A program made the position numbers and the translations under genes. A DNA stretch of 64,000 bases from Natrarchaeobius halalkaliphilus. Lineage in GTDB: Archaea; Halobacteriota; Halobacteria; Halobacteriales; Natrialbaceae. The notes under the pieces were generated by a model. The model did not search any database. It was not told the origin of the DNA and was given only the letters and a program-made list of their open reading frames with translations. Of this stretch, positions 1-64,000 are shown piece after piece. Within the stretch, counting starts at the first letter, position 1, and the number at the start of each line of letters is the position of its first letter. Where the stretch lies: assembly GCF_003841485.1 (NCBI RefSeq), contig NZ_REFY01000005.1, positions 62,001 to 126,000 of the forward strand, written 5' to 3'.

Positions 1-82
1 GCTGTACGAGGTAGTACCAGTACAGGCACCAGCTGTCGGCAGGTGAAGTAGAAATATTCACGGAACGTAACTAATTCATTGC
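1..82. repeat. Diverged copy of a short mobile-element sequence, cut by the window edge
   Basis: The first 80 bases align with 43782-43861 at roughly 85 percent identity by eye (about 12 mismatches). Similarity stops abruptly after the shared CATT. At the other site the same boundary is where a decayed IS5-type transposase resumes its reading frame, so this looks like the right end of a small inserted element. The left end of this copy lies outside the window. Confidence 0.6.
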
Positions 83-748
83 GAGTCCCACGCTATCCTC
101 AGCGAGCGTCATCAGAACTCTCGGATTTCTGACGACACACGAAGGTGCGAGCAAGGGAATACAGCAGCCACACGGTTTCTATGTAAATCGCTACCCGTGC
201 TCACTTGGCGGTCGAAAGAGGTGGTGAGACGCTCCACACTTTGGCGTCGTCAACCGTGGTTCAAAATGGCTCGTCGTTCCGCCATCACGAACTATCTCCG
301 GTCTTTCGAACGACGACAAAAAGCGTGAGCGGCGATTGTGATTGAATATCCCGATTTCGCGTAATCGATAGTGATGTCCTCTATTTTCGCAGTAGCCCAG
401 AATCTGGCATTCAGGTGCGGTGCACGGACGACGGTATCGACTATATTAGATTCACTTTGTTAAATAGCCATTTAGATAAGTGGATGGTATTTTGTCGATT
501 TTGCGTATATCGGCACGTGTACCGCCTCTTCGGTCCGTAACTCTATTATTAAACCTTATGACGATATATAGAATATGCTGTGCGAAGTGGATATGTTGAG
601 CGACCGGTAACCTCTAATCCAGTGCTTTCCGATCTCACTACAGGCCCACGAAATATCTCTTTCCCACAGGTGGCTCTACTGTCGAAATGACGATTACAAC
701 GCACATCGAAATACTCGAGCCAACCGGTTGCTACGTTCAGGTGCAAAC
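83..748. other. Long gene-free stretch upstream of the stress protein gene
   Basis: No reading frame here has haloarchaeal codon usage or a recognisable product. The sequence is more AT-rich than the genes that follow, especially from 430 to 760. It may hold decayed mobile-element sequence next to the repeat at the left edge, but nothing specific can be supported. Confidence 0.5.
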
Positions 749-756
749 TTATATAT
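749..756 (+). promoter_or_regulatory. TATA box of the universal stress protein gene
   Basis: TTATATAT lies about 30 bases before the ATG at 780 and only about 19 before the in-frame ATG at 768. Archaeal transcription starts about 25-28 bases downstream of the TATA box, so this favours the ATG at 780 and a leaderless mRNA. Confidence 0.6.
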
Positions 757-779
757 CCTATTAACGAATGATACGACTC

Positions 780-1181
780 ATGAGTAACGTATTATTGCCG
801 ATCGACGACGACGAACGGCACGCGAAAGACCAAATTCAAACCGTCTTGAATCTCCCGCTCGAAACCGACGAGCTAACAGTTACCGTGTTACACGTTTTCA
901 CGGATAATCCGAACAGTGCGTCGATAACGCAACTCAGATCCACGCATCTCATTCAGGAGGCACTCGAGGACGAAGGTATCGCTGTCGAACTGGACGAACG
1001 GAGCAACGACCCGGCGGACGAGATACTATCGTACGCCGAAGACAACGCCGTCGATGTAATCTGTCTCGCTGGGAGGAAGCGCTCGAAGACCGGGAAGTTA
1101 CTCTTTGGCAGCGTCACGCAGGACGTCATTTTGAACACGAATCTACCGGTCCTCATCGCCGGAACTGATTCCGTTGAGTAG
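780..1181 (+). CDS. Universal stress protein, UspA family
   Basis: A 133-residue single-domain Usp protein. It opens with the typical strand and acidic loop (NVLLPIDDD) and has the ATP-binding-type G-x(n)-G-S motif near the end (residues about 97-115, GRKRSKTGKLLFGSVTQ). Family members bind ATP or act as stress-linked cytoplasmic regulators; the ligand of this one is unknown. An ATG at 768 is also in frame, but TATA placement favours 780. The next gene is convergent, so it appears to be transcribed alone. Confidence 0.85.
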   Translation: MSNVLLPIDDDERHAKDQIQTVLNLPLETDELTVTVLHVFTDNPNSASITQLRSTHLIQEALEDEGIAVELDERSNDPADEILSYAEDNAVDVICLAGRKRSKTGKLLFGSVTQDVILNTNLPVLIAGTDSVE

Positions 1182-1356
1182 CGGGTCGTTTGCCGCACTT
1201 GAGGACGATCCTCCCGACCCTGAACAGCATTACATCTCGAACCGTCCCGTTGCTGCATCGAATCGACCGTCGGATTTGCGACGGAGCGAAGAACAGTGGC
1301 GATCTACTTCGAGCCGAACAATCGACGTGCGCCCCACCGCGACCGTACAGGCGATC

Positions 1357-2148
1357 CTAAACGAACGCGACTGGCCGGGCCCATCCAGCGCTGGCGTTTT
1401 CGATCTTGATCGGATAGGTCACCAGGTGAATTCCCGTTCGCTGGGGAAGCTCGTCGAAGTTCGCCATCTTTTCGATCTGACAGTATTCTGCCTCGCGTCC
1501 GGCCAGGTGCGCGGGCCATAGTTCGGAGGTGTCCTCCGTCTCCTTGTATCGCTCTCCCATCGTCTCGAACGGTTTGTCGAATCCGTACGCGTCGATACCG
1601 ATCACTTTCACACCCTGATCCACGAGGTGCTTCGTTGCTTTCGCGCCCATTCCCGGGAAGTCGGTGAGATACTCGGAGGTACCCCAGAGCTCGTCCGCAC
1701 CGGTCTCAATGAGGACGATCTCTCCGGCCGAGAGAGTGTGATCGATCGTGGCGAGTTGCTCGTCGATCTCGTGTGGTTGAATCTCCGCTCCGTTGTCTTT
1801 CCAGGTAAAATCCAGCACGACGGCTTCACCACAGAACCAGTCTGTCGGAAGTTCGTCGATTGTCTTCGACGGCTCTCCTTCCGACTCCGGCCCGTAATGC
1901 CACGGCGCGTCGACGTGGGTTCCCGTGTGTGGAATCGCGGTGACTTCCTCCCAGGCGAGACCGCTTCCGCCCGGAAAGTCGTCCGCCGTGATGTCTCCGT
2001 ACCCCGACTCACGGAGGTTCTGTGCGAGCCGTTCCGCACCTCCTTCGTGGTCCCAGTAGTCCACGTGAGGTTGCCACGGTTCACTGTCTGAATCCGGAAC
2101 GATGCCAAGACTAAGGTCTATTTGCTCCAACGAGTCGAATGCTGTCAT
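1357..2148 (-). CDS. Cyclase family metal-dependent hydrolase (kynurenine formamidase-like)
   Basis: 263 residues of the cyclase/formamidase superfamily. The metal signature H-x-G-T-H-x-D-x-P-x-H is intact as H74, H78, D80 and H84. Members hydrolyse amide or lactone bonds, for example N-formylkynurenine or isatin, using a divalent metal. The gene is divergent from the zinc alcohol dehydrogenase at 2303, and an AT-rich GATATATC about 28 bases before the ATG suggests a leaderless transcript. A second cyclase-family gene lies at 4786. Fold and metal site are clear; the substrate is not. Confidence 0.85.
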   Translation of the reverse strand: MTAFDSLEQIDLSLGIVPDSDSEPWQPHVDYWDHEGGAERLAQNLRESGYGDITADDFPGGSGLAWEEVTAIPHTGTHVDAPWHYGPESEGEPSKTIDELPTDWFCGEAVVLDFTWKDNGAEIQPHEIDEQLATIDHTLSAGEIVLIETGADELWGTSEYLTDFPGMGAKATKHLVDQGVKVIGIDAYGFDKPFETMGERYKETEDTSELWPAHLAGREAEYCQIEKMANFDELPQRTGIHLVTYPIKIENASAGWARPVAFV

Positions 2149-2302
2149 GCAGTGCTGAGGATCTATTTCCGATATATCGTATTAAAAGATTTGGTTACGG
2201 TATCCCTTTCTTCCTTTCCCGAAGAGGGAGGCGCTCGTGAACGCTCCGTTTTGACGTGGATCCATCCAAAGATTAATGTGGCACAGGAGATTCTATCGTG
2301 GC

Positions 2303-3385
2303 ATGTCAACCCACGACCAGGCAGCACTGCCGACTGACATGGACGCGCTCGTCGTCGAGGAAGCGGGAGAATGGTCGATAGAGACGGTAGAAACGCCGAA
2401 TATCGATCAGACCGATAACGTCCTGTGCAAGGTGGATACGGTATCGATCTGTGGGACCGACCCCAAAATATTCCACGGCGACGTCGACGGATGGCCGCCC
2501 TCGTTTCCCTTCACGCCGGGACACGAGTGGGCCGGGACCGTCGTCGAAACCGGTGAAGACGTCTCGAGACTGTCCCCGGGTGATCGAGTCTTCGCGGAGA
2601 CACACCACGGCTGTGGCTACTGCGAAAACTGTCGGAACGGTAAGTACAACCTCTGTGAAAATTACGGTGATTTCGACAGCGGCCACCGCCAGATCGGACA
2701 CACCTCGAGCGGCGCGTACGCCGAGTACATCGCGGCACCCGCGGACACCCTGTACCACCTGCCCGAATCGATCTCCTTTACGGAAGGCGCGTTACTCGAC
2801 GTGAACGCGATCGCGCTGTACCTCGCGGAGCGAGGCAACATCGGACCTGCCGCGAACGTCGCCGTGATCGGGACGGGAACCGTCGGCTTACTGGCGATAC
2901 AGAACGCGAAGGCGCTGGGTGCTGGAAACGTGATCGCGATCGGAAGCGAGGATCGAAATACAGTCGGAGCGGAGCTCGGCGCGGATCACACGATCCCGTA
3001 CACCGACGACGACGTCGTCGAACAGGTGATGGAACTCACCGGTGACGTCGGCGTGGACGTCACCCTCGAGGCGGCGGGAACGTCGTCGTCGTTCTCGCAG
3101 GCGGTGGCGATAACTCGGAAAGGTGGCACCGTTAGTCTCGACGGGATTCCGAAAGTCAACCACCAAGAGATCCCGATGGCTGATCTCGTTACGGAGGAAA
3201 TCGAGTTCCGAGGCTGTCGCGCCCACGCCAACCTGGCTGAAGCCAGCGCCCGGCTAGTGGAAAACGGAACCGTCGACGTTTCGGCGCTCGTCACCCACGA
3301 GTTTTCCTTCAACGAGTTCGAGACGGCGTACGAGACGTTCGTCGACCGTCACGACGGTGCGATCAAAGTCGCCTTACACGTTTGA
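2303..3385 (+). CDS. Zinc-dependent alcohol dehydrogenase, sorbitol/threonine dehydrogenase-like (MDR superfamily)
   Basis: 360 residues from the ATG at 2303 (ATGs at 2276 and 2339 are alternatives). Catalytic zinc ligands C50 and H74-E75 (GHEW) and the structural zinc cysteines C104, C107, C110 and C118 are all present. A Rossmann G-T-G-T-V-G motif follows near residue 200. Such enzymes oxidise secondary alcohols or polyols with NAD(P)+. It lies between a divergent cyclase gene and a codirectional MFS transporter, so it may act on an imported hydroxy compound. No specific substrate can be named. Confidence 0.85.
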   Translation: MSTHDQAALPTDMDALVVEEAGEWSIETVETPNIDQTDNVLCKVDTVSICGTDPKIFHGDVDGWPPSFPFTPGHEWAGTVVETGEDVSRLSPGDRVFAETHHGCGYCENCRNGKYNLCENYGDFDSGHRQIGHTSSGAYAEYIAAPADTLYHLPESISFTEGALLDVNAIALYLAERGNIGPAANVAVIGTGTVGLLAIQNAKALGAGNVIAIGSEDRNTVGAELGADHTIPYTDDDVVEQVMELTGDVGVDVTLEAAGTSSSFSQAVAITRKGGTVSLDGIPKVNHQEIPMADLVTEEIEFRGCRAHANLAEASARLVENGTVDVSALVTHEFSFNEFETAYETFVDRHDGAIKVALHV

Positions 3386-3467
3386 TCGCACGGTCCGTCC
3401 GAGCCGGTAGCCGAACTCGAACGTAAGAGTCAGGTGGACGCGACGACTAGTGTCTGACCCGTACGCT

Positions 3468-4694
3468 ATGAAAGCACCCGCCGCCCACGTGATGTTAGCG
3501 CTCGGGACGATCGGGTACGTCTGGCTCATGTTCGTCTGGCTCCTCGTTCCTGCGTTTCTCGGTCCGATCAGCGACGAGTTTGCGCTTTCGAACACGCAGG
3601 CGGGACTCCTCACGGGGGCGATCTCGTTCGTCTACATTCCGTTCGCGCTGTGGAGTGGAATACTCACCGATCGCATCGGGGCTCCTCGAGCGATCGGATA
3701 CGGAATGGTTCTGTTCGGTGGTGCACAGGTTCTCAGGAGCGTCGCACACGAATTCTGGTCGATTCTGCTGTTGACCGTTCTGATTGGGGTCGGTGGAACC
3801 GGGATAACGTTCGGTTTGCCGAAACTCGTCTCTACCCTATATCCTCCGGAACGATCGGGAACGATGTCTTCGCTGTACCTCGTCGGGATGTACGCGGGGA
3901 CCGCCGCTGCATTTGCAGTCGGTCGACCGATAGCGGGCCCGCTGTTAGGCGGATGGAGACCCGTGTTTTTCTTCAGCGGTCTGGCCGTTCTGGCTTTTTC
4001 TGTCGTCTGGTTTCTCGCATACACGTGGACAAAACGCCGTCTACCGTGGCGAACTGACGCGAATCGATCTGTGGAACGCTCGGGAGATCGGAACCGATCC
4101 GTCTCTCGTGATCTCCGACGGCTCGTTTTGCATCGGGGTGTGTTGTTGCTCGCAGTTGTCGGCTTCTCGTATCTCTTGCTCGTACACGGATTGCAAAACT
4201 GGCTGACCGTGATTCTTCAGGAACGCGGCTTGACGACTCGGATCGCGGTGTGGACGACGAGCCTGTTCGTGGTGGCACAGCTGGTCGGAACGTTAGTACT
4301 CCCTCCCCTTTCCGACTTCAAGACGAGTCGCCGGACTGCCCTCTTCTCGTGCGGTATCTTTGCTTCCGCCGGGACGTTCGTTCTGTTGGTGGCCGACGAT
4401 GCCGTATTTCCGATCCTCTTTGCGGTATTCGTCGCCGGCTTCGGCCTCGGCGGATTGGCCACGTTCGTCCGCTCGCTACCTGTCGAGATGAAGGGCGTCG
4501 AGGGAAAGCTGGTGGCGAGTGCGGTCGGTCTGGTGTTTATGATCGGTGAGATCGGCGGATTCGTCGGTCCCTTGCTCGTCGGCGCGGTTGCGGATCGGAC
4601 CGGCTCGTTTTCACTCAGCGTTTTCTTGCTCCTGCTTGGGAGTTTAGCAGTGATCGGTGCAAGCGCGTTCCTTACCCACGCAGATCACGAATAA
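3468..4694 (+). CDS. Major facilitator superfamily transporter
   Basis: About 409 residues with some twelve hydrophobic segments in two halves and a charged central loop near residue 195 (WTKRR through NRSVERS). The loop between helices 2 and 3 carries MFS motif A in the form GILTDRIGAPRAI. A GTG at 3450 would add six residues; the ATG at 3468 leads directly into the first helix. It probably moves an organic anion or metabolite across the cytoplasmic membrane. Its position between the alcohol dehydrogenase and a cyclase-family hydrolase suggests it serves the same pathway (inference). Confidence 0.85.
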   Translation: MKAPAAHVMLALGTIGYVWLMFVWLLVPAFLGPISDEFALSNTQAGLLTGAISFVYIPFALWSGILTDRIGAPRAIGYGMVLFGGAQVLRSVAHEFWSILLLTVLIGVGGTGITFGLPKLVSTLYPPERSGTMSSLYLVGMYAGTAAAFAVGRPIAGPLLGGWRPVFFFSGLAVLAFSVVWFLAYTWTKRRLPWRTDANRSVERSGDRNRSVSRDLRRLVLHRGVLLLAVVGFSYLLLVHGLQNWLTVILQERGLTTRIAVWTTSLFVVAQLVGTLVLPPLSDFKTSRRTALFSCGIFASAGTFVLLVADDAVFPILFAVFVAGFGLGGLATFVRSLPVEMKGVEGKLVASAVGLVFMIGEIGGFVGPLLVGAVADRTGSFSLSVFLLLLGSLAVIGASAFLTHADHE

Positions 4695-4785
4695 CGTGAG
4701 TGCGCTCATCGACGACGGTTCATCGGGCGAGAAACGGCCGTTCTCCGAGCCAAAATTTATTGTGTCGACCGAACCATGTTGTGCT

Positions 4786-5493
4786 ATGGCCGAATTTGTC
4801 GATCTGAGCCAGGAGATTTACAGTCAACATCCCGTGTACTTCGCTCACCCGGATACGGTGATCTGGACCGACACGACGTTCGAAGATTCCGAGTACATCT
4901 TCCGAACCCAGGCTGGAATCGAGGATCCGACGTTTACGTACGAGTCTCGGACGTTTCAGATATCGGAACACGGCCCGAGTCACGTCGATTCGATCCGGCA
5001 TTACAAACCCGATGGTGAACCGATCAACGAAATGTCCCTCGAAAACTTTCACACACCGGGGAAGGCGGTCGACGTGTCACACTGTGATCCGGAGGGGTAT
5101 ATCACCGTGGACGACGTTCGACAGGCACTCTCGGAGACCGACCAGACGCTCGAGAAAGGCGATACCCTGCTCCTTCACACCGGTCATTACGATCGGACCC
5201 ACCCTGGTCGCTCGTACAACGAGCAGCACACAGGACTGACGGAGGCGGCTACGCGGTGGATTATCGACGCCGGAGTCGCGAACTTCGGCGTGGATCAACC
5301 CAGCCCGGACAATCCCAGCGGAACCTATCCCTGTCACACCCTCTGTACCGAATTCGAAGTGCCGCACATGGAAAACCTCTGTAGTATTGATCGCGTCGTC
5401 GGCGAAGCCTTCACGTTTATCGGATTTCCGCTTCCGTTACGTGGTGGAACCGGCTCTCCGATTCGGGCGGTAGCCAAGCTCGAGGACGAGTAA
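4786..5493 (+). CDS. Cyclase family metal-dependent hydrolase, second paralog
   Basis: 235 residues. The four metal-binding positions H62, H66, D68 and H72 keep the same spacing as in the paralog at 1357, but the surrounding motif is H-G-P-S-H-V-D-S-I-R-H instead of H-T-G-T-H-V-D-A-P-W-H. This is a different subgroup, probably with another substrate. The ATG at 4786 is chosen because a TATA-like AAAATTTATT sits about 30 bases upstream and homology starts at AEFVDLSQ. It is likely a soluble hydrolase acting on an amide or lactone near the MFS transporter and dehydrogenase. Confidence 0.8.
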   Translation: MAEFVDLSQEIYSQHPVYFAHPDTVIWTDTTFEDSEYIFRTQAGIEDPTFTYESRTFQISEHGPSHVDSIRHYKPDGEPINEMSLENFHTPGKAVDVSHCDPEGYITVDDVRQALSETDQTLEKGDTLLLHTGHYDRTHPGRSYNEQHTGLTEAATRWIIDAGVANFGVDQPSPDNPSGTYPCHTLCTEFEVPHMENLCSIDRVVGEAFTFIGFPLPLRGGTGSPIRAVAKLEDE

Positions 5494-6282
5494 TCGTTTT
5501 CGCGGTCCGAGAACGGATCTGCGAGTCATCCGATCGCCTCACGAACGTTTCGTACCGACGGGTTTGCACTTCGACTCGTACTCCGATGCGTGGGTGTGAT
5601 GAACGATTCCGTGTAGTGAGACGATGTCCCGCATCAGCACCGCCGCTACCTTATCGCATTCCTGTCAGGAACCAACGCGCTGGCCGTGAGTCAGTCCCAT
5701 TACGACATCGAGTACGAGAGTCGCTCGTCCGACAGACTGCTCTCATCGTGGACGGTTGTGCGATCGCGTCTCGACGAACATCGTCGGCTTCTGTCCGCGT
5801 TCCGCAGATAACACGCTGCAGCTCGGTCTCCGAATCTCATTATGTGGAACACTAAGTGTTCTTCCCGCGGCCGTCTTTCGTTCGATTTGAGTTGATCCCT
5901 ATACTATTACAAACATACTATTGTCAATATTGGCTCTTCTTCTGCACGGCGTCCAGCATTTCCGGTTTCTCCAGATTCATTTACGGCCGTACTCGTGTAA
6001 TATACTGTGAATCCAACCGTTCACAGCACTTAATATCCCACAAAACGGGATTACTCCGTGGTATCTAACGAGCATAGCCGGTCTTGACCGTTTCTCAATA
6101 TAAAGTCCCACCCAGTGGAAATATTGCCCGATACTATGGTATGTGTTGACTCCCCATCCGATTCGATCCGACTGCCCGGCCTGAACGTTTCGAAATGGGC
6201 CGGGCATTGGGGAGTGACGCACGGTACTGCGATCGACATGTCCACCACAATTTTTTTACGAACCCGCGTGAAGGATCGTGCT
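5494..6282. other. Gene-free stretch of about 790 bases
   Basis: Frames here read as arginine- and serine-rich noise rather than acidic haloarchaeal protein. The middle (5850-6060) is AT-rich. Near its right end an AATTTTTTT tract at about 6249 lies some 30 bases before the next gene and probably serves as its TATA region. Nothing else is recognised. Confidence 0.45.
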
Positions 6283-6786
6283 ATGGTACTGAGCGAGTTC
6301 ACCCACACCAGCGTCCTGGCCACCGATCTCGAGGAGTCCGTCGCATTCTACGAAGAGCTGTTCGGAATGGAACGGGTTCCGTCTCCGCGATTTTCGGTGC
6401 CGGTCGAGTGGCTCCGCTGTGGCGACCGTACGTTGCACCTGTTCAAACGAGAGATAGAGGCGGCCGACTTCTACCACATCGGCGTTCACGTCGACGATTT
6501 CGAATACGTCTACCAGCAATCCGTAGAGCGCGGTCTCGAGTCGGACTTCGACGCCGGCGGTAACGAACCGGTCGTCTACGAATTGCCCGACGGCGCGGTG
6601 CAGTTCTACATCGACGATCCGGCCGGAAATCTCGTCGAGGTGAACTATCCGGACGTCGACGAGCTCGATACATCGATCGTCAGTAACGTGATCAAACGCT
6701 CCGATCAGCTCGAACAGACCGGCGATGCAACGGAGGCAAAGCTGTACTTCGAAAACACGACGGCGTCGATCGAGCCTAGGGAGTGA
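6283..6786 (+). CDS. VOC superfamily (glyoxalase/dioxygenase-fold) protein
   Basis: 167 residues from the ATG at 6283. Residues 1-125 form two beta-alpha-beta-beta-beta modules. Typical metal positions are present: His in FTHTSV, His in FYHIGVHV and Glu near NLVEVNYP. A charged tail of about 45 residues follows, longer than in minimal VOC proteins. The fold covers glyoxalases, epimerases, extradiol dioxygenases and resistance proteins, so no reaction can be assigned. Its end overlaps the convergent gene at 6776 by 11 bases. Confidence 0.75.
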   Translation: MVLSEFTHTSVLATDLEESVAFYEELFGMERVPSPRFSVPVEWLRCGDRTLHLFKREIEAADFYHIGVHVDDFEYVYQQSVERGLESDFDAGGNEPVVYELPDGAVQFYIDDPAGNLVEVNYPDVDELDTSIVSNVIKRSDQLEQTGDATEAKLYFENTTASIEPRE

Positions 6787-7732
6787 CGACGAGCTTCCCG
6801 AGGAAGCTCTCCTCGACGACGTCCTCGTGCGCCTGCGCCACTTCGTCGAGGCCGTACGTGCGCTCGATCACCGGCGAAACCTGTCCGTTCCCCGCAAGCG
6901 TTGCGACGCGCTCGAGCGCGGGGGCGAACGTCGACATCTGGGGCATCGCGAAGTGGTGAAGGGTTTGCATCTTTCCGCGGGCCATCCCGCTGTTCGAATA
7001 CGACAGCTCGATATCGGTGCCGGAGATCGCGACGATCTGCGCGCCCTGTGCGGCCACTTGGGTGTTCAGGTCGATGTTCTCGTTGATGCGGTGGTCCATG
7101 ATCACGTCGGGGGATCCGGCGCTCGCGATTGCGTCTGCGAGATCGTCGCGGGAGTAATCGAGAACCGTATCCGCCCCCAGCTTCTCTACCTGATCGTGAT
7201 ACTGCGGCGAGGCCGTCGCCGTGACGGACGCACCCGCTGCCTTTGCGACCTGGACCGCGACGTGACCCACACCGCCGCTCCCGCCGTGGACGAGACACCG
7301 GTCGCCGGCTTTGAGTCCCGCTTTCTCGACCATCCCTTCCCAGGAGGTCACGCCGACCAAAGCCAGGGCGGCTCCCTCTTCGAACGAGACGTTATCCGGT
7401 AACTGTGCGACGTGCTCGAGCGACGCGCAGACGTACTCCGCACACGATCCTTGTCGTCCGATTCCGAGCCCCGTTCCGAACACGCGGTCGTCCTCCGCGA
7501 AGTCGGTAACGCCGGGGCCGACAGAGGTTACGACGCCCGCGAAATCGGCACCGGGCGTCATCGGCGGGGTCGCCCACTCGTACGCCCCGGAGCGCAGCTT
7601 GGTGTCGAGCGGATTGACCCCCGCGGCCTCGATCGCTACGACGACTTCGCCCCGATCGGGTTCCGGCTGCTCGATGTCTTCGACCTGTAGTACGTTCGGC
7701 TCACCGTATTCTCGATAGCGATTAGCTCGCAT
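6776..7732 (-). CDS. NADPH:quinone oxidoreductase-like protein (MDR superfamily, zinc-free)
   Basis: 318 residues. It has the quinone-oxidoreductase N-terminal pattern (YGEPNVLQVEDIEQPEP), a G-G-S-G-G-V-G nucleotide-binding loop followed by VQVAKAAGA, and none of the zinc cysteines of alcohol dehydrogenases. Such enzymes reduce quinones or alpha,beta-unsaturated carbonyls with NADPH. The start at 7732 matches family N-termini. Upstream and divergent lies the tandem repeat array and the ABC importer. A related gene is at 61657. Confidence 0.85.
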   Translation of the reverse strand: MRANRYREYGEPNVLQVEDIEQPEPDRGEVVVAIEAAGVNPLDTKLRSGAYEWATPPMTPGADFAGVVTSVGPGVTDFAEDDRVFGTGLGIGRQGSCAEYVCASLEHVAQLPDNVSFEEGAALALVGVTSWEGMVEKAGLKAGDRCLVHGGSGGVGHVAVQVAKAAGASVTATASPQYHDQVEKLGADTVLDYSRDDLADAIASAGSPDVIMDHRINENIDLNTQVAAQGAQIVAISGTDIELSYSNSGMARGKMQTLHHFAMPQMSTFAPALERVATLAGNGQVSPVIERTYGLDEVAQAHEDVVEESFLGKLVVTP

Positions 7733-7900
7733 GAGTAAACCGTACCTTGCAATTGCGATAAAAGTTCTGGAACCGGTCAAGCGTCTGTCGACGTCGCTCG
7801 CCCACACGCCACTTCCCACATCGAACAATAATCGTCGGAGCACGCGCGTCCACTCGCTGACGACATTCGGAATCGACTGGTCACGATACTCTCTCGCTCT

Positions 7901-8172
7901 ACGCGATGATCGGACTCATCCGCTATATTGTTCTACGCGATGATCGGACTCATCCGCTATATTGTTCTACGCGATGATCGGACTCATCCGCTATATTGTT
8001 CTACGCGATGATCGGACTCATCCGCTATATTGTTCTACGCGATGATCGGACTCATCCGCTATATTGTTCTACGCGATGATCGGACTCATCCGCTATATTG
8101 TTCTACGCGATGATCGGACTCATCCGCTATATTGTTCTACGCGATGATCGGACTCATCCGCTATATTGTTCT
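7901..8172. repeat. Perfect 34-bp tandem repeat, eight copies
   Basis: The 34-bp unit, starting ACGCGATGATCGGACTCATC, is repeated eight times with no mismatch seen, with start points every 34 bases from 7901 to 8139, then a short partial copy (ACGCG) at 8173. Each unit carries a short dyad, GATGA-N6-TCATC, and an AT-rich TATATT. There is no spacer sequence, so it is not a CRISPR array. It lies between the divergent quinone oxidoreductase and ABC importer genes and ends about 70 bases before the importer TATA box. It may be a satellite or a multi-site protein-binding array. Confidence 0.95.
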
Positions 8173-8240
8173 ACGCGTGACTCGAGGCAGGTGGTGTGCT
8201 CACGATCTCCCCTCCGATCCCAGTGATCAATCGTGGAAAA

Positions 8241-8249
8241 TTTTAAATA
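8241..8249 (+). promoter_or_regulatory. TATA box of the ABC importer operon
   Basis: TTTTAAATA is centred about 26 bases before the binding-protein ATG at 8271, the distance expected for a leaderless archaeal transcript. The purine-rich GTGGAAAA just upstream resembles a BRE. Confidence 0.65.
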
Positions 8250-8270
8250 CATGGGATGTGACTTCCGACC

Positions 8271-9686
8271 ATGGGTAACGAGAGTCACACCCAGGAGAAC
8301 GGTGCAGGTACAGCTTCGAACTCCCGGCGTCACGTCCTCAAAGCGATGGGTGCTTCGGGTGCCGTCGCGTTAGCGGGATGTGCCGGGGAAGGTAACGGGA
8401 ACGGAACGAATGGAAACGGAAACGGAAACGGAAACGGAGACGCTGATACGGCTCCGATGGGCAATTATCCAATCGACGGGGATACAGCGACGTACGGGTT
8501 CCACGGTCCGTTGAGCGGGGAACTGGCCCCCGACGGAGTCGAGCAAGAGCGTGGCTTCGAGCTCGCGATCGAGCACCTCAACAACGGCGAGGGGTGGGCC
8601 GATGAACTGGATGCCTTAAGCGGGGACGGTGTTCTGGGGTACGAGATCGATTACGTGACAGGCGACTCCGCTGGTGACGAAGAGACGTCGATCGACAATA
8701 TCGAACGGATGATCGATCGCGACGGCATCCAGTTCTGGACTGGCGGCGTTTCGAGTGGTGTCTGTCAGGCGCTGCAGCCGATTGCCCAGCGGGAGCACGT
8801 TCCGTTCTTAAGCAGTATCTCACAGGACAACGAAATCACCGGCGAGAACTGCCACCGTTACCACTTCCGGCCGTCGATCGGTGCCGAACTGACCGCTCGC
8901 GGATTGGCGGAGGTGCTGCCGGATCTTCTGGGTGAGAACAGAGAGTACTACCAGATCTATCTGGATTACTCCTACGGAATCTCGAACCGCGAGTCGATGG
9001 AATCGTACATGGACGATTACGGATGGGAGGAACTCGGAGCCAGCCCGTTGCCGCTGGGCGAACTGGATCACAGTACGGCGATCGCCGATCTGGACGATTC
9101 GGGGGCGGACGTCCTTATTTTTACGACGTTCGGGGAAGCGATGGCCAACGGACTCAACCAGCTGGACGACGCCGGGTTGCTAGACGATATCGATATCGTG
9201 ATCCCGCTAATCAGCGCCTTTTCCATGGAACCCGCGGGCGGAAACGCCGAAGGCGTGTACGGGGCCACGAACTGGCACGCGAACGCCTCCGACGAACTCG
9301 ACGGGCAGGCTGCCGAACTGTCCGATATGTTCGTCGAGGACTATCAGGACGAGTACGGCGAGATGCCCGGTCAGGCCGCGATAGAAGCCTACGACAACGT
9401 GATGGTGTACTCGTCCGTCGTCGAGAGCGTCGGAACCTTCCACCCACAGACGGTCGTCGAGGAGCTAGAAGGGTTCTCGTGGGACCACGGAATCGGTGCG
9501 ATGGAGTTCCGCGAATGTGACCACCAAGCACAACGGCCGGTGTATGTCTGCGAAGGCCTCTCTGAAGCGGAGCAAGAAGAGACGGGTCTGTTCTTGGACC
9601 TGCTCGAGATCGTTCCCGGAGAAGACGCCATCTACGACTGCGATCACTTCCCCGCGAGCGAGTGCGACATGCCCGGATATCAATGA
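8271..9686 (+). CDS. livK: ABC transporter substrate-binding lipoprotein, branched-chain amino acid (LivK/HAAT) type
   Basis: 471 residues. Twin arginines at 19-20 followed by a hydrophobic stretch and a lipobox ending in C37 (LAGC) predict a Tat-exported lipid-anchored protein. A Gly-Asn linker (NGNGNGNGD), encoded by near-perfect hexanucleotide repeats around 8400-8440, joins the anchor to a type I periplasmic-binding fold. LivK-type proteins feed LivHMGF permeases with amino acids, amides or aromatic and other organic acids. The surrounding catabolic genes make a non-amino-acid ligand plausible (inference). First gene of a five-gene operon. Confidence 0.88.
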   Translation: MGNESHTQENGAGTASNSRRHVLKAMGASGAVALAGCAGEGNGNGTNGNGNGNGNGDADTAPMGNYPIDGDTATYGFHGPLSGELAPDGVEQERGFELAIEHLNNGEGWADELDALSGDGVLGYEIDYVTGDSAGDEETSIDNIERMIDRDGIQFWTGGVSSGVCQALQPIAQREHVPFLSSISQDNEITGENCHRYHFRPSIGAELTARGLAEVLPDLLGENREYYQIYLDYSYGISNRESMESYMDDYGWEELGASPLPLGELDHSTAIADLDDSGADVLIFTTFGEAMANGLNQLDDAGLLDDIDIVIPLISAFSMEPAGGNAEGVYGATNWHANASDELDGQAAELSDMFVEDYQDEYGEMPGQAAIEAYDNVMVYSSVVESVGTFHPQTVVEELEGFSWDHGIGAMEFRECDHQAQRPVYVCEGLSEAEQEETGLFLDLLEIVPGEDAIYDCDHFPASECDMPGYQ

Positions 9687-9759
9687 TCGACGGAGACGGT
9701 CGACGACAGCAGTAACTCACAACCGACACAATTGATTCAACCATGAGGGTGATAACACG

Positions 9760-10686
9760 ATGAGTATGATAGAATCGGCAATCAGATTCGTGTATCTGAG
9801 TTTAAGTATAGCGTCGGTGTATATCCTCGTCGCGATCGGCTTTTCGATCGCGTACGGGTCGCTCAAGTTCGTCAATATGGCGCACGGAGCCCTATACCTG
9901 TTGGGCGCCTACATCGGCCTTTTTATCGCGTTCGAACCGACCGTGGGTGGAACCCTTGGCAATTACTCTCCGATCGGTCTCGCCCTCGGGTTTACTGCGG
10001 CGATCGTCCTGGTCCCAATTATTCTCTTCGGAATCGGCGTCGTGATGGAGCGTCTAATCGCGAAGCCGTTCTACGAGCGGGACATGCTAGATCAACTCCT
10101 CGTAACGTTTGGGATATTGATAATAATTCAGGAACTCGTCGCGGTCCTCGTCGGACGGGGCGGGCTCAGCTACGCACGCCCCGACTGGGCTACTGGTGCG
10201 GTTTCCGTTTCAGGGATCGTCTCGGCCTCGCGGTGGCGACTCATCGTTATCGCTCTGACAGCGCTGTTTCTCATCTTGCTTTACGCGTTCTACAAGTACA
10301 CCGACTTCGGACTCGCCGTTCGAGCGGGAACGGAGGACGCCGAGATGGTCGAGATGCTCGGAATCAAGATCAGTCGACCGTTCGCACTCATCTTCGCGAT
10401 CGGTGCAGGGTACGCCGGACTGGCAGGAATTCTAGGCGGCTCGATCTTTACGGTCCAGCCCGAGATCGGCCTCGATATCCTCATTCCGGCGCTGCTCGTC
10501 GTCGTTATGGGTGGCGTTGGTAGCATCACAGGTACTATTCTGGCCGGATTGCTCGTCGGGGCGACCTTCACTGCCACGGCGTCGGTCTATCCGGAGATGG
10601 CCACAGCTAGCATCTTCCTGCTGGCGATTATCGTCCTCAGTATCAAGCCATCGGGTCTCTTCGGCACCGACGAGGTGGTCGCATGA
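9760..10686 (+). CDS. livH: Branched-chain-type ABC transporter permease LivH
   Basis: 308 residues with about eight hydrophobic helices. It matches LivH proteins, for example the IAYGSLKFVNMAHGALYLLGAY region early on and the EAA-like segment FGLAVRAGTEDAEMVEMLGI near residue 190. It forms the membrane channel with LivM. It starts 73 bases after the binding protein and overlaps livM by four bases (ATGA), so translation is probably coupled. Confidence 0.9.
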   Translation: MSMIESAIRFVYLSLSIASVYILVAIGFSIAYGSLKFVNMAHGALYLLGAYIGLFIAFEPTVGGTLGNYSPIGLALGFTAAIVLVPIILFGIGVVMERLIAKPFYERDMLDQLLVTFGILIIIQELVAVLVGRGGLSYARPDWATGAVSVSGIVSASRWRLIVIALTALFLILLYAFYKYTDFGLAVRAGTEDAEMVEMLGIKISRPFALIFAIGAGYAGLAGILGGSIFTVQPEIGLDILIPALLVVVMGGVGSITGTILAGLLVGATFTATASVYPEMATASIFLLAIIVLSIKPSGLFGTDEVVA

Positions 10687-11768
10687 GCCAGGAAACCGTC
10701 TCCGAACAGGTGGACGAAGCTCCGCTGTTCAGCTGGGAGTCGTGGGATCGAATCAAGTACTCGGAGGGATTCGTCTTCGCCGCGACTACGGCGTTCGTGC
10801 TGCTCTGGTCGTGGCTGTTCTCGAGGGCGCCGATCACCAGCGAACTCGGCGGTTATCACAGTCTTGCGACGACCATGTTGATCTGGGGCATCTTCGCACT
10901 CGGATTTAACCTCTTGCTCGGCCAAACCGGTCTCCTTTCGTTCGGTCACGCAATGTTCTGGGGCGGCGGCGGATACGCGGCGGCTATCTTCGCAATTCAC
11001 ATCTCCGGCGACCCGATACTCGTCCTCGTTGTCGGCACGCTGTTTACGCTGTTGCTGGCGGTCGTTACCGGAGTCATCGCGCTCCGGTTACACGCAGTGT
11101 ACTTCGCGATCATCACGCTCGCGATGGGACAGCTCCTGTACTACCTTGCGACGTCGCCGTTGCGGCCCATTACCGGCGGCCGAAATGGCCTCACAGGCGT
11201 GCAGATCGAACAACTCTTCGGCATCGCATACCTTCAGGAACCGTTGCCGGGAGTGTTCGGCGAACTCTGGGTCAACTACGAATACCTGTTCATCGCTCTC
11301 GTTTTCGTTCTCGTCGTGGTCTTCGTCAATCGCGTCCGGAAGTCTCCGTACGGCCTCATCTTCCGGGCCATTCGCGAGAACGAACGACGAACGTCGTTCG
11401 TCGGATTGAACGTCTGGCGGTACAAGTTCGCCGCCTTCCTCATGTCGGCCGGAATCGCCGGCCTCGCGGGAAGTCTCTACACGATCGAATCGCAGTTTGC
11501 CGGACTCTCGTCGCTGTACTGGTTCACGAGCGGCGAAGTCGTCATCATGAGCGTTCTCGGCGGCGTCGGATCGCTGTTCGGTCCGGTACTGGGCGCCATC
11601 CTTTACCTCTACTTCGAAGGGGTCGTCGACGGCGTCGCGATCATCGGACGGTACTGGCTCCTGATGCTTGCGGTGGTGTTCACCGCGATCGTCTGGGCGT
11701 ATCCGGACGGCATCTGGGGAATGATCAAAAGCGGTGGCGCAAAGGTACGAGCAAAACTCGAAACATGA
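10683..11768 (+). CDS. livM: Branched-chain-type ABC transporter permease LivM
   Basis: 361 residues. A soluble N-terminal stretch of about 30 residues precedes roughly nine helices. The LivM signature regions are clear: FNLLLGQTGLLSFGHAMFWGGGGY and the cytoplasmic loop GLIFRAIRENERRTSFVGLNVWRYK. It pairs with LivH and is driven by LivG and LivF. Its start overlaps the livH stop (ATGA) and livG begins four bases after its stop, so the five genes form one operon. Confidence 0.9.
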   Translation: MSQETVSEQVDEAPLFSWESWDRIKYSEGFVFAATTAFVLLWSWLFSRAPITSELGGYHSLATTMLIWGIFALGFNLLLGQTGLLSFGHAMFWGGGGYAAAIFAIHISGDPILVLVVGTLFTLLLAVVTGVIALRLHAVYFAIITLAMGQLLYYLATSPLRPITGGRNGLTGVQIEQLFGIAYLQEPLPGVFGELWVNYEYLFIALVFVLVVVFVNRVRKSPYGLIFRAIRENERRTSFVGLNVWRYKFAAFLMSAGIAGLAGSLYTIESQFAGLSSLYWFTSGEVVIMSVLGGVGSLFGPVLGAILYLYFEGVVDGVAIIGRYWLLMLAVVFTAIVWAYPDGIWGMIKSGGAKVRAKLET

Positions 11769-11772
11769 TACC

Positions 11773-12531
11773 ATGACGCTACTCAAAACACGAAATCTGA
11801 CGAAAGACTTCGGCGGACTCACCGCCGTCGAGGAGGTCGACATCGACGTCCAACAGGAGGAACTGATCTCGGTTATCGGGCCGAACGGTGCCGGAAAATC
11901 GACGCTCATCAATCTGATAACGGGGATGCTTGCACCCACCGACGGCGACATCGTATACGACGGGACGTCGATCACGGGTCTGGACCCCCACGAAATCACG
12001 CAATTGGGCGTCGGTCGTTCGTTTCAGACGGCGTCCATCTTCCCCGAACTGAGTGTACGTGATAACGTGGACATCGCGTCGTTCGCGTCCCGACACGGGG
12101 AATTCTCGGTAAACTTCTTTCGCCGACAGGAACGCTACGACGGCGTTAGCCAGCGCACGATGGACGCCCTCGAGGCAGTCGATCTGGTCGAGGAGGTCGA
12201 CACAGTAGCCAACTCCCTGCCGTACGGGGACAAGCGACGCCTCGAGGTCGCCATCGGGCTCGCGACCGATCCCGACCTGATCTTCATGGACGAGCCGACG
12301 GCGGGTATGTCGCCCGCGGAAACAAATATGACGACCGATCTTATCGAAGACATGCGGACTGACTGGGGTATCACGGTGGTACTCGTCGAGCACGATATGG
12401 ACATCGTGTTCGAGGTGTCCGATCGGATCTTCGTGATGAATCGCGGCTCGCTGATCGCGAGCGGATCTCCCGACGATATTAGAGGAAACCCGGACGTTCA
12501 GGCTGCGTATCTCGGGGGTGACGTCGCGTGA
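11773..12531 (+). CDS. livG: Branched-chain-type ABC transporter ATPase LivG
   Basis: 252 residues. It has Walker A G-P-N-G-A-G-K-S-T near residues 36-44, the LivG-type signature YGDKRRLEVAIGLATDP and Walker B LIFMDEPTAG. It powers the LivHM permease with LivF on the cytoplasmic side. The start at 11773 agrees with family N-termini (MTLLKTRNLTKDFGG); an upstream in-frame ATG would overlap livM without support. The stop overlaps the livF GTG start. Confidence 0.9.
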   Translation: MTLLKTRNLTKDFGGLTAVEEVDIDVQQEELISVIGPNGAGKSTLINLITGMLAPTDGDIVYDGTSITGLDPHEITQLGVGRSFQTASIFPELSVRDNVDIASFASRHGEFSVNFFRRQERYDGVSQRTMDALEAVDLVEEVDTVANSLPYGDKRRLEVAIGLATDPDLIFMDEPTAGMSPAETNMTTDLIEDMRTDWGITVVLVEHDMDIVFEVSDRIFVMNRGSLIASGSPDDIRGNPDVQAAYLGGDVA

Positions 12532-13274
12532 CTCTCCTCGAACTCGACGACGTTCACTCGTACTACGGCCACAGCCACATCCTCAGGGGAGTTTCGATGG
12601 AGATCAACGACGGCGAAGTCGTCTCGCTGCTCGGACGAAACGGCGCCGGCAAGACGACCACGCTCCGCAGCATCGCCGGCGCGACTCCGCCAGAGGTGAA
12701 CTCCGGTCGGATCCGTTTCGATGGGACGGATATCACCGACATGAATACTGAAGACGTGATCATGAGCGGTATCGGTCTCGTTCCGGAGGAACGTCGTCTC
12801 TTTACGGATCTGACCGTCGAGGAGAACCTGTTGCTTTCCCAGATCAGCCAGAGCACGTGGAACACCATCCGTCGGAAGGTCTCGCCGCGCGAGACGAACG
12901 GAAAGAGCCTCGACGAGCTGTACGAACTGTTCCCCAGACTGGAAGAGCGAAGGGAACAGCGGGCCGGTACGCTGTCAGGCGGTGAGCAACAGATGCTCTC
13001 GATCGCGCGAACCCTTCGGCTTCCGAACGTCGAGCTGTTGATGCTGGACGAGCCGTCGGAAGGGCTCGCTCCGCAGATCGTCGAAGCGGTTATGAACGCG
13101 ATCGAAACGATCGCCGCTGAGGGAACGACCGTCCTGCTCATCGAACAGAACGTACAGGCCGCACTCGAGCTCGCGGATCGGGGCTACGTTCTGGACATGG
13201 GTGACATTGTCTACGAGGGTTCCGCGGCAGAACTTCGGAACGAGGACGATCTGGACCAGTATCTCACCGTCTAA
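12528..13274 (+). CDS. livF: Branched-chain-type ABC transporter ATPase LivF
   Basis: 248 residues starting at GTG 12528, overlapping the livG stop by four bases. Walker A G-R-N-G-A-G-K-T-T, ABC signature LSGGEQQMLSIARTL and Walker B LLMLDEPSEGLAP are intact. It is the second nucleotide-binding subunit and last gene of the importer operon. The next gene is convergent and about 115 bases away, so transcription likely ends between them. Confidence 0.9.
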   Translation: MTLLELDDVHSYYGHSHILRGVSMEINDGEVVSLLGRNGAGKTTTLRSIAGATPPEVNSGRIRFDGTDITDMNTEDVIMSGIGLVPEERRLFTDLTVEENLLLSQISQSTWNTIRRKVSPRETNGKSLDELYELFPRLEERREQRAGTLSGGEQQMLSIARTLRLPNVELLMLDEPSEGLAPQIVEAVMNAIETIAAEGTTVLLIEQNVQAALELADRGYVLDMGDIVYEGSAAELRNEDDLDQYLTV

Positions 13275-13388
13275 CGCCCTCTCGATCGAAAAACCGTTTC
13301 GTTTCTCTGCTCGGAAGAACTGTACCGTCAGCTCTGGAGCGACCACGCCTATTCGCCGTCGCTCCGAGAACAGTTCCGGCAGCCCCGC

Positions 13389-14663
13389 TTACTCCAGGGC
13401 ATACACCCGGTTGTCGACGCCGCCGAAGTAGAGGACGCCGTCGACCAGTGCCGGACTCGAGCCCACGCCTCGCTCGCCGACTTCGAACAGCCACCGTTCG
13501 TCGCCGTCGGTCGTGAGGGCGTGAACGCCCGTCGGCTCAGATTCGACCGGGCTGTGAGAACCGATGTAGACGCGTTCGTCGGTGACGACCGGACTACTCC
13601 CGATTTCTAGTACGTCCGTCTCGAACGACCACCGTTCGCCACCGTTCCGGCGGTCGATCGCGACCACTTCCGCGTCGTTTCGTTCGCCGCCCTGCGGGTA
13701 GTTGGCCGGAACGACGCCGATGTAGACGGTGTCGTCGTCGACGGCCGGCGAACTCGAGAGGTACGCGCCGAACGTGTTGTACGTCCACTGCTCTTCCCCC
13801 GTCGATTCGTCGACCGCGACGACGTTACCGTCGAAATCGCCGACGTAAACGGTGCCGAATGCAACCGCCGGGCTGGACCAGATCCAGTCGGCGGCTTCGT
13901 ACGTCCACTTCTCCTCGCCGGTCGCCGCATCGATCGCGTACAGATACTCGTCCGAACTTCCGACGTAGACGGTCCCGTCGTTGACCGCGGGCGTACTGAC
14001 GGCTTCGCTTCCGACCTCGTAGCGCCAGTTCGTCTCGCCCGTCTCCGGATCCAGCGAGTAAATCCACCCGACTTCCGGCGGTTCGTCGTCAGCCGGCTCT
14101 TCGGATTCCGAATCCTCCGTGGCGTACCACTCGCACGCGAGGTTGAAGCAGCCGACGCCGATGTAGACCGCTTGATCCGTAACGGTCGGACTCCCGCGGA
14201 TGAGTCCGTTCGCCTCGTACTCCCACCGTTTTTCCCCGGTGGCCGCGTCGAGTGCGTAGATGGACTGATCGTACGAGCCGACGTAGACGGTCCCGTCGCC
14301 GACCGCCGGGGATCCTTCGACCCGGTGGCCGGTTTGAAACCGCCAGCTCTCTTCCCCGGAGGATGCGTCCAGCGCGTACAGGTAGTTGTCCGCACTCCCG
14401 ACGTAGACGGTTCCGTCGACGACCACCGGACTTCCCCAGACGTCGTCACCGGTTTCGAACGTCCACTCGACGGACGGTTCGTCGCTCACCTCCTGTGCCC
14501 CCTTCGCGTAGCCCGTATTTCGCTGATCTAGGCGAAACGACGGCCAGTCGGTGGGCGGCTCGGAAACGGGGTGACTACCGTCGCTTCGTGCGACGCACCC
14601 TGACAGACCGGCGACGGAAATCGGAACCGATTGAAGGAGCGCTCGTCGCGTAATTTCAGCCAT
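13389..14663 (-). CDS. PQQ-like beta-propeller repeat lipoprotein
   Basis: 424 residues. Twin arginines at 6-7 and a lipobox ending at C23 (LSGC) predict Tat export and lipid anchoring. The rest is seven or eight propeller blades of about 45 residues, each with the pattern [T/V]-V-Y-[V/I]-G followed by [Y/V]-A-[L/I/V]-D then TGE-x(2)-W. This is the BamB/PQQ-repeat fold. Haloarchaea often have several such surface proteins of unknown role. No PQQ-enzyme active-site motifs were seen, so it is unlikely to be a quinoprotein dehydrogenase. Convergent with livF. Confidence 0.88.
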   Translation of the reverse strand: MAEITRRALLQSVPISVAGLSGCVARSDGSHPVSEPPTDWPSFRLDQRNTGYAKGAQEVSDEPSVEWTFETGDDVWGSPVVVDGTVYVGSADNYLYALDASSGEESWRFQTGHRVEGSPAVGDGTVYVGSYDQSIYALDAATGEKRWEYEANGLIRGSPTVTDQAVYIGVGCFNLACEWYATEDSESEEPADDEPPEVGWIYSLDPETGETNWRYEVGSEAVSTPAVNDGTVYVGSSDEYLYAIDAATGEEKWTYEAADWIWSSPAVAFGTVYVGDFDGNVVAVDESTGEEQWTYNTFGAYLSSSPAVDDDTVYIGVVPANYPQGGERNDAEVVAIDRRNGGERWSFETDVLEIGSSPVVTDERVYIGSHSPVESEPTGVHALTTDGDERWLFEVGERGVGSSPALVDGVLYFGGVDNRVYALE

Positions 14664-14856
14664 TCCTCACATATATGCCATTGCCTATTGTTAACGCTTT
14701 CGCCACCGAGGCGGAACAGCGTTTCCACCCCAATCGCAGCTCCAAACGCGAGCAACTCGAACCCGTATCCTGGAGTGCTACTCGAGGTATCGTACCAAGA
14801 CTTGGCGTGATTCCGCTCTCGACCCACTCAGAAGGAATAGCCGCTCACGCCCGAAC

Positions 14857-15270
14857 TTAGCCGGATCGACTGGGTATCTCGCCGGGCGGAACGATCTCGC
14901 AGTCCGGAAGATCCGCCAGTACCTCCTCGGGACCGGCCGGCGCGTACACGGCGAGCAGTTGCAATGGTACCCATCCCGTATTCATCGTTCCGTGTTCGAC
15001 GTTTTCGGGAACGTACACCAGCTCTCCCGGACCGATCTCGCGCGTTTCGTCGCCGACGACTTGCTCGCCCGTTCCGCTGATGACGAAGAGGAGCTCGTCG
15101 CTATCAGGATGAGTGTGAAGTTCGTGTCCACTTCCAGGATCCAGATTGACGATTCCTGCACTGAACCGCTCGGAGCCGGTCACATCTGGCCGAGTCATCC
15201 ACTTTATCGTTCCCCAGTCGAACACCTGCGTCGATACGTCTTCACTCCTAACGAACGTTTTCCCGGACAT
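14857..15270 (-). CDS. Cupin domain protein
   Basis: 137 residues forming a single cupin barrel. Motif 1 carries H-x-H-x(4)-E (HELHTHPDSDELLFV) and motif 2 ends in H (PENVEHGTMN), so a divalent metal site is likely. Single-domain cupins act as dioxygenases, isomerases or small-molecule sensors. It is divergent from the gene pair starting at 15475 and may serve that pathway. It is one of three small cupins in the window (also 29614 and 31542). Confidence 0.8.
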   Translation of the reverse strand: MSGKTFVRSEDVSTQVFDWGTIKWMTRPDVTGSERFSAGIVNLDPGSGHELHTHPDSDELLFVISGTGEQVVGDETREIGPGELVYVPENVEHGTMNTGWVPLQLLAVYAPAGPEEVLADLPDCEIVPPGEIPSRSG

Positions 15271-15436
15271 CCGTTGGAACGTACACCGGAATGCTAATAA
15301 ATTTTTGCTCGGAATTCGGTCCGTCGCACGAACCGAACGAAACAGCCCCTGAACCGGGAGGCGGCCACCGAGTTAGGCGAGAGTCACCATCGGTGTCGGT
15401 CGGATCGTTCGCTTCCGAAACTCTCATTTGGGGAAA

Positions 15437-15446
15437 ATATTTAAGA
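15437..15446 (+). promoter_or_regulatory. TATA box of the Tm-1-like gene pair
   Basis: AATATTTAAG is centred about 34 bases before the ATG at 15475 in the divergent intergenic region with the cupin gene. Spacing fits a transcript with no leader or a very short one. Confidence 0.55.
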
Positions 15447-15474
15447 CGGCTCCTCCTGATTACGTGAATAGATT

Positions 15475-16308
15475 ATGCAGTTCCCACGGGAGAAATCACT
15501 CGAGCGGCTACGTTCGGTGGTAGAGAGCGGCCAACCGATAATCGGCGCTGGTGCGGGAACGGGGATCTCGGCGAAGTTCGCTGAGCAGGGCGGCGTCGAC
15601 CTCCTGATAATCTACAACTCCGGGCGGTACCGGATGAACGGACGAGGGTCACTGGCCGGGTTGCTACCCTACGGCGACGCGAACGAGATCGTCGTCGAGA
15701 TGGGACACGAGGTGTTGCCGGTCGTCGAGGACACGCCCGTCCTCGCCGGCGTCAACGGAACCGATCCGTTCCGACAGATGGACGTCTTCGTCGAGGACCT
15801 CAAACGGCGCGGGTTCTCCGGCGTTCAGAACTTTCCGACCGTCGGCCTCTTCGAGGAGGGAACGCAGTTCCGTCGGAACATCGAGGAGACCGGAATGGGA
15901 TACGACAAGGAGGTCGACATGATTCAGGAAGCAGCCGAACAGGACATGCTGACGTGTCCCTACGTGTTCACCGAGGAGCAAGCGCGCGAAATGGCCGAAG
16001 CGGGTGCCGACGTCGTCGTCTCGCACATGGGGTTGACGACGTCGGGTGACATCGGTGCCGAAACGTCCCTCGGACTGGAGGAAGCCGCCGAGCGCGTTCA
16101 GGCACACCACGACGCCGCCAAAGCGGTTAATGACGACATCATCGTCATCTGTCACGGCGGGCCGATCGCCTGGCCGGACGACGCCGAGTACGTGCTGCAC
16201 AACACCGACGGCGTGGTCGGATTCTTCGGCGCGTCCAGCCTCGAGCGGCTCCCGACGGAGGAGGCGATTCGAAACCAGGCCCGCGAGTTCAAGGAAATCG
16301 AGTTCTGA
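15475..16308 (+). CDS. Phosphoenolpyruvate hydrolase-like TIM-barrel protein
   Basis: 277 residues matching the PEP-hydrolase-like TIM-barrel family. In plants and fungi this domain is fused behind a Tm-1-like (UPF0261) domain. Recognisable stretches are GAGTGISAKFAEQGGVDLLIIYNSGRYR, GVQNFPTVGLFEEG and a C-terminal HNTDGVVGFFGASSLERLPTE. Its stop at 16308 lies directly against the ATG of the Tm-1-like gene, so the two form a tight operon. The biochemical role of the family is poorly known; the genomic setting points to catabolism rather than to the antiviral role of tomato Tm-1. Confidence 0.8.
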   Translation: MQFPREKSLERLRSVVESGQPIIGAGAGTGISAKFAEQGGVDLLIIYNSGRYRMNGRGSLAGLLPYGDANEIVVEMGHEVLPVVEDTPVLAGVNGTDPFRQMDVFVEDLKRRGFSGVQNFPTVGLFEEGTQFRRNIEETGMGYDKEVDMIQEAAEQDMLTCPYVFTEEQAREMAEAGADVVVSHMGLTTSGDIGAETSLGLEEAAERVQAHHDAAKAVNDDIIVICHGGPIAWPDDAEYVLHNTDGVVGFFGASSLERLPTEEAIRNQAREFKEIEF

Positions 16309-16309
16309 T

Positions 16310-17527
16310 ATGACGGTCGTTATCGTCGGAACGGTCGATACGAAAGGCGAGGAGATCGGTTTCGCCCGGGACGTCCTCGAGGCCGAAGGGGTCGAGGTTC
16401 ACGTCGTCGACACGGGGGTCATGGGCGAGCCGTCGTTCGAGCCGGACACGTCCGCCGACGCGGTGGCTCGAGCCGCGGATACCACGCTCGAATCTCTGCG
16501 CGAGGACGCCGACCGCGGGCGGTCGATGGGTGCCATGAGCGAGGGGGCGGCCGCCGTCGTCGAGCGCCTCCACGAAACGGGCGACTTAGACGGCGTGCTC
16601 GGACTCGGCGGCTCGGGGAACACGTCCATCGCGACGACGGCGATGCGGGCGCTTCCCGTCGGCGTGCCGAAGCTGATGGTGTCGACGATGGCGTCGGGCG
16701 ACGTCGAACCGTACGTCGGCGCGAAGGACGTGACGTTGATGTACTCCGTCGCGGACATCGAGGGACTCAACCGGCTGTCCCAGCGGGTGATCGCCAACGC
16801 GGCGCTCGCGATGGTCGGCATGGTCACCAACGAACCGGACGTCGAGATCTCGGATGCGCCAACGATCGGAATGACGATGTTCGGCGTTACCACGCCGTGC
16901 GTCCAGACGGCGAGGGAGTACCTCGAAGAACAGGGATACGAGACGATCGTCTTCCACGCGACCGGAACCGGCGGTACCGCGATGGAGAATCTCATTCGTC
17001 AGGGGGTCATCGACGGCGTTCTGGACGTCACGACCACCGAGTGGGCGGACGAGTTCGTCGGCGGCGTTCTGAACGCCGGCCCCGATCGTCTCGACGCCGC
17101 CGCGGAGACGGGGACGCCGCAGGTGGTCTCGACCGGCGCGCTCGATATGGTCAACTTCGGTCCGAGAGAGTCGGTTCCGGACGAGTTCGAGGGCAGAGAG
17201 TTCCACATTCACAATCCGCAGGTGACGTTGATGCGGACGACGCCGGAGGAGAACGCCGAAATCGGGGAGATCATCGCCGAGAAGCTCTCGGCCGCGACCG
17301 GTCCGACGGCCCTGTTCCTGCCGCTCGAGGGCGTCTCCATGATCGACGTCGAAGGCGAGGATTTTCACGACCCCGAAGCGGACGCGGCGCTGTTCGACGC
17401 GCTGCGGACGGGGCTCGGAGAGAACGTCGAACGGATCGAACTCGAGACCGACGTCAACGACGACGAGTTCGCGCTGGCGATGGCGAAGAAACTCGACGAG
17501 TACATGCGCGAGACCGGTCGCGCGTAG
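16310..17527 (+). CDS. Tm-1-like (UPF0261) ATP-binding protein
   Basis: 405 residues of the UPF0261 family. It opens with the Rossmann-like VVIVGTVDTKGEEIGFARD and has a glycine-rich GVLGLGGSGNTSIAT loop near residue 100. In tomato the homologous domain is the N-terminal half of Tm-1. Here it is a separate gene immediately after the TIM-barrel partner, with one base between stop and start. Longer in-frame extensions upstream lie inside the previous gene and are rejected. Function is uncertain; members sit in catabolic operons in many microbes. Confidence 0.82.
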   Translation: MTVVIVGTVDTKGEEIGFARDVLEAEGVEVHVVDTGVMGEPSFEPDTSADAVARAADTTLESLREDADRGRSMGAMSEGAAAVVERLHETGDLDGVLGLGGSGNTSIATTAMRALPVGVPKLMVSTMASGDVEPYVGAKDVTLMYSVADIEGLNRLSQRVIANAALAMVGMVTNEPDVEISDAPTIGMTMFGVTTPCVQTAREYLEEQGYETIVFHATGTGGTAMENLIRQGVIDGVLDVTTTEWADEFVGGVLNAGPDRLDAAAETGTPQVVSTGALDMVNFGPRESVPDEFEGREFHIHNPQVTLMRTTPEENAEIGEIIAEKLSAATGPTALFLPLEGVSMIDVEGEDFHDPEADAALFDALRTGLGENVERIELETDVNDDEFALAMAKKLDEYMRETGRA

Positions 17528-17595
17528 CTCGGTCCAGTGCCGCCGTTTCGCACGACTCGAGGACGGTTTCGGGCGAAAACAAAACCCCGTACCGA

Positions 17596-18600
17596 TTACG
17601 GTTCGAGGACGACGCGGAACCTGGCGTCACCGCTTTTCATGCGGTCGTAGGCGACGTCGGCCTCCTCGAGTGGGTACCGCTCCACCTTCGGCGCGACGTC
17701 GTGGAGCGCGCTGAACGCGAGCGCATCTTCCGAATCCGCTGCGGTTCCCGACGACCAGCCCGTGATCGATCGCTGATTGTCGATCAGTTCCAGCACGTCG
17801 ACGTCGACCGACTCGTCGGGAACGCCGAGCGTGATCAGTTCCCCGCCGACGCCGAGCCCGGAGACGACGGACTGGATCGCCCGGCTGTTCGGCGCAGTCG
17901 CCAGGACGACCGACGCACCTCCCAGATTCGCGAGTTCGTCTCCCGGATCCCGCGATCGGGCGTCGACGTAGTGATCCGCACCGAGTGCGTGCGCGAGCTC
18001 GCGCTTTTCGGTCCCACGGGAGATCGCGACGGTTTCGAATCCGGCGGCGCTCGCGAACTGAATACCGAGGTGACCGAGTCCACCGATGCCCTGGATACCG
18101 ACGACGTCTCCGTCCCGCGTGTCGGCAAGCTGGAGCGATCTGTACGTGCTGACGCCCGCACAGAGCAGCGGTGCGGCCGCCGTCGAATCCAGTTCCTCGG
18201 GAACGCGAGCGAGCGCTTCGGCCGACGCGACCACGTACTCGGCGTAGCCCCCGTCCCGATCGATACCGGTGATCTGCTCGTGGCGGCAGTTGATGAAGCG
18301 TCCTCGTCGACACGGATCGCAGGTGAAACAGTGGCTCCCGTGCCAGCCGACCCCTGCTCGGGTGCCCGGCTCCCAGGTCTCGACGTCCGATCCGACGGCG
18401 TCGACGCGACCGACGATCTCGTGACCCGGAATCCGCGGGTACGTGATTCCGTCCCAGTTCCCCTCCTTGACGTACGAGTCGCTGTGACAGACGCCGCACG
18501 CCTCGACCTCGAGACGCACCTCGCCGTCGCCGGGGGCTGGTCGCTCCCGGTCGACGCAATCGAACGATCCGCCCGCCGACTCGACCTGAACGGCTCTCAT
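17596..18600 (-). CDS. Zinc-dependent alcohol dehydrogenase (MDR superfamily)
   Basis: 334 residues. Catalytic zinc ligands are in CGVCHSD and GHEIVG, and the four-cysteine structural zinc lobe lies in HCFTCDPCRRGRFINC. The nucleotide loop reads GIGGLGHLG. This is close to the broad-substrate archaeal and bacterial alcohol dehydrogenases (AdhP/AdhA-like) that oxidise primary alcohols with NAD(P)+. The start at 18600 matches the usual MRAVQV beginning. It is convergent with the Tm-1-like gene and could supply aldehyde to the dehydrogenase at 19859 (inference). Confidence 0.88.
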   Translation of the reverse strand: MRAVQVESAGGSFDCVDRERPAPGDGEVRLEVEACGVCHSDSYVKEGNWDGITYPRIPGHEIVGRVDAVGSDVETWEPGTRAGVGWHGSHCFTCDPCRRGRFINCRHEQITGIDRDGGYAEYVVASAEALARVPEELDSTAAAPLLCAGVSTYRSLQLADTRDGDVVGIQGIGGLGHLGIQFASAAGFETVAISRGTEKRELAHALGADHYVDARSRDPGDELANLGGASVVLATAPNSRAIQSVVSGLGVGGELITLGVPDESVDVDVLELIDNQRSITGWSSGTAADSEDALAFSALHDVAPKVERYPLEEADVAYDRMKSGDARFRVVLEP

Positions 18601-18789
18601 ACACGTATCACGTCCGATCACCTTTTCGGTAATCGAGTAAACCCTCTCGATCCTCCGTAATAGTTATTCCGCCAAAGGGGCCCAGGACCGCTCGTGATCA
18701 CGTCGTCGATTTTCCTCGCTACCACAGTAGAAACACTTAAGTCTACGAGAGAGTCAGTTAGTGACACATCGCTTACTAGGTGTCCAGAG

Positions 18790-19767
18790 ATGAAACTCGC
18801 AACTTTTGAACCCCCGGAAGAGGCTTGTCTCGATCAGCGCGTCGGATGTTACGACGACGACGCGGAGACGCTAGTCGACGTGACCGCCGCGTACGCGACG
18901 TTGCTCGCGAATCGAGGGGAGCAGTGCCCCAACGAGATCGCACGGGCACACGCACCGACCGACATGATCGCGTTCTTAGAGCGCGGAGAGCGGGCGACGG
19001 ACGCGGCCGAGGAGGCGATCGAGTTCGTCCGAGAAACCGGTGGCGGTACCGGAATCGACGGACGCAGACTCGCGTACGACCTCGACGAGGTGTCCCTCCT
19101 CAGTCCCGTTCCCAATCCGACGTCCCTTCGCGATTACATGGTCGTAGAAGAGCACGTTCGGAACGCACTCGGCGACGACATCCCGGAGGAGTGGTTCGAA
19201 TTACCGGTGTACTACAAGGCGGACAGTAACTGTATCGGTCATCCCGACCAGGATATCGAGTGGCCGAGTTACACCGAGGAGATGGATTACGAGCTGGAAC
19301 TCGCCGCGGTTATCGGGAAAGAGGGACGCGATATCGCCGCGGAAAACGCCGACGAGTACATCGCCGGCTACACCATCTACAACGATCTGAGCGCTCGAGA
19401 TATGCAGTTCCGGGAGATGGAAGTAAATCTCGGTCCGTCCAAGGGGAAGGATTTCAACGGCTCGAACGTGCTGGGCCCCTTCCTCGTCACTCCGAATTCG
19501 ATCCGGATAGACGACGTCCGGATGACGGCTCGCGTGAACGGCGAGGTCTGGTCGGAGGGGACGCTCGGAGCGATGCAACACTCGTTCGCGGAAATGATCG
19601 AACACACCTCCCAGAGTCAGTATCTCTACCCGGGCGACGTGCTCGGGAGCGGAACGATCGGGATGGGGTGTGGACTCGAAATGGATCGGTATCTCAGCCG
19701 CGGCGACACCGTCGAACTCGAGGTCGAAGGTATCGGCACGTTGCGAAACCGGATCGTCGAACTGTGA
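18790..19767 (+). CDS. Fumarylacetoacetate hydrolase family protein
   Basis: 325 residues. The catalytic FAH domain occupies the C-terminal two thirds. The metal-binding acid pattern is seen in YELELAAVIGK, followed by YTIYNDLSARDMQ and KGKDFNGSNVLGPFLV. Family members hydrolyse C-C bonds in fumarylacetoacetate or fumarylpyruvate, or hydrate and decarboxylate 2-oxo-dienoates, late in aromatic-ring degradation. The ATG at 18790 is chosen because homology begins there. Its neighbours (alcohol and aldehyde dehydrogenases, VOC proteins) fit a ring-cleavage pathway, but the substrate is unknown. Confidence 0.85.
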   Translation: MKLATFEPPEEACLDQRVGCYDDDAETLVDVTAAYATLLANRGEQCPNEIARAHAPTDMIAFLERGERATDAAEEAIEFVRETGGGTGIDGRRLAYDLDEVSLLSPVPNPTSLRDYMVVEEHVRNALGDDIPEEWFELPVYYKADSNCIGHPDQDIEWPSYTEEMDYELELAAVIGKEGRDIAAENADEYIAGYTIYNDLSARDMQFREMEVNLGPSKGKDFNGSNVLGPFLVTPNSIRIDDVRMTARVNGEVWSEGTLGAMQHSFAEMIEHTSQSQYLYPGDVLGSGTIGMGCGLEMDRYLSRGDTVELEVEGIGTLRNRIVEL

Positions 19768-19858
19768 TCCGCTGAGAGCGTGACCGCGTCGACAATTCCG
19801 CGATCGGCCGCCTTATCCGATGTGCGAAGCAGAAATGGTCGTTGCGACGGCGTCCGTC

Positions 19859-21223
19859 TTATTCCTGTACCCACACCGTCTTCTCGTTCACGAACTCGTG
19901 TATCCCCTGCTGGCTCAGTTCGCGGCCGTACCCGGAGTCTTTGATTCCGCCGAACGGCACCCTGGGGTCTGATTTGACGATCTCGTTTACGAAGACGCAG
20001 CCGGCTTCGATTCGACCGGCCAGTCGTTCTCCGCGCTCGAGGTCCTCCGTCCAGACCGATCCGCCCAGTCCGTACCGGGTCCGGTTCGCGATTTCGATCG
20101 CTTCTTCGGCGTCGTCGGCGCGAATCACCGCGGCGACGGGACCGAACGTTTCTTCACTCGCCGCCGGACAGTCCCGCGGAACGTCCGTCAGGACCGTCGG
20201 CGGATAGAAGTGACCGTCTCCTTCGAGCGGCTTTCCACCTGTTACGACCGTCGCACCGGCTTCTCGACTCTGTTCGACCTGCTCGTGTAACTCCTCCATC
20301 AGTCCCGCTCTCGCCTGGGGTCCGACGTCGGTCGATTCGTCGAGCGGATCTCCCACCTCCAGTTCCCGAACTCCCTCCACGAACCGATCGGTGAACTCGT
20401 CGTAGACCTCGTCCACGACGACGAACCGCTTTGCGGCGATACACGACTGGCCGGAGTTCTGATTTCTCGCCGTTACCGCCGTCTCGACGGCCGACTCGAG
20501 CGGCGCGTCTTCGAGCACGACGAACGGATCGCTGCCACCCAGCTCGAGGACGGTTTTCTTGAGCTCGCGCCCGGCCGTTTCGGCCACCGCTTTGCCGGCG
20601 AACTCGCTTCCGGTTACCGTCACCGCTCGTACCCTCGAGTTCGTTATCACGTCGTCAACTTTACTCGAACCGATGAGCAGCGAGGAGAACGCGCTCTCCG
20701 GGAATCCGGCTTTTTCGAACACTTCTTCGATCGCGAGCGCACAGCCGGGCACGTTCGACGCGTGTTTGAGAACGCCGACGTTGCCGGCGGCCAGCGTCGG
20801 GGCCGCGAACCGAAACGCCTGCCAGAACGGATAATTCCAGGGCATGACGGCCAGAACGACTCCCAGCGGCTCGTATCGGACGTACGCTTTGGCCTCGGGA
20901 ACCGTCCCGATCACCTCGTTCTGGAGCAACTCGATCGCTCGTTCGGCGTAGAACTCGCACCCCCAGGCACACTTTTCGACCTCCGCGACCGCCTGCGAGA
21001 CGGGTTTCCCCATCTCTCGAGTGATGAGTTCGGCGTACTCCTGCTTGTTGTTCCGGAGAATCTCAGCCGCGTTCGCCAGTAGCTGCTGGCGCTCTCGGAT
21101 CTCCGTCTGGCTCCAGTCAGCGAACGCCCGATCCGCCTCCTCCAGGGCGGTCTCGACTTCGCCGTCGGTGTACTCGGCGTAGCTATCGATAGTCTCCTCA
21201 GTAGTTGGATTGACGCTCTCCAT
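19859..21223 (-). CDS. NAD(P)-dependent aldehyde dehydrogenase, succinate-semialdehyde dehydrogenase-like
   Basis: 454 residues, a complete aldehyde dehydrogenase. Conserved residues visible are N130 (MPWNYPFW), K153, general base E227 (ELGGSDPF) and nucleophile C261 (NSGQSCIAAKRF). Sequence style (VNPTTEETI, then PFGGIKDSGYGRELS near the end) matches the SSADH/GabD group. It would oxidise a semialdehyde to the acid in the cytoplasm. The start at 21223 is preferred over an upstream ATG with a non-haloarchaeal N-terminus. Divergent from the VOC gene at 21390. Confidence 0.88.
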   Translation of the reverse strand: MESVNPTTEETIDSYAEYTDGEVETALEEADRAFADWSQTEIRERQQLLANAAEILRNNKQEYAELITREMGKPVSQAVAEVEKCAWGCEFYAERAIELLQNEVIGTVPEAKAYVRYEPLGVVLAVMPWNYPFWQAFRFAAPTLAAGNVGVLKHASNVPGCALAIEEVFEKAGFPESAFSSLLIGSSKVDDVITNSRVRAVTVTGSEFAGKAVAETAGRELKKTVLELGGSDPFVVLEDAPLESAVETAVTARNQNSGQSCIAAKRFVVVDEVYDEFTDRFVEGVRELEVGDPLDESTDVGPQARAGLMEELHEQVEQSREAGATVVTGGKPLEGDGHFYPPTVLTDVPRDCPAASEETFGPVAAVIRADDAEEAIEIANRTRYGLGGSVWTEDLERGERLAGRIEAGCVFVNEIVKSDPRVPFGGIKDSGYGRELSQQGIHEFVNEKTVWVQE

Positions 21224-21389
21224 ATTCCGGCGGATACTACAGAGGCAAAACACCTAACGCTTCCGCAACGAACCCCGGCCCGCGGACCGCATGGTCCAGC
21301 CTCGTCGACTCCTGGTGAAGCCGCTGTACACCGGTAATTTTATACATTTGTTGATGAAACACAACGGTGGACAGTAGCGTCCCATAGTA

Positions 21390-21839
21390 ATGATTGGAAC
21401 TGCACACCACTACGGCGTTACAGTATCGAATCTCGACGACGTGTTGCCGTTTTATCGCGATACCCTCGGCCTCGAGGTTATCTCTGAGGGGCACGTAGAA
21501 CGCGACACGGAGGATAGCGAAAAGTTCGAACACTTCGTCGGCGTCGACGGCGCGGTCGACGTCGAGGTCGTTTTCCTCGATGCGGGCGGCTGTCAGATCG
21601 AGTTACTCCAGTACAACCATCCTCCGGGCGACGACGCTCACGGCGCGAACAACAACGATGCGGGCGCTTCGCACTTTTGTCTCGAGGTCGACGACATCGA
21701 CGCAGTCTACGAGGAACTCACCGACGAGGGGATCGAATTCATCTACGAACCGATCACGCTCTCGAAAGGCGTTCGCGTGGCGTACATGTACGATCCGGAA
21801 GGCAACGTCGTGGAGCTCTCCGATCGGTCGCGGATGTGA
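21390..21839 (+). CDS. VOC superfamily protein, methylmalonyl-CoA epimerase/glyoxalase-like
   Basis: 149 residues spanning two VOC modules. Metal-ligand positions are visible: His in AHHYGVTV, Glu in GCQIELLQY, His in GASHFCLEV and Glu in GNVVELSDR. That four-ligand layout is shared by methylmalonyl-CoA epimerase and related isomerases. A TATA-like TTTATACAT is centred about 55 bases upstream. It opens the stretch leading to the molybdenum hydroxylase genes and may be cotranscribed with the next gene, 51 bases on. Reaction not assigned. Confidence 0.78.
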   Translation: MIGTAHHYGVTVSNLDDVLPFYRDTLGLEVISEGHVERDTEDSEKFEHFVGVDGAVDVEVVFLDAGGCQIELLQYNHPPGDDAHGANNNDAGASHFCLEVDDIDAVYEELTDEGIEFIYEPITLSKGVRVAYMYDPEGNVVELSDRSRM

Positions 21840-21890
21840 ACGGATCTACAAAAGATTCAAGTGTACTACGGATAACCAATACATATACAA

Positions 21891-22397
21891 ATGAGTATGA
21901 TATTCGACGGTGAGTTCGAGACTCACCGTGCTCCCGACGAACTGTGGACCTACTTCGCCGATCCCGATATCGTTGCGGACTGCGCGCCCGGAATGGAAGA
22001 GATGAACCACATCTCGGATTCGGAGTACGAGGCCACGATCACCGTCGGCGTCGGCAGCGTCAAACCAACGTTTTCGGTCGATGCGACCGTACTGGAGATG
22101 GAAGAGCCGGAAAAGTTGGTGATGAAAGCCGAGGGTAGCGGCGGGCGAAAAGGAGCGTTCGACGCCGTATCGAGGATGGAAATGACCGAAAGCGAGGACG
22201 GGGGAACGATTCTTAAGTGGGAGGCCGAAGCAAACGTTTCCGGTATCATCGCCAGTCTCGGCCAGCGTGCCCTCGGAAGCGTGGCGGAACGACTCATCGG
22301 TCAGTTCTTCGACTGCATGGAGGGGAAGGTGGAAGAAGGGGTGGATGCGACGCCTCGGATGGCACCGAAACCGGACGTCGAAGCCGATCTCGACTGA
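21891..22397 (+). CDS. coxG: CoxG-like SRPBCC domain protein
   Basis: 168 residues with the CoxG/START-like pattern: APDELWTYFADPDIVADCAPGMEEM at the start and a C-terminal GSVAERLIGQFFDCMEGKVEEGV helix. CoxG proteins accompany CO-dehydrogenase-type molybdenum hydroxylases and help tether or mature the enzyme at the membrane. Its place just before the FAD, Fe-S and Mo subunit genes supports that role here. There is no transmembrane segment. Confidence 0.85.
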   Translation: MSMIFDGEFETHRAPDELWTYFADPDIVADCAPGMEEMNHISDSEYEATITVGVGSVKPTFSVDATVLEMEEPEKLVMKAEGSGGRKGAFDAVSRMEMTESEDGGTILKWEAEANVSGIIASLGQRALGSVAERLIGQFFDCMEGKVEEGVDATPRMAPKPDVEADLD

Positions 22398-22516
22398 GCG
22401 GATCGACGAATTCGTCTTCGGTAACCTCTTCGAGGCACCACTGGGGAACTCTGCCCGTCGGTTCCTTCTTTCACAACCGGACTACTTTTGTCCCGTGATA
22501 ACGGATTTCGGGTCAC

Positions 22517-22762
22517 ATGGCACAACACTGTCCGGTCTGTGGAGACGTCTTCGAACACGTGCGACGAGAACGGCCCGAGGATCCGTCGTCCCATCCGGAT
22601 GCGATTCCGGGCCCCAATGCGTCGATCGAAGTCGAGGATCTCTGTCGAACCGACGACGACGATCAGTGGGACCGCATCTGTCACAAGGCCGCGATCGAAC
22701 GCGCCCACGGATCGATTATTCCCGTTCTCGAGGTTTTCTATCACTACTACGGCGACGACTGA
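22517..22762 (+). CDS. Small cysteine-containing protein next to the molybdenum hydroxylase genes
   Basis: 81 residues, acidic, beginning with a C-P-V-C knuckle and holding two more cysteines (DLCRTDD and DRICHKAA), which could complete a zinc site. Codon use is haloarchaeal and the frame is intact. No family is recognised. Position between coxG and the FAD subunit suggests an accessory, regulatory or assembly role, but that is inference from context only. Confidence 0.6.
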   Translation: MAQHCPVCGDVFEHVRRERPEDPSSHPDAIPGPNASIEVEDLCRTDDDDQWDRICHKAAIERAHGSIIPVLEVFYHYYGDD

Positions 22763-22913
22763 CCGTTATCATTCCCCAGCTTTGGAGGCCTCGCCCGCGA
22801 TAGTTCGGCTGGTTCGTCGCCGTCCCGAACTCACGCTGACGTCCGAGAGTGGTGCGAGTGTCATCAACAGGCAAAGATTTATGGTTCAGGTGATACCAAT
22901 TCTACCCTGTATC

Positions 22914-23804
22914 ATGAAATCAGAACCGTTCGTGTATCATTCACCGGTATCGGTGGAGGAAGTCGTATCGTTGATGAACGAGCACGATCACGCCGAACTC
23001 GTCGCCGGGAATCAGTCGCTCGCGATCCAGATGAACAACCGATTAGCGACGCCGGATCACCTGATCGACCTCAACGACGTGGACGACCTCGCGTACCTCG
23101 ACGAGCGTGACGGCGCGATCGAAATCGGTGCGATGACGACTCACAACACGATCGCAGAGTCGGACGTCATCGACCGAAAGTTGCCGATCCTCTCGGAGGC
23201 TGCACGGCAGATCGCCGGTCCGTCGGTCAGGAACGTGGGAACGCTGGGCGGCGGCATCGGCGAGGCCGATCCGGCGGGCAACTATCCGACCGTGCTGACC
23301 GCACTGGACGCGACGATCACGCTCACGTCGGAATCCGGCGATCGCTCCGTCGGCGTCGATGATTTCTTCATCGCGTACATGATGACCGAGGTCGGTGAGA
23401 ACGAAATGATAACCGGTGCCACCGTTCCGACCGACCCGTTCCCGATTGGCCGGACCGGAATGTCTTTCCTCGAGCTCAAACGCGTTTCACACACCTGGCC
23501 CAAACTGAGCGCGGCAGGGATCGTCCGAGTTGACGATCCGACCGCGAGCGAGCCTACCGTCGAGGAGGCGCGTCTAACATTCGCCAACGCGTCGGACACG
23601 CCGCTTCGAGTCGAGGCAGCGGAGAGTGCGATCGAAGGAACGTCGCTGACCGACGATGCGCTCGACGAAGCAGCAGGGATCGCGATGGATAGCGCCGATC
23701 CGGCGGACGAGATGCAGGCCGAGGCCGAGTACAAGGAAGAACAGGTTGGTATCTTCACCGAGCGTGCGCTTCGAGAGGCGTACGACCGAGCTCTGGACCA
23801 GTAG
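22914..23804 (+). CDS. coxM: Molybdenum hydroxylase FAD-binding subunit (CoxM/XdhB-like)
   Basis: 296 residues. The FAD-binding loops appear as AGNQSLAIQMNNRLATPDHL and GNVGTLGGGIGEADPAGNYP, followed by the CO-dehydrogenase flavoprotein C-terminal domain. It passes electrons from the Fe-S subunit to its acceptor. The ATG at 22914 is chosen because homology begins there and a TATA-like GATTTATGG lies about 35 bases upstream. The longer upstream frame is basic and not haloarchaeal in character. Followed by the Fe-S subunit after a 160-base gap. Confidence 0.88.
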   Translation: MKSEPFVYHSPVSVEEVVSLMNEHDHAELVAGNQSLAIQMNNRLATPDHLIDLNDVDDLAYLDERDGAIEIGAMTTHNTIAESDVIDRKLPILSEAARQIAGPSVRNVGTLGGGIGEADPAGNYPTVLTALDATITLTSESGDRSVGVDDFFIAYMMTEVGENEMITGATVPTDPFPIGRTGMSFLELKRVSHTWPKLSAAGIVRVDDPTASEPTVEEARLTFANASDTPLRVEAAESAIEGTSLTDDALDEAAGIAMDSADPADEMQAEAEYKEEQVGIFTERALREAYDRALDQ

Positions 23805-23965
23805 TACGTATCAAACACCGCGTTCGGACCACGCAACCGTTCAGTCACCATCCGATTCACGCGAAACAAAAGACGAGGTCGAACTGACCGCACGCAGGAG
23901 TCACGTACTCTTCAGCGAAAAAACTAAGATGCCTGGAAAGAAAAACAGAACCTGTGCGTTAAACC

Positions 23966-24484
23966 ATGATAGACAATACCAGTGATCGGCCTACGCAAGA
24001 GATTACTCTCACGGTCAACGGGAACGAAATTACGGAGGAGGTAGAGCCTCGACACAAATTATCGGACTTCTTGAGATATCGGGCCGATTCGACGGACGTC
24101 AGAGTGGGTTGTGAACACGGTGCGTGCGGAGCGTGTACCGTCGAGGTAGATGGAAAGAACGTGAAATCGTGTATGCTCTTTGCCGTTCAGGCCGACGGTT
24201 CTGACGTTCTGACGTCGACGGGTCTCAACGAAGACGATGGGCTGGGTCCGATTCAGGAGGCCTTCCACGAAAACCACGCGCTTCAGTGCGGATTTTGCAC
24301 GAGCGGGTTCATCATGGCGACGAAGGAGTTGTTGGAGAAAAATCCCGATCCCGACCGCGAGGAGATCGTCGATGGTCTCTCGGACAACATTTGTCGGTGT
24401 ACAGGATACGTGAACATCATCAAAGCGGTGGAGGACGCCGCCGACCGAATGGATACGGTAAGCCAGGCTACGGGTGACGACTAA
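23966..24484 (+). CDS. coxS: Molybdenum hydroxylase 2Fe-2S subunit (CoxS/XdhC-type ferredoxin subunit)
   Basis: 172 residues with both clusters. The plant-type 2Fe-2S site is C49, C54, C57 and C69 (GCEHGACGACTVE). The second, helical cluster is C108, C111, C143 and C145 (CGFCTSGF and ICRCTGY). All eight cysteines are present. It bridges electron flow from the Mo centre to FAD. Only two bases separate it from the large subunit, so the two are cotranscribed. Confidence 0.92.
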   Translation: MIDNTSDRPTQEITLTVNGNEITEEVEPRHKLSDFLRYRADSTDVRVGCEHGACGACTVEVDGKNVKSCMLFAVQADGSDVLTSTGLNEDDGLGPIQEAFHENHALQCGFCTSGFIMATKELLEKNPDPDREEIVDGLSDNICRCTGYVNIIKAVEDAADRMDTVSQATGDD

Positions 24485-24486
24485 CC

Positions 24487-27114
24487 ATGAGCCAAGCAGA
24501 AGAATCCAAAGCTGAGCGGATAAAAGAGGTAGAGGACCAAATCTCGAACCAGCCGACGCCGCAGAACTACGTCGGCTCGGAGGTTCGACGAAAGGAAGAC
24601 GAAAAAATACTGAAAGACCACCGGGAGTACGTTCAGGATCGAAATCCACCGAACGCGGTGCACGCAGCGTACGTTCGAAGTCCGCACCCTCACGCAGAAA
24701 TCAAGGATATCGACACGAGCGCGGCGGAAGAACACGACGAGTGCAAACTCGTAATGACCGTCGACGACTACAGAGACGCCGGCTACGCGCCGATGCTCTG
24801 CGGTATCCAGGAGTGGGCGGAGTGGCCGCTGGCCGACGGAAAAGTGACGTACGTCGGACAGTGCGTCGCGATGGTCGTCGCGACCGACCGATACGTCGCT
24901 GAGGACATCGCGGATCTCGTCGAGGTCGACTACGAGCGTCTCGATCCCCTCGTCGACGTCATGGAAGCCAGGGATTCCGACAACGTGCTCTACCCGGAGC
25001 TGGGGCCAAACGCCCCCTCCAACGTCGCGTTCGATGAGACGTTCGAACTCGGCGAGCCCGACAGGGTGTTCGAGGAGGCTGATCACGTCATCGAAAAGGA
25101 GTTCGACTGGGAAAGCCGCGCGTCCGGGGTTCCTCTCGAGACGCCGTCGGCTCTCGGAACGTGCAACATGAATCCCGAGGACGGGGAGGAAAAATTCCAC
25201 GTCTGGTCGAACCAGCAACTTCACACCTGGGCCGACGTCGCAATCTACGCCGCCCTCGATCAGCCGCGTGAAGAGGTTCGCGTCGAAGTTCCGTTGACCG
25301 CTGGTGGAAGTTACGGGACGAAACACGCGACCGTGTACCGTCACGCCGTGCTCACCGCCGTCGCCTCCGAGATGGTCGGCGGAAACCCGGTCAAGTACGT
25401 CGAAGATCGCATCGAGGACCTACAGGGCGGTGACAGCGCCTCGACCGATCGACACTACAAGGCGAAGATCGCGTTTACCGACGACGGTGAGATCCTGGCC
25501 AACGACTTCTGGCTCGCGGACAATTTCGGAGCGTTCCCGCGGTTCATCTGCACGAATCAGGTCCTGAAGCCCCTGGCCATCGTCAACGGTCCATACGACG
25601 TCGAGCACGCGCGCTACGAGTACGAGATCGTCTGTACGAACAAGATGCCCCAGACCTCCTACCGCGGCTTCGGAACGCCCGCACACAGCTGGGTGTGGGA
25701 GATGCTGATGGACGAAGCGGCGGACGTCCTCGATATGGATCCGACGGAGATCCGGCTGAAGAACTTCATCGACGAGGAGGACATGCCGTACAAGACGCCG
25801 TCGGCCAACGTCTACGGCGAAGGGGACTACTCGAAGACGGTCCAGAAAGTGTGGGATCTCGTCGAAGACGAGAAGGACGGTGGACTCCTCGATCCGGACC
25901 GGATCGAGGAGCTTCGTGAAGAGGGCATTTACCGCGGTTCCGGATCCGCGCTGGTGCTCGAGCCCGGTCTCGGCTGTTACGACTACCACACGCGCCAGTT
26001 CGTTCCGCGCGACGAGCTCGCGACGTACTACACCCCGGAGAACCGTGACTTCAGCGACGTCGTAACGATGGCGGAACCCCTCGAGGCCTACATTCGGACG
26101 GACGGAAAGGTCGTCGTGAAGATTTCGTCCGACGATCAGGGTCAGGGTCACCAGACCATCGCGTCGCAGATGTTGGCCGACGAGCTCGGGATCACGCCCG
26201 ACGACGTCGTCGTCCCACAACAGGACAACCTCGACGTCGCCAGCGACGTCGGGAGCGCGTCGTCGCGCATGGCTACGGTCATGTCGAGTGCCGCGATCGG
26301 TCTCGGGGAAAAACTGCGCGGCCAGCTCGAGGAACTCGCGGCCGATCACTGGGGTGTCGATGTTGAGCAGGCCGAGTTCGACGAAGGCGGCGTCAAATTG
26401 CTCTCGGCCGAGGGCGTCGACCCGGTCGACAAGCGCCACGCCGAGCGTCTCGAGCAGGAGTTCCTGACGCTCACTGAGCTCGTTCACATCGACAAGATGA
26501 TGGAAACCGGAGACTCCCACTTCAAGCCGCAGGCCGAACTCAAGACGTACGTGTACTACGAGTACCCGGACGTCGCCTACGAGAACAAGGAGTACTTCGA
26601 AGAAGCGATGATTCGAAAACGGCCCACGTATCCCAGCATCTCCTTCGCCGCTAACGTTCCGATCGTCGACGTCGACGTCGAAACCGGCGAGATCGAGATT
26701 CAGAAGATCTACTCCGTCCGCGACTCCGGACGCATCATCAATCCGATGATCGTCGAAGGCCAACACCACGGCGGTATCATGCAGGGTGTTGGTGCAGCCC
26801 TGCAAGAGGAGTTCGGGTACACCGAGGACGGTCAGCCGCAATCGACGACGTTCTTCGACATGATGCTGCCGAGCATCGAGAACGTTCCCGAACTCGAAAT
26901 CGAAAAGCAGGAGACGTGGTCCGTGTTCTCGAAATCCGGCGCGAAAGGGGTCGGCGAAACCGGTATCATGGACATTCCCGCGAGTCTCGCACACAGCGTC
27001 AACGACGCGCTCAAGCCGATCGACGTCACCGTCGAAGAGATGCCGATGACGCCGAATCGTGTTCGAAGCTGGGTCAGAAACTCCGAAGACGCTCCCGAAC
27101 CGGCAGACGACTAG
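24487..27114 (+). CDS. Molybdenum hydroxylase large (Mo-pterin) subunit, CoxL/XdhA family, not a form I CO dehydrogenase
   Basis: 875 residues, longer than the usual 770-810. It has the aldehyde oxidase/xanthine dehydrogenase N-terminal domain then the Mo-pterin domain. GGSYGTKH (about 273-280) corresponds to the GGGFG cofactor loop. The catalytic Glu is in GVGETG near residue 824. The active-site loop reads SYRGFGTP (391-398), not the AYxCSFR loop of true CO dehydrogenase, so it is a form II type enzyme hydroxylating an organic substrate such as an N-heterocycle, aldehyde or furan/CoA-linked acid. Substrate unknown. Confidence 0.88.
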   Translation: MSQAEESKAERIKEVEDQISNQPTPQNYVGSEVRRKEDEKILKDHREYVQDRNPPNAVHAAYVRSPHPHAEIKDIDTSAAEEHDECKLVMTVDDYRDAGYAPMLCGIQEWAEWPLADGKVTYVGQCVAMVVATDRYVAEDIADLVEVDYERLDPLVDVMEARDSDNVLYPELGPNAPSNVAFDETFELGEPDRVFEEADHVIEKEFDWESRASGVPLETPSALGTCNMNPEDGEEKFHVWSNQQLHTWADVAIYAALDQPREEVRVEVPLTAGGSYGTKHATVYRHAVLTAVASEMVGGNPVKYVEDRIEDLQGGDSASTDRHYKAKIAFTDDGEILANDFWLADNFGAFPRFICTNQVLKPLAIVNGPYDVEHARYEYEIVCTNKMPQTSYRGFGTPAHSWVWEMLMDEAADVLDMDPTEIRLKNFIDEEDMPYKTPSANVYGEGDYSKTVQKVWDLVEDEKDGGLLDPDRIEELREEGIYRGSGSALVLEPGLGCYDYHTRQFVPRDELATYYTPENRDFSDVVTMAEPLEAYIRTDGKVVVKISSDDQGQGHQTIASQMLADELGITPDDVVVPQQDNLDVASDVGSASSRMATVMSSAAIGLGEKLRGQLEELAADHWGVDVEQAEFDEGGVKLLSAEGVDPVDKRHAERLEQEFLTLTELVHIDKMMETGDSHFKPQAELKTYVYYEYPDVAYENKEYFEEAMIRKRPTYPSISFAANVPIVDVDVETGEIEIQKIYSVRDSGRIINPMIVEGQHHGGIMQGVGAALQEEFGYTEDGQPQSTTFFDMMLPSIENVPELEIEKQETWSVFSKSGAKGVGETGIMDIPASLAHSVNDALKPIDVTVEEMPMTPNRVRSWVRNSEDAPEPADD

Positions 27115-27379
27115 GTCGGATTCCCGTTCTCGAGTTGTCGATACTCACTCCCTCGAATCGAACGTTGCCGCGATTCGACGCCCGAAATTGAGGAACGTAG
27201 CGGTCGTTTTCCGTCCGGCACCGTTACACACCTCGAGCTAACCGATCGGACGTCGTCGTCGTCTCGAGACAATCGGTGCGTTTTCCGTCACCACTTGGCT
27301 ATTAATTACGGACAAATAGTATTAGATAGATTATCACTCCTCCCATAACATTTAGTGTGATTGCAACCAACAGGAGAAT

Positions 27380-27589
27380 ATGGGAGATGATAGCATCAAC
27401 CCAGCAATTATCAAAGCTCGTATTGTCGACAATATGGCCGTCGCCCGAGAGTACAACACCGAACTCATCGCGCGTGAAACGGACATCTCGACCGAAAAGG
27501 CCCAGGAGTATCTCGAGGAACTCGCCCGAGAGAACCGGATCCGAAAGCGCGAGAACGAGACGGGCGAAAAGTGGGTTCTCTTTCAGTAG
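27380..27589 (+). CDS. Small helix-turn-helix-like protein
   Basis: 69 residues, intact, with acidic and basic helices. Residues about 12-60 read like a winged-helix start (IIKARIVDNMAVAREYNTELIARETDISTEKAQEYLEELARENRIRKRENE), with recognition-helix character in TDISTEKAQEYLEEL. It may be a transcription regulator for the upstream molybdenum hydroxylase operon or the chemoreceptor after it. No named family is recognised with confidence. Confidence 0.6.
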   Translation: MGDDSINPAIIKARIVDNMAVAREYNTELIARETDISTEKAQEYLEELARENRIRKRENETGEKWVLFQ

Positions 27590-27740
27590 CGTCCCCGCGA
27601 CGAATAGTGCTCACTACCCATGATGATCACAACGTACGCGACGACGAACGGTGACCGGACGCGCCGACCGGAGGCGTTTCTCCTCCGGGAGATGACTACC
27701 CGGTATCTTCGTCTACAGGCCGCTCAGAAAGAGGCAACGC

Positions 27741-29351
27741 ATGTTTCCCGGTAACGACGTTCGACTGACCGAACACCAGTACTCGAACGGCCTCGCTGGA
27801 GCCGCGGTGGACCGGTCCGTTTCCGAGCGGAAGTCGTCCGCTGTGGTCCGTGCGGATGGCGGACGGGTCGAGACCGATACCTCCACCGACGGCCGGCTCG
27901 GCGGGACGACTGCTCCTCTCAGTATTCACGACGTGTTAGACGTCCTCCCGATGCCCGTCTTCGTTCTCGATGCGAATCATACGGTCGTCGCCTGGAACGC
28001 GGCAATCGAAGCGCTGTACGGCCGACCGAGAGAACGGGTGCTCGGAAGCGACGAGTACGTCGGGCGCGACGAGAACGGCGATCCGGTTCCGACGCTTGCC
28101 GACAAAATCGTCGAATCGCCACGAACCGTTCCGGACTTCGACGGCGCAGAGGCGTACAACAGTCCCTACATGGACGGTCACGTCTACACGGGTACCGCCA
28201 CGATCCAGACCGCAAGCGGCGATGTCCGTCACTTTCGGTTGATCGGCGTGCCGGTATTTCGCGGCGACGAGGTGATCGGCGTCGTCCAGCAGTTCGAAGA
28301 TCGAACCGACGTCGTCCGCCGACAGCGGAGTACGGAGGACGCCGTAGAGGAGGTGATGGCGACGCTGAGACGTATCGGTGAAGGCGACCTTTCGGCGCGG
28401 GCCGAACTGTCGGACGAACAACGACGGCACACCGACGACTACTTGCTCGACGTGGTCGAGGGGATCAACGAGAACGCGGAGGCGCTCGAGTCGCTGGTCG
28501 ACGAAGTACGGCGCTCGACGGAGACGTTGACCGACCGGACCCGCGAGATCGCGGATCGAACCGAGTCGATTTCGGCGTTAGCTTCGCGCCAAAACGGAAC
28601 GTTAGAACGGACGGCCAACGAGGTGAGCAATTTCAGCGCCTCGATGGAAGAAGTGGCCGCGACAGCCGATTCCGTTGCGGAGGCCGCAGAAAACGCACAA
28701 CGGGCTGCTTCACGCGGCCAGCAATCCGGCGAGCAGGCGAGAGAGGCGATCGACGCCATGACCGAACAGGGCGAGCAGCTACTCGAGGTAGTCGGACGAC
28801 TCGAGTCGAGAGTGAACGAGGTCGATCGGATCGTCGACGTGATCGACGAAATCGCCGACCAGACGAACATTCTCGCACTCAACGCGACGATCCAGGCCGC
28901 CAGAACCGGCGAGGAGTCCGACGGATTCGCCGTCGTCGCACACGAGGTCAAACAATTGGCCGAGGAGACGAAGTCGAGGACCGACGAAATTGCAACTCGC
29001 ATCGACGACGTGCAGACGTACACGCGACAGACGTCAGAGGCGGTCGAGGACACCGATCGCCACATCGAACGGAGCACCGAGACGATCGACGAAGCGCTCG
29101 TCGCGCTCGATCAGAACGCGGCCGCCATCACGGACATCGCCGACAGCATTCAAGAAGTCGCGGAAACCAACGATCACCAGGCCTCGACCGCCGAAAACGT
29201 CGCGTCCGCTATCGAGGAGGTACGTGACAGAGCTAGCGAGATCGAGTCCGCGAGCGAAGAGATCACCGACCTGGTCAGCGAGCAGCGAGATACGACCGAC
29301 TCCCTCTCGGAGCAAGTTATGGAGATCAGCACCGGCGGCTCGCGGCGATAG
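27741..29351 (+). CDS. Soluble PAS-domain methyl-accepting chemotaxis transducer
   Basis: 536 residues, no transmembrane helix. An unstructured N-terminus leads into a PAS domain at about 65-185 (LDVLPMPVFVLDANHTVVAWNAAIEALYG). A HAMP-like linker follows (MATLRRIGEGDLSARAEL), then a long coiled coil with the conserved signalling tip IADQTNILALNATIQAAR and FAVVAHEVKQLAEET. It would signal to CheA/CheW from the cytoplasm, sensing a metabolite or redox state through PAS. The location between molybdenum hydroxylase and XdhC-type genes suggests it reports on this pathway. Confidence 0.88.
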   Translation: MFPGNDVRLTEHQYSNGLAGAAVDRSVSERKSSAVVRADGGRVETDTSTDGRLGGTTAPLSIHDVLDVLPMPVFVLDANHTVVAWNAAIEALYGRPRERVLGSDEYVGRDENGDPVPTLADKIVESPRTVPDFDGAEAYNSPYMDGHVYTGTATIQTASGDVRHFRLIGVPVFRGDEVIGVVQQFEDRTDVVRRQRSTEDAVEEVMATLRRIGEGDLSARAELSDEQRRHTDDYLLDVVEGINENAEALESLVDEVRRSTETLTDRTREIADRTESISALASRQNGTLERTANEVSNFSASMEEVAATADSVAEAAENAQRAASRGQQSGEQAREAIDAMTEQGEQLLEVVGRLESRVNEVDRIVDVIDEIADQTNILALNATIQAARTGEESDGFAVVAHEVKQLAEETKSRTDEIATRIDDVQTYTRQTSEAVEDTDRHIERSTETIDEALVALDQNAAAITDIADSIQEVAETNDHQASTAENVASAIEEVRDRASEIESASEEITDLVSEQRDTTDSLSEQVMEISTGGSRR

Positions 29352-29613
29352 CGTTGGCACAGGGGGTGACGACCGTCGACTACGGCTTCGCAATCGGACG
29401 ATCGCTCGTGATACTGCGCATAGACGTGATGAGGGCGATGATGGGTCCCTTTCGTGCGCGGATCGTTCACTCGAGATGTGGGTTCCCCGAAGCTATCCGC
29501 GGTGTCTTCCCGGCGAATCACGCAGCCGCTCGAGGCACCGTTTACGCTCGCGTACGGCGGTCGACACTCGCGTCCGGAAGAACATTTATGAGGGTGTACC
29601 GTAGAGTTGTTCT

Positions 29614-29955
29614 ATGGGGAATATCGTTTACGACAGTGACCTGGTCGAGCAATCGATTTCGGACGGGTTTCACGTCACTCGAATCGGGCGGAACGATCTG
29701 ATGAGCATCCAGCGCTGGGTGTGCGACCCCGGCGGATCGTTCCCCGAACATTCGCATCCACATCAGCAAATCGGCTACGTGTACAGGGGCGAAATGCACG
29801 TCTCCATCGACGGAGAGCAGTACGTTCTCGGTCCGGGTGATACCTACATCGTCGAGGGAAACGAGACCCACGCCGGAACTAACGAGGGCGACGAACCGGC
29901 CGAAGGCGTCGATATATTCAGTCCACCGCTGAAAGACTCCGACTGGATCGGCTGA
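29614..29955 (+). CDS. Cupin domain protein
   Basis: 113 residues, one cupin barrel. Motif 1 is PEHSHPHQQIGYVYRGE, where Gln takes the place of the usual Glu ligand; motif 2 is GNETHAG. A TATA-like CATTTATG lies about 28 bases before the ATG, suggesting a leaderless message. Likely a small metal-binding enzyme or ligand-binding accessory protein, separated by 90 bases from the XdhC-type gene downstream. Confidence 0.78.
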   Translation: MGNIVYDSDLVEQSISDGFHVTRIGRNDLMSIQRWVCDPGGSFPEHSHPHQQIGYVYRGEMHVSIDGEQYVLGPGDTYIVEGNETHAGTNEGDEPAEGVDIFSPPLKDSDWIG

Positions 29956-30044
29956 TTTGTCACGACGCGTCGCTCGGATTACGTTTCGGGACCTCCCCGG
30001 AGGTAACCGGTACGATTTAATCCGCGCGTCCACTATCGACCGGT

Positions 30045-31199
30045 ATGGACACCGACGAACTCGATCCGTGGAGCGCGACGACTGCGGAGCTGTATCGCAC
30101 GCTTCGCGCCCGATTGGACGGCGACGATCCCGCGGTGCTGGCCACGATCGTCGACGTCGACGGCTCGGCGTATCGTCGACAGGGTGCGAAAATGATCGTC
30201 GTTCCCGGCGACGACAGCTACGGCTCGATCACGGCCGGTTGTCTGGAAGGCCCAGTCGTCGATCTGGCGAACGCCGTGTTAGACGAGGGACGTGCCCGCG
30301 TCGAGACGTTCGACCTCATGAACGGCGACGAGTGGGGCCTCGGCCTCGGCTGTAACGGCGTGATCGACATCCTGCTCGAGCCCCTCGACAACAACTTCGG
30401 CGTCGCGCTCGACGCGCTCGCGAACGATCAGCCGGTGACGGTTCTCACGGCGGTCGAATCGTCCGATGGGAACGTAACGGTTGGCGATCGAACGGTTCTC
30501 GACTCCGATCTCTCGTCCCTCGGCGACGCCGACCGGAATCGACTTCCGTCCGAACTCGTCTCGAACGAGTCGGACGTCGTCGAGTCGCTTCGCGAGTCTG
30601 CGAGCTCCAAGGCGGTACAGCTCGAGACGTCTGCCGGAACCGTATCGGTATTCGTCGATCACCTGGAGCCGGTTCCCGAACTGTTACTCTTTGGCAATCA
30701 GAACGACGTTCATCCGGTTGCGCGGATCGGCCGAGAAGCCGGATTTCGCGTCGTCGTCGCGTCGTCTCGCGGCTCGCGATCGGACGGATCCGACTTCCCG
30801 TACGCCACCCGGGTGGTCTCGACGCATCCGACGGAGATCGACGAGGCGGTTCGCGCGCCGGAGAACACGTACGCCGTCCTGATGTCGCACAACTTCCTCG
30901 ACGATCGGCTGGCGCTCGAAACCCTCCTCGAGGGGACGTCAGTCCCGTACGTCGGCCTCATGGGGCCGCGAAAACGATTCGAGGAAATGCAGACGGAGTT
31001 CGAACAGGAGGGCGTGCAGCTGTCCCAATCCCAGCTAGAACGCGTGAGCACCCCCGTCGGTCTCGATCTGGGATCGGACGAGCCGATCCAGATCGCACTC
31101 AGTATCGTGAGCGAAACGCTCGCCGTCCACAACGATCGAAACGGCGGCCGATTGAAATGCCGAGAGGGTCCGATCCACGAACGCGTGACGACGCCGTAG
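30045..31199 (+). CDS. XdhC/CoxI family molybdenum-cofactor maturation factor
   Basis: 384 residues with both XdhC domains. Conserved GSAYRRQGAKM, C66 (GCLEG) and C103 (LGCNG) lie in the first, and a Rossmann domain begins near residue 210. These proteins insert the sulfurated molybdopterin cofactor into xanthine-dehydrogenase-type enzymes, here most likely the large subunit at 24487. The Rossmann loop is unusual: family members normally have G-A-G-H-D-[A/V], but here residues 217-222 read G-N-Q-N-D-V. A TATA-like GATTTAAT sits about 28 bases before the ATG. Confidence 0.85.
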   Translation: MDTDELDPWSATTAELYRTLRARLDGDDPAVLATIVDVDGSAYRRQGAKMIVVPGDDSYGSITAGCLEGPVVDLANAVLDEGRARVETFDLMNGDEWGLGLGCNGVIDILLEPLDNNFGVALDALANDQPVTVLTAVESSDGNVTVGDRTVLDSDLSSLGDADRNRLPSELVSNESDVVESLRESASSKAVQLETSAGTVSVFVDHLEPVPELLLFGNQNDVHPVARIGREAGFRVVVASSRGSRSDGSDFPYATRVVSTHPTEIDEAVRAPENTYAVLMSHNFLDDRLALETLLEGTSVPYVGLMGPRKRFEEMQTEFEQEGVQLSQSQLERVSTPVGLDLGSDEPIQIALSIVSETLAVHNDRNGGRLKCREGPIHERVTTP

Positions 31200-31260
31200 C
31201 GGGTCGACCAACGCGATTCGTGACCCGACCGATTCTCATACGGACTATCGTAAGCCATTG

Positions 31261-31459
31261 CCGGTGGGACCGCGACCCGTCTGCGGTCCCAGCGGTAAAT
31301 CGTTACAATAGACCGTATCACTCCTCGAGCCCCGGCGGCGGACCGCCCGGGAGACGATCACGGTCGTGATTGGGTTCGAAGTCGAGTTGCGGGCCCACCG
31401 GAGCGACCGCGAGCCGTCCTGCGGTCGCTCCGGTAAAAAGTCACAGCAAACCGTATCGG
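31261..31459. repeat. Two tandem copies of a hairpin-bearing intergenic element
   Basis: Unit 1 (31261-31319) has an 8-bp perfect stem (GGGACCGC at 31266-31273 with GCGGTCCC at 31283-31290). Unit 2 (31396-31459) has a 13-bp perfect stem (31398-31410 with 31421-31433). Loops are alike (GACCCGTCT and GAGCCGTCCT), and both are followed by CGGTAAA and then by ACCGTATC about 20 bases later. Stem sequences differ but pairing is kept, which suggests selection on the structure. Lies between the XdhC-type gene and a cupin gene. Could be a REP-like element, processing site or terminator. Confidence 0.75.
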
Positions 31460-31541
31460 TCGTTTCGAGCTACTGGACTGCGACGCCCGAGTATCGCCTC
31501 TCGCCGGAACAATTATATTCGAGTCGGCTGATCCCATCCGT

Positions 31542-31958
31542 ATGTCGAACGAGAGCTATCACCTCGTCACCGTCGACAACATCGAAGCGGAACCCGATCG
31601 TCCCGATATCGAACCGGAGCCGGACCCGACCGCGGACGCGTTCTCGATTAGCGCGGAAACGGGCCTCGAGATTCTCGGCCTCCGAACCTACACTGCCGAG
31701 CCGGGCGAACAGCTCCCGCTCGCCTACCACTACCACGAAACCCAGGAGGAGGCGTTCTACGTGCTCGAGGGGACGTTGCACGTCGAAACGCCGGGGAAGG
31801 AGTACGTCGTTCGACCGGGCCACCTCTTCGCCGCCGAGGGGGGGAGCCCACACCGGGCGTACGTACCCGAGGGAGCGACGGAACCGACCCGCGTGCTCGC
31901 GATCGGTGCCCCATCCGACGATGCGGGACGGGTCTACGATCCGAACGACGACTCGTGA
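31542..31958 (+). CDS. Cupin domain protein
   Basis: 138 residues. A 45-residue lead precedes one cupin barrel with motif 1 YHYHETQEEAFYVLEGTLHVE and motif 2 EGGSPHRAY, so the metal site looks complete. A TATA-like ATTATATT about 28 bases upstream predicts a leaderless transcript. It lies 72 bases before the first BKACE gene and may belong to that pathway, for example as an isomerase or oxygenase. No substrate can be assigned. Confidence 0.8.
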   Translation: MSNESYHLVTVDNIEAEPDRPDIEPEPDPTADAFSISAETGLEILGLRTYTAEPGEQLPLAYHYHETQEEAFYVLEGTLHVETPGKEYVVRPGHLFAAEGGSPHRAYVPEGATEPTRVLAIGAPSDDAGRVYDPNDDS

Positions 31959-32030
31959 GATGGGTCAGTCTCGATCGTCCCCGTCACACCGTCAGAACAC
32001 TTTTTACCCTGTCGAGTAACGTCCAATACC

Positions 32031-32975
32031 ATGTGGGATCTCCCCAGTCGAAACGTCGTGCTCACCTGTTCCGTGACGGGCGCGATTCACACGCCAACGA
32101 TGTCCCAGCACCTTCCGATAACTCCGGACGAAATCGTCGACGAGTGCGTCGCGGCCAGCGAGGCCGGAGCGTCGATCGTTCACGTCCACGTCCGCGATCC
32201 CGAAACGGGGGAGCCGACCTCGGACCTCGAGCTATTTTTCGAGGTTGCGAGGCGAGTGAGCGACCGAACCGACGTCATCGTGCAACCGTCGACCGGGGGC
32301 TCCCCGACGATGGAACCGGAAGAACGGGTCGCGGTCGTTCCCGAACTCGAACCCGAGATGTGTTCCTGTAATATGGGATCGATAAATTACGCGCTTTACC
32401 CGCTCGCAGAGCGATACGACGACTGGAAACACGAGTGGGAAGCGGACTACCTGACGGAGACGAAGGACTCGATCTTCAAAAATTCGTTCGAAGACCTGGA
32501 CGTCTTCCTGAACACCATGCGTCGACACGACACCGTGCCGTGTCTCGGCTGTTACGATGTCGGCCACCTCTACAACGTCCGTCGTTGTCTCGATCACGGG
32601 TGGCTCGATCCGCCGATATATCTCGAGTTCGTGCTCGGAATCGACGGTGGTATCGGGGTCGATCCGGCGAACCTTACGCACATGAAGGCTGTGGCGGATG
32701 AGCTGTTCGGCGACGCGTACTCGTTTTCGGTGATCCCAACGGGGACGATCCCGTTTCCCCTCGCGCTTCAATCCGTCTCGATGGGGGGCCACGTTCGGGT
32801 CGGACTCGAGGACAACCTGTACGTCGAGGAGGGGGTTCTCGCGACGAGCAACGCCGAACTCGTCTCGAAAGCGGTCGACCAGATCAATTCGCTGACCGAC
32901 CGGGAGCCGGCGACCTCCGCCGAAGTTCGGGAGTTTCTCGATCTGAAAGGTCGATCACAAACCGCGTTTTCGTAG
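32031..32975 (+). CDS. BKACE family (beta-keto acid cleavage enzyme) paralog 1
   Basis: 314 residues, TIM-barrel BKACE (DUF849). Family enzymes use Zn to convert a beta-keto acid plus acetyl-CoA to acetoacetate plus a new CoA ester. Zinc ligands H51 and H53 (HVHVRD) and E270-D271 (GLEDN) are present. Two active-site regions differ from the paralog at 35920: the segment before the GLEDN strand reads PTGTIPF (246-252) rather than G-x-G-R-H-[E/Q]-F, and residues 181-183 are C-L-G where the paralog has E-L-E. Substrate specificity has probably changed. Confidence 0.88.
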   Translation: MWDLPSRNVVLTCSVTGAIHTPTMSQHLPITPDEIVDECVAASEAGASIVHVHVRDPETGEPTSDLELFFEVARRVSDRTDVIVQPSTGGSPTMEPEERVAVVPELEPEMCSCNMGSINYALYPLAERYDDWKHEWEADYLTETKDSIFKNSFEDLDVFLNTMRRHDTVPCLGCYDVGHLYNVRRCLDHGWLDPPIYLEFVLGIDGGIGVDPANLTHMKAVADELFGDAYSFSVIPTGTIPFPLALQSVSMGGHVRVGLEDNLYVEEGVLATSNAELVSKAVDQINSLTDREPATSAEVREFLDLKGRSQTAFS

Positions 32976-33076
32976 GTGACGGCACCCAAATCAAACGGAT
33001 GAGAGCTTCGACTGCCGTTTTCGAGGTCGTCGCCACAGCGGGACCGACGCGCTGTTGTGCGACGGTCGGTCGCGGG

Positions 33077-33940
33077 TCAGCGTCGGATCGCCCGCGATTG
33101 CACGCGCCCGGGGGAGTCGACGTCGAACCGATCGCCGAGAGAAACGGATTCGATCGTCCGGGGAAACTCGAACGAGGCTGCGTGCTCCCCGAGTACGGCC
33201 GGGTTCGCGCCGACGCCGCGCCACAGATCGTGGTGTACCGGCAGGAGCCGCTCGAGTTCCAGCTGATTTGCAGCTTCGATGAGCTGATTCTCGTCCATGT
33301 ACCATCGCGTCCGTTCGATTTCGGTCCCGCCGGGAGCCGAGACGTTCCCGACGGATCCGAGCGCGAGCGCTCCCGCGTCGATGTCGAACTCGTCGGCAAT
33401 CGCCGGAAACCCCTCGGAATCTGGACGACTGTCGCCGCCGTTGAAAAACGTCCCCGACTCGTGTTCGATGACGTACGAGACTTCGTCGATGGCAGCCGGA
33501 TCGTTAGCACCGCGAACGTGGACGACGAGGTCGTCGATCCGTACGCTGTCGCCGGACGCGACCACGTGCTTCTTTTCGTCAGGAACGCCGATCTCGCCGT
33601 CGTACTGCGGGGAATCGTAACACGCTTCCGTCGCGTACACGTCGGCTCCGAGGTCGTCGACGAACGGCCGGTACGACGGCGGGTGCATGTGATCTAGGTG
33701 CTCGTGCGTGACCAACACCGCATCGCACTCGGTCGCGTCCGCCGGATCGAGCGGAACCGGAAGCATCCGGACGATGTTCGGCGGATCACCGTCACCGAAG
33801 TACGGATCGACGTACACGGTGGTCTCGGGGGTTCGCAACACGAATCCGGTACCGCCGATGTACCACATCGTTAATCCAAACGGTTCTACTGCTTCTATCT
33901 CGTCATTGACGAACCAGGTTCCCCAGTTCGAGTGAACCAT
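33077..33940 (-). CDS. Metallo-beta-lactamase-fold hydrolase (UlaG/UPF0173-like)
   Basis: 287 residues. The metal motif H-x-H-x-D-H is seen in VTHEHLDHMH, with further ligands along the fold. Overall sequence (WYIGGTGFVLRTPETTVYVDPYFGD) resembles L-ascorbate-6-phosphate lactonase and UPF0173 hydrolases. It probably opens a lactone or cyclic ester in the cytoplasm. The start at 33940 gives MVHSNWGTW and lies just before homology begins. It is convergent with BKACE paralog 1 and codirectional with the IclR gene upstream of it. Confidence 0.83.
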   Translation of the reverse strand: MVHSNWGTWFVNDEIEAVEPFGLTMWYIGGTGFVLRTPETTVYVDPYFGDGDPPNIVRMLPVPLDPADATECDAVLVTHEHLDHMHPPSYRPFVDDLGADVYATEACYDSPQYDGEIGVPDEKKHVVASGDSVRIDDLVVHVRGANDPAAIDEVSYVIEHESGTFFNGGDSRPDSEGFPAIADEFDIDAGALALGSVGNVSAPGGTEIERTRWYMDENQLIEAANQLELERLLPVHHDLWRGVGANPAVLGEHAASFEFPRTIESVSLGDRFDVDSPGRVQSRAIRR

Positions 33941-34142
33941 GAGGCGTAGACGTTCACCACAACGATAAGGGTTTACGTGACAATCGATCGTTTTCCTCCG
34001 ACGACACGGCGTCACCGGGAACCCGGTCGGTGATATCCGTCCCTCGCACCATCGGGAAACAACCGGGCGAGACTTTCACATCGAACGCACATCACTGCCA
34101 CGAGACGATACGAAACCACCGAGTCGAGAGTACGCGACCGAG

Positions 34143-34913
34143 CTAGGGATACGCGATATTGATCTCCAGTTCGTTCGCCGCGCCGACCAACAGATTTTGA
34201 ATCTCCCGTTTGAAGTTGTCTCCGGACATACGACCCGACGGCCCGGAGATACCGAGCGATCCCTGGATCGCTCCGCTCGACCCTTTCACCGGTACGCTGA
34301 CGGTGCTCAGTCCCTGTATATACTCCTCCTCCGCGAAGCCGACCCCTTTCTCGCGAATTTCCTCTAGCTCCTCGTCCAGTTCCTCTCTGGTCGTGATAGT
34401 TTCCGACGTCAACTCCGGTAATCCTCGACATTCGATAATCTCCTCGACCTTCCGCTCGGGTGAGTGCGCGAGGATGACTTTTCCGGCGGAGGTCGCGTGC
34501 ATGGGGATGCGTTTGCCCTGGTGGGAGTTAGCTCGAACGGCGGTTTCGCCGATCGCCCTGTGGACGAACACCGCGTATCCGTGCTCTTCGACGATGAACT
34601 CGGCGCGTTCGCCGGTTTCCTGCGCTAACTGTTCGACCTTCGGTTTCGCCAGCTTGTAGACTTCGGTTCGGTTTTGTGCAGAGTCTGCAAGCTCGAGAAA
34701 TCGCAATCCGACGTAATAAAAGTCGCCCTCTTGCGTAATAAACTCGTTCTTCTTCAGGGAGGACAGATACCGATGGGCCGTGCTATTCGCGAGATCGAGT
34801 TCGTCGGCGACCTCAGAAACCCGAGCTCCGTCCAGCTCTTTCAGCGTTTCGAGTATTCGAGCCGTGCGGTCGATCGTTTTCACGTTGCTTTGATCGGTGG
34901 TTCTGATCGCCAT
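34143..34913 (-). CDS. IclR family transcription regulator
   Basis: 256 residues. The winged helix-turn-helix is at about 12-65 (VKTIDRTARILETLKELDGARVSEVADELDLANSTAHRYLSSL). The effector-binding IclR domain follows, with the typical HATSAGKVILAHSP. IclR proteins repress or activate catabolic operons in response to a small acid. Two nearby in-frame ATGs give slightly longer options (34922 and 34937). It sits between the MBL-fold gene and BKACE paralog 2, all on the minus strand, and is the best candidate regulator of the BKACE-synthetase-thiolase module. Confidence 0.88.
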   Translation of the reverse strand: MAIRTTDQSNVKTIDRTARILETLKELDGARVSEVADELDLANSTAHRYLSSLKKNEFITQEGDFYYVGLRFLELADSAQNRTEVYKLAKPKVEQLAQETGERAEFIVEEHGYAVFVHRAIGETAVRANSHQGKRIPMHATSAGKVILAHSPERKVEEIIECRGLPELTSETITTREELDEELEEIREKGVGFAEEEYIQGLSTVSVPVKGSSGAIQGSLGISGPSGRMSGDNFKREIQNLLVGAANELEINIAYP

Positions 34914-34937
34914 GTGAACCATATTAACACACACCAT

Positions 34938-35919
34938 ACTAAAAGTTTCTCACAGTGGGAACGAGCGGTGTCCTTCGGAACCGTCTACCGGGTCGACGAG
35001 TACGCAGTCATCGCAATCGAATCGTTCGTGAACGGTTTCGATCGCGCCGACGGCTTTTCTCGAGTCGGTGAAGTGGTTCCTCGCCCCCGAGCGTCGCACA
35101 GCAACGGTAAACGGAAACGTCGGTCCGCATCCATTTCGGTGGCCATTTTCATTTCTACGCTTCGATCGCTATTTTCTATCGTACGCAATACCGCCGATTA
35201 CCGAACCCCCTCTCGTCGTTCGGCTAGGGACTTTTCGATCTCTCGTCGGCTCCCGTGGCCATCCCGAAACCGAGATTCAGAGACGCAATCACCATATTCG
35301 TGAGTTATGCTGACAACCATCACTATTTAATGTTCCACGTCGTGGAGCACGGTACCCGTCGACGGACGACCGGACTCGGCGCGGCGACGACTATTCGCGT
35401 GTATACCGCCTCGAGCCGGAGTTTACTACCGTCTCGTACGTCGATCCGCTTCTCGATCGGATTTCGTAGCCCGCTCTCGAGATGTGGGATGGGCTATCGA
35501 TTGTCACTCCGGCCGCTTCAGGCGACCGCTCGCCGTACGATTCCGCGGATTCGAGCCGACGACGTACATCCGGGATTCGCCGTCGGCGGCAACGAAAACC
35601 GGTCTCCCAGTCGAGTTACACGTGTACTTTTGTAATCGACGGTTTCAAAACTCAACATATGGAATACTATGTCGGTCATCTTCCGAAGACTCTGCTATTG
35701 TCACTGGTCATCATTCAACGATGGTTTCGTACACGAACGACGCGTGGAAATAACGGCCTTTCGGCCGTCAACGGCGTGCTCGAATCGACCGTTTTCGAGA
35801 TGCGAAATCGGAGTGAACGACCGCGAGTTTCCCGTCACGGGACGAACGCGCGGGCGACGTAACGCTATCCGGTCGGCACATGTCGTCCGTGGATTCTCTT
35901 TCCGACCGGGGAGACGATT
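34938..35919. other. Gene-free stretch of about 980 bases
   Basis: No frame has acidic haloarchaeal character or a recognisable family. It lies upstream of the IclR gene and downstream of BKACE paralog 2. A small dyad, TCCACG-T-CGTGGA, is seen at about 35334-35346. Composition is intermediate, so a decayed gene is possible but nothing specific can be supported. Confidence 0.45.
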
Positions 35920-36861
35920 TCAGCCACGAATGTTCGTTCGTTTTCTCCCCTTCAGCCCGAAGAACTCGCGCGTTTCTGATGTAGTCGCGATCTCGCGTCC
36001 GGTCAGATCATGGGTCAATCGTACCACTTTCTCGACGAGATCTGCGTTGCTTTTCGCAAGTTTCCCCGATTCGAGGTAGAGGTTGTCCTCGAGTCCGACT
36101 CGAGCGTGACCCCCCATCTCTACCGCCTGTATCGCTCGCGGAAACTCGTGGCGGCCGGCTCCGAGGACGGAAAACGAGTACTCGTCTCCGAACAGTTTGT
36201 CCGCGATGTGGACCATGTGCGTCAGATTCTCCACGTCCGGGCCGATGCCACCGTGTATTCCCATGACGAACTGGAAATGAAGCGGCGTCTCCAGCAGCCC
36301 CCGCTCGACGTAGTGTTTCACGTTGTACAGGTGGCCGACGTCGTAACACTCGAGTTCGGGCTTCGTTCCGTGTTCGTTAAAGATCGGAAGGATCGTGTCG
36401 AGGTCTTCGAACGTGTTGTGAAAAATCAGGTCCCGGCTCCCCTCCAGATACTCCCGTTCCCAGTCGTGCTCGAACTCGTCGTATTTCTCGAGTATGGGAT
36501 ACAACCCGAAGTTGATCGAGCCCATGTTACAGGAGGCCATTTCGGGTTCGAGCTCGGGGACGACCCGAATTCTCTCTTCGGGTTTCATCGTGGGCGCACC
36601 CCCCGTCGTCGGCTGGATAATCACGTCACAGGCATCGTGTATTCGACCCGCGACGTCACGAAAGAGCTCCAGATCGGTCACCGGCTCCCCCGTTTCGGGA
36701 TCGCGAACGTGCAAGTGGATGATGCTCGCACCGGCCTCAGCCGCTGCGATCGCCTCTTCGGCAATTTCCTCCGGTTCGATCGGCAAGTACGGTGACATCG
36801 TCGGTACGTGTATCGCCCCGGTCACCGCACACGTAACGATCACCTTGTCAAACGAGCGCAT
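35920..36861 (-). CDS. BKACE family (beta-keto acid cleavage enzyme) paralog 2
   Basis: 313 residues, collinear with paralog 1 at 32031 and clearly its close relative. It keeps the zinc ligands H49 and H51 (HLHVRD) and the GLEDN acid pair. It also keeps the G-A-G-R-H-E-F segment (244-250) and E-L-E (179-181) expected in canonical members. It should therefore catalyse the usual acetyl-CoA-dependent cleavage that releases acetoacetate. It is divergent from the acyl-CoA synthetase at 37103, with a 240-base shared promoter region, suggesting coregulation. Confidence 0.9.
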   Translation of the reverse strand: MRSFDKVIVTCAVTGAIHVPTMSPYLPIEPEEIAEEAIAAAEAGASIIHLHVRDPETGEPVTDLELFRDVAGRIHDACDVIIQPTTGGAPTMKPEERIRVVPELEPEMASCNMGSINFGLYPILEKYDEFEHDWEREYLEGSRDLIFHNTFEDLDTILPIFNEHGTKPELECYDVGHLYNVKHYVERGLLETPLHFQFVMGIHGGIGPDVENLTHMVHIADKLFGDEYSFSVLGAGRHEFPRAIQAVEMGGHARVGLEDNLYLESGKLAKSNADLVEKVVRLTHDLTGREIATTSETREFFGLKGRKRTNIRG

Positions 36862-37102
36862 GCCGGCTCATACTGTACGCGTTCAGATAGATCTTCCGGT
36901 GGATACGACCCCGAACCGGCGAAACCGTCGGTGTAGCCGCCGCCCATTTCCGGATGCGATCCGACTGAGACTCGACCCGACGTTTCGGCACCACAACAGT
37001 TAACTACGTGAGTAGCGATCATTCCGTCATAAGACGTCTACTACCCGTACGCGAACGCGTGTTCGTTCGTTTCGACAGACGTCACACTTGGTGGAACGAC
37101 CA

Positions 37103-39127
37103 ATGGAATCCAATACCAACACGGAGACGATCGATGAGTTCGACGTCGTCCACGAACCCTCGAGCGAGTTCGTCGAATCGACGAACGTTCGGGCGTTCAT
37201 GGACGCACACGACATCGAGGACTACGAGGAGTTGATCGCTCGAACGACCGGCGACGTCGACGGCGTCGACGCCTCGGGGATCGACTGGTTCTGGGACGAA
37301 GTGATCGACTACCTCGAGATCGAGTTCTTCGATCCCTATCGGACCGTTCGAGACGACTCGGACGGCCCCCAGTTCGCGGATTGGTATCCCGAGGGGACGA
37401 TCAACGTCGCGCACAACGTTCTCGATAGACACGCGGCGACGGATAGCGCCGCCCGAAACAGCGTTGCCTGCATCTGGGAGGGCGAACCCGGGAACGTCAG
37501 AGAACTCACCTACCACGAACTCGCACGCCAGACGAACCGGGTCGCAAACGAACTCGAGGCCCGCGGCGTCGGCGTTGGCGATACGGTCGGTCTCTACATG
37601 CCGATGGTTCCCGAGGTACTCTCGATTCTCTACGGCTGCTTTTCGGTCGGAGCGATCGCTGTCCCCATTTTCTCCGGATTCGGCGTGGATGCGACCGCCA
37701 CCCGCCTCGAAGACAGCGAGTGCTCGCTCCTGTTCACCGGCGACGGGTTCTACCGGCGTGGACGCGAGATCACGCTCAAAGAGACGGCCGACGAAGCGAT
37801 CGAGAAGGCCGGTCACGTCGAGGACGTGATCGTCTTCGATCGCCTCGGCTCCAGCGACCCAGAAACCGATCTCGAGATTCCCTGGAACCCGGGGCGAGAT
37901 CACTGGTGGCACGACACCGTCTCCGATCGTCCGTCGACACACGAGACGGTCGAACTCCCCGCCGACCACGAGTCGATGATACTGTATTCGTCGGGAACGA
38001 CCGGAGCGCCGAAGGGGATCGTCCACACGCACGCCGGTGCCCTCGTCCAGGCGGCGAAGGAGGTCTACTTCGGGTTCGATCACAAGCCCGGTGACCGCTT
38101 CTTCTGGGTGAGCGACATCGGCTGGATGATGGGGCCGTGGACGCTGCTCGGCAACCACGCGTTCGGCGGAACCGTCTTCATGTACGAGGGCGCACCCGAT
38201 CATCCGAACCCCGACAGGTACTGGGAGATGATCGACCGCCACGGCATCACTACATTCGGCATCTCGCCGACGGCGATTCGAGCGCTACGCAAGCACGGCA
38301 ATCAATGGCTCGACGGGCACGATCTCTCTTCGCTGCGAATCCTCGGTTCGACGGGCGAGCCGTGGGATCCCGAGTCGTGGCGGTGGTTCTACGAGCAGAT
38401 CGGTCGCGGGGAGTGCCCGATCATGAACATCTCCGGCGGCACCGAGATCATGGGCTGTTTTCTCATGCCGATGCCGATCCAGTCGCTCAAACCCTGTACG
38501 CTCGGTGGTCCGGGGCTGGGGATGGACGTCGACATCGTCGATTCTTCCGGCGAGTCGGTCGCCGACGATCACGATCGCGGGTTCCTCGTCGCCCGCGACT
38601 CGTGTCCGAGCATGACGAAATCGCTCCTCGCCGGCGACGACCGCTACTTGGAGGAGTACTGGTCGACGTGGGACGACTGTTGGGACCACGGCGACTGGGC
38701 ACAGAAGGATGCCGACGGGTTCTGGTTTCTCCACGGGCGTGCGGACGACGCGCTCAACGTCGCCGGCCGAAAGGTCGGTCCGGCCGAGGTCGAGGGTGCC
38801 GCGATGGAACACGACGACGTCAATCAGGCCGCGGCGATCGGCGTTCCCGACGAGACGATCGGAACCGCCGTCGTTCTCTACGTCGTCGTCGAACCCGGTG
38901 CCGACGAGTCCGACCAGCTTCGAGACGAGATCCGGTCAGTCGTCGGTGACGAGCAGGGAAAACCGTTCCGTCCGCGTGAAGTCCTGTTCGTCGACGAGTT
39001 TCCGAAAACCCAGTCCGGAAAGATCGTACGCCGCACGATTCAGACCACGTACACCGGCGGCGAGCAGGGTGATCTTTCGAGTATCGAGAATCCGGACGCA
39101 CTCGACGCACTCGAGGAGGCGCGGTGA
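37103..39127 (+). CDS. AMP-forming acyl-CoA synthetase, acetyl/acetoacetyl-CoA synthetase-like
   Basis: 674 residues of the ANL superfamily, full ACS length. Visible motifs are P-loop YSSGTTGAPKG, the ACS-type WVSDIGWMMGPW and the C-terminal hinge and lysine in PKTQSGKIVRR. In acetyl-CoA synthetases the motif WWQTETG holds a Trp closing the acetate pocket. Here it reads NISGGTEI, as in enzymes for larger acids such as acetoacetate. Beside a BKACE gene and a thiolase, an acetoacetyl-CoA synthetase role is attractive (inference). ATG 37103 is preferred to an upstream TTG at 37088. Confidence 0.86.
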   Translation: MESNTNTETIDEFDVVHEPSSEFVESTNVRAFMDAHDIEDYEELIARTTGDVDGVDASGIDWFWDEVIDYLEIEFFDPYRTVRDDSDGPQFADWYPEGTINVAHNVLDRHAATDSAARNSVACIWEGEPGNVRELTYHELARQTNRVANELEARGVGVGDTVGLYMPMVPEVLSILYGCFSVGAIAVPIFSGFGVDATATRLEDSECSLLFTGDGFYRRGREITLKETADEAIEKAGHVEDVIVFDRLGSSDPETDLEIPWNPGRDHWWHDTVSDRPSTHETVELPADHESMILYSSGTTGAPKGIVHTHAGALVQAAKEVYFGFDHKPGDRFFWVSDIGWMMGPWTLLGNHAFGGTVFMYEGAPDHPNPDRYWEMIDRHGITTFGISPTAIRALRKHGNQWLDGHDLSSLRILGSTGEPWDPESWRWFYEQIGRGECPIMNISGGTEIMGCFLMPMPIQSLKPCTLGGPGLGMDVDIVDSSGESVADDHDRGFLVARDSCPSMTKSLLAGDDRYLEEYWSTWDDCWDHGDWAQKDADGFWFLHGRADDALNVAGRKVGPAEVEGAAMEHDDVNQAAAIGVPDETIGTAVVLYVVVEPGADESDQLRDEIRSVVGDEQGKPFRPREVLFVDEFPKTQSGKIVRRTIQTTYTGGEQGDLSSIENPDALDALEEAR

Positions 39128-39199
39128 CGATGGCGACGGTACCGACTCGAACGAGTGCCAGCGCGTGTGACGCTCTCCCGACGGGGGTTCGATAAACGG

Positions 39200-40366
39200 A
39201 TGACCGACGTCCGAATCGTCGGCGCTGGAATGACGTCGTTCGGCGACCACGCCGATCGAACGGGTCGCTCGCTGTTCAGCGACGTTGCGCGTCGCGCGCT
39301 CGAGGACGCGTCACTCTCCTCGGACGCCGTCGACGAGCTGTTCTTCTCTTCTTTCGCGGGAGAACTGTCCGAGTCTCAGAGTCATCAGGCCCCCCTGATG
39401 GCTTCGGCAGCCGGTGTCTCGGCCCCGGCGACGCGCGTCGAGGCCGCCTGCGCCTCCGGTGGCGCTGCCGTTCGTCAGGCGGTGACGTCGATCCGGGCCG
39501 GCGTCGCCGACGTCGTTCTCGTCGGCGGTGCCGAAAAGCTCACTCACCTCTCGACGCCGGACGCGACCGACGCGCTGTCGCTCGCGGCGGACGAGCGGTG
39601 GGAAACCCGAATCGGAACGACGTTTCCCGGAGCCTACGCGCTGATGGCGAGAGCGTATCTCGAGCGCTTCGACGCCGACCGGGAAGATCTCGCTCACGTG
39701 GCCGTCAAAAACCACGCGAACGCCGTCGACAACGAACTCGCGCAGTACCGAAACGAGATCGACGTCGAAGACGTTCTCGAGGCGCCGATCGTCTCGGAAC
39801 CGCTCGGGCTGTACGACTCGTGCCCGTTGACCGACGGTGCGGCCGCCCTCGTTCTGGCCAGCGACGACGTCGTTCGGTCGCGCGACCTCTCCGCGCCGGT
39901 GGAGATCGCGGGCATCGGTCAGGCGAGCGATCGTCTCTCGCTGCAAGAACGCGAGTCGCTGTGTGAAACGCCGGCGACGGAGACCGCTGCGAGACGCGCG
40001 TACGCCGCTTCCGGTATCGAACCGACGGACGTGGATCTCGCGGAGGTACACGACTGCTTCACCATCGCGGAGATTCTGGCGATCGAAGGGCTCGGATTCG
40101 CGGAGATCGGCGAGGGAGGTCGCGCCGCTCGAGACGGAACGACGACCGCGACGGGGACGATACCGGTCAATCTCTCGGGCGGTCTGAAGGCGAAGGGACA
40201 TCCCGTCGGCGCAACCGGGGTTGCACAGGTCGTCGAACTGGTAAAACTCCTGACCGGCGTCCACGCGAACGCCGACGCCGTCCCCGATTCGAGCGTTGGA
40301 CTCGCTCACAACGCGGGCGGAACGGTCGCTTCGGCGGTCGTCTCCGTCCTCGAGGTGGTCGAATGA
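39200..40366 (+). CDS. Thiolase family acetyl-CoA acetyltransferase
   Basis: 388 residues. The nucleophile is C84 (VEAACASGGAAV), and the C-terminal catalytic segments are EVHDCFTIAEI and GGLKAKGHPVGATG. Archaeal thiolases of this type work with a DUF35 partner, encoded directly downstream with a four-base ATGA overlap. It would split acetoacetyl-CoA or a longer 3-ketoacyl-CoA with CoA, or run in reverse. It begins 72 bases after the synthetase gene and is likely in the same operon. An upstream in-frame ATG at 39155 is less likely. Confidence 0.88.
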   Translation: MTDVRIVGAGMTSFGDHADRTGRSLFSDVARRALEDASLSSDAVDELFFSSFAGELSESQSHQAPLMASAAGVSAPATRVEAACASGGAAVRQAVTSIRAGVADVVLVGGAEKLTHLSTPDATDALSLAADERWETRIGTTFPGAYALMARAYLERFDADREDLAHVAVKNHANAVDNELAQYRNEIDVEDVLEAPIVSEPLGLYDSCPLTDGAAALVLASDDVVRSRDLSAPVEIAGIGQASDRLSLQERESLCETPATETAARRAYAASGIEPTDVDLAEVHDCFTIAEILAIEGLGFAEIGEGGRAARDGTTTATGTIPVNLSGGLKAKGHPVGATGVAQVVELVKLLTGVHANADAVPDSSVGLAHNAGGTVASAVVSVLEVVE

Positions 40367-40740
40367 ACGGCGAGGTCGGTCTCGAGGAGTGGCTGGACGC
40401 GGTGGCTCTTGGTGACGGCTACTACCACCGCTGTTCGTCGGGGCACTCGACGCTCCCTCCGGGCGACCGCTGTCCGGAGTGCGGTAGCGGACTCGAACGA
40501 CGACCGCTGCCGTCTCGCGGCGAACTGCGTTCGTACACCGTCTCGAACGTTTCGACGCCCGAGTACGACGATCAGACGCCACTCGGGATCGGTATCGCAA
40601 CGTTCGGATCGGTCGACGTGACCGCACGGTTACCGGCGGTCGAATCCGGCAGGCTCGAGACGGGAACGACCGTCCGTCTGTCCGTCGAGGAACGACGGTC
40701 GGACGGCTCTCGAATCCCGGTCTTCCGACTCGATCGGTAA
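40363..40740 (+). CDS. DUF35 Zn-ribbon/OB-fold acyl-CoA-binding partner of the thiolase
   Basis: 125 residues. The N-terminal Zn ribbon uses C24, C37 and C40, with H28 likely replacing the usual fourth cysteine (RCSSGH and DRCPECGSG). A C-terminal OB fold follows (LRSYTVSNVSTPEYDDQTPLGIGIATF). DUF35 proteins bind the CoA substrate and bridge archaeal thiolases to partner enzymes. The ATGA overlap with the thiolase stop supports a stoichiometric complex. Confidence 0.87.
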   Translation: MNGEVGLEEWLDAVALGDGYYHRCSSGHSTLPPGDRCPECGSGLERRPLPSRGELRSYTVSNVSTPEYDDQTPLGIGIATFGSVDVTARLPAVESGRLETGTTVRLSVEERRSDGSRIPVFRLDR

Positions 40741-40831
40741 ACGAACGGTTCGAACGTGGCGTCAGGCGAGTTGGCGCGCGCGGAGTATCGAAGCGGAGGT
40801 TACATGGCGATCCGTCACCGATAGCTACTGC

Positions 40832-42184
40832 ATGGCCGACATCGAGAACCGATCGGTACTTTCACGAACGACAGGCCACGAGACGGCGCTCGCCTGTCTC
40901 GAGGCCGGAATCGAGGCCGCACATCCGGACAACCTCGTCGCCGAACGACTCTCGCTCGAGGGCGACGAACTCACGATCGACGGCTTCGGTACCGGGCGAA
41001 CGGTGTTCGACCTCGAACGGTACGACGACGTGGTTCTCGTTGGCGGCGGGAACGCCGCCAGCCAGCTCGCCAGCGCGGTCGAGGACCTCCTCGGCGAGCG
41101 AATCGGCGGGGGCGCTGTCGTCACCGACGATCCGGTCGGGACGGATCGCATCGACGTCTTCGTCGGCGACCATCCGGTTCCGAGCCGTCGCGGCGTCCGC
41201 AACGCCGATCGCGTCCTCGAACTCGCACAGAGTGCAACCGAAGACGACCTCGTGATCGCCTGTCTGACCGGCGGTGGGAGTGCGTTGCTCCCGGCTCCGG
41301 TCGATTCGATCTCGCTTTCAGAGTTGCAGACGACGACCGATCGGCTGCTCGCGTCCGGCGCGACGATCCACGAGATCAACGCCGTCCGAAAGCACTGTTC
41401 GCTGATCAAAGGCGGCCAACTCGCACGCGGCGCGTCTCCCGCGACCGTCGTCGGCCTGGTGGTAAGCGACGTGGTTGGCGACGATCCGAGTGTCGTCGCG
41501 AGCGGACCGACCGTTCCGGATTCGACGACGTACGAGGACGCGATCGCCGTCTTCGAGCGGTACGATCTCGACGTCCCGGACGCCGTTTGGACCCACCTTC
41601 GAAACGGCCTCGACGGCTCGGTACCGGAGACGCCCGGACCGGACGATCCGCTGTTCGAGCGCGTCTCGACGCACGTTCTCGGAAACAATCGAACCGCCCT
41701 CGACGCGGCCGCCGAGGCGGCCGCCGCCCGCGGTTACGAGCCGGTCGTCCTCTCGTCTCGAGTCCGGGGTGAAGCGCGCGAGGCCGCGCTCACCCACGTC
41801 GCGATCGCGGAGGAGTGCCGGACGACGGGAGATCCGGTTGCGCCACCCGCCGTTTTTCTCTCGGGTGGCGAAACGACGGTGACGCTGGGCCAGGAGTACG
41901 GCACCGGCGGCCCCAATCAGGAGTTCGTCCTGAGCGCCGCCGTCGAACTCGAACTGGACGGCGTCGTCGTCGCCGCGGTGGACACCGACGGCATCGACGG
42001 GGCGACCGACGCGGCCGGCGCGATCGCGGACGCGTCGTCGGTGGACACAGTCGAGGGAAGGACCGCGCTCGAGTCGAACGATTCGACGACCGCGCTTTCC
42101 CAAGCGGGCTCGATCGTTCGAACGGGACAGACGGGAACCAACGTCAACGACCTGCGCGTTTTCGTCGTCGATTCGAACCGCTGA
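40832..42184 (+). CDS. Glycerate 2-kinase, MOFRL family
   Basis: 450 residues. The N-terminal DUF4147 domain has VVLVGGGNAASQLASAVED and LTGGGSALLPAP; the C-terminal MOFRL domain has FLSGGETTVTLG, GGPNQEFVLSAAVEL and DTDGIDGATDAAG. These kinases phosphorylate D-glycerate to 2-phosphoglycerate with ATP, feeding C3 units into central metabolism. It is 90 bases after the DUF35 gene and could be the last gene of that operon or independent. Length and motifs are complete. Confidence 0.88.
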   Translation: MADIENRSVLSRTTGHETALACLEAGIEAAHPDNLVAERLSLEGDELTIDGFGTGRTVFDLERYDDVVLVGGGNAASQLASAVEDLLGERIGGGAVVTDDPVGTDRIDVFVGDHPVPSRRGVRNADRVLELAQSATEDDLVIACLTGGGSALLPAPVDSISLSELQTTTDRLLASGATIHEINAVRKHCSLIKGGQLARGASPATVVGLVVSDVVGDDPSVVASGPTVPDSTTYEDAIAVFERYDLDVPDAVWTHLRNGLDGSVPETPGPDDPLFERVSTHVLGNNRTALDAAAEAAAARGYEPVVLSSRVRGEAREAALTHVAIAEECRTTGDPVAPPAVFLSGGETTVTLGQEYGTGGPNQEFVLSAAVELELDGVVVAAVDTDGIDGATDAAGAIADASSVDTVEGRTALESNDSTTALSQAGSIVRTGQTGTNVNDLRVFVVDSNR

Positions 42185-42445
42185 GCGCCCGCCGACGTTC
42201 CGCTTCGTACGGTCCGCTGTATTCGTGTCCCGGCGCAACCGCCGAGCGGGTTGTGGTCGCTCTGGAACCGACGAGCAGCGGCGCGTCTCAGCGTACGCAA
42301 CGGATCATCGTGTCAGTCGTTGCGATCCACCGCATCGCTCGAGCGAGCGTCGACCGTTCCGTCGTGAGCATTAACACGGAGACGTCGAACGCACCGATCC
42401 AACTGACATGAGGATTTTGATCGCCAGTTCGAACAATAGTAACGA

Positions 42446-43413
42446 TTAAAAGCAATTGCTCATCTAGGGGTAGTGAATTGGTCTCGAGCGGTAATGATCT
42501 CGGTCGTGAGTTCGTGGAGTGAGTCAAAGAGCCGATTGCTGAAATCCGCTTGGAACTGTCTCCAGTACTCTTCTAGTGCATTCAACTCCGGCGAATATTA
42601 CGGTAATGTAACGAACGCGAGGTCCGTTGCGGCCGACGCCTGAAATACGGCGCTTTATCGAGCACGATAATTAACCTCATAGAATTCTTTGTATACTACG
42701 TAAATGAAATGTATGGTATAATTATGTTGACATTGTCCGCGACTCGGTAGAAAAATCGATCGCTGCTCTCGGTGATCACGTCCAGCAAGCACGTACGATC
42801 GCGTTGTCCAGAAAATCCCACGTTCGGTCGTGTACCGCACGGAAATCATGTGGTACGTGGCTCGACTTGATGAATTTCTTGGTTTGATCGATTCAGACTA
42901 CTGTGGCGTCCATCTCTCGCTGCTTTTATGAGTTCCTCGCGGAACGTTTCTTGCACCTCAATATCAGACCCGACGGCTGTACGGCCTGGTTTGATAGCTC
43001 AATGCCGCTTCTTTGAGCAACCGCCGGTAGCTCGGAATTGAGTACTCGATATATAGGTCTCGTCGAGATAGTGCTGTGCGAGCGTCGGTGTTCACGCCGG
43101 TGTGTCGATTTCAATTTCACCGGTGGTTCGCGGAAAACGCCTTTGAATTCTTATTACTTTATCATTGTGTTTCACATCTACTACTAGCCATTTTATATTA
43201 ATGTAGACTGTTAGACTGACTCGTCGGTGTCGAGTCGCTTGAGTCAGCTGTAGATCGTTCGGCGGTAGGTGTCGTGATATTCGACAAGTCCAGTCTGTGT
43301 CACTCCGTTTTGCACATGTCCGTCGCTAATAACCGCTGTATTGGCTGCTTTTTCTCGACATTGTTGAGCGTACCGTGAAGTCCTTCGACAAAAACCCCGT
43401 TGAGATAGTTCAA
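42446..43413 (-). pseudogene. Decayed IS630-family transposase, copy A
   Basis: Translating the minus strand gives ordered pieces of a haloarchaeal IS630 transposase in several frames with stops. N-terminal: YLNGVFVEGLHGTLNNVEKKQPIQRLLA. Helix-turn-helix: RRTIYS-LKRLDTDESV. Catalytic C-terminal part: FQASAATDLAFVTLP-YSPELNALEEYWRQFQADFSNRLFDSLHELTTEI. The DDE glutamate region (ELNALEEYW) remains. Frameshifts and stops mean it is inactive. A related decayed copy is at 57072, with a 119-bp identical stretch. Confidence 0.85.
42963..43081. repeat. 119-bp direct repeat shared with 57680-57798
   Basis: These 119 bases appear identical, in the same orientation, to 57680-57798, inside the two decayed IS630 copies. 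The flanking transposase sequence on both sides has diverged substantially, so the identity is patchy. Recent gene conversion between the relics, or conserved function of this segment, are possible explanations. Confidence 0.85.
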
Positions 43414-43581
43414 TAAACCTGTAACAAAAATCGAGTAAAAAATTCTAATGCCTAGTATAGTCCACAATTTATTTTCCTGGTTTCCTTATGCTAATGTACC
43501 TTTCTGGCAGTTGGATCCGGTACCCCATCCAGAATGTTTCGAGGATCGAGCTGTTCCGCGTTGAACTGTAGAAGAGGTTCT

Positions 43582-43925
43582 GTGAACCGAGGACTACTCA
43601 ACCAGATATCCGATGTTCTCGCCACGTTTGACCTCGACGAGGCACCACACTACAGCTCACTCTGTCGGTGGGAACAACAGTACCGGATGAGTGAAACGGG
43701 CTTCTCGAAATTGAAGGAAGCCGACGGCGAGAAGCTTCGCTTCCGGAGCTGGTATAATGACCGAGAGAAGTATTGGGAACAGCTGTCCGAGATAGTACCA
43801 CTACAGGAACCAGCTGTCGGCAGGTGGAGTAGAACTATTCCCAGGACTTAGCTAATCCATTAGGCCAGTTCCGGGAGCTGACTCGCAGTGCATCGTGCAT
43901 AGCCTAATGCAGGCGGCGAGCCTGA
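43582..43925 (+). pseudogene. IS5-type transposase relic with internal deletion and a small insertion
   Basis: An N-terminal piece (LLNQISDVLATFDLDEAPHYSSLCRWEQQYRM) runs in frame straight into a C-terminal piece (SETGFSKLKEADGEKLRFRSW). The catalytic middle expected for haloarchaeal IS5-family transposases is missing. After RSWY the frame is interrupted by about 108 foreign bases (43755-43862), then resumes as GQFRELTR and, shifted by one base, QCIVHSLMQAAS. Upstream N-terminal sequence is degenerate. Clearly non-functional. Confidence 0.75.
43755..43862. mobile_element. Candidate miniature element inserted in the IS5-type relic
   Basis: About 108 bases break the transposase relic between RSWY and GQFREL. 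The ends are short inverted repeats (TAATG at 43755-43759, CATTA at 43858-43862). The right part (43782-43861) recurs, diverged, at window positions 1-80 and stops at the same boundary. Non-coding and too short to encode a transposase, so possibly a MITE or a solo end of a larger element. Confidence 0.5.
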
Positions 43926-43971
43926 GTGGTCTGCGAAAGCGTTGACCCCTTTGGAAGCGTATCTTTCTCGA

Positions 43972-44463
43972 TGAACAACAGTCAACGTGGTTTGTTGGTG
44001 CAGCATTTGTCCGAAGCGGAACTCGATCAAGCGGTTGAAGCGGCTCAGAAGGCCGACGAGACCCGTCTCGTCCGGAGACTGTGTTTCATCAAGAACCTGT
44101 ACCAAGGAGATACGCGCGAGCAAGCGGGCCGACGCGTCGGGATCTCCAGGTCCACGACGCGTCGCTGGGCAGTTGCCTGGAATGATGATGGAATCGAGGG
44201 GCTCTCATCACGCGAAACTCACCCAGAAACGGGCTGACGAACTCGACATCGAGTTCGTCTTCATCCCTTCGTATTCACCGACGCTAAACGCCATCGAACC
44301 ACTGTGGAAAGACCTGAAGCGCGAGATCTCGCCAGAGATCTTCGCAGATCGAGACCACTTCAAAGAGTTCCTCACTGAGACATTTCTTCGGTTGAGCCAT
44401 CGGCTGAGCTTTGCTAATGACTGGATCGAGACATTCCTCCCAGATGTTCAGAAGTTGTGCTGA
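43972..44463 (+). pseudogene. Second type of IS630-family transposase with internal deletion
   Basis: The first part (43972-44210) encodes an intact N-terminal helix-turn-helix region, LLVQHLSEAELDQAVEAAQKADETRLVRRLCFIKNLYQGDTREQAGRRVGISRSTTRRWAVAWNDDGIEG. It then shifts frame into SHHAKLTQKRADELDIEFVFIPSYSPTLNAIEPLWKDLKREI and the natural C-terminus DWIETFLPDVQKLC. The central 200 or so residues with the first catalytic aspartates are missing. The join lies in GGCTCTCATCACGCG at about 44198-44212. Inactive, but the sequence kept is little decayed, so the deletion may be recent. Confidence 0.8.
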
Positions 44464-45411
44464 TCACTCAACTCGCCGCCTGCTCCATCTTCTCTGGGCG
44501 TATCCAGGAGAAGCATCGTCGTCATTGGACCAATAGTGAAAGATACCATGATTTCACCCCTTCGATAAATACTTCTGGCGATAACTCCTGTATCTTCTGA
44601 CTCCAAGAATCGGTCTCGCATGTCGTAAAACCGTGAGTGATCGACCTCATTCCGACGCGTCTTGCGTTTAACAAGGCATGGCAGGACCTGGATTGCGGCC
44701 GTTTCAACGGTGTCGGCTCGAGATCGATTGCGAATCGATCAACACACACTCTTAGTGTGTGTATTCACTGACTAGTTTTGTCGTTGATCCCATTTAGATC
44801 GGTTCGACTGTGTACGCATTGACTTCAATAGTTAATATTCACTATATTACCCAAAACTTCGTATTTAATTCCATTATTCATATATAATTAAACATTGTAT
44901 ATCATAATATCTTAAATCCTACTCGCTATCAACGATAGTTAGTCGCAGTGAACGTATTATACGACGGTTACCAACAGCGATGATTCACAGATTTCATATT
45001 GAATAACCTATAATTGACGAAATCTACAGTATGAATACAAAAACATATTCAATTATAGTATTATTTGTATGATATGAATCTATGAAAGTCCTCCAAACGA
45101 GCTTTATGTATGCTTGGTGATATCCTTCTGGGTGAGCGCAGTACTCACCCAATCAATCGTTGAGAACCGCTGGAAGGCGTTGGTTTCGAAAAGTCGAACA
45201 CCCAGTAGGCAGGAGAGCCCTTTCTTCGCAGTGCTGTTGCCGTTGAGAGCACGAATAATGCACCTTGAGAGATAGTTCGAAATTGGTTAAATATCTGTAA
45301 AATCAATCGCTGCATCCCGTTTTTGGGATGGCCACTGAATCAGTGAAAATACCGGAATCAAGCTCCATCCAGTGATTCTACGAAGCAAATCATGCGCCGC
45401 TTGAAACCGTA
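44464..45411. other. AT-rich gene-free stretch with small hairpins
   Basis: No convincing gene. The part from 44840 to 45080 is strongly AT-rich. Two small dyads are visible: GGGTGAG-N7-CTCACCC at 45130-45150 and CATCCC-N6-GGGATG at 45313-45330. A minus-strand frame at 44522-44749 could be a transposase scrap but no family is recognised. Confidence 0.45.
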
Positions 45412-45516
45412 TCACTCAGCTAACTCTTCCGGAGTAATGTCTTTGTGTACACAGTCGCCGTTAACAACCGTTGCATCGGACTTTTCACCAATCTTATCGG
45501 GAGCATAATCATAGCT
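45412..45516 (-). pseudogene. Possible C-terminal fragment of an unidentified acidic protein
   Basis: Reading the minus strand from 45516 to the stop at 45412 gives SYDYAPDKIGEKSDATVVNGDCVHKDITPEELAE, which has haloarchaeal acidic composition and ends at a proper stop. A stop codon lies immediately upstream in frame, and no start precedes it. It lies just after the ABC permease gene on the same strand and may be the tail of a deleted gene of that operon. The family is not recognised. Confidence 0.35.
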
Positions 45517-45540
45517 CTATTGTAATTCAAGATCAAGAGG

Positions 45541-46308
45541 TTAGCTCCACTGGAGATAGTGTTTCCGGCCAATACGAAGTAAACGATCAAGTGCCATACC
45601 AATAATCATGATCGCAATAATTATTGCGTAAACCTGTGTCGGATTAAATGTTCGAACTCCATCAATTTCTAATGCGCCGAGTCCTCCACCCCCTGCTACC
45701 ATCTCAAACACAAAAGTGATGATTAGTGATAGAGGAAGAGCGATTTGAAGACCTGTTACGATACCTGGTGATGCGGCAGGCAAAACGACTCGCCAAAGTA
45801 GTTGGCGGTCAGTTGTCCCCATCATTCGAGCCGACCAAATGTAATTTTTGTCTATCTGTTTGGCGCTATTTCGAGCATTAACTGCAATTGGCCAAAAAGT
45901 CCCAATAGCAACCATGATGATTTTAGATGTGTCACCAATTCCGAACCAAAGCATAAATACAGGGATGAGCGCAATGATTGGGATAGGATAACCAATTTTT
46001 ATGATCGGATCGAAGAACCATTCTACAACGGAATTCCTCGAAATAAGAATCCCTATTGTGATACCGAAAATAGCGCCAATTACTAAGCCAATTAGCGCCC
46101 TTCGAAGGGTGAGATACGAATGGTATATCAATTCACCAGTCATCATCAACTCGAGGAATTCAATTAAAACATCTGATAATGGCGGAAGATGATAATAATA
46201 TACAAGACCCATTTGAGCGAGAACTTCCCAAAGAATGAGTACAATCACGAGTGAATAAATAGATTTTGTAAACTGCATAAAATCGTCTTTGTCGAAGTTT
46301 ACACCCAT
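45541..46308 (-). CDS. NitT/TauT-type ABC transporter permease, second
   Basis: 255 residues with about six helices and a classic permease EAA-type loop (ARMMGTTDRQLLWRVVLPAASPGIVTGLQIALPLSL). It resembles SsuC, TauC and ThiX permeases. It overlaps the upstream permease gene by ten bases. Codon usage is far more AT-rich than the flanking GC-rich genes, suggesting transfer from another lineage. Two different permeases suggest a heterodimer rather than the usual homodimer of this family. Confidence 0.85.
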   Translation of the reverse strand: MGVNFDKDDFMQFTKSIYSLVIVLILWEVLAQMGLVYYYHLPPLSDVLIEFLELMMTGELIYHSYLTLRRALIGLVIGAIFGITIGILISRNSVVEWFFDPIIKIGYPIPIIALIPVFMLWFGIGDTSKIIMVAIGTFWPIAVNARNSAKQIDKNYIWSARMMGTTDRQLLWRVVLPAASPGIVTGLQIALPLSLIITFVFEMVAGGGGLGALEIDGVRTFNPTQVYAIIIAIMIIGMALDRLLRIGRKHYLQWS

Positions 46309-47090
46309 ACTATCACCTTCTCACGAAGCATTTCAAATCCAGTAACAAATAGGTAGGCAACTACAGAAATAATCACAATATTGGCAAACATTACTTGATA
46401 GTTTCCAACCTGACCTGCCTCTAAGATAAGATAACCAATGCCTTCATAAGAGGCGATGAGTTCTGCACTCACAAGTGCAATAAAGGCGATCGGGATCGCT
46501 TGTCGAATACCGGTCAAAATATTAGGTATTGTTGCTGGTATCACTACCTTTTGAAGGAGTTCCCATCCGTCAGTACCCATCATCTTCGCTGACCAGATAA
46601 GATTCTGATCAACATTTTCAGCAGCGTTATACGAATTCAAAATAATAGGTAACAAACAAGCTAGAAAAACGACTAGTATTGCGGGTCCAGTACCAACTCC
46701 AAGCCATAACATTGCTAAAGGCACCAATGCGACCTTGGGAATAGGATACAGTATTGATAAGAAAACGTCAAAGAAGTTTTCTATAGGTTTAGACCGCGCC
46801 ATACTGATTCCCAATAGAACACCAATACTGATGCTTAAGCCTATCCCTATTGCAAATCGATAGATGGAAATAAAAAGATGTGAATAGATGTCGCCACTAA
46901 TAATTAGATCGTTTACTTCGAACGCCACGATAATTGGAGATGGTAAAACATCATTAGCAACGACAGTACCGCTCGCTAGCTCCCAAAAGCCGATGACAAT
47001 GGCAATTGGTATCCAATTGATGATTGATTGTGCGGCGCGTTGGAATTGTCGAGGGATTCGATTATGGGTCGTTATATTGGTTTGTGCCAT
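46299..47090 (-). CDS. NitT/TauT-type ABC transporter permease, first
   Basis: 263 residues, about six helices, with the cytoplasmic loop AKMMGTDGWELLQKVVIPATIPNILTGIRQAIPI typical of the SsuC/TauC group. It lies two bases after the ATPase gene and overlaps the second permease by ten bases, giving the operon ATPase-permease-permease on the minus strand. AT-rich like its neighbours. Likely imports a small organic acid, sulfonate, nitrate-like ion or thiamine precursor; sequence alone does not decide. Confidence 0.85.
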   Translation of the reverse strand: MAQTNITTHNRIPRQFQRAAQSIINWIPIAIVIGFWELASGTVVANDVLPSPIIVAFEVNDLIISGDIYSHLFISIYRFAIGIGLSISIGVLLGISMARSKPIENFFDVFLSILYPIPKVALVPLAMLWLGVGTGPAILVVFLACLLPIILNSYNAAENVDQNLIWSAKMMGTDGWELLQKVVIPATIPNILTGIRQAIPIAFIALVSAELIASYEGIGYLILEAGQVGNYQVMFANIVIISVVAYLFVTGFEMLREKVIVWV

Positions 47091-47092
47091 GG

Positions 47093-47872
47093 CTATACCT
47101 CTGGTTGAGTTTCTTCTCGGAGTGACATCCAGACAGTGTTTTTTGTTGATATAAATTCATCTGTAGTTATTATTTCTTCCCGATTAAGCGATCGATCTAT
47201 ATCAAAAGGCACAACCGTTTTTTTTGTTCCTGGATGGCTAGTCATAATCATGACCCGTTCGGAGAGATAAACCGCCTCTTCGACATCATGAGTGATAAAT
47301 ACCACTGTTTTTTCTAATTCTTTCCAAATATCTAATAATTGATCCTGTAAGGACTCTCGAAGTGGTTGATCCAGGGCCCCGAACGGTTCGTCCATAAGAA
47401 GAATTTTTGGGTCATATGCAAGAGTACGTGCAATAGCAACTCGTTGTTTCATCCCTCCGGATAGCTCCTTGGGGTATCGATCTTCAAACCCACTGAGATC
47501 CATCATATCTATGTATCTTTGGGCAGTTGAACGACGTTCTTCTTTTGGCATACCTTTCTGTTCAAGCCCATATGTAACATTTTTCAAAACTGTTCTCCAT
47601 GGGAAAAGGGCATAATCTTGGAAGACCACACCTCGATCTGTTCCTGGTCCATCAATGGGATTACCGTCAACAGTAATTGAACCAGATGTAGTTTCAAGAA
47701 ACCCAGCAAGCAAGTAGAGTAATGAACTTTTCCCGCATCCGCTTGGACCCACTATACTGACGAACTCCCCACCGGCAATCTCAAATGTGAGATCTTTAAT
47801 TGCCTTTGTCTTCTCTGGTCCGTCATCATACACTTTTCCAAGCTTTTCTATAGTTACTTTTCCATCATTCAT
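47093..47872 (-). CDS. NitT/TauT-type ABC transporter ATPase (SsuB/TauB-like)
   Basis: 259 residues. Walker A is GPSGCGKSS, the signature is LSGGMKQRVAIARTLAYDP and Walker B is ILLMDEPFGALD, all intact. The short GTDRGVVFQDYALFPWRTV Q-loop region is characteristic of the nitrate/taurine/sulfonate group. First gene of the minus-strand operon, facing the divergent binding-protein gene at 48522 across a 650-base AT-rich region. AT-rich coding style marks it as acquired. Confidence 0.88.
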   Translation of the reverse strand: MNDGKVTIEKLGKVYDDGPEKTKAIKDLTFEIAGGEFVSIVGPSGCGKSSLLYLLAGFLETTSGSITVDGNPIDGPGTDRGVVFQDYALFPWRTVLKNVTYGLEQKGMPKEERRSTAQRYIDMMDLSGFEDRYPKELSGGMKQRVAIARTLAYDPKILLMDEPFGALDQPLRESLQDQLLDIWKELEKTVVFITHDVEEAVYLSERVMIMTSHPGTKKTVVPFDIDRSLNREEIITTDEFISTKNTVWMSLREETQPEV

Positions 47873-48340
47873 TGCTGATCAACCCCTTCTTTTGATTAAG
47901 TTCCCAAACTGGGTTTAACATTATGAAAATACCTGTTACACTGTAGTTCTGTAGCACATTCCAATGGTGTGTGATCACCCTATAAAAAAGTTCTTCTCAG
48001 ATATTTAGTTCTCTTTCAAGTTTTCATAGGACTCTTTTCATACCGTAATGATCGTACTTCTGGAGAGCGTGTTCCCTATGTCAACCCCGACCAATTCGGG
48101 CGTTTGCGACCTTGTCACTAAATAACTGAATACTCAGCCAAACCGATCCTTACAATGGAGATGTGCATTGATGTTACCAGAGTCAACTATGGACGTCTTT
48201 GTGACGAATCAAATTGTTACGGCCTGATTGGTAGTTCATCATCGATAAATGTTGTAATGGTTGGTACCTCGCAACATTTTCGGAATGAAATACTGGGAGT
48301 TGACTAGAACCAAAGGCTATCATTTCATCGCCTGCCGACA

Positions 48341-48375
48341 CATGAAAAAATTTCATGAAAGAATTATACTTTCAT
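48341..48375. promoter_or_regulatory. Two overlapping dyads between the divergent ABC transporter units
   Basis: CATGAAA-AAA-TTTCATG (48341-48357) is a perfect 17-bp palindrome. It overlaps a second dyad, ATGAAAG-N7-CTTTCAT (48355-48375). They lie about 150 bases upstream of the binding-protein gene and about 470 from the ATPase gene. Candidate operators for a regulator of the split transporter. AT-rich DNA yields dyads by chance, so this is moderate evidence only. Confidence 0.45.
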
Positions 48376-48490
48376 TAAATAGATGATATATATTATAATA
48401 GATATATTTCAACACGAATATAAGAGTCATAAACCATCTCAATTATATAGTCCTTCAGGAACCAATTGAATATCTGACCATAATCAATAA

Positions 48491-48499
48491 TTATAAATA
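48491..48499 (+). promoter_or_regulatory. TATA box of the NitT/TauT-type binding protein gene
   Basis: TTATAAATA is centred about 27 bases before the ATG at 48522, the normal distance for a leaderless haloarchaeal gene. Confidence 0.6.
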
Positions 48500-48521
48500 C
48501 TGTTGGTATAATTATCCAGTG

Positions 48522-49544
48522 ATGCCAAGTCATCGAAGAAGTTTCATGAAGAAAGTAGCGATTGGTGCAAGTGCAGGAATTTCTGGCATTACTGCTGGAT
48601 GCCTGGGAGATAACGATGATACGGAACTTCAAGTAGGGATTGTGGATCCGCTCACAGAACCTGTTTCGTTGTTTGGAATAGATGAGATCGCGGATACAGC
48701 AGGCGAAAATATGGGGGCAGAATACGAGTTAACTGTTAATGCGGCTGAGGGGTCTCCACAGGTAATCAATCAGCTTTCAGCTGGCGAATTACAGATTGGA
48801 AATGTGGCCTATGCGAGCTTTCCACGATCAGTAGCGCAAGAGGCAGTACCGGGCGGTATTACTGGTATTGTCAGTGAGGCTCGTGATGCCCATCCAGATT
48901 ATAAGCCTTGGGAGATACTTACGCTCGAAGATTCAGATATCTCCGAACCCGAGGATTTAGAGGGAAGTGACTTCGGCGTGAATGCAGTCGGAACTGGTGT
49001 TCACGCTATTTGTGAATTGGGCCTTCGCGAGTTTGGTCTCAATCCAGATGAAGATATTGACTGGGTCGAAATCGAATTTCCCGCAATCGGTTCTGCACTT
49101 CGAGATGGTCGAATCGATGCGGGGATATTTGTTCCTGTGTTTTCACATGCCGAAGTGGCTGAAGGGGGTGTCGAATTAGTGTTTGATTCAACAGATGTCT
49201 GGGATGAGCAGTACGATTTCACGTTCCTTGCTGCCCGAAATGAGTTCTTGGATGATAACAGCGACACTGTCGAATACTTCTTAGAAGACTATACAAATTT
49301 ACTTGAATACATATATGATCCAGACAATCGGGATGACGTTGTTTCGCTAGCTAGTGATGAGTTCGATGTCCCGGAGGAACTTCTAGATATGTACTATCTT
49401 ACCGAAGAAGATTTCTATCGACCACAGGATGGACGACTTGATATTCCTCGTCTACAAGAAGTTATTGACAGATTATATGAATCGGAATTAATAGAAGATA
49501 ATATTAATGTCGAAGATAATGCTACAAATGAATACCTACCGTGA
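48522..49544 (+). CDS. NitT/TauT-type ABC substrate-binding lipoprotein
   Basis: 340 residues. Twin arginines at 5-6 (HRRSFMKK) and a lipobox ending at C27 (ITAGC) predict a Tat-exported lipoprotein. The rest follows the NMT1/TauA/SsuA-like fold, with INQLSAGELQIGNVAYASFPRS and GSALRDGRIDAGIFVPVFSHAE. It delivers ligand to the permeases encoded on the other strand at 45541-47090. AT-rich, matching them. A GTG at 48519 is also in frame, but the ATG at 48522 fits the TATA box. Confidence 0.83.
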   Translation: MPSHRRSFMKKVAIGASAGISGITAGCLGDNDDTELQVGIVDPLTEPVSLFGIDEIADTAGENMGAEYELTVNAAEGSPQVINQLSAGELQIGNVAYASFPRSVAQEAVPGGITGIVSEARDAHPDYKPWEILTLEDSDISEPEDLEGSDFGVNAVGTGVHAICELGLREFGLNPDEDIDWVEIEFPAIGSALRDGRIDAGIFVPVFSHAEVAEGGVELVFDSTDVWDEQYDFTFLAARNEFLDDNSDTVEYFLEDYTNLLEYIYDPDNRDDVVSLASDEFDVPEELLDMYYLTEEDFYRPQDGRLDIPRLQEVIDRLYESELIEDNINVEDNATNEYLP

Positions 49545-49651
49545 TACGCAGAGTCAAGCGTGTGACAAGAAGTCATCCAAGACGAGCCTGCTCCAATAGC
49601 GCACAGACGTTCTCTTCTAATTGATCTTCAAGGAACCTCAGGACACTCATC

Positions 49652-50244
49652 TCAGAAACCGATAACAGTTCTACTATCCGTACAAATATCGTCGTCAAGG
49701 ATCCACCCTTCGTCTTCATCATTAGAACGCTTGTTATGTGCTGTCTCTGGTTCCTCGTCGAACGCGTCTGCGACGTGTTCTTCGAGGATTTCGTCGGCGC
49801 TTTCTGGCCGGGAAGGGCGTTTTGGACGTGGTTTAGCGTAGGAGAGTCCGAGATTCCGGAGGAATTGATCGAGATAATCCGGATGGTACTCAACAGCAAA
49901 CTCTTCGTCCAAGAGCTGATGAACTTCCTGTGCTTTCCAGGGCTGTCCCTCCGGAGAAGTTCTAGAAGACGCTCTTGTACCTCTTCACTGAACTTCGGGG
50001 GCGAAAGGCCTCCGCAGCTCGGTGTCAACTGACCAAATCCACTGTCGTTCCGCCGACGCGTCCAGCGACTTCCAGTCGAAGAAGGTTTTCTAACGTCATC
50101 GGCTGCTTCCTCGTACGTTGCACCGTTGTAGAGGCGTTTGACAAAGGTGAGCCGTTTGATTATCTTTGGATCGTCTGCTTCGTCCAGCAGGCGATTCAAC
50201 TCCCCCTCACTCAGATGATGAACGAACTCACCCATCTCAGTCAT
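49652..50244 (-). pseudogene. Truncated, frameshifted IS630-family transposase
   Basis: The minus strand begins MGEFVHHLSEGELNRLLDEADDPKIIKRLTFVKRLYNGATYEEAADDV, a helix-turn-helix N-terminus like that at 43972. Near 49920 the frame shifts and continues as EEFAVEYHPDYLDQFLRNLGLSYAKPRPKRPSRPESADEILEEHV. The catalytic C-terminal half is absent. It is a relic immediately downstream of, and convergent with, the binding-protein gene. Confidence 0.75.
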
Positions 50245-50539
50245 TGCCTATAACTCCCGTCACTCATTAAGCCGCCGCGACAGTTCCCTACCGATCTTCG
50301 AGGAGACCAACCCGATTACCGTGACTGCTGGCAAAAATCGCGCTTCAGATTAACTCAACTGACGACGCCTTGTGAGGTACTGAGAATGCTCGACCTAAAA
50401 TGAACATGCGAGTGAGAAGCTTTTTTATGTGAATAGACGACGACGGAATTATCCGAGTAAGAAGTGAACTCTTCGAGGGATGGTATACGATACTCCAGGC
50501 AAAGTGGTGATTTGAGATGGTCCGCACATGTTCAAAAAT
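50245..50539. other. Short gene-free stretch between transposon relics
   Basis: Nothing recognisable beyond scattered AT-rich DNA. It separates the IS630 relic from the IS6-like relic and probably represents worn insertion-sequence flanks. Confidence 0.4.
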
Positions 50540-50900
50540 CACTCAAGTGGCGTGTTCTCGCGGGACTTCTGTACCACGCTGGCCTGTCTTACCGCCGGGT
50601 TGAACGTTCGTGAACTGACCACACAAAACGACCAGGAAATGGCCTCATCCACCCAGTATCTATTTGAGCCTGAGTGTCGGGCCTGACAGTAGGTTGATCT
50701 CGACAAGAATAGAGCTAAGCCGAAGTCGATGACGAGGAGATTTACGCCTGGGTGGCGTTCGATTGTGACACCCTGGAAGTGCCCGCTGTCGAGGTATCTC
50801 CATGCTGATCGACTGATTACACTGTCGTTTCTCATAGAGTGGTGAAACGGTACTGCGGCCGGCTGCTGACCACGACCCTTGGAACAACTGATCATTTGAC
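50540..50900 (+). pseudogene. IS6-like (ISH-type) transposase relic
   Basis: Plus-strand frames give short pieces in family order: KWRVLAGLLYHAGLSYRRVERS, then after several stops DDEEIYAWVAFDCDTLEVPAVEVSP, then VVKRYCGRLL. The middle piece matches the first catalytic strand region of haloarchaeal IS6-type DDE transposases. Multiple stops and frameshifts make it inactive. The C-terminal part is missing. Confidence 0.55.
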
Positions 50901-51381
50901 CTCTTTGACTTTGACTATGAGCGCGAAATCTAGAACATTTGTTCCTTATCGAATCAAGCGTTTTGGCGCTTATTTCCCACCAAGATATAACTGAATCAAC
51001 GAGATCGTGATTATTAGCCTTCGTGGCTCTTCATAATGCGATAATCTAACCTTGACACCCTTGTAATCTGTGAGGAATGCAACAGACTTCCACACGTAGG
51101 TTAACGCGTACGATTCACAATTAGATATGTAATTGTTACCGAACAGTGTCTGATAGGACTAACCTGTTCAACCCGTCCACATTTCAGTAGGTGGTGTTCA
51201 TCCGAATCATCGTTCTCTCTACACTTCTAATCAAAATATATGACGATGTAATATTTTCAAATATATTTCAAGATAGCACTCTATATTCGGGTGACAATAA
51301 TTTTGGGGGAAGTTATAAATCTGAGCAGGAAAAAACTTTATTGATGGGAGTTTTATCCCCATTCAGAGTTGGTGATGTATC
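50901..51381. other. AT-rich region upstream of the thiamine-diphosphate enzyme gene
   Basis: Gene-free. It becomes very AT-rich from 51190, with a TATA-like AGTTATAAAT at about 51311-51320, some 65 bases before the next start. It probably carries the promoter of that gene. No dyad like those of the IclR gene at 53260 was found here. Confidence 0.45.
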
Positions 51382-53061
51382 ATGAAAGCACATGAAGCAA
51401 TCGTGGAGATGTTTGTTAACGAAGATGTAGATACTATATTCTCATTAACTTCGGAGGAAATAATCCCAATTCTCTCTGAAGCAGAGGACAAATGGGGAAA
51501 TGAACTCAGAGTAGTTAATTGTAGACACGAACAGGGTGCCGCCGCCATGGCCGACGGGTATTCGCGGGCCGACGACGGTATCGGCGTCTGTATTGTCGGT
51601 CGTGGTCCGGCGATCGCCCAGACAGGGACGGCGTTACAGGGGGCCAACAACCACGGCTCCAACGTGCTGTACCTCGTTCCGGAGACCCGTCTCACCGCAA
51701 CCCACGACGGGAAGGGGTTCGAACAGGAAACGTTTCTGCGATCGATGGCGGGCGAGGTCGAATCAGTCAGATCGTCTGATGTGCTCCTCTCGAGCCTAGC
51801 GGATGTGTTTCGACGTATCCGCGCCGGTGACGGACCGATTGCCGTTCAGGTACCAATTGATGTCCTCGAGAGCAACCTATCGGAGACGTCGATCCTGGAG
51901 GACTACACTACACCCGGGAGCGGGCGACAGGATGCCCGGATCCACCCCGACGAGACGAAACTCGAGGAAGCCCTCGATGCGTACCTCGACTCGGACGCAA
52001 CGAAAGCGCCGATCATCATCGCTGGTCGCGGGGCGATGCGATCCGACGCGAAAGAGGAGATCGAGCAGCTGGCGGAGCGGATGAACGCCTACCTAGTGAC
52101 CACCCTTCAGGCCAACGGCTACTTCTCCGACCATCCGTACTCACTCGGCTTTGCGGGTGATCTCGGGACCAGAATTGCGAACAAGTACCTGAGTGAAACC
52201 GGATTCGTGTTCGCACTCGGGTGCAGTTTGAATCATCACACGGTTGACAAGGGTCACCTACTCTCCGAAGAGGCAAACATCGTTCACGTGGATATCGATC
52301 CGACCCACATCGGCCGGTACACCGACGTCAACGTCGGTATTGTCGGGGACGTGAGAACGACGACCGAAGCGTTTCGTGAGGAACTCAAGAGCTTTGGAAT
52401 CGATCGCTCGGGCGAGTTCTGGACCGATCGGGTTCGACGGCGTATCGAGGACAGTTCCCCCATGCCCGACCGCTCGTTCGAAGACCAGCCCGGAACCGTT
52501 GATCCCCGCGACCTGATTGAAGCGCTCGACGACACGCTGCCGGACGGCCGACTCGTGTACTCCGACGTCGGGCATTTCTGTGGGTGGGTCTTCGACGGGT
52601 TGACAATCGATCCGACGGATCGATTGACGTGGTTGGTCGATTTCCTTGCACTTGGGCAGGGACTTCCGGTCGGAATCGGCGCCGCGCTAGCCGAGGACGA
52701 TCGAACATGCGTTGTCTTCTGTGGTGATGGGGGGCTGATGATGTCCCTTCCGGAACTGGATACGGCGGTTCGACATGACGTTCCAATGATCGTCGTGGTG
52801 ATAAACGACGACGCGCTTGGTGCTGAGTACCACATGGGGAAAAAACGCGGCTACTCCGGCTCGGTCGGGAAGATTCGGGCTCCCGACTTCGAAGCACTCG
52901 CAACCGATATGGGTGCCGAGGCACACACCGTCCGTTCGGTGGACGACGTCGAAGCAATCGAAGCGGAGCTGACCCCTGAGCTGAGCGGACCCGTCATCGT
53001 CGATTGCAGGGTAAATCCGGAGGCTCGTCACCGAACGATGGGTGAAATGTCGATCGATTAA
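51382..53061 (+). CDS. Thiamine-diphosphate-dependent enzyme, acetolactate synthase/benzoylformate decarboxylase family
   Basis: 559 residues with the three ThDP-enzyme domains. The catalytic Glu is E50 (CRHEQGAAAMADGY). The ThDP-Mg motif starts at G448 (GDGGLMMSLPELDTAVRHDVPMIVVVINDD). Family reactions include 2-keto acid decarboxylation and ligation, oxalyl-CoA decarboxylation and sulfoacetaldehyde acetylation. The first 50 or so codons are AT-rich and the rest GC-rich, a sharp change near 51535. Neighbours are a NitT/TauT-type importer, an IclR gene and etfBA. Substrate undetermined. Confidence 0.83.
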   Translation: MKAHEAIVEMFVNEDVDTIFSLTSEEIIPILSEAEDKWGNELRVVNCRHEQGAAAMADGYSRADDGIGVCIVGRGPAIAQTGTALQGANNHGSNVLYLVPETRLTATHDGKGFEQETFLRSMAGEVESVRSSDVLLSSLADVFRRIRAGDGPIAVQVPIDVLESNLSETSILEDYTTPGSGRQDARIHPDETKLEEALDAYLDSDATKAPIIIAGRGAMRSDAKEEIEQLAERMNAYLVTTLQANGYFSDHPYSLGFAGDLGTRIANKYLSETGFVFALGCSLNHHTVDKGHLLSEEANIVHVDIDPTHIGRYTDVNVGIVGDVRTTTEAFREELKSFGIDRSGEFWTDRVRRRIEDSSPMPDRSFEDQPGTVDPRDLIEALDDTLPDGRLVYSDVGHFCGWVFDGLTIDPTDRLTWLVDFLALGQGLPVGIGAALAEDDRTCVVFCGDGGLMMSLPELDTAVRHDVPMIVVVINDDALGAEYHMGKKRGYSGSVGKIRAPDFEALATDMGAEAHTVRSVDDVEAIEAELTPELSGPVIVDCRVNPEARHRTMGEMSID

Positions 53062-53211
53062 ATCCAGTTATTAGTCTAGAATTCTTCGATAGGATATAAA
53101 TCAGCTGATACCGTTGATGACGTTTGAATCTACACCATCGAACGCCACATATCGCGGTAATCTATGCTACCTACAAATATATTACAACTCTTTCCAGTTA
53201 AGAAAATCCCA

Positions 53212-53226
53212 TTCGAAATATTCGAA
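53212..53226. promoter_or_regulatory. Candidate IclR operator in the iclR-type promoter
   Basis: TTCGA-AATAT-TCGAA, a perfect dyad with a 5-base spacer, lies 34-48 bases before the ATG at 53260. Its AT-rich centre overlaps the likely TATA position, so bound protein could block the promoter. The same dyad form occurs three more times at 54098-54276. Confidence 0.6.
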
Positions 53227-53259
53227 AGAGATATGTAGAGAGACATTATGTATCTAAAC

Positions 53260-54024
53260 ATGACTCAAACCAATCCTCGTCGACCAGTTAAGACAGTCGA
53301 TACTGCGATGGATATTATTCAAGTATTAGTTGAGTCTGGTGGAATGACGCTTTCAGAGATTGCCGAGGTAGTTGATCTTGCCGAAAGTACCACCCACCGC
53401 CATTTGGCTACATTAGTTTATAATGAATTGGTATTTAGGGATGGAAAACGATACTATCTTAGTTTCCAATTCCTCAATATTGGTACGCAAAAACAATACC
53501 GGCACCCACTCTTCAAGGCGGGTCGAGAGTACGTTGATGATCTCGCTGAAAAAACAGGTGAACGGGTCTGGATAAGTACTATGGAGAACGGATATAGTAT
53601 TAGTCTTTATTGGACTAGTGATAAAAAGCCCTTGTTCCATCACTCTCGAGCAGGTCAACGGCTCCATCTTCACGTATCTTCCGTCGGTAAAGCGATATTG
53701 TCCGAATTAACAGATGAGAAAGTTGATTCTATTTTGGACCAACACGGATTACCTGGCTTAACAGATCAAACAATTACTGAAAGAGAAATGTTGTACAGTG
53801 AATTAGAGACGATTCAAGAGCAAGGATATGCAACAGATTCAGAAGAAACAGTTAACGGAATGGACAGTATTGCTGTCGCCGTTAGCGATGATGTTGCGGA
53901 TATTCTTGGTGGAATCGCCATTGGATGTGCGACAAATAATATGACTCGGAATCGTGAGAAAGAATACAAGGATTTATTGCGCGAAACTGCCGCTGAGATG
54001 GCAATACGAACCCGATTTTCCTAA
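53260..54024 (+). CDS. IclR family transcription regulator, AT-rich
   Basis: 254 residues from ATG 53260 (an ATG at 53248 is also in frame). The winged helix-turn-helix is at about 10-65 (VKTVDTAMDIIQVLVESGGMTLSEIAEVVDLAESTTHRHLATL). The effector domain has HVSSVGKAILSELTDEKVDSIL. It lies between the ThDP enzyme and etfBA and probably controls one or both. Codons are AT-rich, like the ABC transporter genes, unlike the GC-rich etf genes. The dyads before and after it suggest autoregulation. Confidence 0.88.
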   Translation: MTQTNPRRPVKTVDTAMDIIQVLVESGGMTLSEIAEVVDLAESTTHRHLATLVYNELVFRDGKRYYLSFQFLNIGTQKQYRHPLFKAGREYVDDLAEKTGERVWISTMENGYSISLYWTSDKKPLFHHSRAGQRLHLHVSSVGKAILSELTDEKVDSILDQHGLPGLTDQTITEREMLYSELETIQEQGYATDSEETVNGMDSIAVAVSDDVADILGGIAIGCATNNMTRNREKEYKDLLRETAAEMAIRTRFS

Positions 54025-54097
54025 TAGGACTCTTCTATCACTCCAGAACAATGCTTATTGATACATCAACATAATGGTGTATGGTCAACACTAGTAA

Positions 54098-54276
54098 TTC
54101 GAGCTTTTCGAATTGAGGCTGAAGGCGGCAACTGCTCTCTGGATATTACAACCATACTTTTGTAATGTGTGGTGGGATTTCGAGCTTTTCGAATGTCCTC
54201 CTGTATTCGAGCCCCTTTCTTTCTTAATCGCAATAGCTCTGCTGCATTTTTTACAAAAAGATTCGAGATACTCGAA
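54098..54276. promoter_or_regulatory. Array of three TTCGA-N5-TCGAA dyads
   Basis: Perfect 5-bp-arm dyads with 5-base spacers are at 54098-54112, 54179-54193 and 54262-54276. The first two share the spacer GCTTT, and the first has 7-bp arms (AATTCGA/TCGAATT from 54096 to 54114). Centres are 81 and 83 bases apart. The array lies in the 560-base gap between the IclR gene and etfB. Candidate binding sites for the adjacent regulator. Confidence 0.6.
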
Positions 54277-54583
54277 GTGTATTGCGGTAGCTTTAGTCCG
54301 GATCTTGTCCTAATCGTAGTTTATGATTACACGATTACTCGTAGACACAGCCCAAGAAACGCTTGTACACGCACATGGGCGCCTGGTCTCGGGACGCTGG
54401 AGTGGCCGGCGCTCTGTTTGAATCTACCCTGGATAAGCAGGATGGGATGTTTCAAATTCTATGCGTTCTATAACTGTTGCAAATAACCCATGTAAGTTCA
54501 GGAAAATACGAATAATTTGATCGATGTATAGTCGGCAGATCACATCCAAAATATTTAGTGAAAGAACGACCAAGTAACGCAGA
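54277..54583. other. Promoter region of etfBA
   Basis: No gene. An AAATATTTAG at about 54549-54558 is centred some 30 bases before the etfB ATG and is the probable TATA box of a leaderless transcript. Confidence 0.5.
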
Positions 54584-55375
54584 ATGAAAGTCCTTGTCAC
54601 GGCCAAGGAAGTTGCAACTGTGGAAAACGAGTTCGAAATCGAGGAGATGGCAATTGCCGACCGGTACCTCGGTGCCGATCTCAACGAGTGGGACGATTAC
54701 GCCGTCGAAGAGGCCGTCCAGCTCAAAGAGGCGGACATCGCCGCCGAGGTCGTCACGGTCACGATCGGTCCCGACGACTGCGAACAGACCATCCGGCAGG
54801 CGCTCGCGAAGGGAGCCGACCGGGCTATCCGCGTCTGGGACGACACTCTCGAGGAAGCTACCTTGCTTGACGTCGGTGCCAAGACCGAGCTGCTCGCCGC
54901 CGTCGTCGAAGACGAGGAGCCCGATCTCGTGCTTACCGGCGTTCAGTCCGACGACGACAGCTTTGGCGCGACCGGTGTCTCGCTTGCCGAAGCCGTCGAC
55001 TATGAATGGGCCGCCGTCGTCAATCACCTCGAGCACGACCTCAAGGACGGTGGCGCGTCGATCCGCCGAGAGCTCGAGGGCGGCGTCGAAGAACTCACCG
55101 ACGTCTCCCTGCCTGCCGTTCTGACCATCCAGACGGGGATCAACGAACCGCGCTACGCCAGCCTGCGCGGGATTCGCCAGGCACAGCGCAAGGAACTCTC
55201 CGTCCAGGATCTCGCGGCGCTCGGCGTCGACGAGAGCGCAGTCGACTCCGCGCTTGAGCTGACGGCGATGTACGAACCCGAGAGCCAAAGCGACGTGATG
55301 CTCTGGGAGGGCAGTCCCGAGGAGACCGCGGGCGAACTCGCAGAGCTCCTCCGCGAGAAGGGGGTGGCGCAATGA
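54584..55375 (+). CDS. etfB: Electron transfer flavoprotein beta subunit
   Basis: 263 residues. Family hallmarks are MKVLVTAKEVATVENEFEIEE at the start, LNEWDDYAVEEAVQLKE, and the C-terminal signature region LPAVLTIQTGINEPRYASLRGIRQAQ. EtfB binds AMP or, in bifurcating forms, a second FAD. With EtfA it accepts electrons from acyl-CoA or other dehydrogenases. It overlaps etfA by four bases (ATGA). GC-rich and haloarchaeal in codon use, unlike the AT-rich regulator before it. Confidence 0.9.
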   Translation: MKVLVTAKEVATVENEFEIEEMAIADRYLGADLNEWDDYAVEEAVQLKEADIAAEVVTVTIGPDDCEQTIRQALAKGADRAIRVWDDTLEEATLLDVGAKTELLAAVVEDEEPDLVLTGVQSDDDSFGATGVSLAEAVDYEWAAVVNHLEHDLKDGGASIRRELEGGVEELTDVSLPAVLTIQTGINEPRYASLRGIRQAQRKELSVQDLAALGVDESAVDSALELTAMYEPESQSDVMLWEGSPEETAGELAELLREKGVAQ

Positions 55376-56325
55376 CGGACGTTCTGGCCGTCGCCGATCA
55401 CCGCCGCGGCGAGCTGCGCGACGTCAGCTACGAACTCATCACCGCGGGTCACGCACTGGCCGACGACACCGGCGGTGACCTCCACGTCGCGGTCGTCAGC
55501 GGCACCGTCGACGAGTTCGCCGAGAAGTGTAACCGCGAGGGCGTCAACGTAATCCACACAATCGAGTACGGCAAAGAGTTCGATCACGGCGTCTACACCC
55601 AGGCGATCGTTCAGCTCGCGGACGAACTCGATCCCCAGTACGTCCTGTTGCCCAACAGCGTCAACGGACTCGACTACGCCCCCGCTGTCGCTAGCCGACT
55701 CGACGTTCCGATCGTTACCGATGCGATCGGCCTCGAGAACGACGGCGAGACGCTGGTCGCGACCCGCGAGATGTACGGTGGTAAGGTCGAGACGATGACC
55801 GAACTCAAGGAGCCGGCCGTCGCCACGCTTCGCGGAGCCGAGTGGCCCGCGGCGGAGAGGACCGGTGACGCGACGGTCGAAGCCTTCGACGTCGACATCG
55901 ACGAGGATGCGCTTGGCACGACCGTCAACGGTTTCGAGGAAGTCGCTAGCGGTGACGTCGACATCAGCGAGGCCGACGTGCTCGTCTCGGTCGGCCGCGG
56001 CATCGAAGAGGAGGACAATCTCGAGATTATCCACAAGCTCGCCGACGCACTCGGTGCAACGGTCTCCTCGTCGCGTCCGATCGTCGACAACGGCTGGCTC
56101 CCGAAAAACCGCCAGGTTGGTCAGTCGGGCAAGGTTGTCACACCTGACGTCTATATCGCGATCGGTATCTCTGGCGCAGTACAGCATGTCGCCGGTATGA
56201 AAGGGTCGGATACGATCGTCGCAATCAACACTGACCCCAACGCACCTATCATAGACATCGCCGATTATGCGATCCACGACGACCTCTTCGACGTGGTCCC
56301 AGAATTAATCGAGTTGGTCAAATAA
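55372..56325 (+). CDS. etfA: Electron transfer flavoprotein alpha subunit
   Basis: 317 residues. The FAD-binding C-terminal half is clear: SVGRGIEEEDNLEIIHKLADALGATVSSSRPIVDNGWLP, then GQSGKVVTPDVYIAIGISGAVQHVAGM and INTDPNAPIIDIADYAIHDDL. It binds FAD and completes the EtfAB heterodimer. Its usual electron acceptor, a membrane oxidoreductase, would be expected downstream, but only a broken remnant is present (56368-56533). Another copy elsewhere in the genome would have to serve. Confidence 0.92.
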   Translation: MTDVLAVADHRRGELRDVSYELITAGHALADDTGGDLHVAVVSGTVDEFAEKCNREGVNVIHTIEYGKEFDHGVYTQAIVQLADELDPQYVLLPNSVNGLDYAPAVASRLDVPIVTDAIGLENDGETLVATREMYGGKVETMTELKEPAVATLRGAEWPAAERTGDATVEAFDVDIDEDALGTTVNGFEEVASGDVDISEADVLVSVGRGIEEEDNLEIIHKLADALGATVSSSRPIVDNGWLPKNRQVGQSGKVVTPDVYIAIGISGAVQHVAGMKGSDTIVAINTDPNAPIIDIADYAIHDDLFDVVPELIELVK

Positions 56326-56367
56326 TAACTTGGCATTGTGATTTAAATAACCCTGGTAAATTATATA

Positions 56368-56533
56368 ATGACTATCGTAGCTCAGACGGAGGTGAGAAGG
56401 AGACGTACTGGTGGATTAGCGCCACGGAGTACGCGGTGTTCTCCCTCCTCGCGGCTACACCATCTTCGTCTTCCTCTACGGCGTCTACCGACGATTCGAT
56501 CCGTACGTCGTCGGCGACGACGACCCGTTTCCT
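56368..56533 (+). pseudogene. N-terminal remnant of an ETF-linked membrane Fe-S oxidoreductase (HdrD-like)
   Basis: In two frames the plus strand gives EKETYWWISATEYAVFSLLAA then, after a one-base shift, YTIFVFLYGVYRRFDPYVVGDDDPF. This resembles the first transmembrane helix of the heterodisulfide-reductase-like Fe-S membrane proteins that often follow etf genes in haloarchaea. It starts 43 bases after etfA, with a TATA-like TTATATAATG at its head. After DDDPFP it is replaced by an IS630 transposase tail. Identification rests on about 50 residues, so it is tentative. Confidence 0.5.
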
Positions 56534-56602
56534 GAACTTACAACAGCAATCGACAACGCCTTTGACCAACTCTCAGTCGTGAATATGAGTGATTACTTCT
56601 AA
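56534..56602 (+). pseudogene. IS630 transposase C-terminal tail
   Basis: 23 codons read ELTTAIDNAFDQLSVVNMSDYF and a stop. This matches the end of the transposase at 57072 (ELTTAIDNAFDQFSVQGVSNYF and stop), but on the opposite strand. It directly abuts the broken oxidoreductase, marking where an IS630 element or a deletion next to it removed the rest of that gene. Confidence 0.75.
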
Positions 56603-57071
56603 TGTCTACTATGGACGAATCTGCCCATATCGATGGGCGTCGTATTCCGGAGCTTCACGTCGGTCACACCAACCTCCAACCTGTTCGACTAATAGAACGT
56701 TCAAATAGTGTGCAAAAATTACTACCTTACAAAAATCGCTGAGGAGAACACGGACCTGACCTTCATCCAGACGGCACATTCGCGGAGGTTTAGCTGCAGC
56801 TCCTTCACAAGAACTCAACAGGTCAGAACCATTTTTATTTGTCCATTGATTCATCAAGTGGCACGCTACCGTGTCTGACAGGATCGCCGCTCTGGTTCCG
56901 TACCAGTACTGCCCAACTCTTTATAATCGACTCAATACTCCTCGTTTTCAGTGAATCAACATCGAAAAGTGGAAGCTTCGAGGCAATTGTTCGCAGGTTC
57001 TAGGTGGATTGTCAGTCTGTCCTGTAGATGGGATACGGAACACCACAACCAACGTCCGTGCTATTGTAGGG
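56603..57071. other. Gene-free spacer between IS630 relics
   Basis: No recognisable gene. It lies between two oppositely oriented IS630 tails and probably includes worn element ends and old flanking DNA. Confidence 0.4.
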
Positions 57072-58015
57072 TTAGAAGTAATTGCTCACACCTTGAACTG
57101 AGAATTGATCGAAGGCGTTATCGATTGCTGTTGTAAGCTCAGCAAGTGACTCAAAGAATTGGTTACTGAGAGCCGTTTGTAGTTGTCTTCAGCACTCTTT
57201 AACCGGATTTAGACCGGGAGAATACACCGGTAACGTGACGGCTGACGACTTAACGTACGGTGCTCCGTCTAGCACGACGATCAAGCTCTCTTCGAACTTT
57301 TTCATAATTCAAGAATGTAATATTTCGTATATTCGCCGGTCATGTACTCTTCGAATCAAGAGAAAAAGCAATCACCATCTTCGGTGATTGTGCCCAAGAG
57401 ACACGTCCAGTCGCGTTAGCCGGATAATTCGACGGACAGCTACGTGCCGCGTAGTTGGGTGATCAGCGCAATAATTAAACCCTCGATGGAGAGTAAACCA
57501 TGCATAAGGAGAATTGATTAAGAGCAAGCATGGACAGACGTTCAAACGTTATGCAAGCTACTTTTCTGCGCGGTACGCGGTTCGACTTGATGGATTTCTT
57601 GGTTTGATTGATTCAGACTACCGTGGCCTCTATTTCCCGCCGCTTCTTTGACCACCACGGGATTTTCTTGCTCCTCAGAATCAGACCCGACGGCTGTACG
57701 GCCTGGTTTGATAGCTCAATGCCGCTTCTTTGAGCAACCGCCGGTAGCTCGGAATTGAGTACTCGATATATAGGTCTCGTCGAGATAGTGCTGTGCGAAC
57801 GTCGGCACGTCTATCCAACTCCTTCGGGGAATCACTGGACAGTCACTCGTACACTTATTTCTCTTTTCTGAATGTTTTGGTTCCTCAAAGATAAATGATA
57901 TTAGTAACGGCCTGCTCAAGTGACTCGACACCGACGAGTCGATTGGGCCAGCTGTGGATCGTTCGTCGGCCGGTGTCGTGAAGTTTTTCGACGAAGTTTT
58001 CGTCGAGCTAACCAT
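57072..58015 (-). pseudogene. Decayed IS630-family transposase, copy B
   Basis: Minus-strand pieces run in family order: NFVEKLHDT-GRRTIHSWPNRLVGVESLEQAVTN, FAQHYLDETYISSTQFRATGG, VVVLDGAPYVKSSAVTLPVYSPGLNPVKEC-RQLQTALSNQFFESLAELTTAIDNAFDQ, ending in SNYF and a stop. The join LHDT-GRRT lacks about 40 residues present in copy A. An internal stop replaces the Trp of the ECW motif. Inactive. The outer sequence AAAATTCTAATG near 58038 recurs beside copy A near 43439, probably the shared element end. Confidence 0.85.
57680..57798. repeat. 119-bp direct repeat shared with 42963-43081
   Basis: Identical by eye to 42963-43081, same orientation, within IS630 copy B. Flanking transposase sequence differs much more, including an insertion/deletion difference just to the left. 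Confidence 0.85.
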
Positions 58016-58106
58016 GCAAATAGGAACAAGATGTGGGCCGAAAATTCTAATGGATACTAAAGTCCCCCTGATCCCTATGAGTACCAAAAACCACGAAATA
58101 ATAGCG

Positions 58107-59357
58107 TTAGAGGAATGAAGTCGCGTAGTATATTGCTATTCCGAGGCTCGCGAGGTAGCCTATTAACGCGAGCGCGTTTCGTATCCGGGTGTTCGCAAAG
58201 CCACCCATGACATCGCGATCGTTTGAGAGAATGAGAATCACGGCACCGAAGTACGGAAGACCGACGATCGAGACCGCCTGCGCCAAGATGAGTGTATCAA
58301 TCGGATTCTCACCGAGGAGCGACGGGACGAACGCGAACAGCCACGCGACGACTACCAGGGTGATTGCGACCAGCTTGACTGGCTTGCTGTCCATTCCAGT
58401 CTCGTAGCCGAGTCCGTCGACGAACATCGTGCTTCCGATCAGGGCGTTGACAACGATCGACGAGAACGCCGCTGCGAACAGTCCAAGCCCGAACAGCAGC
58501 GACGCGTTTGTCCCGACCAGCGGCTCGAGCTGAACCGCCATGTCCACCGCGGACTCGGGGATGACTCCGGCGGGATTGAGGACGACCGCGCCCGCAATCA
58601 TGATGGCAATGAGCATGATTCCCATGAGCGTGATTCCGGCGGCGCTGTCGAAGATTGACTGGCCGATGTCGTCGGTCGTGTACCCCTTCTCTTTCACGAG
58701 GTACGTCTGGTAGATTGCGGCGTACAGACTGAAGTACGTCGCCATCATCGCCATGCCGAGGAACACCGCTTGCTGGTCTGGGAACGTCGGCACGAGTCCT
58801 GAGGTCGCGTCACCTGGAGAGAAGCCCGTGATCGCGAGCGTTCCGAAGAAGCCGACGATCATCACGAAGATGAGCGCGAAGATGAGCTTCTCGAGCTTGT
58901 CGTAGAGGTCCTGGAGCGTGATGAGTGCGATCGCGGCGACGGCGCCAGCGGTTCCCCAGATGAGGGGGCTTCCGCCGACGATCGCCTCCATTCCCAGTCC
59001 GATCGCGATCACGTTTCCGGTTTCGTACCCGAGTGACGTCAGGACCGCAAAAATACCACCGACAACGGCCGCGGTTCGTCCGTACTTGTGCTCGACGATC
59101 GTCCAGATCGGCTCGTCCGTGACGATGCCGAACCGCGAGGCTATCTCCATGAAGACGATCATGAAGACGCCCGAAAAAACCAGCAGCCACAGCAGCTGGT
59201 AGCCGTACAGCGCGCCGGTCATACTCGAGAGAACCAGCGAGCCGGGGCCGAGCGCGACCGCACCGAGGACGAACGCGGGGCCGATCCGTCTGACCGCCGA
59301 GCCGAGCGACGGCCACCGAAGGTCCTCGATCGAGCTCGTGGCGTCTCCTTGGGCCAC
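58107..59357 (-). CDS. Nramp-fold transporter lacking the canonical metal-binding residues
   Basis: 416 residues, about eleven helices, Nramp (NRAMP/MntH) family by overall pattern. Classical Nramp metal transporters bind metal through D-P-G-N in helix 1 and M-P-H in helix 6. Here helix 1 reads G37-P-G-S40, and the helix 6 region reads MMATYFSLYAAIYQTYL (about 204-220) with no MPH. The usual Mn/Fe ligands are absent, so another substrate is likely. It follows a DHDPS-like aldolase gene by two bases, suggesting uptake of an organic compound (inference). Confidence 0.85.
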   Translation of the reverse strand: MAQGDATSSIEDLRWPSLGSAVRRIGPAFVLGAVALGPGSLVLSSMTGALYGYQLLWLLVFSGVFMIVFMEIASRFGIVTDEPIWTIVEHKYGRTAAVVGGIFAVLTSLGYETGNVIAIGLGMEAIVGGSPLIWGTAGAVAAIALITLQDLYDKLEKLIFALIFVMIVGFFGTLAITGFSPGDATSGLVPTFPDQQAVFLGMAMMATYFSLYAAIYQTYLVKEKGYTTDDIGQSIFDSAAGITLMGIMLIAIMIAGAVVLNPAGVIPESAVDMAVQLEPLVGTNASLLFGLGLFAAAFSSIVVNALIGSTMFVDGLGYETGMDSKPVKLVAITLVVVAWLFAFVPSLLGENPIDTLILAQAVSIVGLPYFGAVILILSNDRDVMGGFANTRIRNALALIGYLASLGIAIYYATSFL

Positions 59358-59359
59358 GG

Positions 59360-60382
59360 TCAGATCCCTCCTGCCGCGATGGTCCGCTTCGTCTCCTCTT
59401 GGCGGTCCTCGTCGATCGTCTCGAGGCCGGCATCACGTAGCAGCCGATCCAGCTCGTCGACTTCGTCTTCATTCGGTGCGGGCATCGGCGGTCGCATGAA
59501 CGGATGCGACGTGAGCCCCCGCAACCACGTCGCGAGCTTGTATCGGATGTGCAGCCGCGAGAACGTCTCGTAAACGTAGCCGAACAGGTCCGACAGTCGC
59601 TCGTGCCAGATCCGACGCGCCCGTTCGACGTCGTTCTCCCGCCAGGCCGAGACGTGCTCGAGCATCGGCTCCATCGCGAAGTTCCACGCGCCGGTCACCG
59701 TTCCGTCGAACGTACCTGTCGCTTGGGCAGCATGGAAGTGCGATCCCTCTGCGCCGAGGACCGCCACGTGGCGATCCAGCGACCGGAGGTAGGACGCGAT
59801 CTTCTCGTAGCCCCTGAAATTGTAGGTCATCTTCCAGCCGACGACGTTCGGCTCGGATTCGACGACCGCCTTCGTCGACTCGAGGGGGAGTCCCTCGCCG
59901 TACTCGTGGCTCATCGGTGCGGTCGGGTGGACGAGCACCGGAACGTCGGCGACGTCCGCGACCGTCTCGACGTGATTTTGCCAGACCTCCGGGTTGTTCC
60001 GTGCGTCGAGGGTCGTCGTCACCTCCATCGTTCCCGCTGGTGGCATTACGAATAGTCCGTCGGCACCTGCCTCGAGGGCGTCCTGCGCGGTGGTTCGGAT
60101 TTCTTCCCGGCTCACGCCAAAGACGCCGGCGAAGACTGGATACTCGTCGCTCGCCTCTTCGGCCACGAGTTCGACGTTTCGTTGCCGCTCCTCCCGGTCG
60201 AGATAGAACACTTCGCCGGCTTCCGGATTTACGATGAACCCGCCACCGAGGGAGTCGAACGTCTCGTTTTCGGTGTAGTACTCGACCAGGTCGCGGGTGG
60301 CCGACTCGTCGACATCGTAGCTTCCCTGTTTGAACGGCGTCACGAGCGCCGTGAACAACCGATCGTACTCTCCCCTAGTCAT
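59360..60382 (-). CDS. Dihydrodipicolinate synthase/N-acetylneuraminate lyase superfamily aldolase
   Basis: 340 residues (an ATG at 60394 is also possible). The Schiff-base lysine is kept in VVGWKMTYNF. The catalytic Tyr normally found in the YNxP motif is replaced by His (VLVHPTAP), and the G-T-T-G-E type loop reads NPEAGE. It is therefore not biosynthetic DapA but a catabolic class I aldolase or dehydratase of unknown substrate. It is cotranscribed with the Nramp-fold gene, two bases downstream. A TATA-like TTTATTA lies about 27 bases before 60394. Confidence 0.83.
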   Translation of the reverse strand: MTRGEYDRLFTALVTPFKQGSYDVDESATRDLVEYYTENETFDSLGGGFIVNPEAGEVFYLDREERQRNVELVAEEASDEYPVFAGVFGVSREEIRTTAQDALEAGADGLFVMPPAGTMEVTTTLDARNNPEVWQNHVETVADVADVPVLVHPTAPMSHEYGEGLPLESTKAVVESEPNVVGWKMTYNFRGYEKIASYLRSLDRHVAVLGAEGSHFHAAQATGTFDGTVTGAWNFAMEPMLEHVSAWRENDVERARRIWHERLSDLFGYVYETFSRLHIRYKLATWLRGLTSHPFMRPPMPAPNEDEVDELDRLLRDAGLETIDEDRQEETKRTIAAGGI

Positions 60383-60557
60383 ATGGTCTCCCATGACATG
60401 GGATTTATTATTGTTTGTAATAAAGCCTTTGTCAGGTCAAATAGATGATCGATTATCGTGTTCTGAGTGAAAACGATCGACGACGGTGGTTCATCGACGA
60501 ACGGAAAATCGAATTTATTCTCGATCGAACACGTTTTCCGGACGAATCCAGCTGATA

Positions 60558-61454
60558 CTACGAAACGTCCTCCTGGAACGATTCAGGCGGTCTGACCGGA
60601 CCCCAGGCCGAAAGCGCCCGCTCGAAGGGGAGGTACTCTGTATCGGCGGCTGGATCGACGGTCGCCATCTCTGCAGTGAGTTCGATTCGGTTTCCACCGG
60701 GTGTCTGGAAATATGAAAATACGTTGTCTCCGGCGTAGTGTCGGCCGATACCGAACTCGAGCGGAACGTCGTGTTGATTGATCCGATCGATGAACGACTT
60801 CATGTGATCGACCGTTTTCACTTCCCAGGAGATGTGGTGCATGGTGCTTTCGGGATCCGGATGCGGGAGGAACGCAACGTCGTGGTGATAGTCTCCCCGT
60901 CGCGTGAACGCGCCGCTCCACTCCTCGGCATCGGGGTCGTCCGTTACTGCGGTGGAGACGCTGAAATCGAGGTGGTTGGCGAGGAACGTCGCGTCGTCTT
61001 TGACGCGGTGGCTCGCGAGCGTTATGTGATCGACTCCCATCGGCGCAGCGCCGCCGCGGCCGTCTCCGTGCACTTCGTTCGAGTGCTGGTACCGCCGGTC
61101 CTCAACCGTGGCGAGTTCCATCCGCGTCCCGGAGGGCAGATCGAACCGGAGACCGGCGGTCTGTCCGGGTTCGTTGCCGTCGTCGCGTTTAACGTCGACC
61201 CCCGCGTCGTCGAGACGGGCCTTATACCGCTCGAGTTCGTCCCGATCCGCCACCCGGACAGCGAAGTGATCGATACCCGTGTCGCCTTCGCGGATAGCGA
61301 TGTCGAAGGTTTCGTCCAGACCCGACCCAAGATACACGCAATCGCCGTCGTCGCGTATTTCGATCAGGCCGACGACATCAGTGTAGAACGCTGTCGCCTC
61401 CTCGAGGTCAGTAACTCCTAGCTCTGCGTGTTCAAACCGATGGACACCAGGCAT
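60558..61454 (-). CDS. VOC-type extradiol (catechol 2,3-) dioxygenase family protein
   Basis: 298 residues, two VOC domains as in type I extradiol dioxygenases. The second domain keeps the metal triad H143 (GVDHITLAS), H207 (MHHISWEV) and E258 (GNRIELTAEM), so an active Fe or Mn site is likely. The first domain has H9, H63 and E113, so it is less decayed than in many catechol dioxygenases. It would cleave a catechol-like ring next to the diol. The start at 61454 gives MPGVHRFEHAELGV. It precedes the aldolase and transporter on the same strand. Confidence 0.83.
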   Translation of the reverse strand: MPGVHRFEHAELGVTDLEEATAFYTDVVGLIEIRDDGDCVYLGSGLDETFDIAIREGDTGIDHFAVRVADRDELERYKARLDDAGVDVKRDDGNEPGQTAGLRFDLPSGTRMELATVEDRRYQHSNEVHGDGRGGAAPMGVDHITLASHRVKDDATFLANHLDFSVSTAVTDDPDAEEWSGAFTRRGDYHHDVAFLPHPDPESTMHHISWEVKTVDHMKSFIDRINQHDVPLEFGIGRHYAGDNVFSYFQTPGGNRIELTAEMATVDPAADTEYLPFERALSAWGPVRPPESFQEDVS

Positions 61455-61656
61455 ATCACATGAACTCCCGGTCAGTGACATAACATTGCATGTCATGGGG
61501 AATATTGCCGGTATGGTGATGGGTTTGTGTCGAGCATACACGTTCCTGATCCGAACTGAAACGCGAGTGACGACATGTCGGCAGCAAACGAATCCGGTTG
61601 GAGCCTGTACTCCGAAAGAATTAGGGTTGCACGATTCATCGGTATATCCGATCCCT

Positions 61657-62640
61657 ATGCGTGCTATTACGTATCACGAAACCGGTGGACCGGATGTCCT
61701 CCAGGTTGAAGAGAAGACGAAACCCGAACCGGCTTCGGACGAGGTTTTGGTACGGGTAGAGGCGACGAGCGTCAATCAGATCGACACTCTATTCCGCAGT
61801 GGCGTGGACATGTTCGTTCCCGACCAATTTCCTGCGGTCGCGGGCGTCGACATGGCAGGCGTCGTCGAAGAAATCGGGTCCGAGGTTGAGGGATTCACGA
61901 TCGGTGATAGGGTACTTGGTGCGGAGTTTCCCGGCCCGACGGGTGCCAACGCGGAGTACGTCGCTTCATCGCCGGCGTTTCTTGCGCCACTTCCCGAGGA
62001 AGTCAGCTTCGAGGCGGGTGCTGGAATCGGCCACGTGGGAATTACATCCTGGCGGTCGCTCGTTGATCATGCGGCTCTAGAGCCGAAAGAGACCTGTCTG
62101 ATTCACGGCGGTGGCGGCGGACTCGGACCCATCGCTGTCCAGCTTGCTGATCGGATCGGCGGGCGTGTCGTCACCACGTCGTCGTCGCCGGACCGACGAG
62201 ATGAACTCGAGAGACTTGGCGCGGAGGTCGCCCTCGACTATCGACGTGACGATCTCCAGGAAGCGTTTCTCGAGGCGGCACCAGGGAAGGCGAATGTCAT
62301 AATCGACGGACACCTCAACAACTACTTCGAGTTCGACCTCGAAGTTCTGGCTCGATTCGGTCGCATCGTCTGTATTGAGTTCACGGGTGACGAAGGCGGA
62401 GAGGCGAGCTTTTCACAGTTCCATACGCGACTCGGCAACTGGAAGGAGGCCAGGCTTCACTGGGTTGGCGCTCCCAACGCACCGGACGTCTCTGACGTTC
62501 TCGGGCGCCTGGCGGCCCTCGTCGCGAGCGGAGATGTCGAGGTGCCTATCGCGAAGACGTACTCCTTCGACGAGGCCGCCGATGCGCACCAAGCGATGAT
62601 CGACTCCGATTACTTCGGTAAACTGATCCTCGAACCATAA
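61657..62640 (+). CDS. NADPH:quinone oxidoreductase-like protein (MDR superfamily)
   Basis: 327 residues from ATG 61657 (MRAITYHETGGPDVLQVEE). The nucleotide loop is G-G-G-G-G-L-G followed by PIAVQLADRIGG. No zinc cysteines are present. It is related to the gene at 6776. It probably reduces a quinone or an alpha,beta-unsaturated carbonyl with NADPH. It is divergent from the dioxygenase-like gene, with about 200 bases between them, and may remove reactive ring-cleavage products (inference). Confidence 0.85.
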   Translation: MRAITYHETGGPDVLQVEEKTKPEPASDEVLVRVEATSVNQIDTLFRSGVDMFVPDQFPAVAGVDMAGVVEEIGSEVEGFTIGDRVLGAEFPGPTGANAEYVASSPAFLAPLPEEVSFEAGAGIGHVGITSWRSLVDHAALEPKETCLIHGGGGGLGPIAVQLADRIGGRVVTTSSSPDRRDELERLGAEVALDYRRDDLQEAFLEAAPGKANVIIDGHLNNYFEFDLEVLARFGRIVCIEFTGDEGGEASFSQFHTRLGNWKEARLHWVGAPNAPDVSDVLGRLAALVASGDVEVPIAKTYSFDEAADAHQAMIDSDYFGKLILEP

Positions 62641-63078
62641 CGCGCGCTCCGCTAACAAACGCCGAGAATAGTTGGTCTCCTCGAACGTTTGCAGACGAGC
62701 GTGGATCGGATGCCGTTCCGTAGGATTGGCTGCCGTCCCGGAAATTCGTTTGAGATTAGCAGCATTTTCTGCGGTTAAATCGCCGACTCCACGTTTCGAC
62801 TGTCAATCCGTATTCGCCGCGGCGTAGGACCCAAATCCCATCGACTTTTTTCGCTGAGATCGTCGAGTTTCTGGAGTAGTACGATCCTCGCGTCAGCTCT
62901 CGCCGTTGCGATCCCCATGTCGGCTCTGCGTCCGCTGTCCAGATCACATCCATCTCGTTAGTTACGTTGGTTGGCTCAGCACACTTCGTTCAACCTTGGC
63001 GAACAAGTATTTCTGTGGCAACACGAACTGTGATGATTCCTTTAGATAATTGTCAGTATCTGATTATTGATTATTACT
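62641..63078. other. Gene-free stretch before the amidohydrolase
   Basis: About 440 bases without a supported gene. A 47-codon minus-strand frame (62775-62918) has mixed composition and no recognisable family, so it is not called. The right half is AT-rich and probably holds the end of the convergent amidohydrolase transcript. Confidence 0.45.
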
Positions 63079-64000
63079 TCACGTATTTGTGAGTAATTCG
63101 AACGCATTTGCGCCGAGGATCCGCTTCGAATCCGACTCCGAGCACGTCTCAGTGACACTCGTTATGAGCGCCTCGAACGTTTCGGGCGTTCGGGTCTCGT
63201 ACGGGAAGTCCGTCCCGAACAGCACATGACTCGACGGCAACGTTTCGAGCGTCCGTCGGAGCACGGACGGGGAGCCGTCGTAGCCGGACGTGTCGACGTA
63301 GATTCGCGTTTCGAACGTCTCTTCGAACTCCCGATAGGAGACCACGTCGTCGAGACCCGGCCACAGGTCGTCGTCCAACTGCAGGCGAACGCGATCGAGC
63401 ATCGCCGCCAGATTTCCTCCCGTGTGGTGGTAGACGAGATTCAACTTGGGATGGCGATCGAGAACGCCCTCGTGGATCACCTTGCAGATACTCTCACAGA
63501 GCGCCACCTCTCGGCCGAAAATCGCGTTCAACCGCCACGTATCGTCGAGGACGTCCTCGTGTAGGGAGTCGTGCAACTTCGGGTGCACTAGAAGCGGTGC
63601 ATCGTGCTTTTCGGCGACTCGAAACACCGATTCGAGTTCGTCGTCAATCAACTCGATTCCGTCGGATTTCGTCTCGATCGCACCGCCGTGGTAGCCGGCC
63701 TCGAGCGACCGCTCGAGTTCGTTTGCGGCTGCCTCGCCGCCGGCCGCGGTCGGGATCGCAGCGAGTCCGAAGAACTCGTCGAACTCTTCGACGATGCGAA
63801 GCAACTCATCATTGGCCGTAGCGGTTTCGTCGGCGTCTCCGTGTCCCATGAAGTACGGCTGTGATAGCACCGTGTAGTCGACCGCGGAGTTCGCGTACCG
63901 GCGTTGAACGGCTTTGGCGTCTCGACAGACCGGTGATCCGTCGTTCTCTTCGATGAAGTCGTGATAGTAGGCGAACGCTTCGGGATCGGTCGGATGGACG
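63079..64000 (-). CDS. Amidohydrolase family protein (TIM-barrel metal-dependent hydrolase/decarboxylase), 5' end beyond the window
   Basis: The frame is open from the stop at 63079 to the right edge, at least 307 residues. Sequence such as HPTDPEAFAYYHDFIEENDGSP, VLSQPYFMGHGDADET, PLLVHPKL, NLVYHHTGGNLAAML and HVLFGTDFPYETRTPE marks the Amidohydro_2 (ACMSD/gamma-resorcylate decarboxylase) type, with HPK and the final GTDFP aspartate as metal or catalytic residues. Members decarboxylate or hydrolyse ring-derived acids. The internal GTG at 63870 is not the true start. Confidence 0.85.
   Translation of the reverse strand, partial: VHPTDPEAFAYYHDFIEENDGSPVCRDAKAVQRRYANSAVDYTVLSQPYFMGHGDADETATANDELLRIVEEFDEFFGLAAIPTAAGGEAAANELERSLEAGYHGGAIETKSDGIELIDDELESVFRVAEKHDAPLLVHPKLHDSLHEDVLDDTWRLNAIFGREVALCESICKVIHEGVLDRHPKLNLVYHHTGGNLAAMLDRVRLQLDDDLWPGLDDVVSYREFEETFETRIYVDTSGYDGSPSVLRRTLETLPSSHVLFGTDFPYETRTPETFEALITSVTETCSESDSKRILGANAFELLTNT

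Follow-up and report, generated by a model that had tools for sequence, protein, structure and literature searches.

A separate lineage of haloarchaeal molybdenum hydroxylase among co-recurring catabolic genes

We analysed a 64,000-nucleotide stretch of the Natrarchaeobius halalkaliphilus genome (the window), in which the three genes of a molybdenum (Mo) hydroxylase lie among genes of catabolic type (Table 1). The companions that the initial annotation had placed around the Mo subunit, between 21390 and 31199, are all present with intact genes and the families stated for them (Pfam). The enzyme belongs to the xanthine-oxidase family, having three subunits with all domains, the Mo-pterin-binding motifs and the catalytic glutamate; the true start of its FAD subunit is 22914. 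In the Mo subunit, GQGHQT (residues 552-557), SYRGFG (391-396) and GVGE with the invariant Glu824 are in place. The active-site loop reads NKMPQTSYRGFGTP (residues 385-398), which bears out the observation that SYRGFGTP (391-398; window 25657-25680) stands where CO dehydrogenase has AYxCSFR. The label 'form II', however, does not hold, as the loop is of the general xanthine-oxidase type, [A/S]YRGFG, and not the form II CO dehydrogenase loop (AYRGAGR). Elsewhere in the same genome, one form I protein carries AYRCSFR and another protein AYRGAGR. The Mo subunit was rightly described as longer than its relatives (875 versus 816-830 aa), but the excess is about 45-60 aa and not some 80; it consists of an N-terminal extension and short insertions (174-177, 227-230, 512-517, 642-656 and 677-680), and comparison with relatives revealed no extra domain. 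The nearest solved structure is a distant CoxL (327 bits), and an AlphaFold2 model from 15 sequences was poor (mean pLDDT 57).

Table 1. Features of the window; percentages are protein identities.
Feature	Position	Strand	Family evidence	In other genomes
cyclA, PF04199 'cyclase' family metal-dependent hydrolase	1357..2148	-	Pfam 113 bits	71% in BND6
ADH1, zinc-type alcohol dehydrogenase	2276..3385	+	Pfam	71% in BND6
MFS transporter	3450..4694	+	Pfam	50% in BND6
cyclB, second PF04199 hydrolase	4786..5493	+	Pfam 99 bits	79% in BND6
VOC protein 1	6253..6786	+	Pfam	46% in BND6; 55% in JP-L23 Mo cluster
LIV-type ABC importer (binding protein, 2 permeases, 2 ATPases)	8271..13274	+	Peripla_BP_6	
ADH3, zinc-type alcohol dehydrogenase	17596..18621	-		63% in BND6, adjoining BKACE
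FAH-family C-C hydrolase/decarboxylase	18694..19767	+	Pfam 204 bits	66% in BND6
Aldehyde dehydrogenase (ALDH), succinate-semialdehyde-dehydrogenase-like	19859..21253	-	Pfam 493 bits	72% in BND6
VOC protein 2	21390..21839	+	Pfam	85% in BND6
CoxG-family protein	21891..22397	+	Pfam COXG 102 bits	64% in BND6
81-aa Cys-containing small protein	22517..22763	+	no family assigned	96% in AArcht7; 65% in BND6 region
FAD subunit	22914..23804	+	FAD_binding_5 167 bits, CO_deh_flav_C (Pfam)	63% in BND6
[2Fe-2S] subunit	23966..24484	+	Fer2, Fer2_2 (Pfam)	70% in BND6
Mo subunit, 875 aa	24487..27114	+	Ald_Xan_dh_C, MoCoBD_1, MoCoBD_2 (Pfam)	
Small HTH-like protein	27380..27589	+	DUF7342 20 bits, below cut-off	44% in BND6
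PAS-MCP soluble transducer	27741..29351	+	MCPsignal, PAS (Pfam)	kept in AArcht7, absent from BND6
Cupin 2	29614..29955	+	Pfam	absent from BND6
XdhC-type maturation factor	30045..31199	+	XdhC_C, XdhC_CoxI (Pfam)	57% in BND6
Cupin 3	31542..31958	+	Pfam	57% in BND6
BKACE 1, beta-keto acid cleavage enzyme	32031..32975	+	Pfam 327 bits	64% in BND6
UlaG-like MBL-fold hydrolase/lactonase	33077..34015	-	Lactamase_B_2	79% in BND6
IclR-family regulator	34143..34937	-	Pfam	58% in BND6
BKACE 2, triacetate lyase-like	35920..36861	-	NF053538 443 bits, cut-off 430	
Acetyl/acetoacetyl-CoA synthetase-like ligase	37088..39127	+	Pfam, NCBIfam	69% in BND6
Thiolase + OB-fold (DUF35-type) protein	39155..40740	+	Pfam	homologs 72% and 49% in G271

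The cluster was found in two further genomes only, Natrarchaeobius AArcht7 and, on a plasmid, Natrinema gelatinilyticum BND6, whose Mo subunits are 96% and 79% identical to that of the window. A stretch of ~43 kb on the BND6 plasmid holds counterparts of 22 genes from 1.4-39 kb of the window, in reshuffled order and at 44-85% identity, VOC protein 2 being the best conserved of the set. They include two PF04199 hydrolases, FAH, ALDH, ADHs, BKACE, the UlaG-like hydrolase, IclR and an acyl-CoA synthetase; window genes past 42.2 kb have no counterparts in the BND6 region. Judged by this comparison, the true unit is larger than first described and takes in 1.4-39 kb of the window. The co-recurrence lends strong support to the proposal of a catabolic pathway to which the FAH, ALDH and VOC genes belong. 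What counts against a single pathway is that the genes extend across ~38 kb and are transcribed in both directions, so that its unity depends on comparing three genomes, of which two are close relatives.

Membership of the unit varied among the companions. The PAS-MCP transducer, which has no transmembrane-like stretch (maximum 19-aa Kyte-Doolittle value 1.43), and cupin 2 were first counted as members; since both are missing from the independent BND6 cluster, they probably lie outside the core, and the chemoreceptor was rejected as a pathway sensor. The LIV-type importer, kept in AArcht7 and absent from the BND6 cluster, is of uncertain membership, and ADH3 is absent at the corresponding place in AArcht7. 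Beyond AArcht7 and BND6, the 81-aa Cys protein gave one weak partial match in 391 Halobacteria genomes; its sequence matches thus mark it as a companion specific to the Mo lineage described here. CoxG genes also adjoin Mo genes at sister loci, and the BND6 copy of the small HTH-like protein lies directly upstream of xdhC. The operon suggested for these genes claims too much: the FeS-Mo pair alone is closely spaced, at 2 bp, whereas the other gaps are 51-265 bp and the BND6 genes stand in separate groups of differing orientation. Scanning for sigma-70 promoters and terminators, a type of scan unsuited to archaea, gave nothing clearly above shuffled sequences.

Several genes of the wider set could be placed more closely. 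cyclA has the H-x-G-T-H-x-D metal motif and is represented in BND6 by two tandem copies; the ADH1 gene of BND6 immediately precedes that of the MBL protein. The best NCBIfam model for ALDH, SSADH, is below its cut-off, while BKACE 2 passes the curated cut-off of NF053538, the 3,5-dioxohexanoate:acetyl-CoA enzyme. An inositol (IolM/IolN) route was dropped, ADH1 scoring 193 versus 450 for IolM. An ascorbate lactonase reading of the MBL protein was likewise abandoned, given 77 versus 306 bits for UlaG and related copies in sugar-acid clusters; lactonase-like was kept. Homologs of cyclA (60-70%) occur in 43 of 125 Natrialbaceae, and all ten loci inspected have FAH (8) or BKACE (2) as a neighbour. 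BKACE 2 homologs (66%) directly follow cyclA in G071 and G101, a single run in G271 comprises cyclA, FAH, ligase (72%), thiolase and OB protein, and Halostella has a PF04199-BKACE pair. cyclB homologs (56%) in Haloarcula JP-L23 and in L073 both adjoin a Mo hydroxylase of this clade. Two points count against a pathway reading: MBL and cyclA relatives are common in many other settings, and the PF04199, FAH, ADH and BKACE families act on a wide variety of substrates.

In the tree, the Mo subunit stands in a lineage of its own (100/100 support), with the JP-L23 and nucleobase groups as neighbours; the branch joining those two without the window lineage has 93/86, and the nucleobase clade itself 99/97. 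The Mo subunit thus falls outside the nucleobase clade, and the window cluster has no nucleobase transport or deaminase genes. The large subunit is also below every NCBIfam subfamily cut-off, with 270 of 780 bits for xanthine dehydrogenase, 261 of 995 for 4-hydroxybenzoyl-CoA reductase, 394 of 790 for glyceraldehyde dehydrogenase and 350 of 991 for form I CO dehydrogenase (TIGR02416). The enzyme thus fits none of the known-substrate classes with which it was compared, in line with the initial suggestion. Nesting in a known-substrate clade, which was to speak against this, did not occur with the references used, among which there were no characterised nicotinate, caffeine or isoquinoline enzymes. 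A contig pattern scan for relatives gave 30 loci, all haloarchaeal, with patterns so narrow that bacterial relatives are possible. No paper on this lineage was found; a purine pathway involving different cox genes has been put forward for Haloferax volcanii, but only as highly speculative (PMC8305020). The enzyme family is ordinary, the lineage previously uncharacterised and the pathway undescribed.

The FAD, [2Fe-2S] and Mo subunits, the latter with its catalytic Glu, and the maturation factor are present and intact, with a large conserved catabolic set around them. We give an even chance to the reading that the cluster encodes a separate-lineage, three-subunit hydroxylase for the early oxidation of a small cyclic compound. 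The enzyme would put water-derived oxygen onto a carbon of the ring, most likely one adjacent to a nitrogen atom, yielding a cyclic amide or 1,3-dicarbonyl whose ring cyclA and cyclB could open. FAH, ADH and ALDH may then trim the chain, BKACE would turn a beta-keto acid and acetyl-CoA into acetoacetate and acyl-CoA, and the AcsA-like ligase with the thiolase could carry acetoacetate to acetyl-CoA. Electrons would leave via FeS and FAD, perhaps to menaquinone with the help of CoxG. More tentatively, and at somewhat less than even chance, we propose that the genes specify a novel route of ring degradation in archaea. A Mo hydroxylase of undescribed lineage would make the cyclic amide or 1,3-dicarbonyl, which would pass to PF04199 cyclohydrolases and then to a beta-keto-acid cleavage enzyme. 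To our knowledge, no pathway combining these steps has been described.

As substrate class an N-heterocycle is favoured, with a carbocyclic dione next. The N-heterocycle of the initial annotation is plausible given that nucleobase clusters are where the sister clade is found, but the BKACE and PF04199 genes also fit cyclic diones. Its furan suggestion is weakened, as the furoyl-CoA-dehydrogenase-like proteins (pHTA426, Halorussus, Halobaculum) do not belong to the clade and their Mo genes are accompanied by CoA ligases. A point against a ring substrate is that the cluster-bearing AArcht7 is reported to grow actively only on chitin and its monomer among the substrates tried, ring compounds of the relevant kind being absent from these as far as the table shows (PMC12343721).

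The substrate could instead be a phloroglucinol-, resorcinol- or cyclohexanedione-type ring, with the Mo enzyme as ring hydroxylase or cyclic-alcohol dehydrogenase, cyclA as a retro-Claisen enzyme resembling dihydrophloroglucinol cyclohydrolase, and BKACE 2 cleaving triacetate. The NF053538 score of BKACE 2 is in line with such a route, the cyclA-BKACE 2 and Halostella pairs resemble DPGC-TAL, and a xanthine-oxidase-type heterotrimer from Alicycliphilus is reported to oxidise cyclic alcohols (PMC4052635). Nevertheless, we consider it unlikely, as the genes called and identified between 0.7 and 42 kb include no SDR-type phloroglucinol reductase and the sister clade sits in nucleobase clusters. 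Somewhat less probable still, the Mo genes may be mere neighbours of one or more independent gene sets for sugar acids and aromatic acids, the replicon being rich in catabolic genes. The MBL homologs in sugar clusters, the FAH and ALDH types common in sugar-acid pathways and the several transcription directions would agree with this, but not the joint recurrence in BND6 despite rearrangement, the absence of later window genes there, or the finding of cyclB next to Mo genes in two other genomes.

Oxidation of a pyrimidine or purine in the manner of the presumed sister clade, with the rest of the cluster coincidental, is improbable to a further degree. Identity to nucleobase-cluster proteins is 44-49% and the loops are nearly the same (TSYRGFGTP versus TAYRGFGVP); yet both this genome and AArcht7 also encode a nucleobase-clade paralog, 107 positions are fixed differently between the two groups, and 0.7-42 kb holds no nucleobase permease, deaminase or hydantoinase. 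Least probable of these is oxidation of an aldehyde intermediate or CO and not a ring carbon. CoxG is present, and the best models are glyceraldehyde dehydrogenase for the small subunits and CO dehydrogenase group 5 for the large one, but all scores are far below cut-off (large subunit 406 versus 950 and 394 versus 790), the CO dehydrogenase loop is lacking although the genome has a true AYRCSFR protein at another locus, and the set already has an ALDH.

Haloarchaeal Mo hydroxylases are mostly annotated as 'xanthine dehydrogenase family' or CO dehydrogenase, without substrates. With this locus a separate lineage is defined, whose accompanying genes form a rare set conserved together and plasmid-borne in BND6; the locus also offers concrete candidate steps, from hydroxylase through PF04199 ring opening to BKACE, that are testable in tractable haloarchaea; such a pathway would widen the known degradation range of soda-lake and saltern archaea.

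Closest are the haloarchaeal nucleobase-cluster 'xanthine dehydrogenase family' loci (for example on a Natrinema zhouii plasmid, L146, and the paralog of this genome, G000:C1:521140), which share the clade (100/100), the FeS-Mo pair, CoxG, FAD subunit, XdhC, IclR and a nearby PF04199 gene. They carry cytosine/xanthine permeases, cytosine deaminase, a hydantoinase-like hydrolase and a MocA-like gene, in place of which the window has BKACE, FAH, ADH and ligase. The plasmid cluster of Haloarcula sp. JP-L23 (L144), likewise uncharacterised, shares the Mo subunit (44%), cyclB, VOC protein, XdhC (58%) and, nearby, CoxG and a FAD subunit, but has histidinol-dehydrogenase-like, SDR, FAD monooxygenase, amidohydrolase and asparaginase genes; nothing in the 40 kb read there matched BKACE. 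The furoyl-CoA-dehydrogenase-like clusters of Geobacillus kaustophilus pHTA426 and Halorussus vallis, so assigned by context, also have a three-subunit xanthine-oxidase-family enzyme and XdhC, but at 34% identity, outside the clade, with an RGYG loop and adjoining AMP ligases; the window enzyme does not match HmfABC furoyl-CoA dehydrogenase. Natronococcus AD-5 has an adjacent cyclA-FAH pair (64% and 57%), but the pair is of kynurenine type, beside IDO and kynureninase genes, and nothing in the 41 kb read there matched the Mo hydroxylase. An experimental precedent comes from Clostridium scatologenes, in which a ring is the target of a 'cyclase'-family cyclohydrolase and the beta-keto acid derived from it that of a BKACE-family lyase (PMC10470551). 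This anaerobic phloroglucinol pathway (PGR-DPGC-TfD-TAL) shares with the window a 'cyclase'-family hydrolase, a BKACE-family triacetate lyase, BKACE 2 scoring as TAL-type, a dehydrogenase, a thiolase and a transporter, to which the window, in an aerobic archaeon, adds the Mo hydroxylase and FAH/ALDH.

The segment 21390-31199 of the window (contig C5 of the 3.51-Mb host genome) contains ten genes, all on the forward strand. Pfam searches identified a VOC protein, CoxG, XdhC, a cupin and a PAS-MCP protein, together with a xanthine-oxidase-family hydroxylase encoded as FAD, [2Fe-2S] and Mo subunits, which confirms the gene content described in the initial annotation; the small Cys protein is likewise a genuine gene (see table). 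The FAD-subunit gene starts at 22914, rather than at an upstream TTG. Residues 385-398 of the Mo subunit read NKMPQTSYRGFGTP. YRGFG is the usual loop of the xanthine-oxidase family, and not the form II CO-dehydrogenase (CODH) loop; proteins with AYRCSFR (form I) and AYRGAGR are encoded elsewhere in the genome, outside this locus. The label 'form II' therefore needs correcting. Neither the catalytic Glu (824) nor GQGHQT (552-557) varies among the relatives. The Mo subunit is indeed unusually long, but by 45-60 residues over its relatives rather than about 80, with the extra length lying in an N-terminal extension and in short loops, of which the longest spans 642-656. It scored far under every NCBIfam cut-off, and the closest solved structures were CoxL of 8uem (327 bits), quinoline 2-oxidoreductase and 6-hydroxypseudooxynicotine dehydrogenase; the predicted structure was too poor for use.

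Among 391 Halobacteria genomes, a close copy of the Mo subunit was found only in the host and Natrarchaeobius AArcht7, with relatives at 44-50% identity in about 45 others; a family-wide search added a 79% copy on a 1.6-Mb plasmid of Natrinema gelatinilyticum BND6. In a maximum-likelihood tree these three form one lineage (100/100), which, with a small group (Haloarcula JP-L23 and loci L067 and L073) and one large group, lies within a single haloarchaeal clade (100/100). The branch placing the window lineage outside the other two is supported at 93/86, with a warning of long branches from the tree program. The Mo subunit represents a new lineage within a well-known enzyme family. Furoyl-CoA-dehydrogenase-like proteins fall outside the clade; their clusters, on plasmids of Halorussus vallis, Geobacillus kaustophilus and Halobaculum roseum (L163-L165), all carry CoA ligases, with UbiD in Geobacillus and BenE in the archaea.

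Synteny with AArcht7 extends over 0.8-42.2 kb and ends there. In BND6, 22 window genes (1.4 to 39 kb) have counterparts (44-85% identity) in a stretch of about 43 kb, at 24.7-66.8 kb on the plasmid, in different order and orientation. As an internal control, window genes past 42.2 kb had no match in that region save one 26% dehydrogenase. The recurring genes encode two PF04199 hydrolases, two ADHs, an MFS protein, two VOC proteins, FAH, ALDH, CoxG, the Cys protein, the FAD, FeS and Mo subunits, the HTH protein, XdhC, one cupin, a beta-keto acid cleavage enzyme (BKACE) matched by both window BKACEs, the MBL hydrolase, IclR and the AcsA-like ligase. Missing from the BND6 region are the cupin at 29614, the PAS-MCP protein, the PEP_hydrolase/UPF0261 pair and the LIV-type importer. 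The locus is thus better described as a rare, co-conserved catabolic gene set than as an operon, and its 'sensory' part probably does not belong to the set. Since the Cys protein is confined to the host, AArcht7 and the BND6 region, apart from one weak partial match in the 391 genomes, it marks this Mo lineage.

Coordinates of features (window positions unless a genome (G000, host) or locus (L) is named)
Feature	Position	Strand	Remark
81-aa Cys protein	22517-22763	+	genuine gene; 96% in AArcht7, 65% in BND6
Form I CODH loop AYRCSFR paralog	G000:C2:28126-30471		
AYRGAGR paralog	G000:C4:285702-288047		
PEP_hydrolase-like (PF09370) and UPF0261 pair	15475-17527		kept in AArcht7
Mostly low-G+C segment	42300-58000		0.40-0.50 in 44-52 kb; begins where AArcht7 synteny stops; ABC-type importer-like set and lipoprotein
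Two-domain VOC protein	60558-61541		has a catechol 2,3-dioxygenase-like domain; resembles proteins of AArcht7 and of aromatic-type cluster L188
Sister-clade Mo locus L046	G000:C1:511001-531000		
AD-5 plasmid kynurenine cluster	L159 16664-21760		IDO, kynureninase, PF04199 hydrolase, FAH
Importer-hydrolase-BKACE runs	L181 1-5903; L182 5287-11938		LIV-type ABC importer, then PF04199 hydrolase and triacetate-lyase-like BKACE in one run

The evidence points to two kinds of substrate. The neighbourhood of the clade favours an N-heterocycle. Genes around the large group encode NCS2 and cytosine permeases, cytosine deaminase, a dihydropyrimidinase-like amidohydrolase, a PF04199 protein, CoA-transferase III and a MocA-like transferase, so that its own substrate is probably a nucleobase. 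Sister-clade loci (L046, L064-L066, L146 and those of the about 45 relatives mentioned above), with cytosine/NCS2 permease, cytosine deaminase, hydantoinase-like amidohydrolase, PF04199 and CoA-transferase III genes, are candidates for an archaeal oxidative pyrimidine (uracil to barbiturate) or xanthine route. A cyclic dione is favoured by BKACE2 and by the pairing of cyclA, one of the two window PF04199 genes, with BKACE. BKACE2 scores 443 bits and the BKACE of the cyclA-BKACE loci 445 bits, both above the 430 cut-off for the 3,5-dioxohexanoate enzyme. Within window 0.7-42 kb, no phloroglucinol reductase of the SDR type was recognised. As AArcht7 is reported to have grown actively only on chitin and its monomer (PMC12343721), the inducer in nature may lie outside that published panel of compounds.

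Of 125 family genomes, 43 carry a cyclA homolog (60-70%); at ten loci examined, cyclA adjoins FAH in eight and BKACE in two, both pairs coming after a LIV-type ABC importer. The L181 and L182 runs look like a compact two-enzyme ring-cleavage module. In genome G271, cyclA, FAH, the ligase (72%), the thiolase (72%) and the OB protein form a single run, and homologs (56%) of cyclB, the other PF04199 gene, accompany a Mo hydroxylase of the clade in JP-L23 and L073. In Natronococcus AD-5, cyclA-FAH adjoins IDO and kynureninase. From these links and a clostridial precedent we infer a pathway in which the ring would be hydroxylated by the Mo hydroxylase and opened hydrolytically by the PF04199 enzymes, the resulting beta-keto acid would be cleaved by BKACE, and acetoacetate would be activated before thiolysis. 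The precedent is Clostridium scatologenes, where a 'cyclase'-family Mn-dependent cyclohydrolase and a BKACE-family triacetate lyase share one pathway (PMC10470551).
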